Below are positions 1 to 43,169 of a stretch of 43,169 nt of DNA, in pieces; the stretch's first letter is position 1, and each line of letters starts with the position of its first letter. Below the pieces are notes generated by a model that ran no database searches, was not told where the DNA came from, and saw only the letters and a program-made list of their open reading frames with translations. This stretch comes from a virus. Made by a program: the position numbers and the translations under genes. Location: the IMG/VR virus record IMGVR_UViG_3300028392_000114, positions 1 to 43,169 of that record. The stretch is one strand, 5' to 3'.

Positions 1-758
1 CCATTTGGACCCGGTTGATTCTGAATTCTACTTCTAATTCTGCCGAGTATAATTTTAGCAAACGCTAACGCACCTTCTTGCATGCCTTGTGTAACTTGAT
101 TGAAATCTGGGCGTCTTTGTAGATATCTCACAGCAACAGGATAACTTCTATACGGAATAGGATACAATTTGATAGTGTTGTATCCAGCGAGCCATTCCCA
201 ACCGCCTTGTTGACCAGATATTCTATTATACATGTCTTCGTATTGTTTGTACATGACCCAATCGCCCATCTTTCCCCACACAGGTTGTTGGGGATTTATT
301 CCACCCGCTATTGAGCCATAAGCTCCTGCTCCCATGTATTCTAAAGGAATAACACCACCAAGATCAGATGCACTAAATGCATAATTTGCTGTTTCTTTGT
401 ATGATACATGTCTAACAAATCCCACATCGGGAGGAAGATTATAAACGCTTTGGCCAGGTGTTGTGTAAAATGTGTAATATTGAAAATATTCCATTGGTGC
501 ATAATCTTCGAATATCTGCAGTGCAAAGTCTATTGCATTTTCTAATTGTTGATTATCTAGCTCAAGAGGCAACACAGGAGCCCCTAACATAGTGAGAACA
601 TAATCTTTTATTTGTTCTCTAACTTTTATTCTTTGTCTTCTAGGGCCTATTTTTGACAGAGGATCTGTAGGTCCGAGACTGTTATTGCAGCTTTGGCCGC
701 AAAGTTGATTGTAATCCTCTTTAGTTGGCCGAGGAATAAAAAGTGTGTTGTTGCTCAT
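1..758 (-). CDS. Virion structural protein (neck/adaptor-like), 3' end outside window
   Basis: An open frame runs on the minus strand from ATG at 758 to the window edge, about 252 codons with no stop, so the C-terminus is missing. The N-terminal part reads MSNNTLFIPRPTKEDY, followed by a segment around residues 45-85 (VREQIKDYVLTMLGAPVLP, then LELDNQQLENAIDFALQIF) that resembles a small structural-protein family common in marine T4-like phages, where a conserved 'lgaP.i.vEL...ql..aId.al..f..y' block is followed by Tyr-rich strands. I infer a head-tail connector or neck role from that resemblance only. There is no Shine-Dalgarno; a TATATAAT octamer lies 3 nt before the ATG. The gene is divergent from the one at 838. 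Confidence 0.6.
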   Translation of the reverse strand, partial: MSNNTLFIPRPTKEDYNQLCGQSCNNSLGPTDPLSKIGPRRQRIKVREQIKDYVLTMLGAPVLPLELDNQQLENAIDFALQIFEDYAPMEYFQYYTFYTTPGQSVYNLPPDVGFVRHVSYKETANYAFSASDLGGVIPLEYMGAGAYGSIAGGINPQQPVWGKMGDWVMYKQYEDMYNRISGQQGGWEWLAGYNTIKLYPIPYRSYPVAVRYLQRRPDFNQVTQGMQEGALAFAKIILGRIRSRIQNQPGPN

Positions 759-761
759 AGT

Positions 762-769
762 ATTATATA
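762..769 (-). promoter_or_regulatory. Late-promoter-like octamer TATATAAT, 3 nt before the start codon at 758
   Basis: Read on the minus strand the sequence is TATATAAT-ACT-ATG. The octamer resembles the T4 late promoter box (TATAAATA). No purine-rich ribosome site fits between it and the start codon, so a transcript from this box would have almost no leader. Confidence 0.4.
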
Positions 770-837
770 TTCAATCCGTAAGAGAAAACATAATATTGAT
801 GATATATATTTCAACCCGCTAATGTTGAGGAAATACT

Positions 838-3297
838 ATGCCGCTAATGTCTTTTAATATGTTTTTAGAAATGTCCAGACGAGGAGAAGGCGAAATGGAA
901 GGAGAGGCTTCCCGAATACCTTTAAATTTCGACAAAGATGATTTAGAGTTTCTAGAGCAATTTCCTTCCAACTATTGGGAGAGTGCTATGTCTCTAAGAT
1001 ATCACAAATTGCATGATGCGTTGATAAAACTTCATGAAATTAGAATGGATATGATCAAAAAAGAATTCCCACACGCATTAGATCCAAAATCGCCAGGCCA
1101 TGATGATGCCTTTGAAGAAGTTAAAAAAAGAACAGAAAACTTAAAAAAATTAGGTTTAGATGAAGAAGAAGAATTTAATTTCAAAGCAATGGCAAGAGTA
1201 GAAAAAAAAGGTCTAAGACGCTATCGAAGTAAGAAGGACTACAAAGTAAAAGCAAAGCCTTATCTTAATAGACTTTATCACAGACTAGAAAGAACTCGTG
1301 GAGAACCACACCTACCAGAATCCGAATCTGAAAACACAGGTATAGGTCAATATGGATATGATTTATCTTATCCAAAAACAATAACTCATGATGAGGAAAA
1401 CAAACCGTTAGCAAAACCAAAGAAAATTTCTAGAGGAACGAATTGGGTAGGGGATGAGCAATGGGAGAGAGATTTGAAAAATTATTTTCAACATGCTTCT
1501 CATGGTCATTTTGGCACGCACAATAAAGTAAGAGATCAACTTTTAGGAGAAAAAGATCATGGAATTATGTGGATGTCCGTGGGTTTAGATGATCCAACAT
1601 ATGATTGGACTCTAGAAAGCATAGAAGAAAATATATTAGAAATGAAAATAACCGAGTATCTTAAAGCCAAAGCCAAAGATTCCGGAGAAGACTCTCCTGA
1701 AGAAAGAAACCCCGTAACAGGAGTAAAAAAAAGAAAAATCAGAATCGATTCTGTTCCTGCTAGCGTAAGAGATAAATTTGAAGAAGAAGCACAGGCCTCA
1801 GCAATAAAAATTGTAAACGAAAAAGTAGAAAGAGGAGAATTATTTGCTCCGAAGGTTCCAGGCCCTGTATTACTCGATGATGGGACAATAAAAGAAGAAG
1901 GCCTTTCTAAAGAAGAAAGAGTGTTTCGAATAATAGAAAAAAAAGATAAGGATGGCGAAATTGGCAATAAAATAATAAAGCCTAATATTTATTTGCCACA
2001 TGAAAAAAAGATTATAAATGGAGAAGAAAAGTGGACTCCTCTTGTGAAACCATCCACTTATTTGAAAAAAATAAATAGTGACCACTCACAACATGAAGGG
2101 CTTTCAAAATCTTTAAGAAAGAAGTGGCACGACGAAACAAGACCTTCGGAATTACCTATTTGGACAAAACATGAGATAGTAGATTCTAAAACAGGAGAGC
2201 CAAAGCTTAGTTCTTTAGAATTTGGTCCTACTATGGGAACAAAAACATTCGGCCCCACGCTTAATAAAAATACAATGGCACAGACCAGAACTGGGTCTTT
2301 AGAAAGGGACAAAGAAGTAGAAGAGGAGTATTTACAGACAAATAAGTTTGTTTTTCAAACAGGAAAAAAGAATGCCATGTATGCCAGAGAAGTTGAGACT
2401 CCAACAGATGACATGGTGACATTTGATGGAGTTAAAGAGTTTTTAGAAGGTATTAGAAATGCTATTGAAGGGAATATGTCTGGTGGTGCCTCTGATGCTG
2501 TGCGAGATCTTGCAAGAGGACAAATGCAGGACATACACCAAATAATATACATGATGGCAAAGAGGACTAAGGGTGCGGACCAATTAGAAACAGCCAAAGG
2601 AAGAAGATTGTTTGCTGCAACCAAAACCTCTAGCATTCTTCAGCGCATATCAAGATATGGATTAGGTGGAGAAGATCTAGGAACAAGGCGTAGACCAAAC
2701 ACACGAACTGGAAGCCTAACAGACACAGAAGGAGGAAATATTGATGTTTCGAGCACAGGAGAAAGACCAGAAGCGGGTATAAGATACAGACATGTAGCTC
2801 CTAGTCTCTGGGATAAACATGAAATGCTGGCCGCTGCTGCTGCCGAACTTAAAAACATAAGAAAAAGCGTTGAAATGGGCGATCCTTTAGATGCATATAG
2901 CGAAGAAAAACAAAAAGGAGAAAGAAAATTCTACGGTGATATTAAAGAGAAATTGAAAAATGCGGGCAAAACTGATGAGCAAATAAACGCCCAGATTCTT
3001 TCTTGGATACAAGATAATGTGCCAAAAACAATTATAACAGCTCAAGTTGAAAAAATGTCTTCTGCACCTAGGATCGGCGGTGCTGTACCTGCACCTCAAT
3101 TGTCTGTCCCAAAACCACCGGATGTGTCTAGACCTCCTGCTCTTAAGGCTCCAATTATAGGAGGTGGGTTAGCAGCATATCGACAAAGACAACAAGAAGC
3201 TCCTGATGAGGAGGCTCCAAAACTAGATTGGAACGTTTTATCATTCAAATCAATTTTTGAAAAAGTCGAATATTTAAAAAATAAACTTCGTGGTTAG
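838..3297 (+). CDS. Large charged phage protein, function unknown (candidate head-internal protein)
   Basis: This 819-residue protein is rich in Lys, Glu, Asp and Arg, with no signal peptide or membrane span. The chosen ATG has a ribosome site (TTGAGGAA) at good distance; the fourth codon is also ATG. The N-terminus (MSFNMFLEMSRRGEGE) resembles a short 'F-x-x-F-L' leader that recurs in other genes of this window and recalls T4 capsid-targeting peptides. Inside, the tetrapeptide RTGS recurs (TRTGSLERD near residue 485, TRTGSLTDT near 625), and a Pro/Ala-rich stretch (residues about 740-780) precedes the C-terminus. I recognise no enzyme motif. It ends convergently with the gene at 3294, overlapping by 4 bp. 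Alternatives are a virion structural protein or an internal protein ejected with DNA. Confidence 0.75.
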   Translation: MPLMSFNMFLEMSRRGEGEMEGEASRIPLNFDKDDLEFLEQFPSNYWESAMSLRYHKLHDALIKLHEIRMDMIKKEFPHALDPKSPGHDDAFEEVKKRTENLKKLGLDEEEEFNFKAMARVEKKGLRRYRSKKDYKVKAKPYLNRLYHRLERTRGEPHLPESESENTGIGQYGYDLSYPKTITHDEENKPLAKPKKISRGTNWVGDEQWERDLKNYFQHASHGHFGTHNKVRDQLLGEKDHGIMWMSVGLDDPTYDWTLESIEENILEMKITEYLKAKAKDSGEDSPEERNPVTGVKKRKIRIDSVPASVRDKFEEEAQASAIKIVNEKVERGELFAPKVPGPVLLDDGTIKEEGLSKEERVFRIIEKKDKDGEIGNKIIKPNIYLPHEKKIINGEEKWTPLVKPSTYLKKINSDHSQHEGLSKSLRKKWHDETRPSELPIWTKHEIVDSKTGEPKLSSLEFGPTMGTKTFGPTLNKNTMAQTRTGSLERDKEVEEEYLQTNKFVFQTGKKNAMYAREVETPTDDMVTFDGVKEFLEGIRNAIEGNMSGGASDAVRDLARGQMQDIHQIIYMMAKRTKGADQLETAKGRRLFAATKTSSILQRISRYGLGGEDLGTRRRPNTRTGSLTDTEGGNIDVSSTGERPEAGIRYRHVAPSLWDKHEMLAAAAAELKNIRKSVEMGDPLDAYSEEKQKGERKFYGDIKEKLKNAGKTDEQINAQILSWIQDNVPKTIITAQVEKMSSAPRIGGAVPAPQLSVPKPPDVSRPPALKAPIIGGGLAAYRQRQQEAPDEEAPKLDWNVLSFKSIFEKVEYLKNKLRG

Positions 3298-3704
3298 TTT
3301 TTTTGAATCATTATTTTTTGAAAATCTTGAGCTTGTTTGGCTAATTTAGCCATGCTTTCAGGATCTACAAATGGAGATTTACTTGGATCTACGGGAACTA
3401 TATTCGCTTGTTGTTGAGGTGGAGCTTTCTTTATTTCTTTTACTAGCTCTTCGTACTGAGGATCGTCTTCTAATATTACTTGTTCTTGAAACACTCCAAC
3501 AACGTGGATCCAGTTATAAAAGCTTTGACACCCCGTCATTGGGTGTTTAGCAAATATCCCATCTTCATCTATACTTTCTACGATTCCTAAAAAGAAATCT
3601 GGAAATTGAATGTCTGTAAAATTAGGTTTACAAACAGAGCTTGTAAGAATTGTACAAACCTTTCCAACAAAATCTTGCATTTTTTTTAGTGTTGTTATTT
3701 TCAT
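3294..3704 (-). CDS. Hypothetical protein downstream of the primase
   Basis: A longer frame exists upstream, but the start MKITTLKKMQDFVGKV at 3704 is preferred. It has GGAG five bases upstream and sits 2 nt after the primase stop, so the two are probably co-translated. The product is 136 residues. Its first half, with segments such as FFLGIVESIDEDGIFAKHP, looks like a small beta-rich fold. The tail is Pro/Gln-rich with a short helix (ESMAKLAKQAQDFQKIM). I recognise no family. The position behind the primase suggests an early or replication-linked gene, but that is inference. Confidence 0.7.
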   Translation of the reverse strand: MKITTLKKMQDFVGKVCTILTSSVCKPNFTDIQFPDFFLGIVESIDEDGIFAKHPMTGCQSFYNWIHVVGVFQEQVILEDDPQYEELVKEIKKAPPQQQANIVPVDPSKSPFVDPESMAKLAKQAQDFQKIMIQKN

Positions 3705-3705
3705 A

Positions 3706-4767
3706 TTATCTCCATATGTCGCTAAATCCAAAGAAATCACATACCGTTCCACTAGGTCCGGAGTAATCTATTGTTTTTTGATTTTTTATAATGTAATGAT
3801 ATAAGAGTTCCGCACTGTTTTTAACTAAAAACTGATTCCAATCATTGTATCCTTTTGGAGGAATTACAAACATAATTTTATCTTTTCCATCACTTTTTGC
3901 TGTTTCTAACGATGTGATAATGGAACTCATCTTTGAAGTGCCGTCTTTTCCTGCTTTGTCTCTATCTAAGCATAAAACAATCTTGTAATTAGATAATAAA
4001 ATTGCTTGTTTTTTGCCCATGTTTTTCCCACCGCAGGCCGCAGCATTTAGTTCTGCTAATTGTAAACTTTTTGCGTTGAATTCTCCTTCGCAAATATACA
4101 CAGTCTGACCAGATTCTGGCCATTTGCCCGCCATATAAACTACATCCTCTTTGCCCACTCCAACTTCTTTAGGTGGTCCTAGATACTTACACTTAGAATT
4201 TCCTAGTGCTCTTGTGTTCCAATAAATCAACTTGCCATGTTCATCGTAATACGGTATGAGTATTCGATTTTTATATCTATCTCCTGTGCAAATGTACAAC
4301 CCATCGATAGGTATTTTCCGGCCAACTAGATAATCAACAGCTTTTTTCTTCCACCAATTGTTGTTACCCAGTTCTGAAATTAAATAGCATTCGGGCGGCA
4401 GTCTAAACGTTGGTTTGATTTCTTCTTTGTTTGTTTCATCGTGGTGCGACAACAATTCTTCTAGTTTTTTTTCTAATTCTCTTATGGGCGTTCTGCCCTT
4501 TAAAATATCTATTGCACTTTCACGGTCACAACTATTGACAATTTGTACAAGCTTTACCAAACTTCCTTTTTTGTCTGTTTTAAAACAATGAAAAACGCCG
4601 TATTTATGTTTCTTCCGGCCTCCAGCAGGATTACACCACAAATGATGACCAGTATCATCTGGTTCAAATATTGTGTTTATTTTTATCTCTTTGCCTTTTA
4701 CTTGTACATTATCCTTGCCAAATTTTGATATAGCCCATTTTTCAAATTTTTTAGAATCAATGGCCAT
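3706..4767 (-). CDS. DnaG-type DNA primase (Toprim domain)
   Basis: A 353-residue protein. An N-terminal zinc-finger-like segment (residues about 41-62, with H41, H42, C45, H60 and C61) resembles the CHC2 zinc-binding region of DnaG primases. A Toprim core follows, with catalytic Glu in CEGEF (E227) and the Asp pair in LCLDRDKAG (D268, D270). The segment NRILIPYYDEHGKLIYWNTR (167-186) is the typical DnaG catalytic-core strand pair. The length matches phage primases that lack a fused helicase, as in T4, where gp61 primase and gp41 helicase are separate. It would make RNA primers for lagging-strand synthesis. The ATG at 4767 has only a weak ribosome site. It is divergent from the nuclease at 4841. 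Confidence 0.88.
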   Translation of the reverse strand: MAIDSKKFEKWAISKFGKDNVQVKGKEIKINTIFEPDDTGHHLWCNPAGGRKKHKYGVFHCFKTDKKGSLVKLVQIVNSCDRESAIDILKGRTPIRELEKKLEELLSHHDETNKEEIKPTFRLPPECYLISELGNNNWWKKKAVDYLVGRKIPIDGLYICTGDRYKNRILIPYYDEHGKLIYWNTRALGNSKCKYLGPPKEVGVGKEDVVYMAGKWPESGQTVYICEGEFNAKSLQLAELNAAACGGKNMGKKQAILLSNYKIVLCLDRDKAGKDGTSKMSSIITSLETAKSDGKDKIMFVIPPKGYNDWNQFLVKNSAELLYHYIIKNQKTIDYSGPSGTVCDFFGFSDIWR

Positions 4768-4840
4768 CTTGATTTTCTATTGTGCGGGGGAAAGATCTGC
4801 TATATAATAAAGTATATCTTATCAAAAGGCAATACAGATT

Positions 4841-5629
4841 ATGTCAGAAGAAACGTTGATATGTGAGCACATTTCGGTATCTAGACAACAAACTTGGAGT
4901 GATTGTCAGGCGAAATACAGGTATAAATACCACTTAAAGCTTGTTTCGGACGAGCCAGTGCAACCTTATTTTATTTATGGAAAATTAGTTCATAAAATTG
5001 CCGAAGTCTATGTTCAAGAACAAGGCAAAAAAGATATAAACGAAATAACTAAAGAATGTTTATCTGGTAAAATTGAAGTTGAAGAAGGAAAAGGGCCTGC
5101 TATTATAGAAAATGAATATAAGAAAAAGCTTGCAGAGCATGTGAAAAATATAAAAACGCTCACAGACAAAATTGGTTATGATGGGAAAGTCGAGCATTTC
5201 TTTCATTTTGATTTAGATCCGCCCAATAATCATTTTTTAACAGGCGTTATTGATAGATTGATTGTTCGGGGAGATAAATTTTTCATTTTAGATTACAAGA
5301 CTACGAAAAAGGGAAGATGGAGAAAGAACGCCAATACAATTAGGAAAGATCTACAGTTAAGGTGCTACGCTAGAGTAGCTCAACTAGAATTTGGTGCAAA
5401 GCCTGAAAATATACGTGCAGCTTTGTATTATCTGGATGGCGGAGATCTTGTTGCCACAAAGTTTACAGAAGAGTCTTTGGTTTCGGCACAAAAAGAGCTT
5501 CACGACACTTTCAAGCATATAACATCAACAAACCCAAATGATGTTTATGGTAGAGTTGGAGATCAATGTAGAAGATGCGAATATAAAAAGATGTGTTCTT
5601 TTTATTCATTAACTGGAGAGAAATCTTGA
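4841..5629 (+). CDS. PD-(D/E)XK nuclease of the RecB/Cas4 type with probable Fe-S cluster
   Basis: A 262-residue protein. The nuclease core shows GKLVH (H51), GVIDRL (D138), LDYKTTK (D151, K153) and the Q-x3-Y motif in LQLRCYA (Q172, Y176), which is the standard RecB-family layout. One Cys near the N-terminus (C22) and three at the C-terminus (C243, C246, C252) match the split four-Cys 4Fe-4S arrangement of AddB and Cas4 proteins. It probably acts as a single-strand exonuclease in phage recombination or replication. The ribosome site AAAAGG precedes the ATG. Its TGA stop overlaps the TTG start of the methylase downstream (TTGA), so the two are translationally coupled. No cas1 or cas2 is present. 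Confidence 0.88.
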   Translation: MSEETLICEHISVSRQQTWSDCQAKYRYKYHLKLVSDEPVQPYFIYGKLVHKIAEVYVQEQGKKDINEITKECLSGKIEVEEGKGPAIIENEYKKKLAEHVKNIKTLTDKIGYDGKVEHFFHFDLDPPNNHFLTGVIDRLIVRGDKFFILDYKTTKKGRWRKNANTIRKDLQLRCYARVAQLEFGAKPENIRAALYYLDGGDLVATKFTEESLVSAQKELHDTFKHITSTNPNDVYGRVGDQCRRCEYKKMCSFYSLTGEKS

Positions 5630-6465
5630 TATTTCGTTATCCGGGTGGAAAAAGTAGAAAATCTGTTAAAGAGAAAATATTTCAATCTTTTCCAGAAAAA
5701 TATCTAGAGCTTAGAGACATCATGACAGGTGGAGGTGGAATTTTATTTTCTGCTCCTCTTAATTTGAAAAGATGGGCCAACGATATAGACTCTAATTTGA
5801 TATCTGTATATCTTGCTTTGAAAAATAGATCAGCAGATTTCATAAAAGAATGTAAAAATATACTACCTGCTTCTAAAAAAGACAGTTTAATTGCTGCAAA
5901 AAATGGCAAAGCAATTTATAGTGCTCAATTAAAAAAAATATTTGATGCTTTTTCTGAAGATGAAAGCATGGATCAAGCATTAAGATATTTGTTCATTAAC
6001 AGAACAGTCTGGGGTGGCAGAGTCAGATATAGCATGAAATCAAGGATGTATTTTTCTAATCCTAGTGGCTGGAATATAGTTAAGACCAACAAATTAGAAA
6101 AAGCTGCACAAGTTTTACAAGATGTGAAGATAACATCAGGTAGTTATGAAACACCTTTGTTTGAGGACGGCACAGATGTTTTGGTCTATATAGATCCACC
6201 ATATTTCTGTAATACTCAGCAGCCTGAGTCTTCTAGGCTGTATGATAAAAACTTCGAAGTTGCAGATCACGAAAAGCTTGCCTCAGATATAAAGCAATGT
6301 AAGCATAAGTTTGTTTTATCTTACGATGATAATTCCTTTATTCGCAATCTGTACAAAGATTATAATTTATCAAGCGAGCAATGGACGTACTCAGGCACAT
6401 CCAGTGCGGATGGTGCCAGTAAAACAAAGCAAAAAGGCAAAGAGTTGATAATTAAGAATTTTTGA
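5626..6465 (+). CDS. Dam-type N6-adenine DNA methyltransferase (D12 class)
   Basis: The likely start is TTG at 5626, overlapping the nuclease stop, with GGAGAG upstream; the protein then begins M-I-F-R-Y-P-G-G-K, exactly where D12-class methylases begin. It is 279 residues. Motifs are FRYPGGKSR (AdoMet binding, motif X), DIMTGGGGILFS (replacing the usual FxGGGs), and DPPY at residues 190-193 (catalytic motif IV). The length is typical of T4 Dam-like enzymes, which methylate GATC, though the target here cannot be read from sequence. It may protect phage DNA from host or phage nucleases. It abuts the protease gene at 6466 end to end with no gap. Confidence 0.92.
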   Translation: MIFRYPGGKSRKSVKEKIFQSFPEKYLELRDIMTGGGGILFSAPLNLKRWANDIDSNLISVYLALKNRSADFIKECKNILPASKKDSLIAAKNGKAIYSAQLKKIFDAFSEDESMDQALRYLFINRTVWGGRVRYSMKSRMYFSNPSGWNIVKTNKLEKAAQVLQDVKITSGSYETPLFEDGTDVLVYIDPPYFCNTQQPESSRLYDKNFEVADHEKLASDIKQCKHKFVLSYDDNSFIRNLYKDYNLSSEQWTYSGTSSADGASKTKQKGKELIIKNF

Positions 6466-7338
6466 TTAAGGGATTAAAATATAATCTGGTGAGATATATG
6501 ATTTTTTTTGTTGGTGATCTTTTATAGGAATTGTTTGAGCGAATTTTACTTTAAGAGGTCGGTTTAGTAAAAACTCATAACCAGACTGTTTTCCCCAAAA
6601 ACTATGAATATCAGCTAGCGGCGTGAAATAACCAATTCCACTTCCATCGATATACTGCGTGCCCCAACACGTACCGATATAGTATCCAGAATCATCCATC
6701 AAACCACCACCAGATCTACCAGGTCTAGGACTGTTCATTTTAGTGATAACATTATCATTGACTTGATCGATTTTCACAGAATAGTGTGCTACTTCTCTTC
6801 CTCCATCGCACCCACACGAATGGACAATAGAATTTTTTTTGTAAACATAATTTGATGAGGCTATTGGATAATATTCGGGAACCCAATCAGGTTTGAATGT
6901 TATTAGTGCTGTATCTTGGTCGGCTGTATGGCTGTAAAAAATTACATCTGCTGGATATGATTTTGTTTCTTTTAATTTTTCTTTATTATGATAATACGCT
7001 ATTACCTTACATTTCATTTTTTTGGCAGCACCTTCTTTTGCTGACATTGTCCCATTATCCCATAAGTGTCCACAAGTGGCAACATACGCAATATTTTTTT
7101 CTACATCATAATAAACTATGGTACCCGAACCACTTGCGTTTAAAAATCCTATTTTCACTGATGCAGCTAAGAATTTTCTGTATTCTATGCCTCTTTCTTC
7201 TGTTGGAGAATAGCCTCTTAAGCTCGAAGGCAAATTCTCCATAATTGGCATCTTATCGAGAGGATCAATCTCGACAGGTGCTGAGCAACACACAGAGCTA
7301 GAGAAAACAAACAAAATCAACATAAAAAATCTATTCAC
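6466..7338 (-). CDS. Secreted trypsin-like serine protease
   Basis: The start is GTG at 7338 with a very strong AGGAGG five bases upstream. The 290-residue product opens with a hydrophobic signal peptide (residues 2-19) with Cys17-Cys18 at its end, so it could be a secreted protein or, less clearly, a lipoprotein. The catalytic triad of the S1/chymotrypsin fold is visible: H91 in VATCGHLWD, D142 in ADQDTALI and S209 in PGRSGGGL. This is an unusual cargo for a phage. It may be made late and exported, or act on host surface proteins. It is one of five peptidases in this window. It is divergent from the gene at 7390. Confidence 0.85.
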   Translation of the reverse strand: MNRFFMLILFVFSSSVCCSAPVEIDPLDKMPIMENLPSSLRGYSPTEERGIEYRKFLAASVKIGFLNASGSGTIVYYDVEKNIAYVATCGHLWDNGTMSAKEGAAKKMKCKVIAYYHNKEKLKETKSYPADVIFYSHTADQDTALITFKPDWVPEYYPIASSNYVYKKNSIVHSCGCDGGREVAHYSVKIDQVNDNVITKMNSPRPGRSGGGLMDDSGYYIGTCWGTQYIDGSGIGYFTPLADIHSFWGKQSGYEFLLNRPLKVKFAQTIPIKDHQQKKSYISPDYILIP

Positions 7339-7377
7339 AATCCTCCTAGTTATATTGACTTGGAAACACTTTAGTAT

Positions 7378-7385
7378 TATATATT
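7378..7385 (+). promoter_or_regulatory. Late-promoter-like octamer TATATATT, 4 nt before the start codon at 7390
   Basis: The order is TATATATT, four bases, then ATG. No Shine-Dalgarno fits in between, so a transcript from here would be nearly leaderless, like those proposed at 762, 35505, 35522 and 38979. Confidence 0.35.
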
Positions 7386-7389
7386 ATTT

Positions 7390-7800
7390 ATGTTTACAAC
7401 ATTAACAATTTCTCATTATATTTTCCTCAATAGGGAGGAAAGATATAGCCTTTTTGAAGGCAATCCAATAGAAACCATTGGTTTTAATGTGCCTGTTTGG
7501 ATTGATAAAATAAACACAAGCGAACCAGCAATTGAAGTTTTTTGTAAATATTATCTTACCAACATAAAAGAATCTATTCCTATAACCCCTAATCCTGATG
7601 GCTATACTTTAAATTTACCTCAAATTTTTATAAATTCAAAAACACCTAGTTCGATAAGATTGCTAGATGTTAAAGATGGGGGTTGTGAGGAAATGACCTT
7701 TAAACAATATTCTAAAACAACAAAAGATAAAAATAATTTTAATATTGTTCACTTCATAGAGATAAAACCTATAGAGGTTTTGTTGCAAACAATCAGCTAG
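7390..7800 (+). CDS. Hypothetical protein
   Basis: A 136-residue protein without signal peptide or membrane span, opening MFTTLTISHYIFLNREER. The sequence is compact and beta-like, with no motif I recognise. The ATG lacks a ribosome site and sits just behind a TATATATT box. It is a single-gene unit placed between a divergent protease gene and a convergent virion gene, with which it overlaps by 8 bp at the stops. Confidence 0.65.
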   Translation: MFTTLTISHYIFLNREERYSLFEGNPIETIGFNVPVWIDKINTSEPAIEVFCKYYLTNIKESIPITPNPDGYTLNLPQIFINSKTPSSIRLLDVKDGGCEEMTFKQYSKTTKDKNNFNIVHFIEIKPIEVLLQTIS

Positions 7801-8302
7801 AAACGTCCTGCAGAGAAAGAGACATTCTCATGTTCACAGAATCTCCACTCTGTAAAGACACAGCAGAAGATAAAGAGGCAGAAGAAATAAGCGTTCCACT
7901 GTTAGAATTTAAATTGGTTAAAAATAAAGTATTCACAGAAGTCCAGTTTCCACTAGATGTAAATGTTATAATCTGACTAGCAGCCCTATAGACGCCGCCA
8001 ATTTGTTCTATTGTAAATCCACTGCTAGAAGAAACAGATCTTCTAGAATATCCACTGCCAATAGCTTCGTTTGTTACAGACGTCATTGTGTCCGCTATAT
8101 TGATAGACGATCTATTGTCTAGTCCAAAATAATATTGAGCTGGTGGATGAGTAGCATCTGTTGCAAAACAACACTTCAGTAAAAACTCTTCTCCCAATGT
8201 GTGAAGATAATTATAAATGTTTTTTTGTTCCCATATTACCTTCGAACCTCTAACGTGTTGAATGTCTATAATTTTCATTAATCCGTGCCAATTTTTTTTC
8301 AT
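7793..8302 (-). CDS. Small virion structural protein (predicted)
   Basis: The ATG at 8302 is chosen because AAGGA lies just upstream; a GTG at 8317 would add five residues. The 169-residue product has an N-terminal segment (IYNYLHTLGEEFLLKCCF) followed by QYYFGLDNR, then repeated Ser/Thr-rich beta strands ending in GDSVNMRMSLSL. This layout, with 'YYlGLDnR' and a 'sGdsv.mrm.lsL' end, resembles small structural proteins seen beside tail genes in many phages. The assignment rests on memory of that pattern, not on a search. It is the last gene of a minus-strand run with the terminase (11325 to 7793). Confidence 0.6.
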   Translation of the reverse strand: MKKNWHGLMKIIDIQHVRGSKVIWEQKNIYNYLHTLGEEFLLKCCFATDATHPPAQYYFGLDNRSSINIADTMTSVTNEAIGSGYSRRSVSSSSGFTIEQIGGVYRAASQIITFTSSGNWTSVNTLFLTNLNSNSGTLISSASLSSAVSLQSGDSVNMRMSLSLQDVSS

Positions 8303-8313
8303 ATGATTCCTTT

Positions 8314-8580
8314 TCACTCATCGTCTTTATTGTTTTGTTTACTTTTTTCTTCTTCTATCATTACGTCAATTATATTGATTGCTTCTGGAGCATATTTCTC
8401 TTTTTTGTTTTGTCTTTTATTTTTTAAAACTTCTCTTTTATTTCTTTTATTTTCTACTTCGTTTATTTTCGATATAGCTGTGCGTATGTTTTGTTTTACA
8501 TCTATTAAAGAAAAATCTGATGATATATTGGAAAGAGCTTTTTCTAAATAGAATTTAGCCTGAAATGTGTTATTTTTCAT
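8314..8580 (-). CDS. Small charged hypothetical protein
   Basis: The start at 8580 (MKNNTFQAKFYLEKAL) overlaps the upstream stop as ATGA; an in-frame ATG at 8595 is the alternative. The product is 88 residues, strongly basic and helical in the middle (NKRNKREVLKNKRQNKKEK) and acidic at the C-terminus. It has no recognised domain. Its place in the terminase operon fits a small packaging or virion accessory protein, but the sequence gives no direct evidence for that. Confidence 0.65.
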   Translation of the reverse strand: MKNNTFQAKFYLEKALSNISSDFSLIDVKQNIRTAISKINEVENKRNKREVLKNKRQNKKEKYAPEAINIIDVMIEEEKSKQNNKDDE

Positions 8581-9509
8581 ATTCTTTTTATCCATTTTAC
8601 AGCAACGTCCTCAGACAAAACCAGAAAAACATCTCCATTTCTTTTTATATTGCTTTCATCTAGTGTCACCTTCCATGCGTCTTGTCCTTCTAATATCGTA
8701 GCTTCTTTTTTTAGTGTTGTATTATATGGCAAGTATTGTTTTACTCCTAATACTATTTCTTTCTTAATGTTTTCTATAAACTTTCTTTCATTTATCGGAG
8801 TGTTAAAATATAAGCTTATAATTCTTTTTTCTTTAGAGTTTTTAAATAAATTTTCCATCAAACAATCACAATCTTCCTTTAACTTTTTTGGTAGTTGATC
8901 GTTTGGAATATTTGTTATTTGATTATCAACTAGATTTACTATAAAGCTTTTGACATAGCTGCTTCCAACAGAAACAAGAGCCTCAGTTGGGGTGAAATCT
9001 TGATCGGGGTAAATTGCTTCTATAAGTACATTGTGATTGTGCCATTTTATTTTATCAATAGTTAAGTCTATCGAACTACCTATCTCATTTACTTTCCTCA
9101 AAGATTGTGTCGTGTAAGAATTTACAATGCTGTCTATTTCTTTTGAGGTTATGGTGTTGGAATAAAAGCCGTTTTCATATAACAATAAAATGTTTTTTAT
9201 TTTTTCTGTTAATTTGTCTTGTCTATCGAAAGACCACTCGTTAAAACTTTTTCTTTCTGCTGCTACTTTTTTTGGATCTCCTGTTTTAATAGCTATCATC
9301 AATCTTTCTTGATTTGGATATAGTTTTTCCTGCAATAGAGTTTGTATTTCAAATTCATCAATTAAATTTTTCTTCACTTGTTCGACAACAACCGGATCTG
9401 GATTCAGAAACAACGCAGAAATATTTTCAGATAATTTTTCTTTGTATTTTTCTATTGATACTTCTGATTTTATTTGATTTTTAATTTCTATGTATTTTTT
9501 ATATGACAT
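8577..9509 (-). CDS. Hypothetical protein directly behind the large terminase
   Basis: The ATG at 9509 (MSYKKYIEIKNQIKSEV) follows the terminase stop by one base and is preferred over the in-frame ATG at 9542 inside the terminase gene. The product is 310 residues, mostly alpha-helical and charged in its first 130 residues and mixed afterwards. No enzyme motif is visible. Tight coupling to the terminase suggests a late virion or packaging role. In T4 the genes next to gene 17 encode sheath and tube, but this sequence does not look like either. Confidence 0.7.
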   Translation of the reverse strand: MSYKKYIEIKNQIKSEVSIEKYKEKLSENISALFLNPDPVVVEQVKKNLIDEFEIQTLLQEKLYPNQERLMIAIKTGDPKKVAAERKSFNEWSFDRQDKLTEKIKNILLLYENGFYSNTITSKEIDSIVNSYTTQSLRKVNEIGSSIDLTIDKIKWHNHNVLIEAIYPDQDFTPTEALVSVGSSYVKSFIVNLVDNQITNIPNDQLPKKLKEDCDCLMENLFKNSKEKRIISLYFNTPINERKFIENIKKEIVLGVKQYLPYNTTLKKEATILEGQDAWKVTLDESNIKRNGDVFLVLSEDVAVKWIKRI

Positions 9510-9510
9510 T

Positions 9511-11325
9511 TTACCATCCAAATTCTCGGAGTATATTTTCATTCTTTCTTTGCAAGCCCATCAAAGGATTGTAGTCCATTTCTGGAGCCAAGACATCTAT
9601 TTCGTCTTCTAAAAAGTTTTCTAATCTTCCTTCTTCTAGTTCTTTCTTAATTTCGTCATAGATTTGTGACTTTATCAAAGAGCTTACTTCTCTGATAGGT
9701 TCTGCTCCTACTGGCATATCTCTGGCTATTGATTCTCTAACATATAAAGCCATGCACATCGCCATTATTGCGTCATCATGTTGTCCTTTTCGAGCTTGAG
9801 CTTTTTTTGTGGTCGAATTGTATTCAAAAGTGTCTATTTCTCTTGAAAAACGCATACTATTTATTCTGATGGTTTGGTTGATTAGCCTGTTTTGCAAAGA
9901 TTCTAGAAAAAGAATTCTGTTTGTTTGTCCTACTTTTATGCCAGGCTTCGTAGTTGAAGTTACTTTGCTTGTATCATAATACAAATTATCATATCCAAAA
10001 TTATGCTGTAGGTTGCTTATAACAGCACCACCAGGACCCATATGTTCTATAGCTAATAAAGCATTATTGTAATAAAGCCCTACTTCATTGAGAACTTTTG
10101 CAAATTCGTGAGGCAAGACAACATTGGAATAAAACTCTCCTACCTGTTCCAATGTTGTGCTATCAATTACCTCAAAACATGAATTGTCGTTCTCTTCGCC
10201 TTGTCCTTCGGCACAATCTGCTCCTATGATGTAATCGTGTCCTTCTATAGGCTCTTTCCATACCCAAAAAGCTCCTTTTAATTCTTCATTTTCCGAGTGC
10301 GTTTTTATTTTGTTGTTCCATTGTGGGAACAATTTTCTACTAGGATAATTTTTTCTAGTTTGTTCGCTTAATTGTTTGAGCACCCTAGTAGGAAAATACG
10401 TCTCTCCAGATCCCAAAAACTCTCTTAAAACTTCCTGAGAAAATCCTTTTTCTCCTAACTGAGCTTTTTGTTCTGCGGCCCAATTTTCATCATTGTAATC
10501 AGGGTGTTCCCAATAATCTAAATCTATAACATGAAACTTATTTGAACCGCTTTTTGCTTCTTTGTATGTTTTCTCGTACCAGTTGCCTAAGCCGTTCACA
10601 GTAGAAACCAATGCACAAGAACCTCCAGTAGAAAGTATAGGCCACATAGCCTTCCAGTGCTTGTCCATATCGTCAATAAATGCCGCTTCGTCAATGATTA
10701 AAAATGTTACTGACTTACCACGAGCGGCCTCGGGAGAATAAAATTGCAAAGCGGAACCAGTATCTGTAAATTGCTTTATATGATCATTCCACTTGCCTTC
10801 TTTTTTAGGCTTTAACCAGCTCGGTAGATTTTCACAAGCTCTGTCTACCATCATTCCGATGTTTGTGGCTTCTCTATCTGTTTTGGAAAGAAGCATTACT
10901 TGTTGATCCATTTGAAATTCGCATCTCCAAAGACCCCATAAAAGAGTACATGTTGTCAAACCACCCTGTCTGAATTTGCTAATGATATTAAATCTATAGT
11001 CTTCATAATCTTTAATTACTTTTTTCTGATACTTATACAAAACAAATGGTACCAATCCCTTCATAGGATGTAGAATTTTTACATACTTATGACAAAAATA
11101 AGAAAAAGAATTGCAACACTTTATTATTTCTTTTTGACGTCTTTCTGAATCGTAATTTTCAACTTCTTCTAATGTTTCGCAAGGATCGATCTGAAGTTCA
11201 TATTTATCAAATTCGTAATATTCTGGATCGAATTGATATTTCCCAGTTTTCTTGTCGAGAATACCTCCGCTTAAATAAAAGTCTTTTAAGTTTTTGTGGC
11301 TTTTTTGCCAAAATTTTTCTGACAT
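9511..11325 (-). CDS. 17: Terminase large subunit (T4 gp17-like DNA packaging motor)
   Basis: A 604-residue protein, close to T4 gp17 in length. The N-terminal ATPase shows a Walker A variant at 116-125 (SKFRQGGLTT), Walker B IIDEAAF with D212 and E213, and the coupling motif STVNGLGNWY (241-250). The Walker A lacks the usual Lys before Thr; the Lys at the front (K117) fits the 'K-x-R-Q-x-G' variant seen in many terminases. The C-terminal RNase-H-like nuclease shows D370 in IGADCAEGQ and a terminal HDDAIMA. A good AGGAG precedes the ATG. It pumps DNA into proheads through the portal and cuts concatemers. No small terminase gene is recognisable nearby. Confidence 0.95.
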   Translation of the reverse strand: MSEKFWQKSHKNLKDFYLSGGILDKKTGKYQFDPEYYEFDKYELQIDPCETLEEVENYDSERRQKEIIKCCNSFSYFCHKYVKILHPMKGLVPFVLYKYQKKVIKDYEDYRFNIISKFRQGGLTTCTLLWGLWRCEFQMDQQVMLLSKTDREATNIGMMVDRACENLPSWLKPKKEGKWNDHIKQFTDTGSALQFYSPEAARGKSVTFLIIDEAAFIDDMDKHWKAMWPILSTGGSCALVSTVNGLGNWYEKTYKEAKSGSNKFHVIDLDYWEHPDYNDENWAAEQKAQLGEKGFSQEVLREFLGSGETYFPTRVLKQLSEQTRKNYPSRKLFPQWNNKIKTHSENEELKGAFWVWKEPIEGHDYIIGADCAEGQGEENDNSCFEVIDSTTLEQVGEFYSNVVLPHEFAKVLNEVGLYYNNALLAIEHMGPGGAVISNLQHNFGYDNLYYDTSKVTSTTKPGIKVGQTNRILFLESLQNRLINQTIRINSMRFSREIDTFEYNSTTKKAQARKGQHDDAIMAMCMALYVRESIARDMPVGAEPIREVSSLIKSQIYDEIKKELEEGRLENFLEDEIDVLAPEMDYNPLMGLQRKNENILREFGW

Positions 11326-11340
11326 ATATCTCCTGAAATG

Positions 11341-11367
11341 GGCTTGAACAAAGCCTGCTTATAAATT
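11341..11367 (+). promoter_or_regulatory. Small hairpin and late-promoter-like TATAAATT upstream of the M28 operon
   Basis: A 5-bp hairpin (GGCTT, loop GAACA, AAGCC, 11341-11355) is followed by TATAAATT at 11360-11367. The latter is one base from the T4 late box TATAAATA and lies about 45 bases before the start at 11413. It could drive the 11413-13810 operon. A second AT-rich box (ATATATAT) lies near 11390. Confidence 0.35.
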
Positions 11368-11412
11368 ACATTAGTTGTATTGGTGAAAATATATATCAAT
11401 TTAGGTGAAATA

Positions 11413-12519
11413 ATGCGTAAATCAGCACTTATAATAACGCTTTTAGGAATAGCTTTGTTCTCTGTTTATTTTGTACAAAAAATATACAAAAAAAATGAAT
11501 CTCAAGTACAAAAAGAACCAATTCAAAAAGAGACAACTTTTGATGAAGCTTTAGAAAGTATCTCAGAAGAGGATATTAAAAAGAATCTCGAATATCTAGC
11601 ATCAGACCAATTAGAAGGAAGAATGTCTGGAAAAAATGGTAATGTTTTAGCTGCAAAGTTCATAAAAGATAAATTTGAAGAGTTTGAATTAGAAACAGTT
11701 TATCAAAAATTCAACATAAAAAGAATGAATCCCGGTCCAAAGAATGAAATTGGCGAGGATTTCACACAAAACATCTGCTCTTGGGTGGATGGCAATGATG
11801 AGAAATTAAAAAACGAAATCATTGTAGTGGGGGCTCATATGGATCATATCGGATACGGTCCCCAGATGAGTCGATTCGGAGGAAACAAGATACATCCGGG
11901 AGCAGACGATAATGCTTCTGGCACAGTCGCTTTGTTGGAAGTTGCAAAAGCGTTTTCTAAGCTAAAGAATAAAGTTGGCAGAACTGTTGTTTTTGTTGCA
12001 TTTTCAGCAGAAGAGATGGGATTAATTGGAAGTAAGTTTTATTGTAATGATCCTATTTTTCCCCAAGACGCTCCAGATATAAACAAACATGTATTTATGT
12101 TGAATATGGATATGGTTGGCTATTTGGGCAAAGGAGAAAATCCAGTTTCTTTCAGTGATGGAGATAGTTCTTTTGATATAAAAAGAACTATAGATAATTT
12201 GTCTAACAAATACTCTTTTGCAAAAGGGATAACAAGTAGAAGCACTGGAGGAAGTGATCATGCTTGTTTTTACAATAAAAGAATACCAATAGCTTTTTTG
12301 CATACAGGGCTTCATCCGCACTATCACAAACCAAGCGACACAGCAGATAAAATAAATTTCGAAGGTCTTTCTAAAGTAGCAAAATATGCATTTGAACTAA
12401 GTTGGAATATAGCGAATGCAAATATCCGACCTACATTCAATAATGAAGTTTTTAAAGAATTGGATTTGAGACACGATCATGGACACCAAGAATTCCCAGA
12501 ATCAAACGAAAGGAAATAA
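11413..12519 (+). CDS. Membrane-anchored or secreted M28-family zinc aminopeptidase
   Basis: The start MRKSALIITLLGIALFSVYF at 11413 has AGGTGA upstream; the frame also extends to 11380. The 368-residue product has an N-terminal signal or anchor helix (residues 4-20) and a PA-less M28 catalytic domain. The metal and catalytic residues are in order: H142 in GAHMDHIG, D165 in GADDNASG, E200 in SAEEMG, an Asp in NMDMVG (about 233) and H305 in HYHKPSD. M28 enzymes remove N-terminal residues from peptides using two zinc ions. Such an enzyme is unusual in a phage. It leads an operon with ferritin-like, CYTH and unknown genes that ends in a strong terminator. Confidence 0.88.
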   Translation: MRKSALIITLLGIALFSVYFVQKIYKKNESQVQKEPIQKETTFDEALESISEEDIKKNLEYLASDQLEGRMSGKNGNVLAAKFIKDKFEEFELETVYQKFNIKRMNPGPKNEIGEDFTQNICSWVDGNDEKLKNEIIVVGAHMDHIGYGPQMSRFGGNKIHPGADDNASGTVALLEVAKAFSKLKNKVGRTVVFVAFSAEEMGLIGSKFYCNDPIFPQDAPDINKHVFMLNMDMVGYLGKGENPVSFSDGDSSFDIKRTIDNLSNKYSFAKGITSRSTGGSDHACFYNKRIPIAFLHTGLHPHYHKPSDTADKINFEGLSKVAKYAFELSWNIANANIRPTFNNEVFKELDLRHDHGHQEFPESNERK

Positions 12520-12520
12520 C

Positions 12521-12961
12521 ATGTATACCAAAATGACCAATGAATTAATTTTGTCTTTATTGAACAGTGACCTAAAGAACGAATGGAAACATCTACGATT
12601 CTATCTGTACCACGCTAGTGCGGTTACAGGGCTTCATTCTGAAGAATACAAAGAGCTTTTCTTGGAAGAAGCTGCTGGAGAAATGAGTCATGTGACCGAG
12701 TTTTCAGATTTAATCATAGGTTTGGGCGGAACAGCCACTCATGAGTCAAATTCTTTTGAAAAATTTACTTCTCCAAAAGACATAATTCAATACGCTCTTT
12801 CTATGGAAGAAGAAGTTGTTACAAATTATGTAAACAGAATGAAAGATGCAGAAGAACTAGGCGGAGTAGATGGACAATGGTTAGAAATATTTCTAGAAGG
12901 TCAAGTACAAAAAAGTAGAGAAGACGTAGATCGTTACCGTCAAATTTTAAAGGGAGAATAA
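12521..12961 (+). CDS. Ferritin-like (bacterioferritin-type) protein
   Basis: The start MYTKMTNELILSLL at 12521 has AAAGGAA upstream and follows the M28 stop directly. The 146-residue product has the length and four-helix pattern of ferritin-like proteins. Candidate iron ligands are E21 in the first helix (LKNEWKHLRF), the E-x-x-H pair E54/H57 in AAGEMSH, E97-E99 in SMEEEVV and E126 in LEGQVQ. In bacterioferritins the last motif is E-x-x-H; here the His position holds Gln129, so one ligand seems changed. It could store iron, protect DNA from oxidants, or act as a scaffold. Host-derived acquisition is plausible. Confidence 0.75.
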   Translation: MYTKMTNELILSLLNSDLKNEWKHLRFYLYHASAVTGLHSEEYKELFLEEAAGEMSHVTEFSDLIIGLGGTATHESNSFEKFTSPKDIIQYALSMEEEVVTNYVNRMKDAEELGGVDGQWLEIFLEGQVQKSREDVDRYRQILKGE

Positions 12962-12962
12962 T

Positions 12963-13502
12963 TTGCCAACTGAAAATGAAAGGAAATACATAATAGATTC
13001 TAAAATAGAGTCTATTATTATGGAAAAATCCTCGGCGGCATATGATATCTCCCAAGGATACCTGATCGCCACCAGAGGAATTACCGTTCGTATTCGAAAA
13101 CTTGTTAAAAGAAAAAATAAAAAAGCAGAATATTATTTTACGCTAAAAGCAACCACATCTGGAAGGGCTATAGAGCTAGAAAAGAAAATGGATGAGCGTG
13201 ATTTTGATGATCTATGGAATATCGCACTTAATAGACTTGAAAAAGTAAGATATATTTTGTCCCATGAAGGAAACGATTGGGAAATAGACTTTTTTAAAGA
13301 CTATAAAGAAAATACATATATGGCTGTAGCAGAAATAGAACTTCCTGAAGATCAATATGAGCCTTATTCTATTCCTGGTATAATTAAAGACAATTTATTA
13401 TATTCCGTGCCCTTGACCGACATACGGTTTTCTAATAAACTGTTAGGAGATGCTAGGTACGCTTCACAATTATTACAAGAAATACGAAAGGAATTACAAT
13501 GA
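12963..13502 (+). CDS. CYTH-domain protein (triphosphate tunnel metalloenzyme family)
   Basis: The start codon is TTG at 12963 with GGGAG upstream, one base after the ferritin-like stop. The 179-residue product begins M-P-T-E-N-E-R-K, giving the diagnostic ExExK motif (E4, E6, K8) at the correct N-terminal position. Later charged strands fit an eight-stranded tunnel: TVRIRKLVKR, YYFTLKAT, IELEKKM, WEIDFFKD, and AVAEIELPED. Family members bind triphosphates with divalent metal and act as inorganic triphosphatases, thiamine triphosphatases or adenylate cyclases; the substrate here is unknown. Its stop overlaps the next start as ATGA. Confidence 0.85.
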   Translation: MPTENERKYIIDSKIESIIMEKSSAAYDISQGYLIATRGITVRIRKLVKRKNKKAEYYFTLKATTSGRAIELEKKMDERDFDDLWNIALNRLEKVRYILSHEGNDWEIDFFKDYKENTYMAVAEIELPEDQYEPYSIPGIIKDNLLYSVPLTDIRFSNKLLGDARYASQLLQEIRKELQ

Positions 13503-13810
13503 AAATCACAATGAAGTACGATGTAGTCGATAACCTTCCTGTTGCTCGGTTCTGTTACAAGGGGAATCACACCCATCCTGTTCGTAGAACTGTGTTGGTC
13601 ACAGAATCTAAAAAAACCCACATTTCTGGCTACGAACTAAGAGAAGGCAATATTGTTAGGGTCTCTTCAAATGCCCCTATTAAAACGTATATTAGGAGCA
13701 AAATTGCTAAGACGAATAATCTTCGTTTAGAACAAAGGAAGAAGTTTTCAGTCTCTAAAAGTACATTAGTAAGAAAAACTCTGGTTAGCCTTGTGGAAAC
13801 CGGCGTATAA
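13499..13810 (+). CDS. Small basic hypothetical protein, last gene of the M28 operon
   Basis: A 103-residue product overlapping the CYTH gene by ATGA. It contains a conserved-looking core (residues 20-65: YKGNHTHPVRRTVLVTES, then SGYELREGN and APIKTYIRSKIA) and a basic C-terminus. The core suggests a small beta-barrel, possibly WYL- or SH3-like and nucleic-acid binding, but I cannot name the family with confidence. A strong terminator follows within 20 bases. Confidence 0.7.
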   Translation: MKITMKYDVVDNLPVARFCYKGNHTHPVRRTVLVTESKKTHISGYELREGNIVRVSSNAPIKTYIRSKIAKTNNLRLEQRKKFSVSKSTLVRKTLVSLVETGV

Positions 13811-13827
13811 TTTTTTTAAAATTTAAA

Positions 13828-13876
13828 AAAAATACCCACTGATCACTCTAGATACGAGTGAAAAGTGGGTATTTTT
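13828..13876 (+). terminator. Strong Rho-independent terminator after the M28-CYTH operon
   Basis: The outer stem pairs 13828-13840 (AAAAATACCCACT) with 13864-13876 (AGTGGGTATTTTT). An inner stem pairs CACTC (13844-13848) with GAGTG (13856-13860), separated by a 3x3 internal loop. A-tracts before and T-tracts after make it potentially bidirectional. It separates the accessory operon from the virion genes at 13898. Confidence 0.9.
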
Positions 13877-13897
13877 ATTTCATAGAGGTCACAATAT

Positions 13898-14710
13898 ATG
13901 TCTTTTTATCAAAATGTATTTAATCAAGAGTTTAGGGGCAACTGGGTACTGGGCGATAGACAGTATTCTTTGACTTTTGCGTGCCCTGCAAATAGAAATA
14001 GTTCTGATTTTCAATATGCATACAATATAGGACCATGGGATTTTAGTAGCGATAATACTTTAACGCTAAATTATGCGTGGGACACTGATTTTAAAAATTA
14101 CGCAACATTAGAAATAAATGTAGCAGGATACTCTCCTTCTGAAACTACTGTTGGAGAAGTAGTTGCGATTTTAAATAATGATTTAACTTTTGCTGATATG
14201 TTTTTGGCACAAATAAATAATAATAGTGTTTTGATCCAAGCTAAGCCTGGTCGTGCAAAAAAAACCATAAAAATGTGGATCAGCAATAGCGGCGCAGAGA
14301 AAAAGATGCGTTTTAACAAGTTCGCAGGAGTAGCAGAGCTACCTTCTTATTTTTCAAAACATACAATTGAAAATAGATTCGTGCAAGACGGAATGGGTCA
14401 GATTATTCTTTTGGATGAAACCGATTCGGAAGTAGATATTCCAATTATAGAAGAAGCAGGGTTTGTTGTTGGGGACATGAAGGAAGATTGGCAATTAGTT
14501 AAAGGCCGAGCCTCAGGTCTTTTTACATTTCAAAAAATAACAGTGGACGGCAGCGATAGAATAACTCAAATAATAGAATACCCAGCAGGTGCAGTCGCTG
14601 GTGATTTTGCAAGAAAAATTAATTATAACTACACATCTTCCAATACAAACCCATCCTCAGTCACAGAAATTCCTTATGTTTTAGCAGACGAAGACCTTGT
14701 CACTCCTTAA
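13898..14710 (+). CDS. Putative virion structural protein
   Basis: A 270-residue protein opening MSFYQNVFNQEFRGNWVLGD, with GAGGT upstream of the ATG. It is rich in aromatic residues and beta strands, without signal peptide, membrane segment or catalytic motif. The C-terminus has repeating short strands (ITVDGSDRITQIIEYPAG). The pattern, and the position just before the adhesin gene with 11 nt between them, suggest a tail or baseplate component. I do not recognise a named family. Confidence 0.6.
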   Translation: MSFYQNVFNQEFRGNWVLGDRQYSLTFACPANRNSSDFQYAYNIGPWDFSSDNTLTLNYAWDTDFKNYATLEINVAGYSPSETTVGEVVAILNNDLTFADMFLAQINNNSVLIQAKPGRAKKTIKMWISNSGAEKKMRFNKFAGVAELPSYFSKHTIENRFVQDGMGQIILLDETDSEVDIPIIEEAGFVVGDMKEDWQLVKGRASGLFTFQKITVDGSDRITQIIEYPAGAVAGDFARKINYNYTSSNTNPSSVTEIPYVLADEDLVTP

Positions 14711-14721
14711 AAAGTATAATT

Positions 14722-16839
14722 ATGCCATCAAGAAAAAAATGGCTGGGATCTGGCCACTACAATCTAACACAAAGACTTGTGAAAAGGCTATGGCCAAACT
14801 TTCCCTTTTATAGGAACAAACTGCTTATTCCTAGAGATTGGAATAATATAACTCCAACTCCAACTCCAACTCCAACTCCAACTCCAACTCCAACTCCAAC
14901 TCCAACTCCAACTCCAACTCCAACTCCAACAAGCTCCACTTGTCATACTGGTAGTTTAGTCTTTGGTGCTGACAATAAGTATATTTCTTTTGCCGGTGAT
15001 AACGATTGGGCACTAGGAACGGGAGACTTCTGTATCGAATGGTGGCAATATCAAACCGCTGCCGAGCCTCCATTGTATAGCAGACTTTTTCAAGTTGGAG
15101 ATTATCCAAACCACTCAATCGCCGTAAGTATTGAAAATGGAACTTTCATATTTTGGGTAAACAACGGGACTCAATTGTACGGCTCAGTAAGTTTAGCAAA
15201 CTATTTAAATCAATGGGTTCACTTTGCGGTGGTAAGACAAAGCGGAACATCCTCTGTGTATCAAAACGGATCTAGAATAATAAATTATTCTACTCCTAAT
15301 GATGTGACCAACAATACTGATCCTTTAAAAATAGGATTTGGTAGCAGTAATTGGTGGAATGGCAAAATAACCAATTTTAGATGGGTTAAAGGAAGTTCAG
15401 TATATGATGGAACACAGAGCACTATAACAGTGCCTACATCACCACTTACTGCTATCAGTGGAACCAAATTACTCTTGTTAACAGAAACGGCTGAAACATA
15501 TCTTGACGATTCTAGCGGCTTGAATAAATCAGCCACAAACAATGGAAGTGTTATATGGTCCTCAGACGGACCTAATTTCCCCTGTTGCGACACACTTACT
15601 TTTGTGGGCGTCAATGCGAATACAACTGGAAATTCTGCAATCAAAACATCTTCTGGCGGATGGGATGCCTCAGCATATTCTACGCAAACTTATACTGGTC
15701 CAGTTTCAGTTACTTTTCGCATTTCATCTAATGCAATCAATGTTATGGGCGGATTTTCATTCAATCCCACCCTCGAATCCAGTACTTATGTTAATGCGAC
15801 TTTTGGAATCTATGCTGAAGGTAACAATCTAAAGATATATGAAAACTCTAGTAATGTTCAAACAGTATTTGAAAGTGGGAATATAACCACTAGTGATATA
15901 TTCAAAGTTGAATATGATGGAACACACGTTAAATACTACTACAATGATGGTTTGGTTTATACTTCATTACAAGAAGTAACTAGTCCACTGTATGTATTTT
16001 TCCCAATTCTGACGCTCAATCAAGGCGTTACTGATATTTGTGTTCAATCAATAGCACCAGCACCAACACCAACTAGCACTCCAACACCAACTAGCACTCC
16101 AACACCAACTAGCACTCCAACACCAACTAGCACTCCAACACCAACTAGCACTCCAACACCAACTAGCACTCCAACACCAACACCAACTGGCGGTAATGGG
16201 CTCTCCTCCGGTACCGCAGGAGATAGTGCTAAACAAATTAAAACAGACTATCCCTCATCGACAGATGGTTTGTATTGGATAAAAAATGACAACATAAATG
16301 GCGGAACTCCATTTCAAATATATGCAGACATGACCACCGATGGTGGAGGATGGACGTTGTTGATGACCAACTCGTCGCAACCCGACTGGACATATGCTGA
16401 GGTATTAGAAAAAAATACAGAGTCTCCATCTGTATCAAACAATTATTCCATAGTAAGCTATGCCGACTATTTAAGAGGAAGTGGGTCCACCTTTCAATAT
16501 ATGATAGATGCCGGTCAAAGAGCACATTTTGGTGGCATTTGGTCGGCTCCTATATCTTATTCTTTTGTCAAAACAGATAATTCACAAACCGCAGTGACTC
16601 TTAACACTAAGTTCGGCACATGGACATACAATAATGCTTCAATAGAAGAAATAATGCCTTGGATCGCACCCATTGGGGAGTGTGCGTGGCTAACGACAAG
16701 TGCAAGCTCGGGCGACCAGTGGTATGGTACTTTGATTTCAAGATGTGGATTTTTTCCCGCCCCGTGGATCGGAGCCGCCGGAGGAGCCGAGGGGGACAAT
16801 GTAAACCCCGGAATTATATGGTACTGGGTACGAGGCTAG
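14722..16839 (+). CDS. Modular adhesin or receptor-binding protein: LamG-like, second jelly-roll, fibrinogen-like C-terminus
   Basis: A 705-residue protein with modules on Thr-Pro linkers. Residues 1-43 are a basic N-terminal anchor ([20 protein letters not shown]). Residues 44-70 are a TP repeat. About 75-270 is a LamG/concanavalin-like domain ([29 protein letters not shown]). About 290-445 is a second beta-sandwich ([18 protein letters not shown]). 448-490 are TPTPTS repeats. About 495-705 is a fibrinogen-like domain with the signature [17 protein letters not shown]. These domains bind carbohydrates, and such linkers are common in phage tail adhesins. No ribosome site is clear; it may be read through from the gene before. 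It overlaps the alginate-lyase-like gene convergently by 26 bp. Confidence 0.82.
14851..14930 (+). repeat. Hexanucleotide tandem repeat (ACTCCA)n encoding Thr-Pro linker 1
   Basis: About 13 near-perfect copies of a 6-bp unit encode alternating Thr and Pro. Copy-number change would alter the linker by two residues per unit without shifting the frame. Confidence 0.95.
16063..16188 (+). repeat. 18-bp tandem repeat encoding TPTPTS linker 2
   Basis: Six consecutive copies of CCAACACCAACTAGCACT (16063-16170) are followed by a variant unit. They encode hexapeptides TPTPTS between the second beta-sandwich and the fibrinogen-like domain. Unit length keeps the frame, so the linker can vary in length. 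Confidence 0.95.
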
Positions 16840-17959
16840 AAGGAATAGTTAAATATTCTTCAAGAAAAGCGTAAGTGTCTATCATTTTTATTGGCTCGTA
16901 AGTATTTCTGATTAAATTATCATCATAAACCATAGCACCAGATTCTAAAAACTTTCTAGTCATTGCCGAGTTATATTTTTCCTCAGAAAATGGCCATGCC
17001 ACAACATCATTGGCAAACCCACACATATATCTCATTGCATTTTTTATACTTCCTCTTCCACCTTCATCTACATAATTCCATATATCAATATTCAAGCTTT
17101 GGCTTATTTTCGCAAGTTCACAAAGTAGAAACAAGTTAAAGTTACTATAATGTCTGTTTGCTACTCGATCCATTTCTAAAACTTGCAGTCCTTCTTCGTT
17201 TATTTGATTGTACAAAATATTTGGAACATTATTGTTCAAATATGTAGCAGCCTCCGCAGATCGCCCAGCCCCACACAAATAAGCAGCCAGTTGCAAAGTA
17301 TGAGATGTTCGAATGTTATGTAAATAGCCTGACTGCAATAGACCTCTCGGACTATTTTGAAACCAATCAGAGATATCGCTGAACCAAGCCTTCATGCTAA
17401 TATCATCTGAAGGCGTCCATTGGTGACTACTTTTTAAGATTTCTATCAAATCTACAATCATAGATAAGCGATTAGTGTCTATGACTGCACCTCTTATTTT
17501 AAAATCAGACTGATTGTCCCCCATAACAATGCCACTATAAGTTAAATCTGGATTCATTCTTGTTTCTTCATTTATAAAAAACACCCTCAGCATTTCAATA
17601 GCTTTTTGTGCATAAACTTCTGATTTTGTAAAATAATAAAGCAAAGTCAAAGAATATAAATTTTTTATAAGCAAATAAATTTCTCGGGAGTCCGACACAG
17701 TCGAAACGTCCTTATTGCGAACGCCATCTCTTCTCACATAAGGATAACCAGTAGGAGTGTCCGGATTAGGGTGCCAATATACCGCCAAGCTTACATAGTT
17801 GTTTGCTCCGACTATAGCTTTTATAGAAGATTTGTTGTTGGTTATAGAGATGTTTTCTACATTTACTAAATTACTATTTGTTTCAATAAAATTATTTATT
17901 ATCTCTTGCGGAAGAGATGTCAGTCTTTGTTCGTTTATCAACAACATTTTTACTTTCAT
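16814..17959 (-). CDS. Alginate-lyase-like polysaccharide lyase (PL5/Alginate_lyase fold)
   Basis: A 381-residue protein whose motifs follow the (alpha/alpha) toroid alginate lyase family: YWHPNPDTPTGYPYVRRDG (61-79), RGAVIDTNRL (156-165), SGYLHNIRTSHTLQLAAYL (210-228), and LEMDRVANRHYSNFNL (261-276), which places R265 and Y271 where the catalytic Arg and Tyr of A1-III-type lyases lie. The reaction would be beta-elimination of uronic-acid polysaccharides, helping the phage cross or leave a capsule or biofilm. There is no signal peptide, so it may be virion-associated or released at lysis. It overlaps the upstream gene as ATGA. The usual NNH motif is altered here to HNIRTSH, so substrate may differ from alginate. 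Confidence 0.78.
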   Translation of the reverse strand: MKVKMLLINEQRLTSLPQEIINNFIETNSNLVNVENISITNNKSSIKAIVGANNYVSLAVYWHPNPDTPTGYPYVRRDGVRNKDVSTVSDSREIYLLIKNLYSLTLLYYFTKSEVYAQKAIEMLRVFFINEETRMNPDLTYSGIVMGDNQSDFKIRGAVIDTNRLSMIVDLIEILKSSHQWTPSDDISMKAWFSDISDWFQNSPRGLLQSGYLHNIRTSHTLQLAAYLCGAGRSAEAATYLNNNVPNILYNQINEEGLQVLEMDRVANRHYSNFNLFLLCELAKISQSLNIDIWNYVDEGGRGSIKNAMRYMCGFANDVVAWPFSEEKYNSAMTRKFLESGAMVYDDNLIRNTYEPIKMIDTYAFLEEYLTIPSSLVPSTI

Positions 17960-18543
17960 TTAACTGTTATTAAATATGCTAATCCAAATACTTGAACAAG
18001 AATAATTACTGATAATACTATATCCCTTACAGAATAAACATAGGGCTCATTAACTTTTCTTATCTTATCTACCATTCCAAGACTCTTTACTTCAGATTGT
18101 GAGTCTTTTTCTTTAATAGATTTGATCGCCGCAACAATGGCATCTACCATTTCGTTTTTGGTAACATAATTAACATCATTATTTTCTGTTGTGTGCATCT
18201 TTGCTTGCGGATCAATGGTTTCAACTCTTTGGTCAATAACTTCTCCGGTCTTTGTGTTGATGGTTTCTATTCGTCTTTCATACACAAAAGGCTTTGTTTT
18301 CTCTATAATTCTTTGTTGAACATTGAGAGGTCTTTCTTCTTCCACTTTTATCTCAATAGTTCTTTCGACTTCGTTTTCGTTCAATTTGCTTTCTGTGACT
18401 ATTTTTTCTGCTTTTCTTCCATCTTCTAAAACCCATTTCTCTACATTGTTATTCATTTTATCCCCTAAAATTATTTTTCCAAATTTTTCTAAATTTATTT
18501 TTCTTGCTTGCAACCATCTTGTTATGTTTTTTGGATCGCCCAT
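17956..18543 (-). CDS. Charged protein with C-terminal membrane anchor, upstream of the lyase
   Basis: The ATG at 18543 (MGDPKNITRWLQARKIN) has TTGGAA upstream. A second possible start (MNNNVEKWVLEDGRK, about residue 29) has AGGGG in front, so an internal start is conceivable. The 195-residue product has a long charged middle with a patterned segment (KPFVYERRIETINTKTGEV) and a single hydrophobic helix at the C-terminus (IVLSVIILVQVFGLAYLI). This fits a tail-anchored inner-membrane protein. It is translationally coupled to the lyase. I recognise no family. Confidence 0.7.
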   Translation of the reverse strand: MGDPKNITRWLQARKINLEKFGKIILGDKMNNNVEKWVLEDGRKAEKIVTESKLNENEVERTIEIKVEEERPLNVQQRIIEKTKPFVYERRIETINTKTGEVIDQRVETIDPQAKMHTTENNDVNYVTKNEMVDAIVAAIKSIKEKDSQSEVKSLGMVDKIRKVNEPYVYSVRDIVLSVIILVQVFGLAYLITVK

Positions 18544-18576
18544 ATATAATTCCAAATGATTGTATTATAGAATAGT

Positions 18577-19095
18577 CTAAATTCCCCAAGTTTTTCTTAG
18601 CTTTTCTAGTATTTTTTCTTTTTCTTTTTCTTTTTTCTTTTCATTTTGCTCTTTTTCTACCGGTTTATTTTCTTTATCAATTTTCTTTGTAATTTCATAT
18701 AAATATTCAATCTTTTCTTCCCATTCCTTTTTAGGAACATACATCTCAAGTTCCCCAGAAACTTCATGATAAACAAAGGCTCCTTCAAAATACACAGATA
18801 TTTCTCTTAGATGAAACTTTATTATTATTGAAAGATTTATTCCACGGGACAAACCATCAAATTGTAGCCCTATATCTGTCGTGGCTTCTGTTTCATCCAT
18901 GATCGGTATATTTTCATTATCTTCTTCATAAAATGGATCTCCAAACTCTGTGGAGTCTACATACATGCCTCCCTGTCTAATAATTGAGCCTCCTAACTTC
19001 TTGGCTATCGAACAAAATTTGCCACCTAACCCCATATATCCATTTTTCATGGCTTCGATAGTTCTTGCTTCTTTTATGGCTTGTTCATAACTCAT
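18577..19095 (-). CDS. Hypothetical protein with coiled, highly charged C-terminus
   Basis: The start MSYEQAIKEARTIEAMKN at 19095 has AAGGATGAT upstream and is preferred over a frame extending to 19161. The 172-residue product has an alpha/beta N-terminal domain, then a C-terminal Lys/Glu helix (residues about 125-165, repeating EKEKEK) ending LRKTWGI. No signal peptide or catalytic motif is visible. It heads the minus-strand group with the membrane protein and the lyase-like gene. Confidence 0.7.
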   Translation of the reverse strand: MSYEQAIKEARTIEAMKNGYMGLGGKFCSIAKKLGGSIIRQGGMYVDSTEFGDPFYEEDNENIPIMDETEATTDIGLQFDGLSRGINLSIIIKFHLREISVYFEGAFVYHEVSGELEMYVPKKEWEEKIEYLYEITKKIDKENKPVEKEQNEKKKEKEKEKILEKLRKTWGI

Positions 19096-19173
19096 TATCA
19101 TCCTTTTTTTATTTTTGGCTTTATTTCCGCTATATATTATATCAAGAGTAACCACAAACAAAAGGAGTTGTTG

Positions 19174-20880
19174 ATGTTACATTTTTTAAGAAAATGGTTA
19201 AGCGGACTTAACCAGAAAAAGGCGGTTGCTGCACCAAAGTCTGTAGGGACCAAGACTAAGTTTTATTTGAACGACCCTACCACGCCAGATTTGATCTTAG
19301 AGCAAGATCCACCCGTAAATACATCTTTTGCCATGAAATCTGTGGGTGATCAAGGGGGAGGGTTCGCCCTTGGAACCTCACAGCAACAAGCAAGTGCTTG
19401 TAAAATAATGGTAAATAACGTTTTGTCCTACATGTTGGTATCCTATAGGCTCGCTAGCTCTGCAAAAAAATTAACGGGATGGGCTGCAACAAGCTCATTG
19501 ACCATTAATTCAAGAGCAGGGGTTGATATAAATGCATATTATGATCGTTCTTCTTTGAAATTCTTTTATTTTCAAAATAGAGCAAAAAAGAAAACAGTTT
19601 ACACAGCAGATTCAAACTCCGTTGTGTGTCATGAATTTGGACATGCGTTGCTAGATTCAATTCGTCCTGATTTTTGGTCCACACAATCTACAGAAGTGTG
19701 GGCGTATCACGAAGCGTTTGGAGATATGACCGCCTTGATCGCATCTCTACAGTACGACGATTTAATAAATAGGGCTCTCATTGAAACTAAAGGCAATCTA
19801 ATGCTATCTAATGTTTTGACCAGACTAGCTGCCGAAATGGGGACGGGACTATATGATGTTTCTAGGGATAAAACAGGAATGTTAAAAACATGTCTAAGAG
19901 ATCTTTCCATAGTTTACAATTATGTAAAACCAGAAACACTTTCTGATTCTACTCCTGACAACGTGCTTTCAAACGAATGCCACAGCTTTAGTCGTGTTTT
20001 TAGCGGAGCTTTCTATGAAATGTTCGTAAAAATAGCAGAACAAAATATAGCAACAGGCAAATCTGCTATAGATTCTATTAAAATATCCAGAGATGTAGTT
20101 TCAAGATATTTATTGAAAGCCACCTCCACGGTACCGCTCACAGTTCGTTTGTTCGACGCTATGGCTAGACAGATAATACAGATAGATAAAAGCGAGGGAG
20201 GCAAATATCAAACCGTAATATCGGATCTGTTCACACGCAGAAATATATTGCTTTCAAAGGTTTTAATGTTAAACGATATGGATTTTAGCTCTGTAAAAGC
20301 AATAGTAAAAGATCCATACGAAATACAATTGCTAGATAATAATAAAATGCTACGTACATTTTCTAACAAAACAATTAAGTTGTCAGAAATTGACGGAGTA
20401 TCAGCATTAAATAATAATCCTTTATTGTCGCTAGAAATAGAAGTTCCTAGCCAAAAAGGATATTATTTTGATGAAAATAATAAATTGTTCGATATTATTG
20501 ATACTACAGACGAAGAAGCAATAGAGTCCGCATATAGCTGTGTAGAATTTTTAAATTCAAATCACTTAGTAGGAAACTATAGAACCTCTTTGTTTGAAAT
20601 CAAAAAAGGGAAACTAGTGAGGAAACAAATGGTATGTAAATGTGGCTTGCCAAATTATTGTGACCCAAATGCACCAGAATATCAAAAACCTTGGAAACCA
20701 GCAAACAATTCTAGTTGTTCTGCGTGCCAAGGAACAAAGTGTTTGCCAAGAAGCTGTGACTGTTCTCAGCCTGAACAACTACCAAAAAGAAAAACAAGCT
20801 GCTATTCAGCATTAAAAAGCTGCATGGGGAAGACTTATAAAATAGGACAAGCAATTAGTAGAGGAGTCTGTTCCAATTGA
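19174..20880 (+). CDS. Zinc metalloprotease with HExxH motif (thermolysin/MA-clan-like)
   Basis: The start MLHFLRKWLSGLNQKK at 19174 has a strong AAAGGAG; the frame is open further upstream to 19081 without support. The 568-residue product has HEFGH at residues 153-157 and HEAFGD with E180 about 23 residues later, the spacing of gluzincin peptidases (M4/M36 type). The region from about 430 onward is accessory, and the last 60 residues form a Cys-rich tail (CKCGLPNYC, CSACQGTKC, CDCS) that may bind metal or form disulphides. No signal peptide is clear, so release at lysis or virion association is possible. A CTATATATT box lies about 40 bases upstream. Confidence 0.8.
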   Translation: MLHFLRKWLSGLNQKKAVAAPKSVGTKTKFYLNDPTTPDLILEQDPPVNTSFAMKSVGDQGGGFALGTSQQQASACKIMVNNVLSYMLVSYRLASSAKKLTGWAATSSLTINSRAGVDINAYYDRSSLKFFYFQNRAKKKTVYTADSNSVVCHEFGHALLDSIRPDFWSTQSTEVWAYHEAFGDMTALIASLQYDDLINRALIETKGNLMLSNVLTRLAAEMGTGLYDVSRDKTGMLKTCLRDLSIVYNYVKPETLSDSTPDNVLSNECHSFSRVFSGAFYEMFVKIAEQNIATGKSAIDSIKISRDVVSRYLLKATSTVPLTVRLFDAMARQIIQIDKSEGGKYQTVISDLFTRRNILLSKVLMLNDMDFSSVKAIVKDPYEIQLLDNNKMLRTFSNKTIKLSEIDGVSALNNNPLLSLEIEVPSQKGYYFDENNKLFDIIDTTDEEAIESAYSCVEFLNSNHLVGNYRTSLFEIKKGKLVRKQMVCKCGLPNYCDPNAPEYQKPWKPANNSSCSACQGTKCLPRSCDCSQPEQLPKRKTSCYSALKSCMGKTYKIGQAISRGVCSN

Positions 20881-21310
20881 AATCTTTTCTCTTTGACTTA
20901 GTAGGATTGCCCTGATTATCATACTCTATGCTGTTTAAGTTTATATCTATTTGATTATAAACCATCTCAGCATAGGGTATGTTAACAGGCAAATTTACTT
21001 TTATTTTTATATTATTTTTTTGTTGATTTGTTTCGTATATTTTTATTGTAAACGCACCCTCAGCCCCGACCTTTAAATAGAAAGAATTCCTGTCAGCTCT
21101 GTCTTCGATAACCATACAATTAAGCTCTTTTAAGGCCATTTTGGTGCTTTTATATAATGTTTTTATGTCTTCGCTATAGTATTTGTTGGCCTCGGTGTTT
21201 CTCCAAACAATAACCCCAGAAACCACAGGTTGTGTTCTAAATGGTTCAAATGAACACCCAGAAAAAGATAAAAATATTAAAAAAAATATAAAATTTGAAA
21301 AAAATTTCAT
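20855..21310 (-). CDS. Lipoprotein, DUF3568-like
   Basis: A 151-residue protein with a textbook lipoprotein signal: basic MKFF, hydrophobic core, and lipobox F-S-G-C with Cys at residue 19. A strong AGGAGG precedes the ATG. The mature part has the pattern of DUF3568-type lipoproteins (VIVWRNTEANKYYSEDI, then KMALKELNCMVIED), a small alpha/beta fold. It would sit in the membrane facing the periplasm, where it could affect superinfection or envelope proteins, but nothing direct shows this. It overlaps the protease gene by 26 bp at the stops. Confidence 0.75.
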   Translation of the reverse strand: MKFFSNFIFFLIFLSFSGCSFEPFRTQPVVSGVIVWRNTEANKYYSEDIKTLYKSTKMALKELNCMVIEDRADRNSFYLKVGAEGAFTIKIYETNQQKNNIKIKVNLPVNIPYAEMVYNQIDINLNSIEYDNQGNPTKSKRKDFNWNRLLY

Positions 21311-21358
21311 GGTTCCTCCTATAATTATGTATCAGGAAGTAATAAAAAAGGAGCAAAT

Positions 21359-21874
21359 ATGTTAGTTAATTTTAGCAATTTAAATAAAAGTGATAGAATC
21401 AAAAGTTCTTGTAATTTTTTAAATTATTTTTTTACCTCTATTTGTCCTGATACTCCTATTTGTTCTTATGAAGATGATGAGGACGAGGATGAAGATGAAG
21501 ACGAAGACGATTGGGATGAGAACGAGGATGAAGATGAAGATTGGGAAGGAGGCATTCTGCACGTGGTAGACGATGATGGGGACGAGGAGGATTGGGATGA
21601 CGATAATGAAGACGATGATGAAGACGAAGACGAAGATGATGATGATTGGGATGGAGATGATGATTGGGATGATGATGATGATTGGGATGATGATGAAGAC
21701 GATGACGATGATGATGATGATGATGAAGACGACGATGATGATGATGAAGACGACGATGATGAAGATAATGAGTGGGATGAAGATGAAGATGAAGATGAAG
21801 ATGAAGATGAAGATGAAGATGAAGATGAAGATGAAGATGAAGATGAAGATGAAGATGAATGGGGTAGTGAATGA
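21359..21874 (+). CDS. Extremely acidic Asp/Glu-rich low-complexity protein
   Basis: A 171-residue product with AAAGGAG upstream. Residues 1-36 are ordinary and contain two Cys (SSCNFLNYFFTSICPDTPIC). The rest is almost pure Asp and Glu with a few Trp, Gly and Asn; DDWDDD blocks recur and the end is a (DE)n run encoded by (GATGAA)n near 21780-21857. The charge suggests a DNA mimic, a cation buffer or a decoy for DNA-binding proteins, but low complexity prevents assignment. The other strand shows long poly-Ser and poly-His frames that are mirror artefacts. It overlaps the next gene as ATGA. Confidence 0.7.
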   Translation: MLVNFSNLNKSDRIKSSCNFLNYFFTSICPDTPICSYEDDEDEDEDEDEDDWDENEDEDEDWEGGILHVVDDDGDEEDWDDDNEDDDEDEDEDDDDWDGDDDWDDDDDWDDDEDDDDDDDDDEDDDDDDEDDDDEDNEWDEDEDEDEDEDEDEDEDEDEDEDEDEDEWGSE

Positions 21875-22176
21875 GTGGATGGGAACAAGACAAGCTTAAT
21901 GAGCACCGAGCCGTGTTTTTGTTTGGATTATTTTGTGTTATCGCCTTTTGTGTTTTGTTTTGGCCAACAACAGAGCCTTATCCAAAAACTCCACCCGCCC
22001 CGCAACGCATCATCAGGGTTTGCAACGGCTGCGGCACAAAGTGGCGTGGCGAAGACACCGGGCCGATCACAAAATGCCCAAGATGTCCGCTCTCTCAAGA
22101 GGATTTAGAGCGGCTGAAACAACAGATGTTGAATCAGAAGCAAAATAACAAACAAGAGAAATCCGAAGCCGAATGA
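21871..22176 (+). CDS. Small membrane protein with zinc ribbon
   Basis: A 101-residue protein coupled to the acidic gene by ATGA. A single transmembrane helix (residues about 14-31: VFLFGLFCVIAFCVLFW) is followed by a four-Cys zinc ribbon (CNGCG and CPRC, about residues 50-71) and a Gln/Lys/Glu tail (LKQQMLNQKQNNKQEKSE). The base composition looks more GC-rich than its neighbours, a possible sign of recent acquisition. Function is unknown. It could tether the acidic protein to the membrane, as the genes are translated together. Confidence 0.75.
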   Translation: MSGWEQDKLNEHRAVFLFGLFCVIAFCVLFWPTTEPYPKTPPAPQRIIRVCNGCGTKWRGEDTGPITKCPRCPLSQEDLERLKQQMLNQKQNNKQEKSEAE

Positions 22177-22376
22177 CGTATAAAGATAAATACTACGTTC
22201 TCGAAGGAAACAATTGGTGTCATAAAACACCGCTGAAACTCTTGGTCAATCCGTTGCTAAGGAAAATTCAATTTCTCACCCACAGACCATATGTCATAGT
22301 CAGCAAGACTGAGTTCGAAGAAGATAATCCTAAGTTCTTGGGCTATTCCTTTAGAAGAATCGCTATTAGTAGTTGA
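22173..22376 (+). CDS. Small hypothetical protein, third gene of the acidic operon
   Basis: A 67-residue protein opening MTYKDKYYVLEGNNWCHK, coupled by ATGA to the previous gene. It is basic, with no membrane helix. No family is recognised. Continuous ATGA overlaps across three genes indicate one operon. Confidence 0.6.
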   Translation: MTYKDKYYVLEGNNWCHKTPLKLLVNPLLRKIQFLTHRPYVIVSKTEFEEDNPKFLGYSFRRIAISS

Positions 22377-22414
22377 TTGGTAATAATCTAAATTGAAATG
22401 AACAAAAAAAATAC

Positions 22415-22458
22415 TATATAATTATGGTGGAAACACCACACCTTTACAGGATGTAAAG
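22415..22458 (+). promoter_or_regulatory. Promoter-like box followed by two tandem hairpins in the leader of the cysteine peptidase gene
   Basis: TATATAAT (22415-22422) is followed two bases later by a hairpin with a GNRA loop (TGGTG-GAAA-CACCA, 22425-22438) and then a second hairpin (CTTTAC-AGGAT-GTAAAG, 22442-22458). The ribosome site AAGGAGG lies about 15 bases after the second stem, at about 22473-22480. The first stem would lie at the very 5' end of a transcript starting here, where it could stabilise the mRNA, as 5' stem-loops do in other bacterial and phage mRNAs. Confidence 0.5.
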
Positions 22459-22483
22459 ATGTATCAGCAGAACAAGGAGGTTC

Positions 22484-23167
22484 ATGAACAAGCTGACATA
22501 TTGTTTTATATTTTTGTTTTGTCTAGATATACAACCTACAAAAGAGGATGTATATAACCCTTCAACAAATACAGCAAACCCAGTCTCAGCCTATGAAGGC
22601 TATGTAGACGAAGACCTTACTAACGTAATGGTCCCTATTCCTATGAAGGATAGAGTTTATAATAAAACAGGAATTCAATGCGTATGGGCCTCCACAGAGT
22701 GCATAGGACGGTATGCAGAAGAGCCCAAACTCATAGGACTAACCAATGATAGCGAATGCAAAAGCTACGCAAACCCTACGTCTCTTGCATCAAAACTTAG
22801 AAAACTAAATATCAAATTCGAACAAACCACAAGTAGATCAGATAGAAGTTTATTAATAAAATCTGTTGTAAAAGAACGAAGAGGATGTTTATTTGATGTA
22901 CCAGGTCACGCTATGACCCTAATTCATTATGATGAAGTAGCAGGAATTGTTAAATATATCAATAATAGCGATAAAAGTTTGAAAATAAGAACATGGACAA
23001 TGAAAGAATTCAATCAAAGATGGGCTGGATGGATCTGTGTGATCTATGCAGATAAAGATATTGTGCCTAAAAAATACACTAAATCATATCCAATACCAAT
23101 AATTGATAGAAATAAAGAGCAAGGGGATTATAAAAAAGATTATATATTGCAACCAATATTATTTTGA
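22484..23167 (+). CDS. Secreted papain/C39-like cysteine peptidase
   Basis: A 227-residue protein with a strong ribosome site (AAGGAGG). A short hydrophobic N-terminus (residues 4-14, YCFIFLFCLDI) suggests export. The catalytic Cys is C66 in GIQCVWASTECIGRY, the His is H142 in VPGHAMTLIHYD and the Asn is N160 or N161 in YINNSDK: the C-H-N order and spacing of papain-like/C39-like enzymes. Substrate is unknown; candidates are host envelope proteins or peptide cross-links. It carries its own promoter-like leader with two hairpins and overlaps the gene on the other strand by 9 bp. Confidence 0.75.
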   Translation: MNKLTYCFIFLFCLDIQPTKEDVYNPSTNTANPVSAYEGYVDEDLTNVMVPIPMKDRVYNKTGIQCVWASTECIGRYAEEPKLIGLTNDSECKSYANPTSLASKLRKLNIKFEQTTSRSDRSLLIKSVVKERRGCLFDVPGHAMTLIHYDEVAGIVKYINNSDKSLKIRTWTMKEFNQRWAGWICVIYADKDIVPKKYTKSYPIPIIDRNKEQGDYKKDYILQPILF

Positions 23168-23401
23168 ATCTTTTCCCCTGTAAATACTTCTCTTAGAGGA
23201 AAGAGGAAAATCTTCTTTCCTCTTTTTGTTTTTAGACGTTATCGGTAGATCGTCGCCACCATAAGTCGGAAAAGCACCCGGTCTCTCAAGTTTATTCTTA
23301 ACACCATCGCCACCATCGCCCTCATCCTCAACTCCAGAAGGATTGTTGGCAGACCCACCATAGTATTCAAGTTTAGTCAACCAATTTTTAAAATTTTGCA
23401 T
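23159..23401 (-). CDS. Small Gly/Asp/Lys-rich protein with capsid-targeting-like N-terminus
   Basis: An 80-residue product beginning MQNFKNWLTKLEYYGG, which shares the 'M-x-x-F-x-x-W-L' start with the genes at 36142, 37606 and 35501. The remainder is a disordered-looking Gly/Asp-rich stretch followed by a basic Lys/Arg tail (KNKKRKEDFP). That layout resembles small packaged internal proteins. No clear ribosome site is present. Confidence 0.6.
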   Translation of the reverse strand: MQNFKNWLTKLEYYGGSANNPSGVEDEGDGGDGVKNKLERPGAFPTYGGDDLPITSKNKKRKEDFPLSSKRSIYRGKDSK

Positions 23402-23428
23402 AAATGGAATCCAAAAATATTTTTTATA

Positions 23429-23444
23429 TCAATATATATATTGA
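23429..23444. promoter_or_regulatory. 16-bp perfect palindrome in a divergent promoter region
   Basis: TCAATATATATATTGA is its own reverse complement and lies between the divergent genes at 23401 and 23475. It contains the TATATAT box in both directions, so it may serve as a shared bidirectional promoter or a binding site for a dimeric regulator. Confidence 0.45.
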
Positions 23445-23474
23445 AGATTTTAATTTAAATGTCCAAGGAGGGCT

Positions 23475-24503
23475 ATGAAAAATTTAACAAAATTACTGCT
23501 TATTCTAAATGTATGCTTTGCTGTGTTCCTAGGAATGCAAACTGGATATGTTCATTTTGATAAAGAACATAAAGAAAAACCAGAAATAAAAAAGATAGAA
23601 AAAAATATATCTGTCAAAACTCCAGCACATCTAGATTATCCTCAAATAATCGAACAACTAAAACTCTGGAACAATGAAGCACCAGAAGTTACAGAAATAG
23701 GCGTTTACGGAAAGACATCTCAAAACAAAGACCTTTACTACATAAGGATTTCTGGAGATCTTAAAAAAGAATGTCCAAAAGTGCTTGTTACTGGATGTAT
23801 CCACGGAGATGAATCATTATCAACAGGCTGTGTAATGGCCTATATAGGAAATCTTCTACATGAACAAAAAACTAATCTAGAAGTTAAAGAATTGCTAGAA
23901 AATAGAGATATCTACTTCGTACCAGTATTATCCCCAGATAGCTACCCAACAAAAAGAATGGTCGATAAAGTAGATCCAAATAGAGACTTTCCTAGTCCAA
24001 AAAGTAAAAATAAATCCGTGTCTAAATCTGTCCAAGAAATACAAGAATTCTTTTACAGAATAAAGCCCGATGCAGTACTATCTGGACACGCTTATGGAAG
24101 AACTTACCAAATCCCATACGCAGATAATAGAAAGAAATGCCCAAACCAATCCGATTATGACAATATAATCAAAAAGATGTCAGACTTATCTGATTATAAA
24201 TATGAACAATGCTGCAACTTCTATTTGCGACCCATCAAAGGAACAGAACTAGATTGGTACTATAGAAATGGAGCCTTTTCACTTATTGTAGAATTCGGGG
24301 TAAACCAAATAAGACCCAAGCCAGAACAAATCAATAAAGAATTTGAAAAGACATGGAAAGCATTCAAAGTTTTCCTACAAGAAGCACCACTTGTTGAAAT
24401 AAAAGCAGGATTCGATGACCAAATCGAAGATGAAGAGAATCTTGGAATAGAAAACAAATACTATAGCCACCAAAAGTCTATTTTAAAAATAATTAAAAAT
24501 TGA
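23475..24503 (+). CDS. Secreted M14-family zinc carboxypeptidase
   Basis: A 342-residue product with strong AAGGAGGG upstream. A signal peptide or anchor is visible at residues 5-20 (TKLLLILNVCFAVFLG). The M14 metal site is H110 and E113 in GCIHGDES plus H205 in LSGHAYGR; R170 in DPNRDFP binds substrate carboxylate; the catalytic Glu is E273 in LIVEFG. M14 enzymes trim C-terminal residues from peptides, and some members cut peptidoglycan stem peptides, which would suit a phage. It is a single-gene unit that overlaps the next convergent gene by 11 bp. Confidence 0.88.
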   Translation: MKNLTKLLLILNVCFAVFLGMQTGYVHFDKEHKEKPEIKKIEKNISVKTPAHLDYPQIIEQLKLWNNEAPEVTEIGVYGKTSQNKDLYYIRISGDLKKECPKVLVTGCIHGDESLSTGCVMAYIGNLLHEQKTNLEVKELLENRDIYFVPVLSPDSYPTKRMVDKVDPNRDFPSPKSKNKSVSKSVQEIQEFFYRIKPDAVLSGHAYGRTYQIPYADNRKKCPNQSDYDNIIKKMSDLSDYKYEQCCNFYLRPIKGTELDWYYRNGAFSLIVEFGVNQIRPKPEQINKEFEKTWKAFKVFLQEAPLVEIKAGFDDQIEDEENLGIENKYYSHQKSILKIIKN

Positions 24504-25107
24504 CTAGATTCTTTTGTTGCTTTAAAAAATAAAAATATCTTTCATAAGAGCTTTCCGCTTCTTTTATATGCTCGTATTTAAGCGATTTTACATCTAATTC
24601 TTTATCCAAAAAATCTAAAGATTCTTTTTCGAGAGTTATTGTTTCTTTCAGCTTTAAATAATTTGATATATATTCAGTTCCAATATTGTTTTTTAAGTCT
24701 TCGAATGTCAATAAAACGTAATTAGAACAACACTTCGTCATCTCACACAAACGTCTCAACCTATAAGTGTAGTGCCTAACAGCAAATGTAGGCTTTAACT
24801 TATTGTTTAAAATCATTCTACGCAAAACACCTTCTGGACGTTTAATAACAATTATAAAAAAACAATTTGAAAAGTCTAACTTAGTAGATAAAGAATAATT
24901 ATAAAGAATCTCGTCTAAATAAAGAGCGGACCTATTTCTTTTTTTATGATCTTTTTTTGTTAAATTTAAAAGACTAATATTACTGAAATAATTATTATCT
25001 AAATCTTTGGATTTATAACCCTGAATATTAGAACACTCACACATAGCATCATACAAAACAGATGAACCTGAATAACAATGACTATTTATTAAAGTTATTT
25101 TTTTCAT
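24493..25107 (-). CDS. Sulfotransferase-like P-loop protein
   Basis: A 204-residue product beginning MKKITLINSHCYSGSSVLYD. The N-terminal strand followed by H-x3-G-S-S resembles the 5'-phosphosulfate loop of sulfotransferases (usually SGRSGSS), and FFIIVIKRPEGVLRRMI (residues about 83-99) resembles the 3'-phosphate motif (RdP.d...S). The fit is partial and a nucleotide kinase-like P-loop fold is possible. No clear ribosome site precedes the ATG. It would modify a surface carbohydrate or small molecule if active. It is divergent from the portal gene. Confidence 0.5.
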   Translation of the reverse strand: MKKITLINSHCYSGSSVLYDAMCECSNIQGYKSKDLDNNYFSNISLLNLTKKDHKKRNRSALYLDEILYNYSLSTKLDFSNCFFIIVIKRPEGVLRRMILNNKLKPTFAVRHYTYRLRRLCEMTKCCSNYVLLTFEDLKNNIGTEYISNYLKLKETITLEKESLDFLDKELDVKSLKYEHIKEAESSYERYFYFLKQQKNLVNF

Positions 25108-25177
25108 GAAAATTCTGCCGACTTATCTACTATAGATATAGAAATTAAAATTTAAAAGAGAATAAAAGAGACAAAAA

Positions 25178-28100
25178 ATGCCTATATGGAGCGACTTTTT
25201 TAAATTGTTCACATACGCTGGTGAGCAAGACCCATTATCTAAACAAAAAGACTACAGACAGTTCCAAGGAGCAGGTATAGCTCAACCGGAAGCTCTAGGA
25301 GTCGATTTTACTGGCGGCGGGCCAAATTCTGGTATGTCGAACTTCCGACAAACTACAGATATGATCGATACTACTACTCTCACCAATCGAGCGATGAGAT
25401 ATAAAGAGTACGAAAGATTAAGAAATGTCCCAGAAATAGAAATGGCAATGACAGTATTCTCAGACGAAGCATGCGTCTCAGGCGATACAAGAATATCTAC
25501 TCCATTCGGACCAATCAGTATAAAAGAATTAGTTGAGACAAAAGGGGATGAAAGATTCCTCGCATATTGTTATGATTTTGAAAAAAGAGACTACACTTTA
25601 GGCTGGGCATACGCACCCAGATATGTAAAAGATGCAAAAACATTAACAATAGTTTTTGATAACGGATCAACAATAACATGTACGCACGACCATAGAATAT
25701 TAAAAAGAGACGGTAGCTGGTGCGAAGCTGGAAAACTAAAAATGAACGATGAGCTTATGCCGTTCTACAGAAAGCCAGCAAATTTTCGTCTTACAAAATT
25801 AACTCAAAAACAATATCCAAGAATTTTTACACTCAACAAAGGATGGATACACGAAAGACAATTTGTCGATGATTGGAAGACCGGAAAAGTTGACCCAAAA
25901 AATGCCGCAATAAATAAAGCAATGAAAATGATAGGAGCCGGAATTCCTGTCGTGAAAATAGAAGAACATATGGATGTAGACTGGCACACCCTAGAAAAAT
26001 GGATGAACAGACAAGGATTTACACATAAAGAAACAAAAGAATTATTCAAACTAGAAGATAAAAGAACAATATTAAACATTCATCACAATGATGAAGAACA
26101 ACCTGTGTACGATATGTCTGTTGAAAAACACGCATGCTTCGCAACAGATAGCATCATAGTTCATAATTGTCAAAAAGATGAAACAGGAAATATATTAAAA
26201 GTATTAACTAACAACGAAGATATTAAAAAAGAAATAGAGTTCGTACTGCTACATCGCAAAATGCTCAACCTCAACAGAGCAGGATGGAGCTGGTTCAAAA
26301 GTTTGTGTATTATGGGAGATCACTTCGTAGAAACAGTAATCAATCCAGATAACCCCAAAGAAGGAATATACAAAGCAGTGCCACTACCACCAGAAACTAT
26401 GTATAGAATAGAAACTGTCAAAGGTAGAACAATAGAATATCAACAAGCAAAAGAAGGACCAGATTATCAAGCAATAATCAGAGGCCCAGTAGACGACCTA
26501 AACAATACAGAACTAAATCACACAACAGCAATACGTTTTGCTACTAATCAAATAATACATTTCAAAATCGGAGATGATAGAAAAACATTTTTTCCATACG
26601 GACAATCACTAATAGAACCAGCAAGAGGACCCGCACATAATCTAAGACTTTTAGAAGATGCAATGGTGATTTATAGGCTCTGCTTGGTTGGAGACACAAG
26701 AATCAGAACTCCAGATGGATATGCGTATATCAAGAATATTAAAAATGACGATTTTGTTTATTCTTATAATTCAATAGGCGAAACACTAAGAGCCAAAGTG
26801 ATTAATTTTGTAAATAATGGCATGAAAGATGTCTACACGGTTCGTAGCAAACATGTACAAATAACAGGAACTGCTACGCACCCCATACTTGTAAATCGAG
26901 AAGGAATCATCCAGTATGTCGATATTCAAGACTTAATCGTTGGTAAAGACAAAATCATAAATATAACTAAAGATGAGGAGTCTGAAACGGAGATACCAAA
27001 TATACTTGGAGAGACATGGGCCAAACTTGATGTCTCTCAAAGAACCGCCTTCAGAAATACAATTTATAAAAATAAATCTGCATTGATGAGAAAATGCGGA
27101 GATATAAATAGAATAAGACAGTTTCTTTATACCGAAGGTAAGGCCCTGCCTGCTGATCAAGCTAAAAAGATATGTGATGTTTTTGGTTTAGAGAAAAACA
27201 AACTTGTAACAACCAATAAAGGACAAGCAAATTCCGAAAGAATAATGCTGCCGAAGTTTGTAGATGAAGAATTTGCTAAATTATTTGGCTTCTTAATAGG
27301 CGATGGATCTATAAGGAAAAATAACTACCAATTAACTTTTTCTGCAGGCTTAGATGAAAAACAAAATGTATTTTATAAAAATATACTTGAAAAATATTTC
27401 GGCAAAGTTAGATTCGAAAGAGAAAAAAGAAGCAACAACAAGAATTTAGGCAACTATGTCGTCGACTCAACTGTTGCTTGTAAAATTTTATTGTCAATGG
27501 GCTATATCAAAGGAGTTAAAAACAAAAGAATCCCAAGCTGGGTGTTTAATGCGTCCAAGAAAATAAGAAGAGCTTTTGTAGAAGGACTATCAAATGCTGA
27601 TGGTTGCAAAAGACGCACCAAAGCCGGAACTTGGTTCTCGACTATAGAATTATGCAATAAAAACCTTGTAGAAGACACAAAGGAACTATGGTCCTCAATC
27701 GGACTCTGCTCAGGAAAAATTGTTAACAGAAAGCGTAAGGGTGGTCACGAAATTGAAAAAGGAAGAAAGATGCCACCAACCGAATGTTGGTCGGTCACAG
27801 TTTCTAATAAAGAGCTTCCAAAATATGAAAATGTAATAGCAGTAGAATATGCAGGACAAGAAGAAGTTTACGACTTAACAGTTGATAACGAAATGCATAA
27901 TTTTGTGGCAAACGGCATAATCGTTCACAACACTCGCGCTCCTGAGAGGCGTGTTTTCTACATTGACGTTGGTCAACTTCCTCCATTTAAAGCAGAAGCA
28001 TTCTTGGATCGAATTAAAGATCAGTTCAGAAAAAGAAAAGTAACAAGCAATAGAGGAAATACACCAGGTGCAAATCAAGTTGAAGAAAGATGGCAACCAC

Positions 28101-28951
28101 CCGCACAAGATGAAGATTACTGGTTGCCAACTAGACCAAATAGCAACACAAGAATAGAAACACTACCAGGGGCAGAAAATCTTGGCGAAATAGATGATGC
28201 TATCTATTTCAGAAACAAACTACTAACAGCATTAAACTTTCCTAAAAATTATTTCAATAACGAAGACCCCAATTCAACCAGAATAACATTAAGCTCACAA
28301 GATGTTAAATTCGCAAGAATGATCGAAAGATTGCAAAGCAACTTCGAAGACGGAATATTAGAACTGGCAGAAAGACACTTGCAGCTACGAGGGTTCCCAG
28401 AAAAATCTTATCAAGATTTAAAAATAAAGATGACTCCTCCATCCGACTGGAGAGAACTATCAAGAGCGGAAGTCACATCAGCAAGATATGGCAATGCAGG
28501 AACATTGAAAAGTAGCGTTCTTATGTCTGATTATGACATAATGACGAGAATTTTGAAATATGGCGAAAACGAAACAGAAGAAATGCTCGCAAGATTGAAA
28601 ATTCAAAAACTAGAAGATCTCAAACTACAAGTAATGGCACAGAATCCACAACTTCTAGGAGTGGGAATTCCAGGTCAAGAACAATCAAATCCAGAACTAG
28701 GAACACAAGCAGGTGGCCCCAACGCAATGCCACAACCAGAAGACGCAGAACAAGCTAATCTTGAGGGCCCTCAAGCTCCACAAGAGCCCACAGGCGAACA
28801 ACCACCACCTGAAACCGGTGAACAACCTGCCGAACCAACTAGTCTAGAAGATCCTTCTGAAGAAGATATTAAGAAGTACGATCTAGAACTACAAGGATAT
28901 GAAGCAGAACAAGATCTAGAAGATATAGATTATAGCGTAGGTGATGAATGA
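25178..28951 (+). CDS. 20: Portal protein (T4 gp20-like) interrupted by two inteins
   Basis: A 1257-codon frame that becomes about 608 residues after removal of two inteins (25472-26167 and 26681-27931). The extein parts match T4 gp20: IYRL followed by TRAPERRVFYIDVGQLPP, then a long helix, then ETLPGAENLGEIDD and the wing and stem regions. The C-terminal ~90 residues (Gln/Pro/Glu-rich) are an unusual extension, since T4 gp20 has 524 residues. The portal is a dodecameric ring through which the terminase packs DNA. The second intein sits exactly in the conserved RAPERR block. Failed splicing would give a non-functional portal, so splicing should be essential. The ribosome site is weak (AAAGAGA). 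Confidence 0.96.
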   Translation: MPIWSDFFKLFTYAGEQDPLSKQKDYRQFQGAGIAQPEALGVDFTGGGPNSGMSNFRQTTDMIDTTTLTNRAMRYKEYERLRNVPEIEMAMTVFSDEACVSGDTRISTPFGPISIKELVETKGDERFLAYCYDFEKRDYTLGWAYAPRYVKDAKTLTIVFDNGSTITCTHDHRILKRDGSWCEAGKLKMNDELMPFYRKPANFRLTKLTQKQYPRIFTLNKGWIHERQFVDDWKTGKVDPKNAAINKAMKMIGAGIPVVKIEEHMDVDWHTLEKWMNRQGFTHKETKELFKLEDKRTILNIHHNDEEQPVYDMSVEKHACFATDSIIVHNCQKDETGNILKVLTNNEDIKKEIEFVLLHRKMLNLNRAGWSWFKSLCIMGDHFVETVINPDNPKEGIYKAVPLPPETMYRIETVKGRTIEYQQAKEGPDYQAIIRGPVDDLNNTELNHTTAIRFATNQIIHFKIGDDRKTFFPYGQSLIEPARGPAHNLRLLEDAMVIYRLCLVGDTRIRTPDGYAYIKNIKNDDFVYSYNSIGETLRAKVINFVNNGMKDVYTVRSKHVQITGTATHPILVNREGIIQYVDIQDLIVGKDKIINITKDEESETEIPNILGETWAKLDVSQRTAFRNTIYKNKSALMRKCGDINRIRQFLYTEGKALPADQAKKICDVFGLEKNKLVTTNKGQANSERIMLPKFVDEEFAKLFGFLIGDGSIRKNNYQLTFSAGLDEKQNVFYKNILEKYFGKVRFEREKRSNNKNLGNYVVDSTVACKILLSMGYIKGVKNKRIPSWVFNASKKIRRAFVEGLSNADGCKRRTKAGTWFSTIELCNKNLVEDTKELWSSIGLCSGKIVNRKRKGGHEIEKGRKMPPTECWSVTVSNKELPKYENVIAVEYAGQEEVYDLTVDNEMHNFVANGIIVHNTRAPERRVFYIDVGQLPPFKAEAFLDRIKDQFRKRKVTSNRGNTPGANQVEERWQPPAQDEDYWLPTRPNSNTRIETLPGAENLGEIDDAIYFRNKLLTALNFPKNYFNNEDPNSTRITLSSQDVKFARMIERLQSNFEDGILELAERHLQLRGFPEKSYQDLKIKMTPPSDWRELSRAEVTSARYGNAGTLKSSVLMSDYDIMTRILKYGENETEEMLARLKIQKLEDLKLQVMAQNPQLLGVGIPGQEQSNPELGTQAGGPNAMPQPEDAEQANLEGPQAPQEPTGEQPPPETGEQPAEPTSLEDPSEEDIKKYDLELQGYEAEQDLEDIDYSVGDE
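25472..26167 (+). other. Intein 1 in the portal protein (232 aa, no LAGLIDADG endonuclease)
   Basis: It starts at Cys (CVSGDTRI, block A) and ends VHN before the next extein residue Cys (CQKDETGN). Block B is TCTHDHRIL, block F is YDMSVEKHACFA and block G is SIIVHN. The middle contains no LAGLIDADG or HNH motif. Instead it has a helix-turn-helix-like region (residues about 243-280 of the precursor, AAINKAMKMIGAGIPVVKIE then HTLEKWMNRQGF). It is therefore a mini-intein that either lost its endonuclease or carries an unfamiliar DNA-binding insert. Confidence 0.92.
26681..27931 (+). other. Intein 2 in the portal protein (417 aa, LAGLIDADG homing endonuclease)
   Basis: It begins CLVGDTRI (block A) and ends in VHN, followed by extein Thr of TRAPERR. 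Block B is GTATHPIL. The endonuclease core has two LAGLIDADG-like helices: KLFGFLIGDGSI and AFVEGLSNADGC, both with the catalytic acidic residue, so it is probably still a mobile element. Block F is YDLTVDNEMHNFVA. The nucleophile at the downstream splice site is Thr, which is allowed (+1 Ser, Thr or Cys). Confidence 0.95.
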
Positions 28952-29190
28952 TCAATTTGTTTCCTAAAATATCAATGAAGAATAAGAATATTATAAAACA
29001 ATCCTCCTCAGTAGGATGTTATCATTGTTGTAAAATATTCGATCCCAAAGAAGTAACAGAATATACAGATAATAACGAAACTGGAATATGCCCACATTGC
29101 CTCGCAGACTGTTTAGTAGGAGACAAATGTGGGTTTGTTCTAGATGAAAATATCTTGATTAAAGCAAAAAAATGTTGGTTCAATCTCTAG
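28948..29190 (+). CDS. Small zinc-ribbon protein
   Basis: An 80-residue product overlapping the portal stop as ATGA. Four Cys in CYHCC and CPHC (plus C59 and C74) form a zinc ribbon, and the pattern 'GCYHCCKIFDPKEVTEYTDN' followed by 'DENILIKAKKCWF' matches a small family of cytoplasmic ribbon proteins found in bacteria and phages. Function is unknown. It overlaps the convergent neighbour at 29180 by 11 bp. Confidence 0.7.
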   Translation: MINLFPKISMKNKNIIKQSSSVGCYHCCKIFDPKEVTEYTDNNETGICPHCLADCLVGDKCGFVLDENILIKAKKCWFNL

Positions 29191-29767
29191 ATTTTCTCTT
29201 CTTCTCTGGCTTGTCTGACTTGTTCAAAAACCCGCCACATTCACGGCACTTAGCTTTGCCAGCATTAATATCATATATTGAAGCTCTTGCTTCTGCTCCA
29301 CATCTACTGCAAATAGCTTTTGTTTCAATCAAATAAGCTTCGCCTTTGTAAGAATCAGCAGCATTAGGAACCATCGCATTAGATGGCTGCTGAGGAGAAC
29401 CGGCGTTGCCCATAGAGGCATCACCACTAGAAACATCTCCTAACCCCTTAGACGAATTAGATGAAATTCTCTTGGCAGCTCTACTAGCAGCAACACCTAG
29501 ATCTTTCAAACTATCAAAATCATGTTGAGATAACATTTGTTCCACTTGATCTTTAACTTCTGGAACACTCTGCACAATACTCTTTAACATGCCGATAGTT
29601 TGACTTCCTTTAGCTCCCAATATAAGCAAAAAAGCTTGAAGGGCCGTGTCTACAGCAGCTTCAGAATTCGCATCTAGGCTTACATTATTTGCCCCGCCAA
29701 ATATATCTTTTCCCATATTCATAGCGGACATTTCCCGCAGCTTTACATATTCTACAAATTTTCTCAT
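29180..29767 (-). CDS. Hypothetical protein with capsid-targeting-like N-terminus and C-terminal zinc ribbon
   Basis: The start MRKFVEYVKLREMSAMNM at 29767 has a strong AGGAGAG and is preferred over the frame start at 29800. The 195-residue product has a targeting-like N-terminus with L-R-E at residues 10-12, a helical middle (QTIGMLKSIVQSVPEVKDQ), a Ser/Gly/Asn linker and a zinc ribbon (CSRCGAE and CRECGG) before a basic Lys/Arg tail. Location beside the portal fits an internal head protein. No catalytic motif is visible. Confidence 0.65.
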   Translation of the reverse strand: MRKFVEYVKLREMSAMNMGKDIFGGANNVSLDANSEAAVDTALQAFLLILGAKGSQTIGMLKSIVQSVPEVKDQVEQMLSQHDFDSLKDLGVAASRAAKRISSNSSKGLGDVSSGDASMGNAGSPQQPSNAMVPNAADSYKGEAYLIETKAICSRCGAEARASIYDINAGKAKCRECGGFLNKSDKPEKKRKSRD

Positions 29768-29915
29768 CTTAACTCTCCTAAATTTTGAATGGTGATGCAT
29801 ACCTATATATCAGACGATAATAAAATAATTGAGTTATTGAAAAAAATTTAACCTAGAATTTATATATAACTCATCAGGATTTTAGGAAACCAATACACAG
29901 GGAGTCAATTGACCT

Positions 29916-31757
29916 ATGAAAAGAAAACTAATTAGTTTTGATGTGTTCAAAAAAATAGAAGAACAATCACTCACAAATGCTCAGAAAGAATTAATTGAGG
30001 CTCAAGATGTTTTGGCCGAAGCATTGGGCGTAGAAGGTCTTGAGTTGTTCACTTTTGGCGAGTCAGAAGTAACATACGAAACCCCAGACGGAACTTATAT
30101 TCACGCTACCTATACAATTAAGGATGATAGTATCATTCTTGAAAACATCGAACAACTAGTAATAGACCAAGAGAGCGAAAAAAATAGCAATCGTTCAATC
30201 ATTTCAAAAATGGTTGATTCAATCATAGACAATAAAGATGCGACCGCCGCTCACCAGTTCGAACAATATATGAGCTCGCCATCTGTAAAACGTAGCTTAA
30301 ATGAAGCGACTTGGAAAGTAACAAGCTCTAGACCAACTGGTAGACATGGATCCCAATGGCGCAAGCATCGTAATCGATCCGCTGTCGCAAAGGGAGTTAG
30401 ATCAAGACTGAAGACCTTGGCCCGTATGTCTCCAAGCCAAAAGAAACAACTCGCAAGAGAAAGAGCAAGAGCGAGAAAGAGATTGGGCGGATCAAGCAAC
30501 CCACGTGCACGTGTTTATGCAAGAAAAATCAAGAAGAGCCACATGAAAGAATGGAACAATCTTGTTGAAAATGTAATCAATTACATTAATTACAAAAACT
30601 TCGGCCCAGCAATGAATGAGTCATTTGTAAGACAAGATAATAATGGCGAAATAAACGCCATTGCAGTTCCAACCGCCCTAAAAAGGAATGAAGGCAAAGT
30701 GCTTTCTTTCAATTGGGACACACTAGACCATGAAGTCAAAGTAGTTCGTAGCAAGATGAAGAATGTTAAAGAAGACAATAACTTCGTTAAAGCAATGGCA
30801 GATCTAAAAAGATATAACAATATCTCCGACAACAGCTCGCTCGAAACAACTCTAGAAGCTATTGTCACCCGTTGGCCAGATCTAATCTACGTTACCGAAG
30901 AAGAGTTGGCAACACAGATTTCTCACGCTTTAGAATCTGCTGCTATCAAGAATTATGACGATGAAATATGCTCTTTTATGGCCGAAGCTATTCTAAGAAC
31001 CGCTCATAACGCATACACAGATCGTGTAAAGAAAATAGCTGTACTAGCCGGTGTAGAAGATGACATCACCGCAGAGTGCAGAGAATGTGAAGATGCATAC
31101 GGTAGCTTCAAGAAAGTAGTCGAACAATTCTACGTAACGCTTGATGAATCAGAATCAAAAGAACTACAAGTGTTCGTTGATCTTTTCAACGCTCTACGTG
31201 AAGTTCGTGAAATTGCTGTAGAAGCAGAAGATTCTGAAACCGTAAGAGAAACCGAAGATCTTTTAGAACAGTGTGCTGCTGTACTAAACAAAGAAAGCAA
31301 GATGGACCTAGAACTAGCAGAAGAAGTTGCTGATTATATCTCCTATTTCCTAGAAGCTAATATCGACGGAGCTTCAAACGATTGGGATGTTGTTACAACT
31401 CCTCACCACACAGTATATGGAGATCATCCATATGTAAGCAAAATGGCTAAAGTAGACGGTACCCCTTCTGTTCACAACGGTGATTGGAAAAGTGCTGCCC
31501 CTGTTAGTGACGGTAAAAGCTACAACGGTGATCTAGATGATGAAATGCAAAGCAATGGATGGAGCAATCTTGGCGGAAATGATATCTGGCCATCACTAGA
31601 TAATCCCTATGTACCAAAGGCAAGTGATTACAAAATGAAAGAGAAATCAGTTGTCGATGATGGTGATGAATTGGCACAGAATCAGTCAAATGATACTTGG
31701 CCAAATCTAAATAACCCTTACGTTAAGGGTGCAGTTATGCCCAGAGACGTCAAATAA
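29916..31757 (+). CDS. Prohead core-like internal protein (basic plus acidic regions)
   Basis: A 613-residue product between the portal and prohead protease, the slot of genes 67 and 68 in T4. The N-terminus ISFDVFKKIEEQ resembles the targeting motif, and I-E-E and L-N-E (residues 128-130) match the T4 gp21 cleavage consensus (L/I-x-E). Residues about 131-208 are extremely basic (RKHRNRSAVAKGVRSR, RERARARKRLGG) and could bind DNA; the C-terminal half is acidic. Two C-terminal repeats read WPSLDNPYV and WPNLNNPYV. I infer a packaged core protein. A ribosome site (GGGAG) is about 11 bases upstream. Confidence 0.72.
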   Translation: MKRKLISFDVFKKIEEQSLTNAQKELIEAQDVLAEALGVEGLELFTFGESEVTYETPDGTYIHATYTIKDDSIILENIEQLVIDQESEKNSNRSIISKMVDSIIDNKDATAAHQFEQYMSSPSVKRSLNEATWKVTSSRPTGRHGSQWRKHRNRSAVAKGVRSRLKTLARMSPSQKKQLARERARARKRLGGSSNPRARVYARKIKKSHMKEWNNLVENVINYINYKNFGPAMNESFVRQDNNGEINAIAVPTALKRNEGKVLSFNWDTLDHEVKVVRSKMKNVKEDNNFVKAMADLKRYNNISDNSSLETTLEAIVTRWPDLIYVTEEELATQISHALESAAIKNYDDEICSFMAEAILRTAHNAYTDRVKKIAVLAGVEDDITAECRECEDAYGSFKKVVEQFYVTLDESESKELQVFVDLFNALREVREIAVEAEDSETVRETEDLLEQCAAVLNKESKMDLELAEEVADYISYFLEANIDGASNDWDVVTTPHHTVYGDHPYVSKMAKVDGTPSVHNGDWKSAAPVSDGKSYNGDLDDEMQSNGWSNLGGNDIWPSLDNPYVPKASDYKMKEKSVVDDGDELAQNQSNDTWPNLNNPYVKGAVMPRDVK

Positions 31758-31778
31758 TTTTTAAAAAGGAGTACGTCA

Positions 31779-32468
31779 ATGGATCCCACAAAACTAACAC
31801 TGTTTGTAGATAGCTGCAACCACTCTGGATTTACCTTAGACCTTAATGAGTCCACCGATAAAGGACTAACAAGCTTTAAAGGTAAATTCCAAGAAGCAGA
31901 AGCAGTTAATAAAAATAAAAGAATATACCCATACGCTGTGCTAGATGAGAATGTCAAGAAATTGGTACCTATCATCGAAGCACGAGGATTAGTAGGCGAA
32001 TTAGATCACCCAGCAGATAGTATAATTCATTTTGAAAAATGTTCACACATTATTACTAAGCTATGGTGGGAAGGTAATAGCCTAATGGGGCAAGGAGAAA
32101 TTCTCAACACTCCTCACGGAAGAATACTAAGAAGTCTTCTAAATGATGGTGTGAGAATTGGAATCAGCAGCCGTGGCGTAGGCAACGGTAGGAATGACGA
32201 GAATGGAATTTTGGTAATTGGCGAAAGTTATAAGCTAATCACTTTTGACGCCGTAGCCGATCCGAGCACCTATTCTGCTTTCCAGGAGAAAGTAGTAGGT
32301 AAGAAAGAAAGTTTCGATCCAACAGTAACAAGATCTTCTTTTGTAGAAAAAAACTCTGCAAAAAATAACAGTAGCTGCATACATACTGTTAACAAAGAAG
32401 CACTTGTCGCTTGCTTGGGTGGAATTATTGAACAAAAGACAAATAACATTAAGAAAAAACTTAATTAA
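31779..32468 (+). CDS. 21: Prohead protease (T4 gp21-like)
   Basis: A 229-residue product with AAAAAGGAG upstream. The catalytic pair of the herpes-assemblin-like serine protease fold is visible: H77 in VGELDHPAD and S130 in RIGISSRGVG. It would mature the prohead by cutting scaffold, core and capsid proteins after (L/I)-x-E. The gene sits in the T4 order before scaffold and capsid. The C-terminal segment after residue 175 is probably a cleavable tail. Confidence 0.95.
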   Translation: MDPTKLTLFVDSCNHSGFTLDLNESTDKGLTSFKGKFQEAEAVNKNKRIYPYAVLDENVKKLVPIIEARGLVGELDHPADSIIHFEKCSHIITKLWWEGNSLMGQGEILNTPHGRILRSLLNDGVRIGISSRGVGNGRNDENGILVIGESYKLITFDAVADPSTYSAFQEKVVGKKESFDPTVTRSSFVEKNSAKNNSSCIHTVNKEALVACLGGIIEQKTNNIKKKLN

Positions 32469-32514
32469 TGTTAAAAAAAGAAAAACAACAACCCGTTAAG
32501 TTAGGAGTAGGCTA

Positions 32515-33405
32515 ATGGATAAAATAGTAGAAGCATTAAAAAAACTTTTGCCCGAAACCGAAGTTAATGAAGTTTCATCCGCAGTGCAACAAATGCTAGA
32601 GTCAGCTAAATCAGATCTAGAGGCGGAGTTCAATCAAAAACTTGAAGAAGCCTATGTTGAACTTTCAAGCGAAGTTGCAGAAGCAGAACAAGTAGCAGAA
32701 AAAGGATACGAAGAAGCATACGCAATAATTGCCGATCTACGTAACCGCTTAGAACTTCAAGGTGAAGAATATAAGGCTGCACTCGAAGAAGGATACGAAG
32801 AAGCATACGAAATGCTAAAAGGTGAAAAAGGCAAGAATCAAAAACTCGAAGTAGAAATGTACGAAGAGTATGATAATAAACTTGCTGAGATGAAAGAGTA
32901 TATTGTAGATAAAGTTGACCAGTTCCTACAGTTTAAAGGTCAAGAGATTTATGAACAAGCCAAACGTGAAATCATCAACGATCCACGTATGGTCGAACAT
33001 AAAGTAGCTCTCAATAAGATCGTAGATATTACTGCCAACTACCTCTCTGATGATGGTTTCGCTGCTGTCTCTTCAGCAAAAGTTGAAGAAGCAAATAAAT
33101 CAATCGAAGAAATGAAAGGACAGCTTCGCATTATGGAAGCTAGAAACATCAGACTTTCAACCGAAAACACTAAGCTAAACGAATCAGTTCGCCAAGCTCA
33201 CGATGTAATTACTGAAAGCCGCAAAGTCGTTACGCAAACTAGAAAAGAAGCCGTAATGAACGAACAGAAAGAAAGAACCGAAAAAGCAAAGAATGTAACG
33301 GGGAGAGGAAGGTCGGATGATGGTGTGGTCATATCGGAATATGCATCACAAAACTCTGGAACAGATCAATTATTGATCCTATCCGGACTAAAACAAGCTC
33401 AATAA
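32515..33405 (+). CDS. 22: Prohead scaffold protein (T4 gp22-like)
   Basis: A 296-residue, Glu- and Lys-rich coiled-coil protein with TTAGGAG upstream. Two near-identical segments, GYEEAYAIIADLRNRLE and GYEEAYEMLKGEKGKNQ, sit about 30 residues apart. It lies between the prohead protease and the capsid gene, as in T4. It would form the core of the prohead and be degraded by the protease. The C-terminus LLILSGLKQAQ resembles the C-terminus of the ParB-like protein at 36572. Confidence 0.9.
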   Translation: MDKIVEALKKLLPETEVNEVSSAVQQMLESAKSDLEAEFNQKLEEAYVELSSEVAEAEQVAEKGYEEAYAIIADLRNRLELQGEEYKAALEEGYEEAYEMLKGEKGKNQKLEVEMYEEYDNKLAEMKEYIVDKVDQFLQFKGQEIYEQAKREIINDPRMVEHKVALNKIVDITANYLSDDGFAAVSSAKVEEANKSIEEMKGQLRIMEARNIRLSTENTKLNESVRQAHDVITESRKVVTQTRKEAVMNEQKERTEKAKNVTGRGRSDDGVVISEYASQNSGTDQLLILSGLKQAQ

Positions 33406-33437
33406 GTTTAAAACTCTAATTAAATTAGAAGGATTAC

Positions 33438-34871
33438 ATGAACGCAAATTCACAATTTCTAAATGAAGCTAAAGAGCTAGAAACTCGCTGGGCGCAGACA
33501 GGTCTCCTCGAAGGCATTCAAGACAGATTTACTCGCTCTGCAACAGCAGTTCTACTCGAAAACCAAAGACTCATGAATGAGACCAGCACCGATACAGGTG
33601 ACGTTGCTCAGTTCAAACGAATCAGCATTCCGCTAGTTCGCAGAATTTACCCACAGCTTATCGCTAACAAGATCGTCAGCGTACAGCCACTACTCGGACC
33701 AACCGGACTAGTGTACTACCTCCGTTTCCGTTACGGCAGCAACAAGGGTGCAACCCGTGGTGCTTCCAAAAGCGGATTCCCATCGGATGATTCAAACAGC
33801 TTGATGCAGTTGGCAGACGGTACTGCTAACCTAGATATTTTCTACAGCAGCCAGTTTGTACAGAACGAAAGAACCAATGTCGATCCAGGCACCGGTACTT
33901 CCGTAACCTACTCCGCTCTAGAACATACTCCAATTCTAGCTGGTACTGTCACAGGTACAGTTTATGACGGCAACACAGCAGTACAGACCTTCGTGGTCTC
34001 TTCTTCTGGTACCTTCAACTTTACCACAATTGGTTCACCTGGTGATTACGCAACCGGCGGTTCACTAGATCTAGTAAGTGGCGAACTATCACTAACTTGG
34101 GACAGTGCAGCAGGTGATAACCACGTTGTAATCAGCTATGAATACAACATGGAATGCAATCAGGATCTACCAGAAATCAATCTCGTGATCGAGTCAGAAG
34201 AAATTGCTGCCAAGACACGCAAATTGAAAGCAGTTTGGAGCTACGAAGCTCAGCAAGATCTCCGCTCACAGCACAATCTAGATGCTGAAGCTGAGCTAAC
34301 CGCTGTTCTAGCTCAAGAAATTAACCTCGAAATCGACCGTGAAGTTCTAACCGATCTTCGTAACAACGCTGGTACCGTATCAGCTTGGGATTTCAATACA
34401 GCTCTCGGTGATACCATCAAAGAGAAGTATGAATCACTATATGTTAAAGTTGTCGAAATCAGTAACGTAATTCATCGTAAGACATTACGTGGTGGTGCTA
34501 ACTGGCTAGTAACAAGCCCAGAAGTTGCCTCAATATTTGAGACAGCAACCGCCGGCTTCGCTCCAGCCCCAAGTGAAACTTTCACAAGCTCACTAGGTGT
34601 TCAGTATGTCGGTACTGTTAATAACAGATGGAGACTATACAAAGATCCACTATTCCCAAGCAATCAAGTATTGATGGGATATAAGGGTGATAGCTACATG
34701 GACAGCGGATATTTCTACTGCCCTTACGTACCACTCACTCAGACACCAGTGGTTCTCGATCCAGAATCCTTTTGCCCACGCAAGGGAATTTTAACAAGGT
34801 ATGGGAAAAAACTCCTTCGTGAGGGTGCCAAGTTTTATGCAAGATTGAGTATCGCTAATTTTGTGATATAG
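33438..34871 (+). CDS. 23: Major capsid protein (T4 gp23-like)
   Basis: A 477-residue HK97-fold capsid protein. Conserved T4 gp23 blocks are RKLKAVWSYEAQQDLRSQH, LAQEINLEIDREVLTDL, VLMGYKGDSYMDSGYFYCPY and ILTRYGKK. Near the N-terminus FLNEA (L8-N9-E10) and GLLEG (L23-L24-E25) match the (L/I)-x-E cleavage rule of the prohead protease, so a short propeptide may be removed. T4 gp23 loses 65 residues. Codon use looks more C-ending and the gene less AT-rich than neighbours, as expected for the most abundant virion protein. The ribosome site is AGAAGGA. Confidence 0.97.
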   Translation: MNANSQFLNEAKELETRWAQTGLLEGIQDRFTRSATAVLLENQRLMNETSTDTGDVAQFKRISIPLVRRIYPQLIANKIVSVQPLLGPTGLVYYLRFRYGSNKGATRGASKSGFPSDDSNSLMQLADGTANLDIFYSSQFVQNERTNVDPGTGTSVTYSALEHTPILAGTVTGTVYDGNTAVQTFVVSSSGTFNFTTIGSPGDYATGGSLDLVSGELSLTWDSAAGDNHVVISYEYNMECNQDLPEINLVIESEEIAAKTRKLKAVWSYEAQQDLRSQHNLDAEAELTAVLAQEINLEIDREVLTDLRNNAGTVSAWDFNTALGDTIKEKYESLYVKVVEISNVIHRKTLRGGANWLVTSPEVASIFETATAGFAPAPSETFTSSLGVQYVGTVNNRWRLYKDPLFPSNQVLMGYKGDSYMDSGYFYCPYVPLTQTPVVLDPESFCPRKGILTRYGKKLLREGAKFYARLSIANFVI

Positions 34872-34877
34872 TTTTAC

Positions 34878-34892
34878 ACCGCATTTTGCGGT
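34878..34892 (+). other. Short hairpin directly behind the capsid stop codon
   Basis: ACCGCA and TGCGGT pair over a three-base TTT loop, six bases after the stop of the capsid gene and ahead of the main terminator. It may protect the 3' end of the abundant capsid mRNA. Confidence 0.5.
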
Positions 34893-34906
34893 CACAAATG
34901 AACAAG

Positions 34907-34938
34907 AACCCTTCGGTCGCAAGACCGGAGGGTTTTTT
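34907..34938 (+). terminator. Rho-independent terminator after the major capsid gene
   Basis: CCCTTCGGTC (34909-34918) pairs with GACCGGAGGG (34923-34932) over a GCAA loop with one G-U pair, followed by six T. This closes the head-gene operon. Confidence 0.93.
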
Positions 34939-35067
34939 GTTTCTCTGTACAAAATGCTATTGAGGGCAAGGGCATTATTGCTCATCGGTAAAAAACTATT
35001 TCCTACAAATAAGGTATTGAGTAGAATCTATTTTTTTGTTACTATATTAGGAACAAGGAGAAACTAC

Positions 35068-35361
35068 ATGTACCAAGTCAAGTGCCCAGAATGTGGAGAA
35101 GAAAGAATTGTAAAAGCAAAAAAGAAATGGATGGAAGAAGGCTTTGTTAAAATCTGTATGAGCTGTTGTCAAAAAGGAAAAAAGAAAAGTTCCGAAACAA
35201 TTGCCAAACTCTCTGAAATTGCCCCTCGGTACAGGGTTGGGGCGATCTCACTTTTTTCCCTCACGGCTTTCAGGAGTGCCGCTGCCATTTCTCTTCGCTC
35301 TTGCGTTATTTTTTCTGACCCATCAGGAGGCGGAGTTCCGTCAATTTCGTCCTGCACGTGA
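35068..35361 (+). CDS. Truncated zinc-finger/NUMOD3-like fragment (homing-endonuclease remnant)
   Basis: The start MYQVKCPECGEERIVKAK at 35068 has a clear AAGGAG. The first 50 residues look authentic: two Cys pairs (CPEC, CMSC) and GKKKSSETIAKLSE, which matches the NUMOD3 motif found beside GIY-YIG and HNH homing endonucleases. After about residue 50 the reading continues in sequence that is the antisense of the gene at 35169, so the C-terminal half is not real protein homology. I infer that a deletion or recombination near 35210-35225 removed the rest of the gene. Confidence 0.55.
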   Translation: MYQVKCPECGEERIVKAKKKWMEEGFVKICMSCCQKGKKKSSETIAKLSEIAPRYRVGAISLFSLTAFRSAAAISLRSCVIFSDPSGGGVPSISSCT

Positions 35362-35501
35362 GTTCTGAGCTTTGAAGGATCGCCCTTCCAAACAACGATT
35401 GCAGCCTTCAACGCCTGCTGTTCGTTCTTAAACGCTTTCGTGCCAACATCTAGTGCTTTACCTTCATTGGTTAACCATTGTTTAAAGCTTGAACTATTCA
35501 T
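35169..35501 (-). CDS. Truncated ADP-ribosyltransferase-like protein with capsid-targeting-like N-terminus
   Basis: It begins MNSSSFKQWLTNEGKALDVG, with the 'F-x-x-W-L' leader. Residues 20-90 are helical and better conserved-looking than the end (EQQALKAAIVVWKGDPSKL). APTLYRG near residues 90-96 is the typical first motif (R of the R-S-E triad) of arginine-specific ADP-ribosyltransferases such as the T4 Alt/ModA group. The S and E motifs are absent because the frame ends 15 residues later in sequence antisense to the NUMOD3 fragment. The region looks more GC-rich than its surroundings. T4 Alt is itself a packaged, injected protein with a targeting peptide, which fits. Confidence in the ART call is moderate. 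Confidence 0.55.
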   Translation of the reverse strand: MNSSSFKQWLTNEGKALDVGTKAFKNEQQALKAAIVVWKGDPSKLRTHVQDEIDGTPPPDGSEKITQERREMAAALLKAVREKSEIAPTLYRGAISESLAIVSELFFFPF

Positions 35502-35504
35502 ATT

Positions 35505-35529
35505 ATTATATATTGTGTACCTATATATT
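35505..35529. promoter_or_regulatory. Back-to-back late-promoter-like boxes in a 31-bp divergent gap
   Basis: The start codons at 35501 (minus) and 35533 (plus) are 31 bases apart. TATATAAT (minus strand, 35505-35512) lies 3 nt before the minus ATG, and TATATATT (plus strand, 35522-35529) lies 3 nt before the plus ATG. Neither has a ribosome site. Confidence 0.45.
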
Positions 35530-35532
35530 TAC

Positions 35533-35661
35533 ATGAATATTATTGAAGGTGTTATATTTTACACATTGATGACTGGTTTGTGGAAGTGGGTTCTTTTGTT
35601 TTTAGTTACTGGTATTTTGGCATTTTTTATTGGACGTTTTTCGAGAGGGAGTGAATTTTGA
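35533..35661 (+). CDS. Small membrane protein (42 aa)
   Basis: A 42-residue product (MNIIEGVIFYTLMTG...) with a single long hydrophobic helix (about residues 17-34, KWVLLFLVTGILAFFIG) and a basic end (RFSRGSEF). The ATG at 35533 directly follows a TATATATT box. Its stop overlaps the TTG start of the next gene (TTGA), the same coupling used by the nuclease/methylase pair at 5626. Role unknown; holin-like or spanin-like proteins have similar size, but no support beyond the helix exists. Confidence 0.6.
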   Translation: MNIIEGVIFYTLMTGLWKWVLLFLVTGILAFFIGRFSRGSEF

Positions 35662-36080
35662 GTAATAATCCTATGAATCTCAATAAGTTACCACAATACT
35701 TAGAATCTATTAGAAGTGGTGGTAAAGTTGACGAAGGCGTTGTTGTTGATATTGGTCAAATAGTTAGTCCTTCTTCTTTTAATTGGCGTAGAAATTCTGC
35801 ATTTGCCATAACTGCGTGTTTATTGTTAGTGATTGGGTCTGCAGTAACATATACTAATTTAGTTGAAAACAAGATTACAGTAATAATGAGTACAAATAAT
35901 CTTAGTGCAGAAAATGTTTTGCAACTAGTGTCTTTGACTGGTGGGCAGGTTGTTAATGTGAAGCAAAAAGAAGACTATACTTACGAATTGAGGATAGAAA
36001 GACTAAAAAATGTAAAGTCTTTTCTTGAGAGTTTGAGAAAAAACAAAGATATCAATAATGTAGAGAAAATAGGTTTGTAG
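35658..36080 (+). CDS. Single-pass membrane protein
   Basis: The start is TTG at 35658 (an ATG five codons later is the alternative) with GAGAGGGA upstream. The 140-residue product has a charged N-terminal domain of about 45 residues, a transmembrane helix (residues about 47-66, AFAITACLLLVIGSAVTYT) and a C-terminal domain (about 75 residues) with small alpha/beta character. It is coupled to the 42-residue membrane protein before it. No family is recognised. Confidence 0.68.
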   Translation: MSNNPMNLNKLPQYLESIRSGGKVDEGVVVDIGQIVSPSSFNWRRNSAFAITACLLLVIGSAVTYTNLVENKITVIMSTNNLSAENVLQLVSLTGGQVVNVKQKEDYTYELRIERLKNVKSFLESLRKNKDINNVEKIGL

Positions 36081-36141
36081 GTCTGTCAAAATAAATCTGT
36101 CCTAGCAACTATATATTTTGTCGTATTTTAGAAGGGATATT

Positions 36142-36522
36142 ATGAAAAAATTTAATGAATGGTTAAAAGAAAGAAATAAAATAGAAGAAGGCATTGCGGA
36201 TTACACTCCAGGGTTTATAAGAAGGCCACTGCAGAACGTTGGCATGATGGGTAAAACTACTGCGGAAAAGGAGCGTATAAAGGAACTGCAACGGGAAATT
36301 GATGCGGCTGATGATGAAGAGTATAAGCAGAGATTGCAAGCAGTGGCTCTTAAAATTAGTAACGATTCTGCATTGAAAGAATACGAGAGAGAACAACGCA
36401 GAAAAGAGATGGAAAAAAAAGAGAGGGAGCGGGATACCTTCCGCCCCCGGCCAAATAAAATAAATCAACCATCCATCTACCATCTACCATCATACGGCGG
36501 CGGTAGGCATCCTGGCGAATGA
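36142..36522 (+). CDS. Small charged internal-protein candidate with capsid-targeting-like N-terminus
   Basis: The start MKKFNEWLKERNKIEEG at 36142 is preferred over the frame start at 36118, because AGAAGGG lies just before it. The 126-residue product has I-E-E (residues 14-16) as a possible gp21-type cleavage site, then a Lys/Glu/Arg-rich helix (EYEREQRRKEMEKKERER) and a Pro/Gly-rich tail. It fits a packaged DNA-associated protein. No named family. Confidence 0.65.
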   Translation: MKKFNEWLKERNKIEEGIADYTPGFIRRPLQNVGMMGKTTAEKERIKELQREIDAADDEEYKQRLQAVALKISNDSALKEYEREQRRKEMEKKERERDTFRPRPNKINQPSIYHLPSYGGGRHPGE

Positions 36523-36571
36523 ATATTGAGTTAAAATACAAGATCGTATTTCTTAATTTAAAGAAGGTTTA

Positions 36572-37603
36572 ATGAAAAATTTTTATGAAATGTTAAAGCT
36601 CATAGAGCAAGTTCCAAATGCTGTGCCTAACGTTGCTGCTCCACAGATGCAGAATCCTGCACAAAATGCTGCTGCTCCACAGATGCAGAATCCTGCACAA
36701 AATGCTGCTTCGCAAAACGCAAACAATGTGCAAGCACAACCGGGTTCTGATCCTGCTGAGGATGGGAAATTAAAAAATTTGCTAGGTAAAAATTACGAAC
36801 AATTCGTAAAAGAATTGAAAGGCAATGTAAGTGACCCTAAATTTTTAGCATTCATTCAGGCTGGATTGCAAGATGGTCGTGTTGCTCAAGATGATATGGT
36901 AAAATTTACATCTGGACCACTATCGTGTGCCGCCTTAACGCCCACTCAGAACGAGATAGACGTAGATAAATCTCTTTCTTTTCCATTAAAAAAAGAAAAC
37001 GCACAAACAATATTGTCTTATATCAAAGGTGGGACGTTTGCACCAGGAGGGGCAATAGTAACATGTGGTGGAAAATACATTATAGATGGCCACCATCGGT
37101 GGAGCCAATTATATTGTATGAACCCGAATGCTCAAATACAAGCAATGAACATGGATGGTATTACAGATCCAGAATTAGCATTAAAGATAGTTCAGCTGTC
37201 AATAGCAGCAACAACAGGACAAATAAACACAGCTGAGGTAAAGGGATCTAATCTATTGTTGATGGGCGAACAACAAATTAAAGAATACATTTCGACAAAT
37301 ATGGGTGAAAATGCTAAACAAGCTTTCTCGCAAGTTGCACAGGGCCAAGACCCAATTGCTTATGCTCAACAGTATATTTGGGAAAATGTTTCTAAAATGC
37401 AACAGAATAATAAGCCTATAAGCGGAGCATCTAAAAGAGATTTTATGCCACAAACAGATTCAGGTGGAAAATTCGCACAAGAATTGCAAAAAGGAGCAGT
37501 TAATTGGACACAAGGACAACAAAAACAAGTTGCACACACGGACAATAACGGCCCTAGTTTGAACGAGTGGGCGATACTATCAGGAATCAAAAAGAATTAT
37601 TAA
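36572..37603 (+). CDS. ParB-like nuclease-domain protein with capsid-targeting-like N-terminus
   Basis: A 343-residue product with AGAAGG upstream. It starts MKNFYEMLKLIEQ, with L-I-E as a possible cleavage site. A disordered Ala/Gln/Pro/Asn stretch follows with a 12-residue tandem repeat (APQMQNPAQNAA). The core has LTPTQNEIDV and IIDGHHRWSQ (DGHHRW at 172-177), a signature of the ParB/sulfiredoxin-like fold, which includes nucleases and CTPases. The C-terminus (WAILSGIKKNY) is like that of the scaffold protein. A packaged enzyme acting on nucleic acid after injection is plausible but inferred. Confidence 0.7.
   Translation: MKNFYEMLKLIEQVPNAVPNVAAPQMQNPAQNAAAPQMQNPAQNAASQNANNVQAQPGSDPAEDGKLKNLLGKNYEQFVKELKGNVSDPKFLAFIQAGLQDGRVAQDDMVKFTSGPLSCAALTPTQNEIDVDKSLSFPLKKENAQTILSYIKGGTFAPGGAIVTCGGKYIIDGHHRWSQLYCMNPNAQIQAMNMDGITDPELALKIVQLSIAATTGQINTAEVKGSNLLLMGEQQIKEYISTNMGENAKQAFSQVAQGQDPIAYAQQYIWENVSKMQQNNKPISGASKRDFMPQTDSGGKFAQELQKGAVNWTQGQQKQVAHTDNNGPSLNEWAILSGIKKNY
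36635..36709 (+). repeat. 36-bp direct tandem repeat encoding APQMQNPAQNAA
   Basis: Two copies of a 36-bp unit lie head to tail, giving a duplicated 12-residue peptide in the disordered N-terminal part of the ParB-like protein. Unit length preserves the frame. Confidence 0.9.
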
Positions 37604-37605
37604 AA

Positions 37606-38112
37606 ATGAAAACTTTTCATCAGTGGCTTGAAAATCAACAAGTAGACATTAATCAAATTGCTAGTGGCTTACAATTTCAGCCTACAACCAAGAAGAAATT
37701 AATGTATCAATATGTCCAGTCTACAGATAACATGCCACCTATGAGTTATGCTGTTGCAAACCAGCAGATGCCTGTTGTAACAATGACTAGCGATGGAAAA
37801 GAGACTCAAAACACAGCAGAGCCAAATGATATAATAATGAGTGGTCCTAGCAGAGAGCAATATGTTTTGAAGTCTGCTAAATTCCCTAAATTATATGTTG
37901 GTAATATGGGAGGACCGGTACATCCTGAGCAATCTCCTAGAAACGTTGCGGTTTACACAGGCAATGTTGCTGTTTCTTTTATGGCACCTTGGGGAGAGAG
38001 TATGGTGTTGAAACCTGGTGATTATTTAGTAAAAGAAGATGAAGGCAAATATTATCGTATTGCTAAGGTCGAATACGAATTAACTTATAATCCTCCTGGT
38101 AAAATTGGTTGA
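37606..38112 (+). CDS. Hypothetical protein with capsid-targeting-like N-terminus
   Basis: The start MKTFHQWLENQQVDINQ at 37606 lies 2 nt behind the ParB-like gene's stop. The frame's longer start at 37567 lies inside that gene. The 168-residue product has a disordered Gln/Pro-rich N-terminal part and a beta-rich C-terminal domain (about residues 90-165, YVLKSAKFPKLYVGNM, VAVYTGNVAVSFMAPWGES). No catalytic motif is recognised. The 'M-K-T-F-x-x-W-L' start is the closest in this window to the T4 leader M-K-T-Y-Q-E-F-I. Confidence 0.68.
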   Translation: MKTFHQWLENQQVDINQIASGLQFQPTTKKKLMYQYVQSTDNMPPMSYAVANQQMPVVTMTSDGKETQNTAEPNDIIMSGPSREQYVLKSAKFPKLYVGNMGGPVHPEQSPRNVAVYTGNVAVSFMAPWGESMVLKPGDYLVKEDEGKYYRIAKVEYELTYNPPGKIG

Positions 38113-38511
38113 TTATTTAGCTAATGTTCTTTCTACATCTTGGTAGTAGTATTCCCATGGTCTCCATCTTACCCTTGTTCCTTCTTTTTTCTCTACTATT
38201 TTGCCTGTTTTAGGGTCAGTATATCTGATTGTTGCACTGTAGAACTCTTCGTCTAAAATTTCATCTTTTAGAATGGTAAAATCTTCTGGATAATCGTGGG
38301 CGTCTTTCAATCTAATAGACCCCATAAATCGAACATATTGTTCAACATCTTTGTTGTATTTATTTGCTGGAAAGAATATGTTGTTGATTGAATGTTCGAT
38401 AATAGCGTATTTTCTACCAGACCATTCTGCATTAAATATGAATCCTAGTGCTATTCCTACAAAAAGAATTAACCAGTTGTAAAAAACTGAGCGTGCAATA
38501 ATTTTAATCAT
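38113..38511 (-). CDS. Membrane protein with periplasmic or cytosolic domain
   Basis: The start MIKIIARSVFYNWLILFVG at 38511 has a strong AGGAG and is preferred over a frame extending to 38634. The 132-residue product has one N-terminal helix (residues about 10-28, VFYNWLILFVGIALGFIF) and a soluble domain with basic and acidic patches (YTDPKTGKIVEKKEGTR). No family recognised. It abuts the convergent gene at 38112 with no gap. Confidence 0.68.
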   Translation of the reverse strand: MIKIIARSVFYNWLILFVGIALGFIFNAEWSGRKYAIIEHSINNIFFPANKYNKDVEQYVRFMGSIRLKDAHDYPEDFTILKDEILDEEFYSATIRYTDPKTGKIVEKKEGTRVRWRPWEYYYQDVERTLAK

Positions 38512-38525
38512 TAGTCTCCTATGCT

Positions 38526-38975
38526 TTATATAGTAGAATTCTCCCAAACTACCATGGCTACATCTTCTTGAGTGGGGATCACTATTTTGGCATTTGGAAA
38601 TTCTTGAGGAAAGTGAGTTGCGTATTTCATCCAAGAGAATTTTTTAAGAAAAACCCTACAAACTAATTTGTTGCATTTAGTCATCATTTTTTCAACTAAT
38701 TGCAAACCTTCTAGGTTTATAACACCGTCCCCGATTATAGCGTCGGCATATTCTTCAAATTCGTTCCAATTTTTTTTGATAACTGGCTTCGATTGTTTTG
38801 TAGGATGCAATTCGACCATATAGTCGCAAAGTGGTTGCATGTCTTTAGTCATGCCTAAAAGGCATACGGGCGAGCATCCTTTTATATGTTTTTTGTACAA
38901 ACTAATTTCGTAGTCGTTTGGACATAGTGGAGGGCTCAAATTCTGCCAATATTCTGTATCTTTTTTTATTTCCAT
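38526..38975 (-). CDS. Methyltransferase-like protein
   Basis: A 149-residue product opening MEIKKDTEYWQNLSPPLCPN. A Rossmann-like pattern is visible: VCLLGMTKDM (residues 37-46, place of motif I), VELHP (54-58), a helix, then ADAIIGDGVINLEGL (77-91, resembling 'DaiigDgvl' of class I methyltransferases). It is short for a full enzyme. Its start has no ribosome site but sits 3 nt behind an AATATAAT box. It is divergent from the adenylate-forming enzyme at 39012. Confidence 0.5.
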   Translation of the reverse strand: MEIKKDTEYWQNLSPPLCPNDYEISLYKKHIKGCSPVCLLGMTKDMQPLCDYMVELHPTKQSKPVIKKNWNEFEEYADAIIGDGVINLEGLQLVEKMMTKCNKLVCRVFLKKFSWMKYATHFPQEFPNAKIVIPTQEDVAMVVWENSTI

Positions 38976-38978
38976 ATA

Positions 38979-39004
38979 ATTATATTGATAGTATCTTATA
39001 TATT
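38979..39004. promoter_or_regulatory. Paired late-promoter-like boxes in a 36-bp divergent gap
   Basis: AATATAAT on the minus strand (38979-38986) lies 3 nt before the minus ATG at 38975. TATATATT on the plus strand (38997-39004) lies 7 nt before the plus ATG at 39012. Neither gene has a ribosome site, as in the 35505-35529 gap. Confidence 0.42.
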
Positions 39005-39011
39005 AAACCCC

Positions 39012-40046
39012 ATGATTAATACAAATGAAAAAATAAAAAGTCTTTTAAACTTTTTTGAAATTTCGCAGTGGAATCACACTGTGAACTTTGAATGCTCTTC
39101 TAGTTTTAAGATTATGACAAGAAGTGATCTACGTAATTTAAAGATGAAAAAATATTTAAGTTCTACTAAAACTTCTGGATCTACTGGCGAGCCTGTTACT
39201 GTGGAAAAGACTATTCTTGATCATATTTGGTATGTTGCTACAAATATAAGAGAGATTAGATGGAGAAAGTGGGACGTAACAAAGAATATAGCTATAATAA
39301 AACCCGGTCGTGAAAAACAAGACAAGAAGTCTTGGGGAATACCCGTTTGTATTAACAAAAATCAAGGAAAGTCATTTGTCAATGGATACGCCCCGATATC
39401 AGAACTTCAATGTTGGTTAGAAGAAAAGAATCCTCACTATTTACATTGTGCTCCATCCATAGTTGCCCAGCTAGATTTATCTAAGATATCTAATTTGATA
39501 GATTGTAAGGGCACAGGAGAAGCTGGTGGATCTATGTACTCTAGCGAGGAGTGTGGTACTATTTCCATAAGATGTCCTGATAATCCTAATTTTCATCATG
39601 TTATGGAGAATCAAATAGTAGAGGTAGATTCTGATGGTGGAATAATCATAACTACTACTACTAATCCTTACATTAAGAGGTACAAGCACGGGGACCACAT
39701 AGAACTTGGTGAATGTACATGTGGTAGAAGACTGCAAGCTATAGAAAAGATTAATGGAAGAGTAAGAAATATGTTTATTCTTCCAAATGGAGATAAAAAA
39801 TGGCCTCTTTTTGGTTCAAGAGATTATTACGAAAGATTTGGAATTAAAAGATACAAAATAGTGCAGACTACTCTACATGATTTAGAAGCACATATAATTT
39901 CGGAGCCTTTAGGGGACAGAGAAGAAGATTTTATTGATTTGATTAAAAACACTTTGAATTCGCCAATAAATGTGAAAATAAAGTATGTAAATGAATTTCC
40001 AATGTATAAATTTGAAGAATTTGTTTCTTTGGTTAGTGTTTCGTAA
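39012..40046 (+). CDS. Adenylate-forming (ANL superfamily, CapK/phenylacetate-CoA-ligase-like) enzyme
   Basis: The start MINTNEKIKSLLNFFEIS at 39012 is chosen over a frame start at 38985 that would run through the promoter boxes. The 344-residue product has the AMP-binding loop TSGSTGEP (54-61), GTGEAGGSMYSSEECG near 157-172 in the place of the ANL acceptor motif, and GRVRNMFILPNGDKKWP around 250, like the hinge motif A8. Family members activate carboxylic acids with ATP to acyl-adenylate and often pass them to CoA. The protein is shorter than usual (about 430). A phage-encoded enzyme of this type would be an auxiliary metabolic gene, perhaps modifying a surface or a small molecule. Confidence 0.75.
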   Translation: MINTNEKIKSLLNFFEISQWNHTVNFECSSSFKIMTRSDLRNLKMKKYLSSTKTSGSTGEPVTVEKTILDHIWYVATNIREIRWRKWDVTKNIAIIKPGREKQDKKSWGIPVCINKNQGKSFVNGYAPISELQCWLEEKNPHYLHCAPSIVAQLDLSKISNLIDCKGTGEAGGSMYSSEECGTISIRCPDNPNFHHVMENQIVEVDSDGGIIITTTTNPYIKRYKHGDHIELGECTCGRRLQAIEKINGRVRNMFILPNGDKKWPLFGSRDYYERFGIKRYKIVQTTLHDLEAHIISEPLGDREEDFIDLIKNTLNSPINVKIKYVNEFPMYKFEEFVSLVSVS

Positions 40047-40099
40047 AGAAATAGATTAATAACAATATATAATTTAAAGCATTTTTTTTAGGAGATTTC

Positions 40100-43000
40100 A
40101 TGAAAACATACACCAGCGACCTCACTTCGAAACCAGATTGGCTCGGAACCTATGGTGATGCAACTGGAAAAACCTTAGATGTTGACTTTGGTTTTGATCC
40201 TGATGGTATGTATTTCGTTGGGAGTGCTAGCCCTTTAGAGCTAGCGCCGGCCTACAGCGTAAGAACCAACTGGAGCATCAGTGGACACCAGGCCTGCGAG
40301 GTCATATTCACAGTCGATCACAGCGTTTGCTCAGATCAAGGCATGTGTTTTTATAATGATGGCAACTCTCCAAATTGGAAATGGAGTCCCGACCAATCAA
40401 GGATAGCATTTCAAATAAATTGCCCAGTGCCTTTCCTTTACGGAACAAATAAGTTTGTAAACAATGATGGTGAGCATTATGGAAATTCCACAGGCCAATC
40501 AGGTTCTGAGGTTCTAGGGAGTGGCATCTACACCTTTAAGGTCACATATAACCCAGCCGCCAGAACCGTCACTGCCGCCACCTATGAGGGAGCGAACACC
40601 TTGGGAACTGTTCTTGACACCATTGTTTTACATGAGAAGTTGATGGATGGAGGTCCTTACAGAATTGGATTTGATGCTGACTACGATGAAGGCACGGCAT
40701 ACTTCACAAACCTCACTATCAATGTTTATGAAGCAAATGGCATCTCCGACGACACAGAATTAAATGCCCAGCTTACCGGTCTCAAGACGGGTTATTCTCA
40801 AGTAACTGATCTTGTTGAGGGTCCATTTTTGTTCTCAGACGATGCTGACATAGACATGGGAGAAGGAAATGGCATAGACCCTAATTTCAATGAATTAGGA
40901 ATTGGCACAACAGTATGCATACAAGAAGACGGCAAAATTGTGGTTGGTGGGCTGTCGGGAACACTTGATGGATCAAAATATTTAAGAAGAATAGATGTTA
41001 GTGGAAATGAAGATGAATCGTTCACTCCTCCATCTTTTGGACTTAACGGAATGGTAAACAGCGTTGTTCAGATGAGTGATGGAAGGTTGGTTGTGGGCGG
41101 CAATTTTCTTAATGTTGAAAGGTTTGATGGACCATCCAACAGCGGATCAATAACCTTTGATGCTGACTATCAAGGTGGAACCGGCTTGAATGGAAATGGA
41201 CTACTTCTGCCTTATTCTGCAAATATAGTCGAAGTGGGTTGGACCGTGACATTCCAAGATTCTAGTACAAGAACCGTAATTAGCTCTTATTTTAATGAAT
41301 CTTCAAATTACTGGGTAGTTGGACTCGACAGCAACATAACATTGAATCCTGCTTTCCCAATAACAATATCACAGCCAAATTGGAACCCAACAATAGACGG
41401 CAATATAGTAAATATTGGTGGAATGGTTTGCTTGAAAACTGATGGTTCTCTGAGTAAGAGAGATGGTGGAGATGTTGGCTTTGAGGACAGGGCAATAAGT
41501 GGTGTTCCCTTACAAGTTTATGCAATAAAATTATTGAACGATGATAGTGTTTTAGTTGGAGGACATTTTACTCATTATGATAATGTAGAATCCCCTTATT
41601 TGGCAAAAATAGACAGCGATGGAGTTATAGATGAAGGTTTTGCTACCAATGTTTTAAGCCTAGGTTTGAGTGATTCTGTCTCCACAATTGCTATTGATAG
41701 CAATGGCAAAATACTAATTGGAGGAACTTTCTCAGAAGCAATCAAGAGGCTTAACAGCGATGGATCGGTAGATAGTTCTTTTGAACCGGGAACTGGTTTC
41801 ACTGGCAATACCTTTCAACAGAATGGAGTTTTTTCAATACTTCCATTATCAAATGGACAGATATTAGCTGGACACAGTAGCAAATACTACAATGGAACCC
41901 AATGCAATAATGGATTGGTTAGATTAAATAGTGATGGTTCTCTGGATGAGTCGTATGCAGCAAATTTATATAATAGCAACACTAATATTGGAACTGTAAC
42001 ATCAATAGCCCAACAAGAAAATGGGAAAGTAATTGTTGGAGGATACTTTAACCTTGCAGATGGATCCAGTGCAAATGAAATATTTAGGTTGAATTCTGAT
42101 GGTTCTAAAGATGAAAGTTTCAATAGTGTATTTGGATTTACTCCCGCAGGTTATAATTGGGGACCAGCAACAAACGACATCAAATTAGATTCAGTTGGAA
42201 ACATATATGTAGCTGGAAGCTTTACTGACTACAACCATGCAGCAAGATTTCAGTATGCCAAATTGGACACAAATGGGGTGCTGCAAGAGTGGAGCGTTCT
42301 GCCTGCTTTCAAGCAGATGGGAATAAATGATGGCATGGACGACATGTACGACGGAGCAAATTACTTAAATACCAATCTGACCCTTCCTTATCTTTATATT
42401 AAGTGTTATGGAGGCGAAAGCAATGGCAATCCCGGTGGAGATAATGTTATCAGCGGCGGCGAAGGAGCTTGTGGATGTCCCGAAGCCGGAGTTATTTGTG
42501 GGCTTAACACTAACAGTAGCATTCCTTCCACTCACACTCAAGCATGGGATGATGACCCAGAAGAAGACTTTTATGATCCAGGGTTGGACGAGTATAGATA
42601 TCTTCCTGTTTGCGACAGTCGTGTTGTGGTCGGGGATGGATATTTCGGTGAAGGGAGCAGCTACTTCACAGCTATGTTTCCCGGCATGTTCGTGCTTGTG
42701 GCAAACAATATCAACATCACGCAGTTTTCAATAACCGGCAATATAGGCACGGATGGAGATGGTGTCGATGCAGTTGATATCTATCCAATAAATGCTGGTG
42801 GTAACACTTACACCGCCTATTTTAAGACCAATTATGGCGATGGTGATCCTTCTATAAACCACATCATAATCGTTGATGGTAAAGGAGATGGAATCGAGCA
42901 GTTTTACGATCCAACCGCAAGGGGAGATGAGCACTGCATCACCGGGCTTGAGGGAAAAACAAAACTATTCTTTCTTTGTCTGGGTAAAGCTAATGCAGTG

Positions 43001-43169
43001 GCAATGACAACCGAAGGGGCAAAAGCTATTGCAGCTAAGTTCTTGGAAGTAATAGGACTAGGTACTAATGATTGCAGCACAGCAACGTATGAATTGGACT
43101 TAAGTCCAGATAATCCAGATAAATTTCCTAATTATCGTTTTGACGGCGAAGGCAACATGGATACTTCAT
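40100..43169 (+). CDS. Giant tail or adhesion protein with delta-60-type repeats, 3' end outside window
   Basis: An open frame from ATG 40100 (AGGAG upstream) continues to the window edge: 1023 codons with no stop. Residues about 1-240 are lectin-like (YSVRTNWSISGHQACEVIF, CSDQGMCFYNDGNSPNWKW). From about residue 255 to 735 the protein has repeats of the delta-60 type, a beta-propeller-like motif: GKIVVGG, LVVGGNF, SVLVGGHF, KILIGGTF, QILAGH, KVIVGGYF and IYVAGSF, each with 'RLNSDGS.DESF'-like links. The end is Asp/Gly-rich (IGTDGDGVDAVDIYP, IIIVDGKGDGIEQFYD). A long tail fibre or host-adhesion protein is most likely. Confidence 0.82.
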   Translation, partial: MKTYTSDLTSKPDWLGTYGDATGKTLDVDFGFDPDGMYFVGSASPLELAPAYSVRTNWSISGHQACEVIFTVDHSVCSDQGMCFYNDGNSPNWKWSPDQSRIAFQINCPVPFLYGTNKFVNNDGEHYGNSTGQSGSEVLGSGIYTFKVTYNPAARTVTAATYEGANTLGTVLDTIVLHEKLMDGGPYRIGFDADYDEGTAYFTNLTINVYEANGISDDTELNAQLTGLKTGYSQVTDLVEGPFLFSDDADIDMGEGNGIDPNFNELGIGTTVCIQEDGKIVVGGLSGTLDGSKYLRRIDVSGNEDESFTPPSFGLNGMVNSVVQMSDGRLVVGGNFLNVERFDGPSNSGSITFDADYQGGTGLNGNGLLLPYSANIVEVGWTVTFQDSSTRTVISSYFNESSNYWVVGLDSNITLNPAFPITISQPNWNPTIDGNIVNIGGMVCLKTDGSLSKRDGGDVGFEDRAISGVPLQVYAIKLLNDDSVLVGGHFTHYDNVESPYLAKIDSDGVIDEGFATNVLSLGLSDSVSTIAIDSNGKILIGGTFSEAIKRLNSDGSVDSSFEPGTGFTGNTFQQNGVFSILPLSNGQILAGHSSKYYNGTQCNNGLVRLNSDGSLDESYAANLYNSNTNIGTVTSIAQQENGKVIVGGYFNLADGSSANEIFRLNSDGSKDESFNSVFGFTPAGYNWGPATNDIKLDSVGNIYVAGSFTDYNHAARFQYAKLDTNGVLQEWSVLPAFKQMGINDGMDDMYDGANYLNTNLTLPYLYIKCYGGESNGNPGGDNVISGGEGACGCPEAGVICGLNTNSSIPSTHTQAWDDDPEEDFYDPGLDEYRYLPVCDSRVVVGDGYFGEGSSYFTAMFPGMFVLVANNINITQFSITGNIGTDGDGVDAVDIYPINAGGNTYTAYFKTNYGDGDPSINHIIIVDGKGDGIEQFYDPTARGDEHCITGLEGKTKLFFLCLGKANAVAMTTEGAKAIAAKFLEVIGLGTNDCSTATYELDLSPDNPDKFPNYRFDGEGNMDTS

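What the first reader, a model, noticed from the sequence alone, without database searches (positions are those of the whole stretch)
35169..38112. A family of unrelated proteins sharing a capsid-targeting-like N-terminus
Seen in sequence: several otherwise different proteins begin with Met, then F-x-x-[WMFY]-[LV]: MKKFNEWLKER (36142), MKTFHQWLENQ (37606), MKNFYEMLKLIEQ (36572), MNSSSFKQWLTNE (35501 minus), and, elsewhere in the window, MQNFKNWLTKLE (23401 minus), MRKFVEYVKLRE (29767 minus), and more weakly ISFDVFKKIEE (29916) and MSFNMFLEM (838). Established knowledge: T4 internal head proteins and Alt carry a short leader of the type M-K-T-Y-Q-E-F-I that directs them into the prohead, then gp21 cuts after (L/I)-x-E. 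Many of the examples have such a site close behind the leader (I-E-E, L-I-E, L-R-E). Inference: these are the phage's packaged, injected effectors, including a ParB-like protein and an ART-like fragment. That would define a head-borne arsenal from sequence alone.
Basis: partly seen in the sequence, partly recalled or inferred. Interest (0 to 1): 0.88.

Follow-up and report, generated by a model that had tools for sequence, protein, structure and literature searches.

The report
Address tags for phage-head cargo
Giant relatives of phage T4 appear to put a short removable address tag on the front of many unrelated proteins, probably so that they are loaded into the virus head and released into the next host, which would let a virus's pre-packed toolkit be read from its genome.

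Summary
The window is part of a T4-like phage (gp21 S77 protease, gp23); its closest phage record is a 595-kb metagenomic huge phage. The leader M-x(1-5)-F-x-x-[W/F/Y]-[L/I/V/M] (Met once) sits on 6 of 47 called genes here (a leave-out profile expects about 0) plus 35501(-), and on 196 of 3,834 genes in 15 related sets, in 137 blastp clusters. Residue spacing equals T4's capsid-targeting sequence MKTYQEFIAE, whose residues 4 and 7 steer targeting and 8 and 10 processing. [L/I]-x-E sites are enriched behind it. The best evidence is exchange: the 37606 body (66-79% identical) carries this leader in some phages, a second leader (LAGIITE / LSGLINE) in others, and both in one. The second leader copies the scaffold tail plus a protease site; ParB-like 36572 itself ends in that tail. 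Cargo includes Nudix, thymidylate kinase, C39 peptidase, HAD and Acb1-like anti-CBASS folds. Head targeting is well supported; virion presence, cleavage and injection are inferred. The ART-like fragment is unsupported. Outside this clade the FxxWL peptide alone is not diagnostic.

The parts
37606..38112 (+). Cargo protein, 168 aa: leader MKTFHQWLEN followed by a conserved PGDYG-like body
   Evidence: Profile score 21.5. Pfam PGDYG E 6.6e-5, below its cut-off. Orthologs carry other leaders on the same body. AlphaFold2: residues 1-11 are the only segment under pLDDT 50.
36572..37603 (+). ParB-like cargo, 343 aa: leader MKNFYEMLKLIE, disordered linker, folded domain, disordered C-terminal segment
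   Evidence: Score 11.6. Model has helix 2-11, mostly pLDDT under 50 over 13-58, folded about 60-300, under 50 over 314-343. Top Foldseek hits ParB-N, E 0.01-0.06.
37565..37600 (+). Scaffold-like C-terminal tail EWAILSGIKKNY of the ParB-like protein
   Evidence: Like the gp22 tail QLLILSGLKQAQ. In the G016-like contigs both proteins end in ...LAG[IL]....
36142..36522 (+). Leader protein, 126 aa: MKKFNEWLKE; F4, W7, L8, E10 match the T4 geometry exactly
   Evidence: Score 16.7. AAGG upstream of the ATG. No homolog outside this phage in the loci held.
35169..35501 (-). Leader protein, 110 aa: MNSSSFKQWLTNE; the suggested ART relation is not supported
   Evidence: Sequence. No Pfam match at E 0.1. 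One PHROG of unknown function at E 0.0066.
29180..29767 (-). Leader protein MRKFVEYVKLRE beside the gp20-gp21-gp22-gp23 cluster, probably a prohead core or internal protein
   Evidence: Score 11.4. AGGAG upstream. Homologs beside the head genes in G006, G011, G012, G013.
23159..23401 (-). Leader protein MQNFKNWLTKLE, 80 aa
   Evidence: Score 14.9. Homologs with different but conforming leaders in L004, L005, L007, L008.
838..3297 (+). Large protein, leader MSFNMFLEM from an ATG at 847
   Evidence: Score 12.9. Homologs begin MQTSFREFL (G013) and MPLISYKLFLEM (G012).
8577..9509 (-). Probable Tyr variant of the leader, MSYKKYIEIK
   Evidence: Score 5.9 only. Homologs in G001 and G006 begin MSSFAKYLESK and MSFMKYLENK.
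29916..31757 (+). Conserved 613-aa gene between portal and protease, probable prohead core protein; not a typical leader protein
   Evidence: Homologs next to gp21 in 14 of 15 related sets, not G016; N-terminus MKRKLIxFDxF conserved.
31779..32468 (+). gp21-like prohead protease (S77), expected to cut after [L/I]-x-E
   Evidence: Pfam PF03420 E 1.1e-25; PHROG 207 E 8.7e-48.
32515..33405 (+). gp22-like scaffold (inferred from position); tail QLLILSGLKQAQ at 33367-33402
   Evidence: Lies between protease and gp23, no PHROG at E 0.01, no relevant Pfam. Tail conserved in relatives.
33438..34871 (+). gp23 major capsid protein
   Evidence: Pfam PF07068 E 9.5e-88.

Best explanation
The N-termini are capsid-targeting leaders of the T4 kind. 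During head assembly the leader, two aromatic residues three apart followed by an aliphatic one, docks the protein onto the prohead core. gp21 then cuts after a nearby [L/I]-x-E, and the freed protein stays in the head with the DNA and leaves with it at infection. In this huge-phage clade each contig studied has between 4 and 27 such starts, and unrelated genes gain, lose or exchange the leader. A second leader does the same job: a copy of the scaffold's C-terminal tail (LAGI / LSGL) fused to a protease site (ITE, INE, ISE), so such cargo poses as scaffold and is then cut free. Shown here: the motif, its genome-wide N-terminal enrichment, the enrichment of LxE behind it, diverse bodies, leader exchange on one cargo, and likeness of leader B to the scaffold tail. 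Inferred: docking partner, cutting, packaging, injection, and function in the host.
For: (1) Leave-one-out profile: 207 N-terminal ATGs at >=10 bits against about 5.7 expected from internal ATGs, summed over 15 sets. Pooled regex with W/F/Y: 236 of 5,007 vs 58 of 12,955; with the spacing changed by -1 or +1, 18 vs 27 and 28 vs 66 of the same totals, ratios 1.7 and 1.1. (2) An unsupervised count of N-terminal triples, run on five related sets, ranks aromatic-x-x-aromatic-aliphatic first in G001 and G007, second in G003, third in LR756511, and not in G016. (3) A Phe-or-Tyr version of the motif finds 6 T4 ORFs, two of which begin MKTYQEFIAEA; these are IPII and IPIII by recall. That the IPII and IPIII propeptides are identical, and that residues 4 and 7 steer targeting and 8 and 10 processing, is in PMC9026906 section 10. 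(4) [L/I]-x-E within 17 residues from the leader's own L in 92 of 188 leaders against 43.6 +/- 5.3 in shuffles; 41% even without the leader's L, vs 17% of non-leader proteins. Glu at F+8 in 74 of 188 (39%) vs 6.1% background. (5) 196 proteins fall into 137 clusters. (6) Same 37606 body with leader A (window, L452, L454-L456), leader B (L453, L008) or both (L451, where leader A is the variant FREWR). (7) Leader B in a scan of viral contigs: 82 of 88 complete ORFs have it within 30 aa of the first ATG, 18.5 expected. (8) ParB-like protein and scaffold share a tail in two clades; leader B and scaffold tail match in a cultured Flavobacterium phage.
Against: No virion proteomics. About half of the leaders lack an obvious [L/I]-x-E. 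Leader starts have a Shine-Dalgarno-like site less often (61 of 195) than starts of non-leader genes (928 of 1,744), though more often than internal ATGs (1,567 of 12,680). The motif also appears, probably by chance, in a DNA-primase family (MxxDFxxFVxW, 7 of 12 cluster members scored as leader) and on a T4 homolog in G016 that is probably a 5'-3' exonuclease. A DNA scan for KTFK[EQ]W[L/F]E in all viral contigs gave 25 hits; 16 are at the C-terminus of their ORF, and only four lie within 30 aa of an ATG (L435, L432 and two 34-aa ORFs), so leader A is meaningful only within its clade. Leader genes are mostly outside the head cluster: in six contigs 18 of 118 lie within 15 kb of gp23, where 227 of 2,608 genes lie. 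No exact TATAAATA late promoter upstream of 195 leader genes; one-mismatch matches are mixed. Leader B is rare in the 20 genome sets held whole or in part: 4 N-terminal against 4 other matches.
Confidence: 0.84

Rival explanations
1. The leader proteins are mainly structural or morphogenetic parts of the prohead core (like T4 gp67 and gp68), mostly destroyed during maturation, and not injected effectors.
For: 29767- and its relatives sit beside the head genes in sister phages. Most cluster representatives have no recognisable enzyme: 136 scanned gave matches to 42 Pfam families in all, nearly every listed one in a single member and several in the same member.
Against: Cargo includes clear enzymes: Nudix, thymidylate kinase, C39 peptidase, HAD-like, Acb1-like 2H, CCA-adding enzyme. 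Cargo differs from phage to phage, and nine consecutive leader genes stand 86 kb from gp23 in G007 (92474-98275).
Confidence: 0.25
2. The N-terminal motif is an address for another place in the infected cell (membrane, phage replication compartment) or a generic amphipathic start helix; head targeting is a coincidence of form.
For: No virion data. The motif is short and helix-like (helix 2-11 in the 36572 model). Some carriers are nucleotide-metabolism enzymes that would be useful during replication.
Against: Spacing and residue classes equal the T4 sequence tested for targeting. LxE sites follow it. It is exchanged with a scaffold-tail leader on the same body. phiKZ, a giant phage without an S77 Pfam match, shows no excess (0 vs 1.8 expected at >=10 bits in 240 of 280 kb).
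Confidence: 0.1
3. Common descent or chance: one gene with this N-terminus was duplicated many times and the bodies diverged, or the motif reflects composition near starts.
For: Neighbouring genes in the G007 cassette have near-identical leaders (MITFKQFLEN), suggesting copying of the 5' end.
Against: Bodies belong to unrelated known folds. The same body carries non-homologous leaders. Shifted-spacing and internal-ATG controls are flat. Copying of a leader would itself fit the targeting model.
Confidence: 0.05

Closest known systems
Bacteriophage T4 capsid targeting sequence (CTS) of the internal proteins, cut by gp21
   Same: N-terminal, about 10 residues, aromatic at two positions three apart followed by an aliphatic residue, Glu soon after; T4-type gp21 and gp23 present; unrelated bodies share it.
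   Different: 4 to 27 candidate starts per contig here (2 in G016 of another clade), against two T4 ORFs with the MKTYQEFIAEA leader; Phe and Trp/Phe/Tyr instead of Tyr and Phe; spread over many enzyme folds and a tandem cassette; alternates with a scaffold-tail leader that I did not see in T4.
phiKZ/SPN3US ejection-protein propeptides
   Same: Head proteins of giant phages with N-terminal propeptides cut after Glu.
   Different: Per PMC5694885 (passages) those propeptides are mostly far longer than T4's. phiKZ shows no excess of this leader.
Phage P1 DarB capsid targeting
   Same: The N-terminal 30 residues suffice to bring a reporter into the head (PMC9024508, passages).
   Different: P1 Dar proteins show no consensus N-terminus by BLAST according to that paper; P1 appears to have no separate scaffold.
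Head-packaged ART, Nudix and 2H effectors predicted from gene fusions and neighbourhood (PMC9503650, passages)
   Same: Same idea that phages pack NAD/ADP-ribose and nucleotide-signal enzymes in the head.
   Different: Those predictions rest on fusions to MuF or portal and on gene neighbourhood; here a detachable leader marks the cargo wherever its gene lies.

Membership tests
T4 capsid targeting sequence | Located at the very N-terminus of otherwise different proteins | tested here: met
   leader ATG is the first ATG of the ORF in 165 of 195.
T4 capsid targeting sequence | Aromatic residues at the places of T4 residues 4 and 7, aliphatic at 8 | tested here: met
   Spacing specific; shifts of -1 and +1 not enriched. 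T4 roles of the residues from PMC9026906 section 10. 36572 has Met at the second aromatic place.
T4 capsid targeting sequence | [L/I]-x-E cleavage site at or just behind the leader | tested here: inconclusive
   Enriched as a class (92 of 188 vs 43.6 in shuffles), but present in only 4 of the 8 quoted window proteins (read).
T4 capsid targeting sequence | Phage has a T4-type prohead protease, scaffold and gp23 | tested here: met
   S77 and Gp23 matches; S77 over cut-off in 15 of 16 related records searched. The scaffold is inferred from position and conserved tail.
T4 capsid targeting sequence | Directs proteins into the head and is removed there | not testable with these tools
   Needs virion mass spectrometry or reporter fusions.
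ParB/Srx-like fold (36572) | ParB N-domain fold and motif | tested here: inconclusive
   Top four Foldseek hits are ParB-N (E 0.010-0.058, TM 0.17-0.28); no Pfam hit at E 0.1; PDB profile search without a ParB. Invariant DGHHRWS in 12 of 12 aligned sequences; its likeness to ParB is recalled.
ADP-ribosyltransferase (35169-35501) | Profile match to an ART family | tested here: not met
   No Pfam family at E 0.1; one PHROG of unknown function at E 0.0066. The ORF may be a fragment.
phiKZ-type propeptides | phiKZ-like giant phage head | tested here: not met
   gp23 of the window is T4-type; only 2 genes of the 15 related sets have a phiKZ match at E 1e-6 (240 of 280 kb of phiKZ held).

The most novel reading that the evidence does not exclude
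T4-like phages share a general head-loading code with at least two interchangeable tags. Tag A (F-x-x-W/F/Y-L) docks on the prohead core. Tag B is a portable copy of the scaffold's own C-terminal tail with a protease site built in, so the cargo poses as scaffold and is cut free inside. Phages swap tags between genes and between phages, and huge phages use them to load dozens of enzymes, anti-CBASS-like ones among them, so the injected proteome can be read from sequence.
Probability: 0.65. Interest if true: 0.9.

Novelty: new variant of a known kind. Interest (0 to 1): 0.8.

Why it matters
Which proteins giant and environmental phages bring into a cell before any phage gene is read is an open question, and many such phages are known only from metagenomes. 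A sequence-readable address would list these proteins directly, including early counter-defence candidates among genes of unknown function. The scaffold-tail leader also suggests how new cargo arises: by copying a short tag onto any gene. Both ideas could be tested with reporter fusions and virion proteomics in a cultured T4-like phage such as the Flavobacterium phage immuto.

Tried and rejected
Late-promoter test: no exact TATAAATA upstream of 195 leader genes in four genome sets; with one mismatch leader vs non-leader shares were 0.32 vs 0.16, 0.42 vs 0.27, 0.09 vs 0.14, 0.05 vs 0.03, so no clear signal. Other dialects by unsupervised triples: none convincing in XacN1, P-SSM4, T4, phiKZ or G016. 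A general hydrophobic pattern h-x-x-h-h-x-E was noisy. C-terminal triples were dominated by Lys-rich ends. Collection-wide DNA scan for leader A gave mostly C-terminal matches and is counted against generality. PDB profile search with the ParB-like alignment gave nothing significant. Foldseek on the 37606 model gave no match at E 0.001. S-AdoMet lyase: 2 of 15 records over cut-off (G009, whose N-terminus reads MIDFGFKEYLQLQE, and G007, without leader) and a sub-threshold leader-bearing match in G001, so not claimed. A related-loci search with another leader protein of G015 (L226:9538-10200) gave only one locus besides the same phage. No host was assigned to the window. One of 137 clusters had no representative lying within one 20-kb piece and was left out of alignment A1 (136 sequences). 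Pfam, PHROGs and NCBIfam scans of A1 show only the first 25 of 42, 51 and 52 families, so the cargo list is partial.

Considered and rejected: that the leader is a signal peptide. A few regex hits are signal-peptide-like (20858-21310 minus, MKFFSNFIFFLIFLSFSGC, score 8.0) and were treated as false positives.
Full report
What is there. The window is a 43-kb piece of a T4-like phage: an S77 prohead protease at 31779-32468 (Pfam E 1.1e-25) and gp23 at 33438-34871 (E 9.5e-88). The gene between them is inferred to be the scaffold gp22 from its place; it matches no PHROG at E 0.01. Its gp23 is 79.6% identical to that of LR756511, a 595-kb metagenomic phage; the other 2,512 phage records with a match are below 60%. 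A gp23 search of viral contigs found 384 relatives and kept the best 80 loci; the contig G015 (63.5 kb, identical gp23, the same phage) extends the window, and others belong to contigs of up to 533 kb.

All eight quoted N-termini exist. I called genes mechanically (longest ORFs, little overlap) in 14 related contigs joined from 20-kb pieces and in 195 kb of LR756511. G015 is the window's own phage, G016 belongs to another clade (gp23 33.5% identical), and G005 and G008 show identical BLAST statistics for the genes compared, so not all 15 sets are independent. A position-specific profile of the leader was trained with the tested genome left out. At >=10 bits the numbers of N-terminal ATGs against the number expected from internal ATGs of the same genes were: G001 27 vs 0.4, G003 21 vs 0.6, G004 21 vs 0.5, G005 13 vs 0.5, G006 20 vs 1.5, G007 22 vs 0.0, G008 9 vs 0.2, G009 9 vs 0.4, G011 12 vs 0, G012 4 vs 0, G013 9 vs 0.9, G014 4 vs 0, G015 12 vs 0.4, G016 2 vs 0.3, LR756511 22 vs 0; window 7 vs 0. 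Controls: phiKZ 0 vs 1.8, T4 0 vs 0.5, P-SSM4 3 vs 0.4, XacN1 5 vs 0.0 (three genes, two of them with the same protein at the two ends of the record). Training genomes are relatives, so homologous genes help each other; the internal-ATG control does not remove that. However, an unsupervised count of N-terminal residue triples puts aromatic-x-x-aromatic-aliphatic at the top in G001 and G007 (38 vs 9.7 and 28 vs 1.5 expected). Moving the second aromatic by one residue removes the excess, as does Leu or Met in its place or Tyr, Trp or Leu in place of the Phe (ratios 1.1 to 1.7); F-x-x-[W/F/Y] followed by a residue other than L, I, V or M keeps a smaller excess, ratio 2.5.

It is T4's motif. Searched with Phe or Tyr allowed, the pattern finds 6 T4 ORFs, two of which begin MKTYQEFIAEA; these are the internal proteins IPII and IPIII (recalled; the identity of their propeptides is in the paper). 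In T4, residues 4 and 7 of this leader govern targeting and 8 and 10 processing (PMC9026906, section 10 read in full), and gp21 cuts after L/I-x-E (same paper, passages). MKKFNEWLKE at 36142 has F4, W7, L8, E10. Across 188 distinct leaders, [L/I]-x-E occurs within 17 residues from the leader's L in 92 (shuffles 43.6 +/- 5.3, maximum 65 in 200 runs); without the leader's own L the share is 41%, against 17% of 2,025 non-leader proteins and 11% within the bodies of the longer leader proteins; non-leader proteins exceed their own shuffles slightly (96 of 600 vs 78.2). Glu is at F+8 in 74 of 188.

The bodies are unrelated. 196 leader proteins of 15 sets form 137 blastp clusters at E 1e-6. Of 136 representatives, matches to 42 Pfam families were found at E 0.001 (25 shown), among them Nudix, thymidylate kinase, S-adenosylmethionine decarboxylase, poly(A)-polymerase/CCA enzyme, HAD-type, radical SAM, peptidase C39 with C70, zeta-toxin-like kinase, and the anti-CBASS family Acb1 with the 2H superfamily. 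The Acb1-like gene matches over cut-off in 3 of 15 records (G001, G003, G006), and all three encode an F-[RK]-Q-F-L leader before the domain (in G001 at residue 8, in G006 from an internal ATG, so my profile missed both); three weaker matches (G004, G014, LR756511) have only a Y-R-P-F stretch. G007 has nine consecutive leader genes at 92474-98275 (threshold 8). Of 160 genes with a T4 or P-SSM4 homolog, 3 carry the leader, against 196 of 3,834 overall; the difference is in the expected direction but not strong (Fisher p 0.064). In six contigs leader genes are somewhat denser near gp23 (18 of 227 genes within 15 kb, 100 of 2,381 elsewhere) but most lie elsewhere. A primase family, whose N-terminus MxxDFxxFVxW resembles the leader, is my clearest false positive; a small G004 gene at 216556, whose nine homologs lack the leader, is probably another. 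The DNA scan of all viral contigs for the leader-A core gave 25 hits, 16 of them at ORF C-termini.

Leaders are exchanged on one cargo. A search with the 37606 protein gave eight loci among viral contigs, one of them the same phage; L008 was found by tblastn among loci held. On a body 66-79% identical over the alignment, the N-termini are: MKTFHQWLEN (window), MKTFREFVEMMQE (L452), MSTALFRKYIDMINEAQ (L454, L455, L456, identical as far as printed), RYLAGIITESQY (L453), LFLSGLINEEAY (L008), and in L451 MKSFREWRED followed by LYLSGVISEDFY, both tags in tandem, the first in a variant without the aliphatic residue; L457 lacks its 5' end. Homologs in Yersinia and Vibrio phages and in XacN1 align only from about residue 57 on and start differently.

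The second leader is a copy of the scaffold tail. In this clade gp22 ends ...L[IV]LSG[LV]K in nine listed scaffolds (window and G015 being one phage); G009 and G005 keep LSG[LV] without the K, and G004, G014 and LR756511 end ...LAGTAK, LAGTAR or LAGRK; G008 was not printed. The tail pattern occurs at 16 of 3,816 gene ends: 10 scaffolds, the ParB-like protein in both copies of this phage, and 4 unrelated genes. In the G016-like contigs gp22 ends RMQQLAGI[IV]K (4 of 4 read); in cultured Flavobacterium phage immuto, RWQKLAGIIK; in XacN1, MMKLAGIKG; the T4 and P-SSM4 genes at that place lack it. In all 120 loci 182 ORFs carry this or a close variant, the 180 with bodies of 50 aa or more forming 79 clusters, one of 49 members; some loci are duplicates. 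Leader B also occurs in the window's own clade: L008, L038, L050 (two), L055 and L070 among the gp23 loci, and L387, which holds two leader-B genes and a scaffold ending LVLSGVKKAQ. It is rare there, however: 4 N-terminal matches against 4 elsewhere in the 20 genome sets. Independently, the ParB-like protein 36572 ends EWAILSGIKKNY like its own scaffold, and its G016-like orthologs end in R-L-[QK]-K-L-A-G-[IL] like theirs; in G016, L086, L088 and L090 its gene lies between protease and scaffold. Some orthologs start with other leader-like N-termini (MRIKLIDLLKEAEE, MVRLEEYILEN, MKLSELKKLIRSVIKEAEE), while L086, L088 and L090 start MRIRI(I)KEDE or MKIRIKETEE with little room for a leader. The model of 36572 shows a leader helix, a disordered linker, a folded core and a disordered C-terminal segment, as expected of detachable tags; the core is most like ParB N-domains, below significance.

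What is known. T4's use of its leader to load proteins, including foreign ones, is established (PMC3012670 and PMC9026906, passages). Packaging of ART, Nudix and 2H enzymes in phage heads has been predicted from fusions and gene neighbourhood (PMC9503650, passages). I found no paper describing a genome-wide set of such leaders in huge phages or the LAGIITE leader, in searches of an open-access library only; subscription papers and preprints were not covered, and of the papers listed I looked into six.

Judgement. Head targeting by a T4-type leader is the best reading of the class; individual members, above all 36572 (Met variant) and 35501-, are less certain. Injection and effector function are inference.

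Noticed in passing
window 25178-28951 (+): The portal-like ORF (1257 aa) seems to hold two intein-like insertions (stretches beginning CVSGDTRI and CLVGDTRI and ending HNC/HNT); read by eye, no tool run.
   Followed up: no
G001 58150, 453411, 517817, 524328; G006 46019, 177670; G012 76961; G009 45344; LR756511 part 188014: Short ORFs away from gp23 that match pieces of gp23 (37-85% identity); scattered capsid-gene fragments of unknown meaning.
   Followed up: no
L095 9923-15082: Nearby genes begin MVRLEEYILEN, MKSLLECIDEA, MKSLSELILEA, MKSLTEYMNES: possibly a third leader dialect in a contig (G010) with no S77 match.
   Followed up: partly
L299 2294, 2880, 13188, 23355 and 3806, 17631, 18632 (immuto): Two further repeated N-termini in one cultured phage, of the kinds MKKSQLRxIIKEEL and NFDLKKFLVENKL.
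   Followed up: partly
window 19081-20880 (+): HEFGHA metallopeptidase-like ORF whose internal ATG gives MLHFLRKWLSGLNQ, a possible further leader protein outside my 30-codon limit (read).
   Followed up: no
L307, L316, L357, L363, L382 (77-aa ORFs): Small MNPKDTIKLDV proteins end in the scaffold-like tail KRMQRLAGIIK or close variants, so the tail also occurs on small non-scaffold proteins.
   Followed up: no
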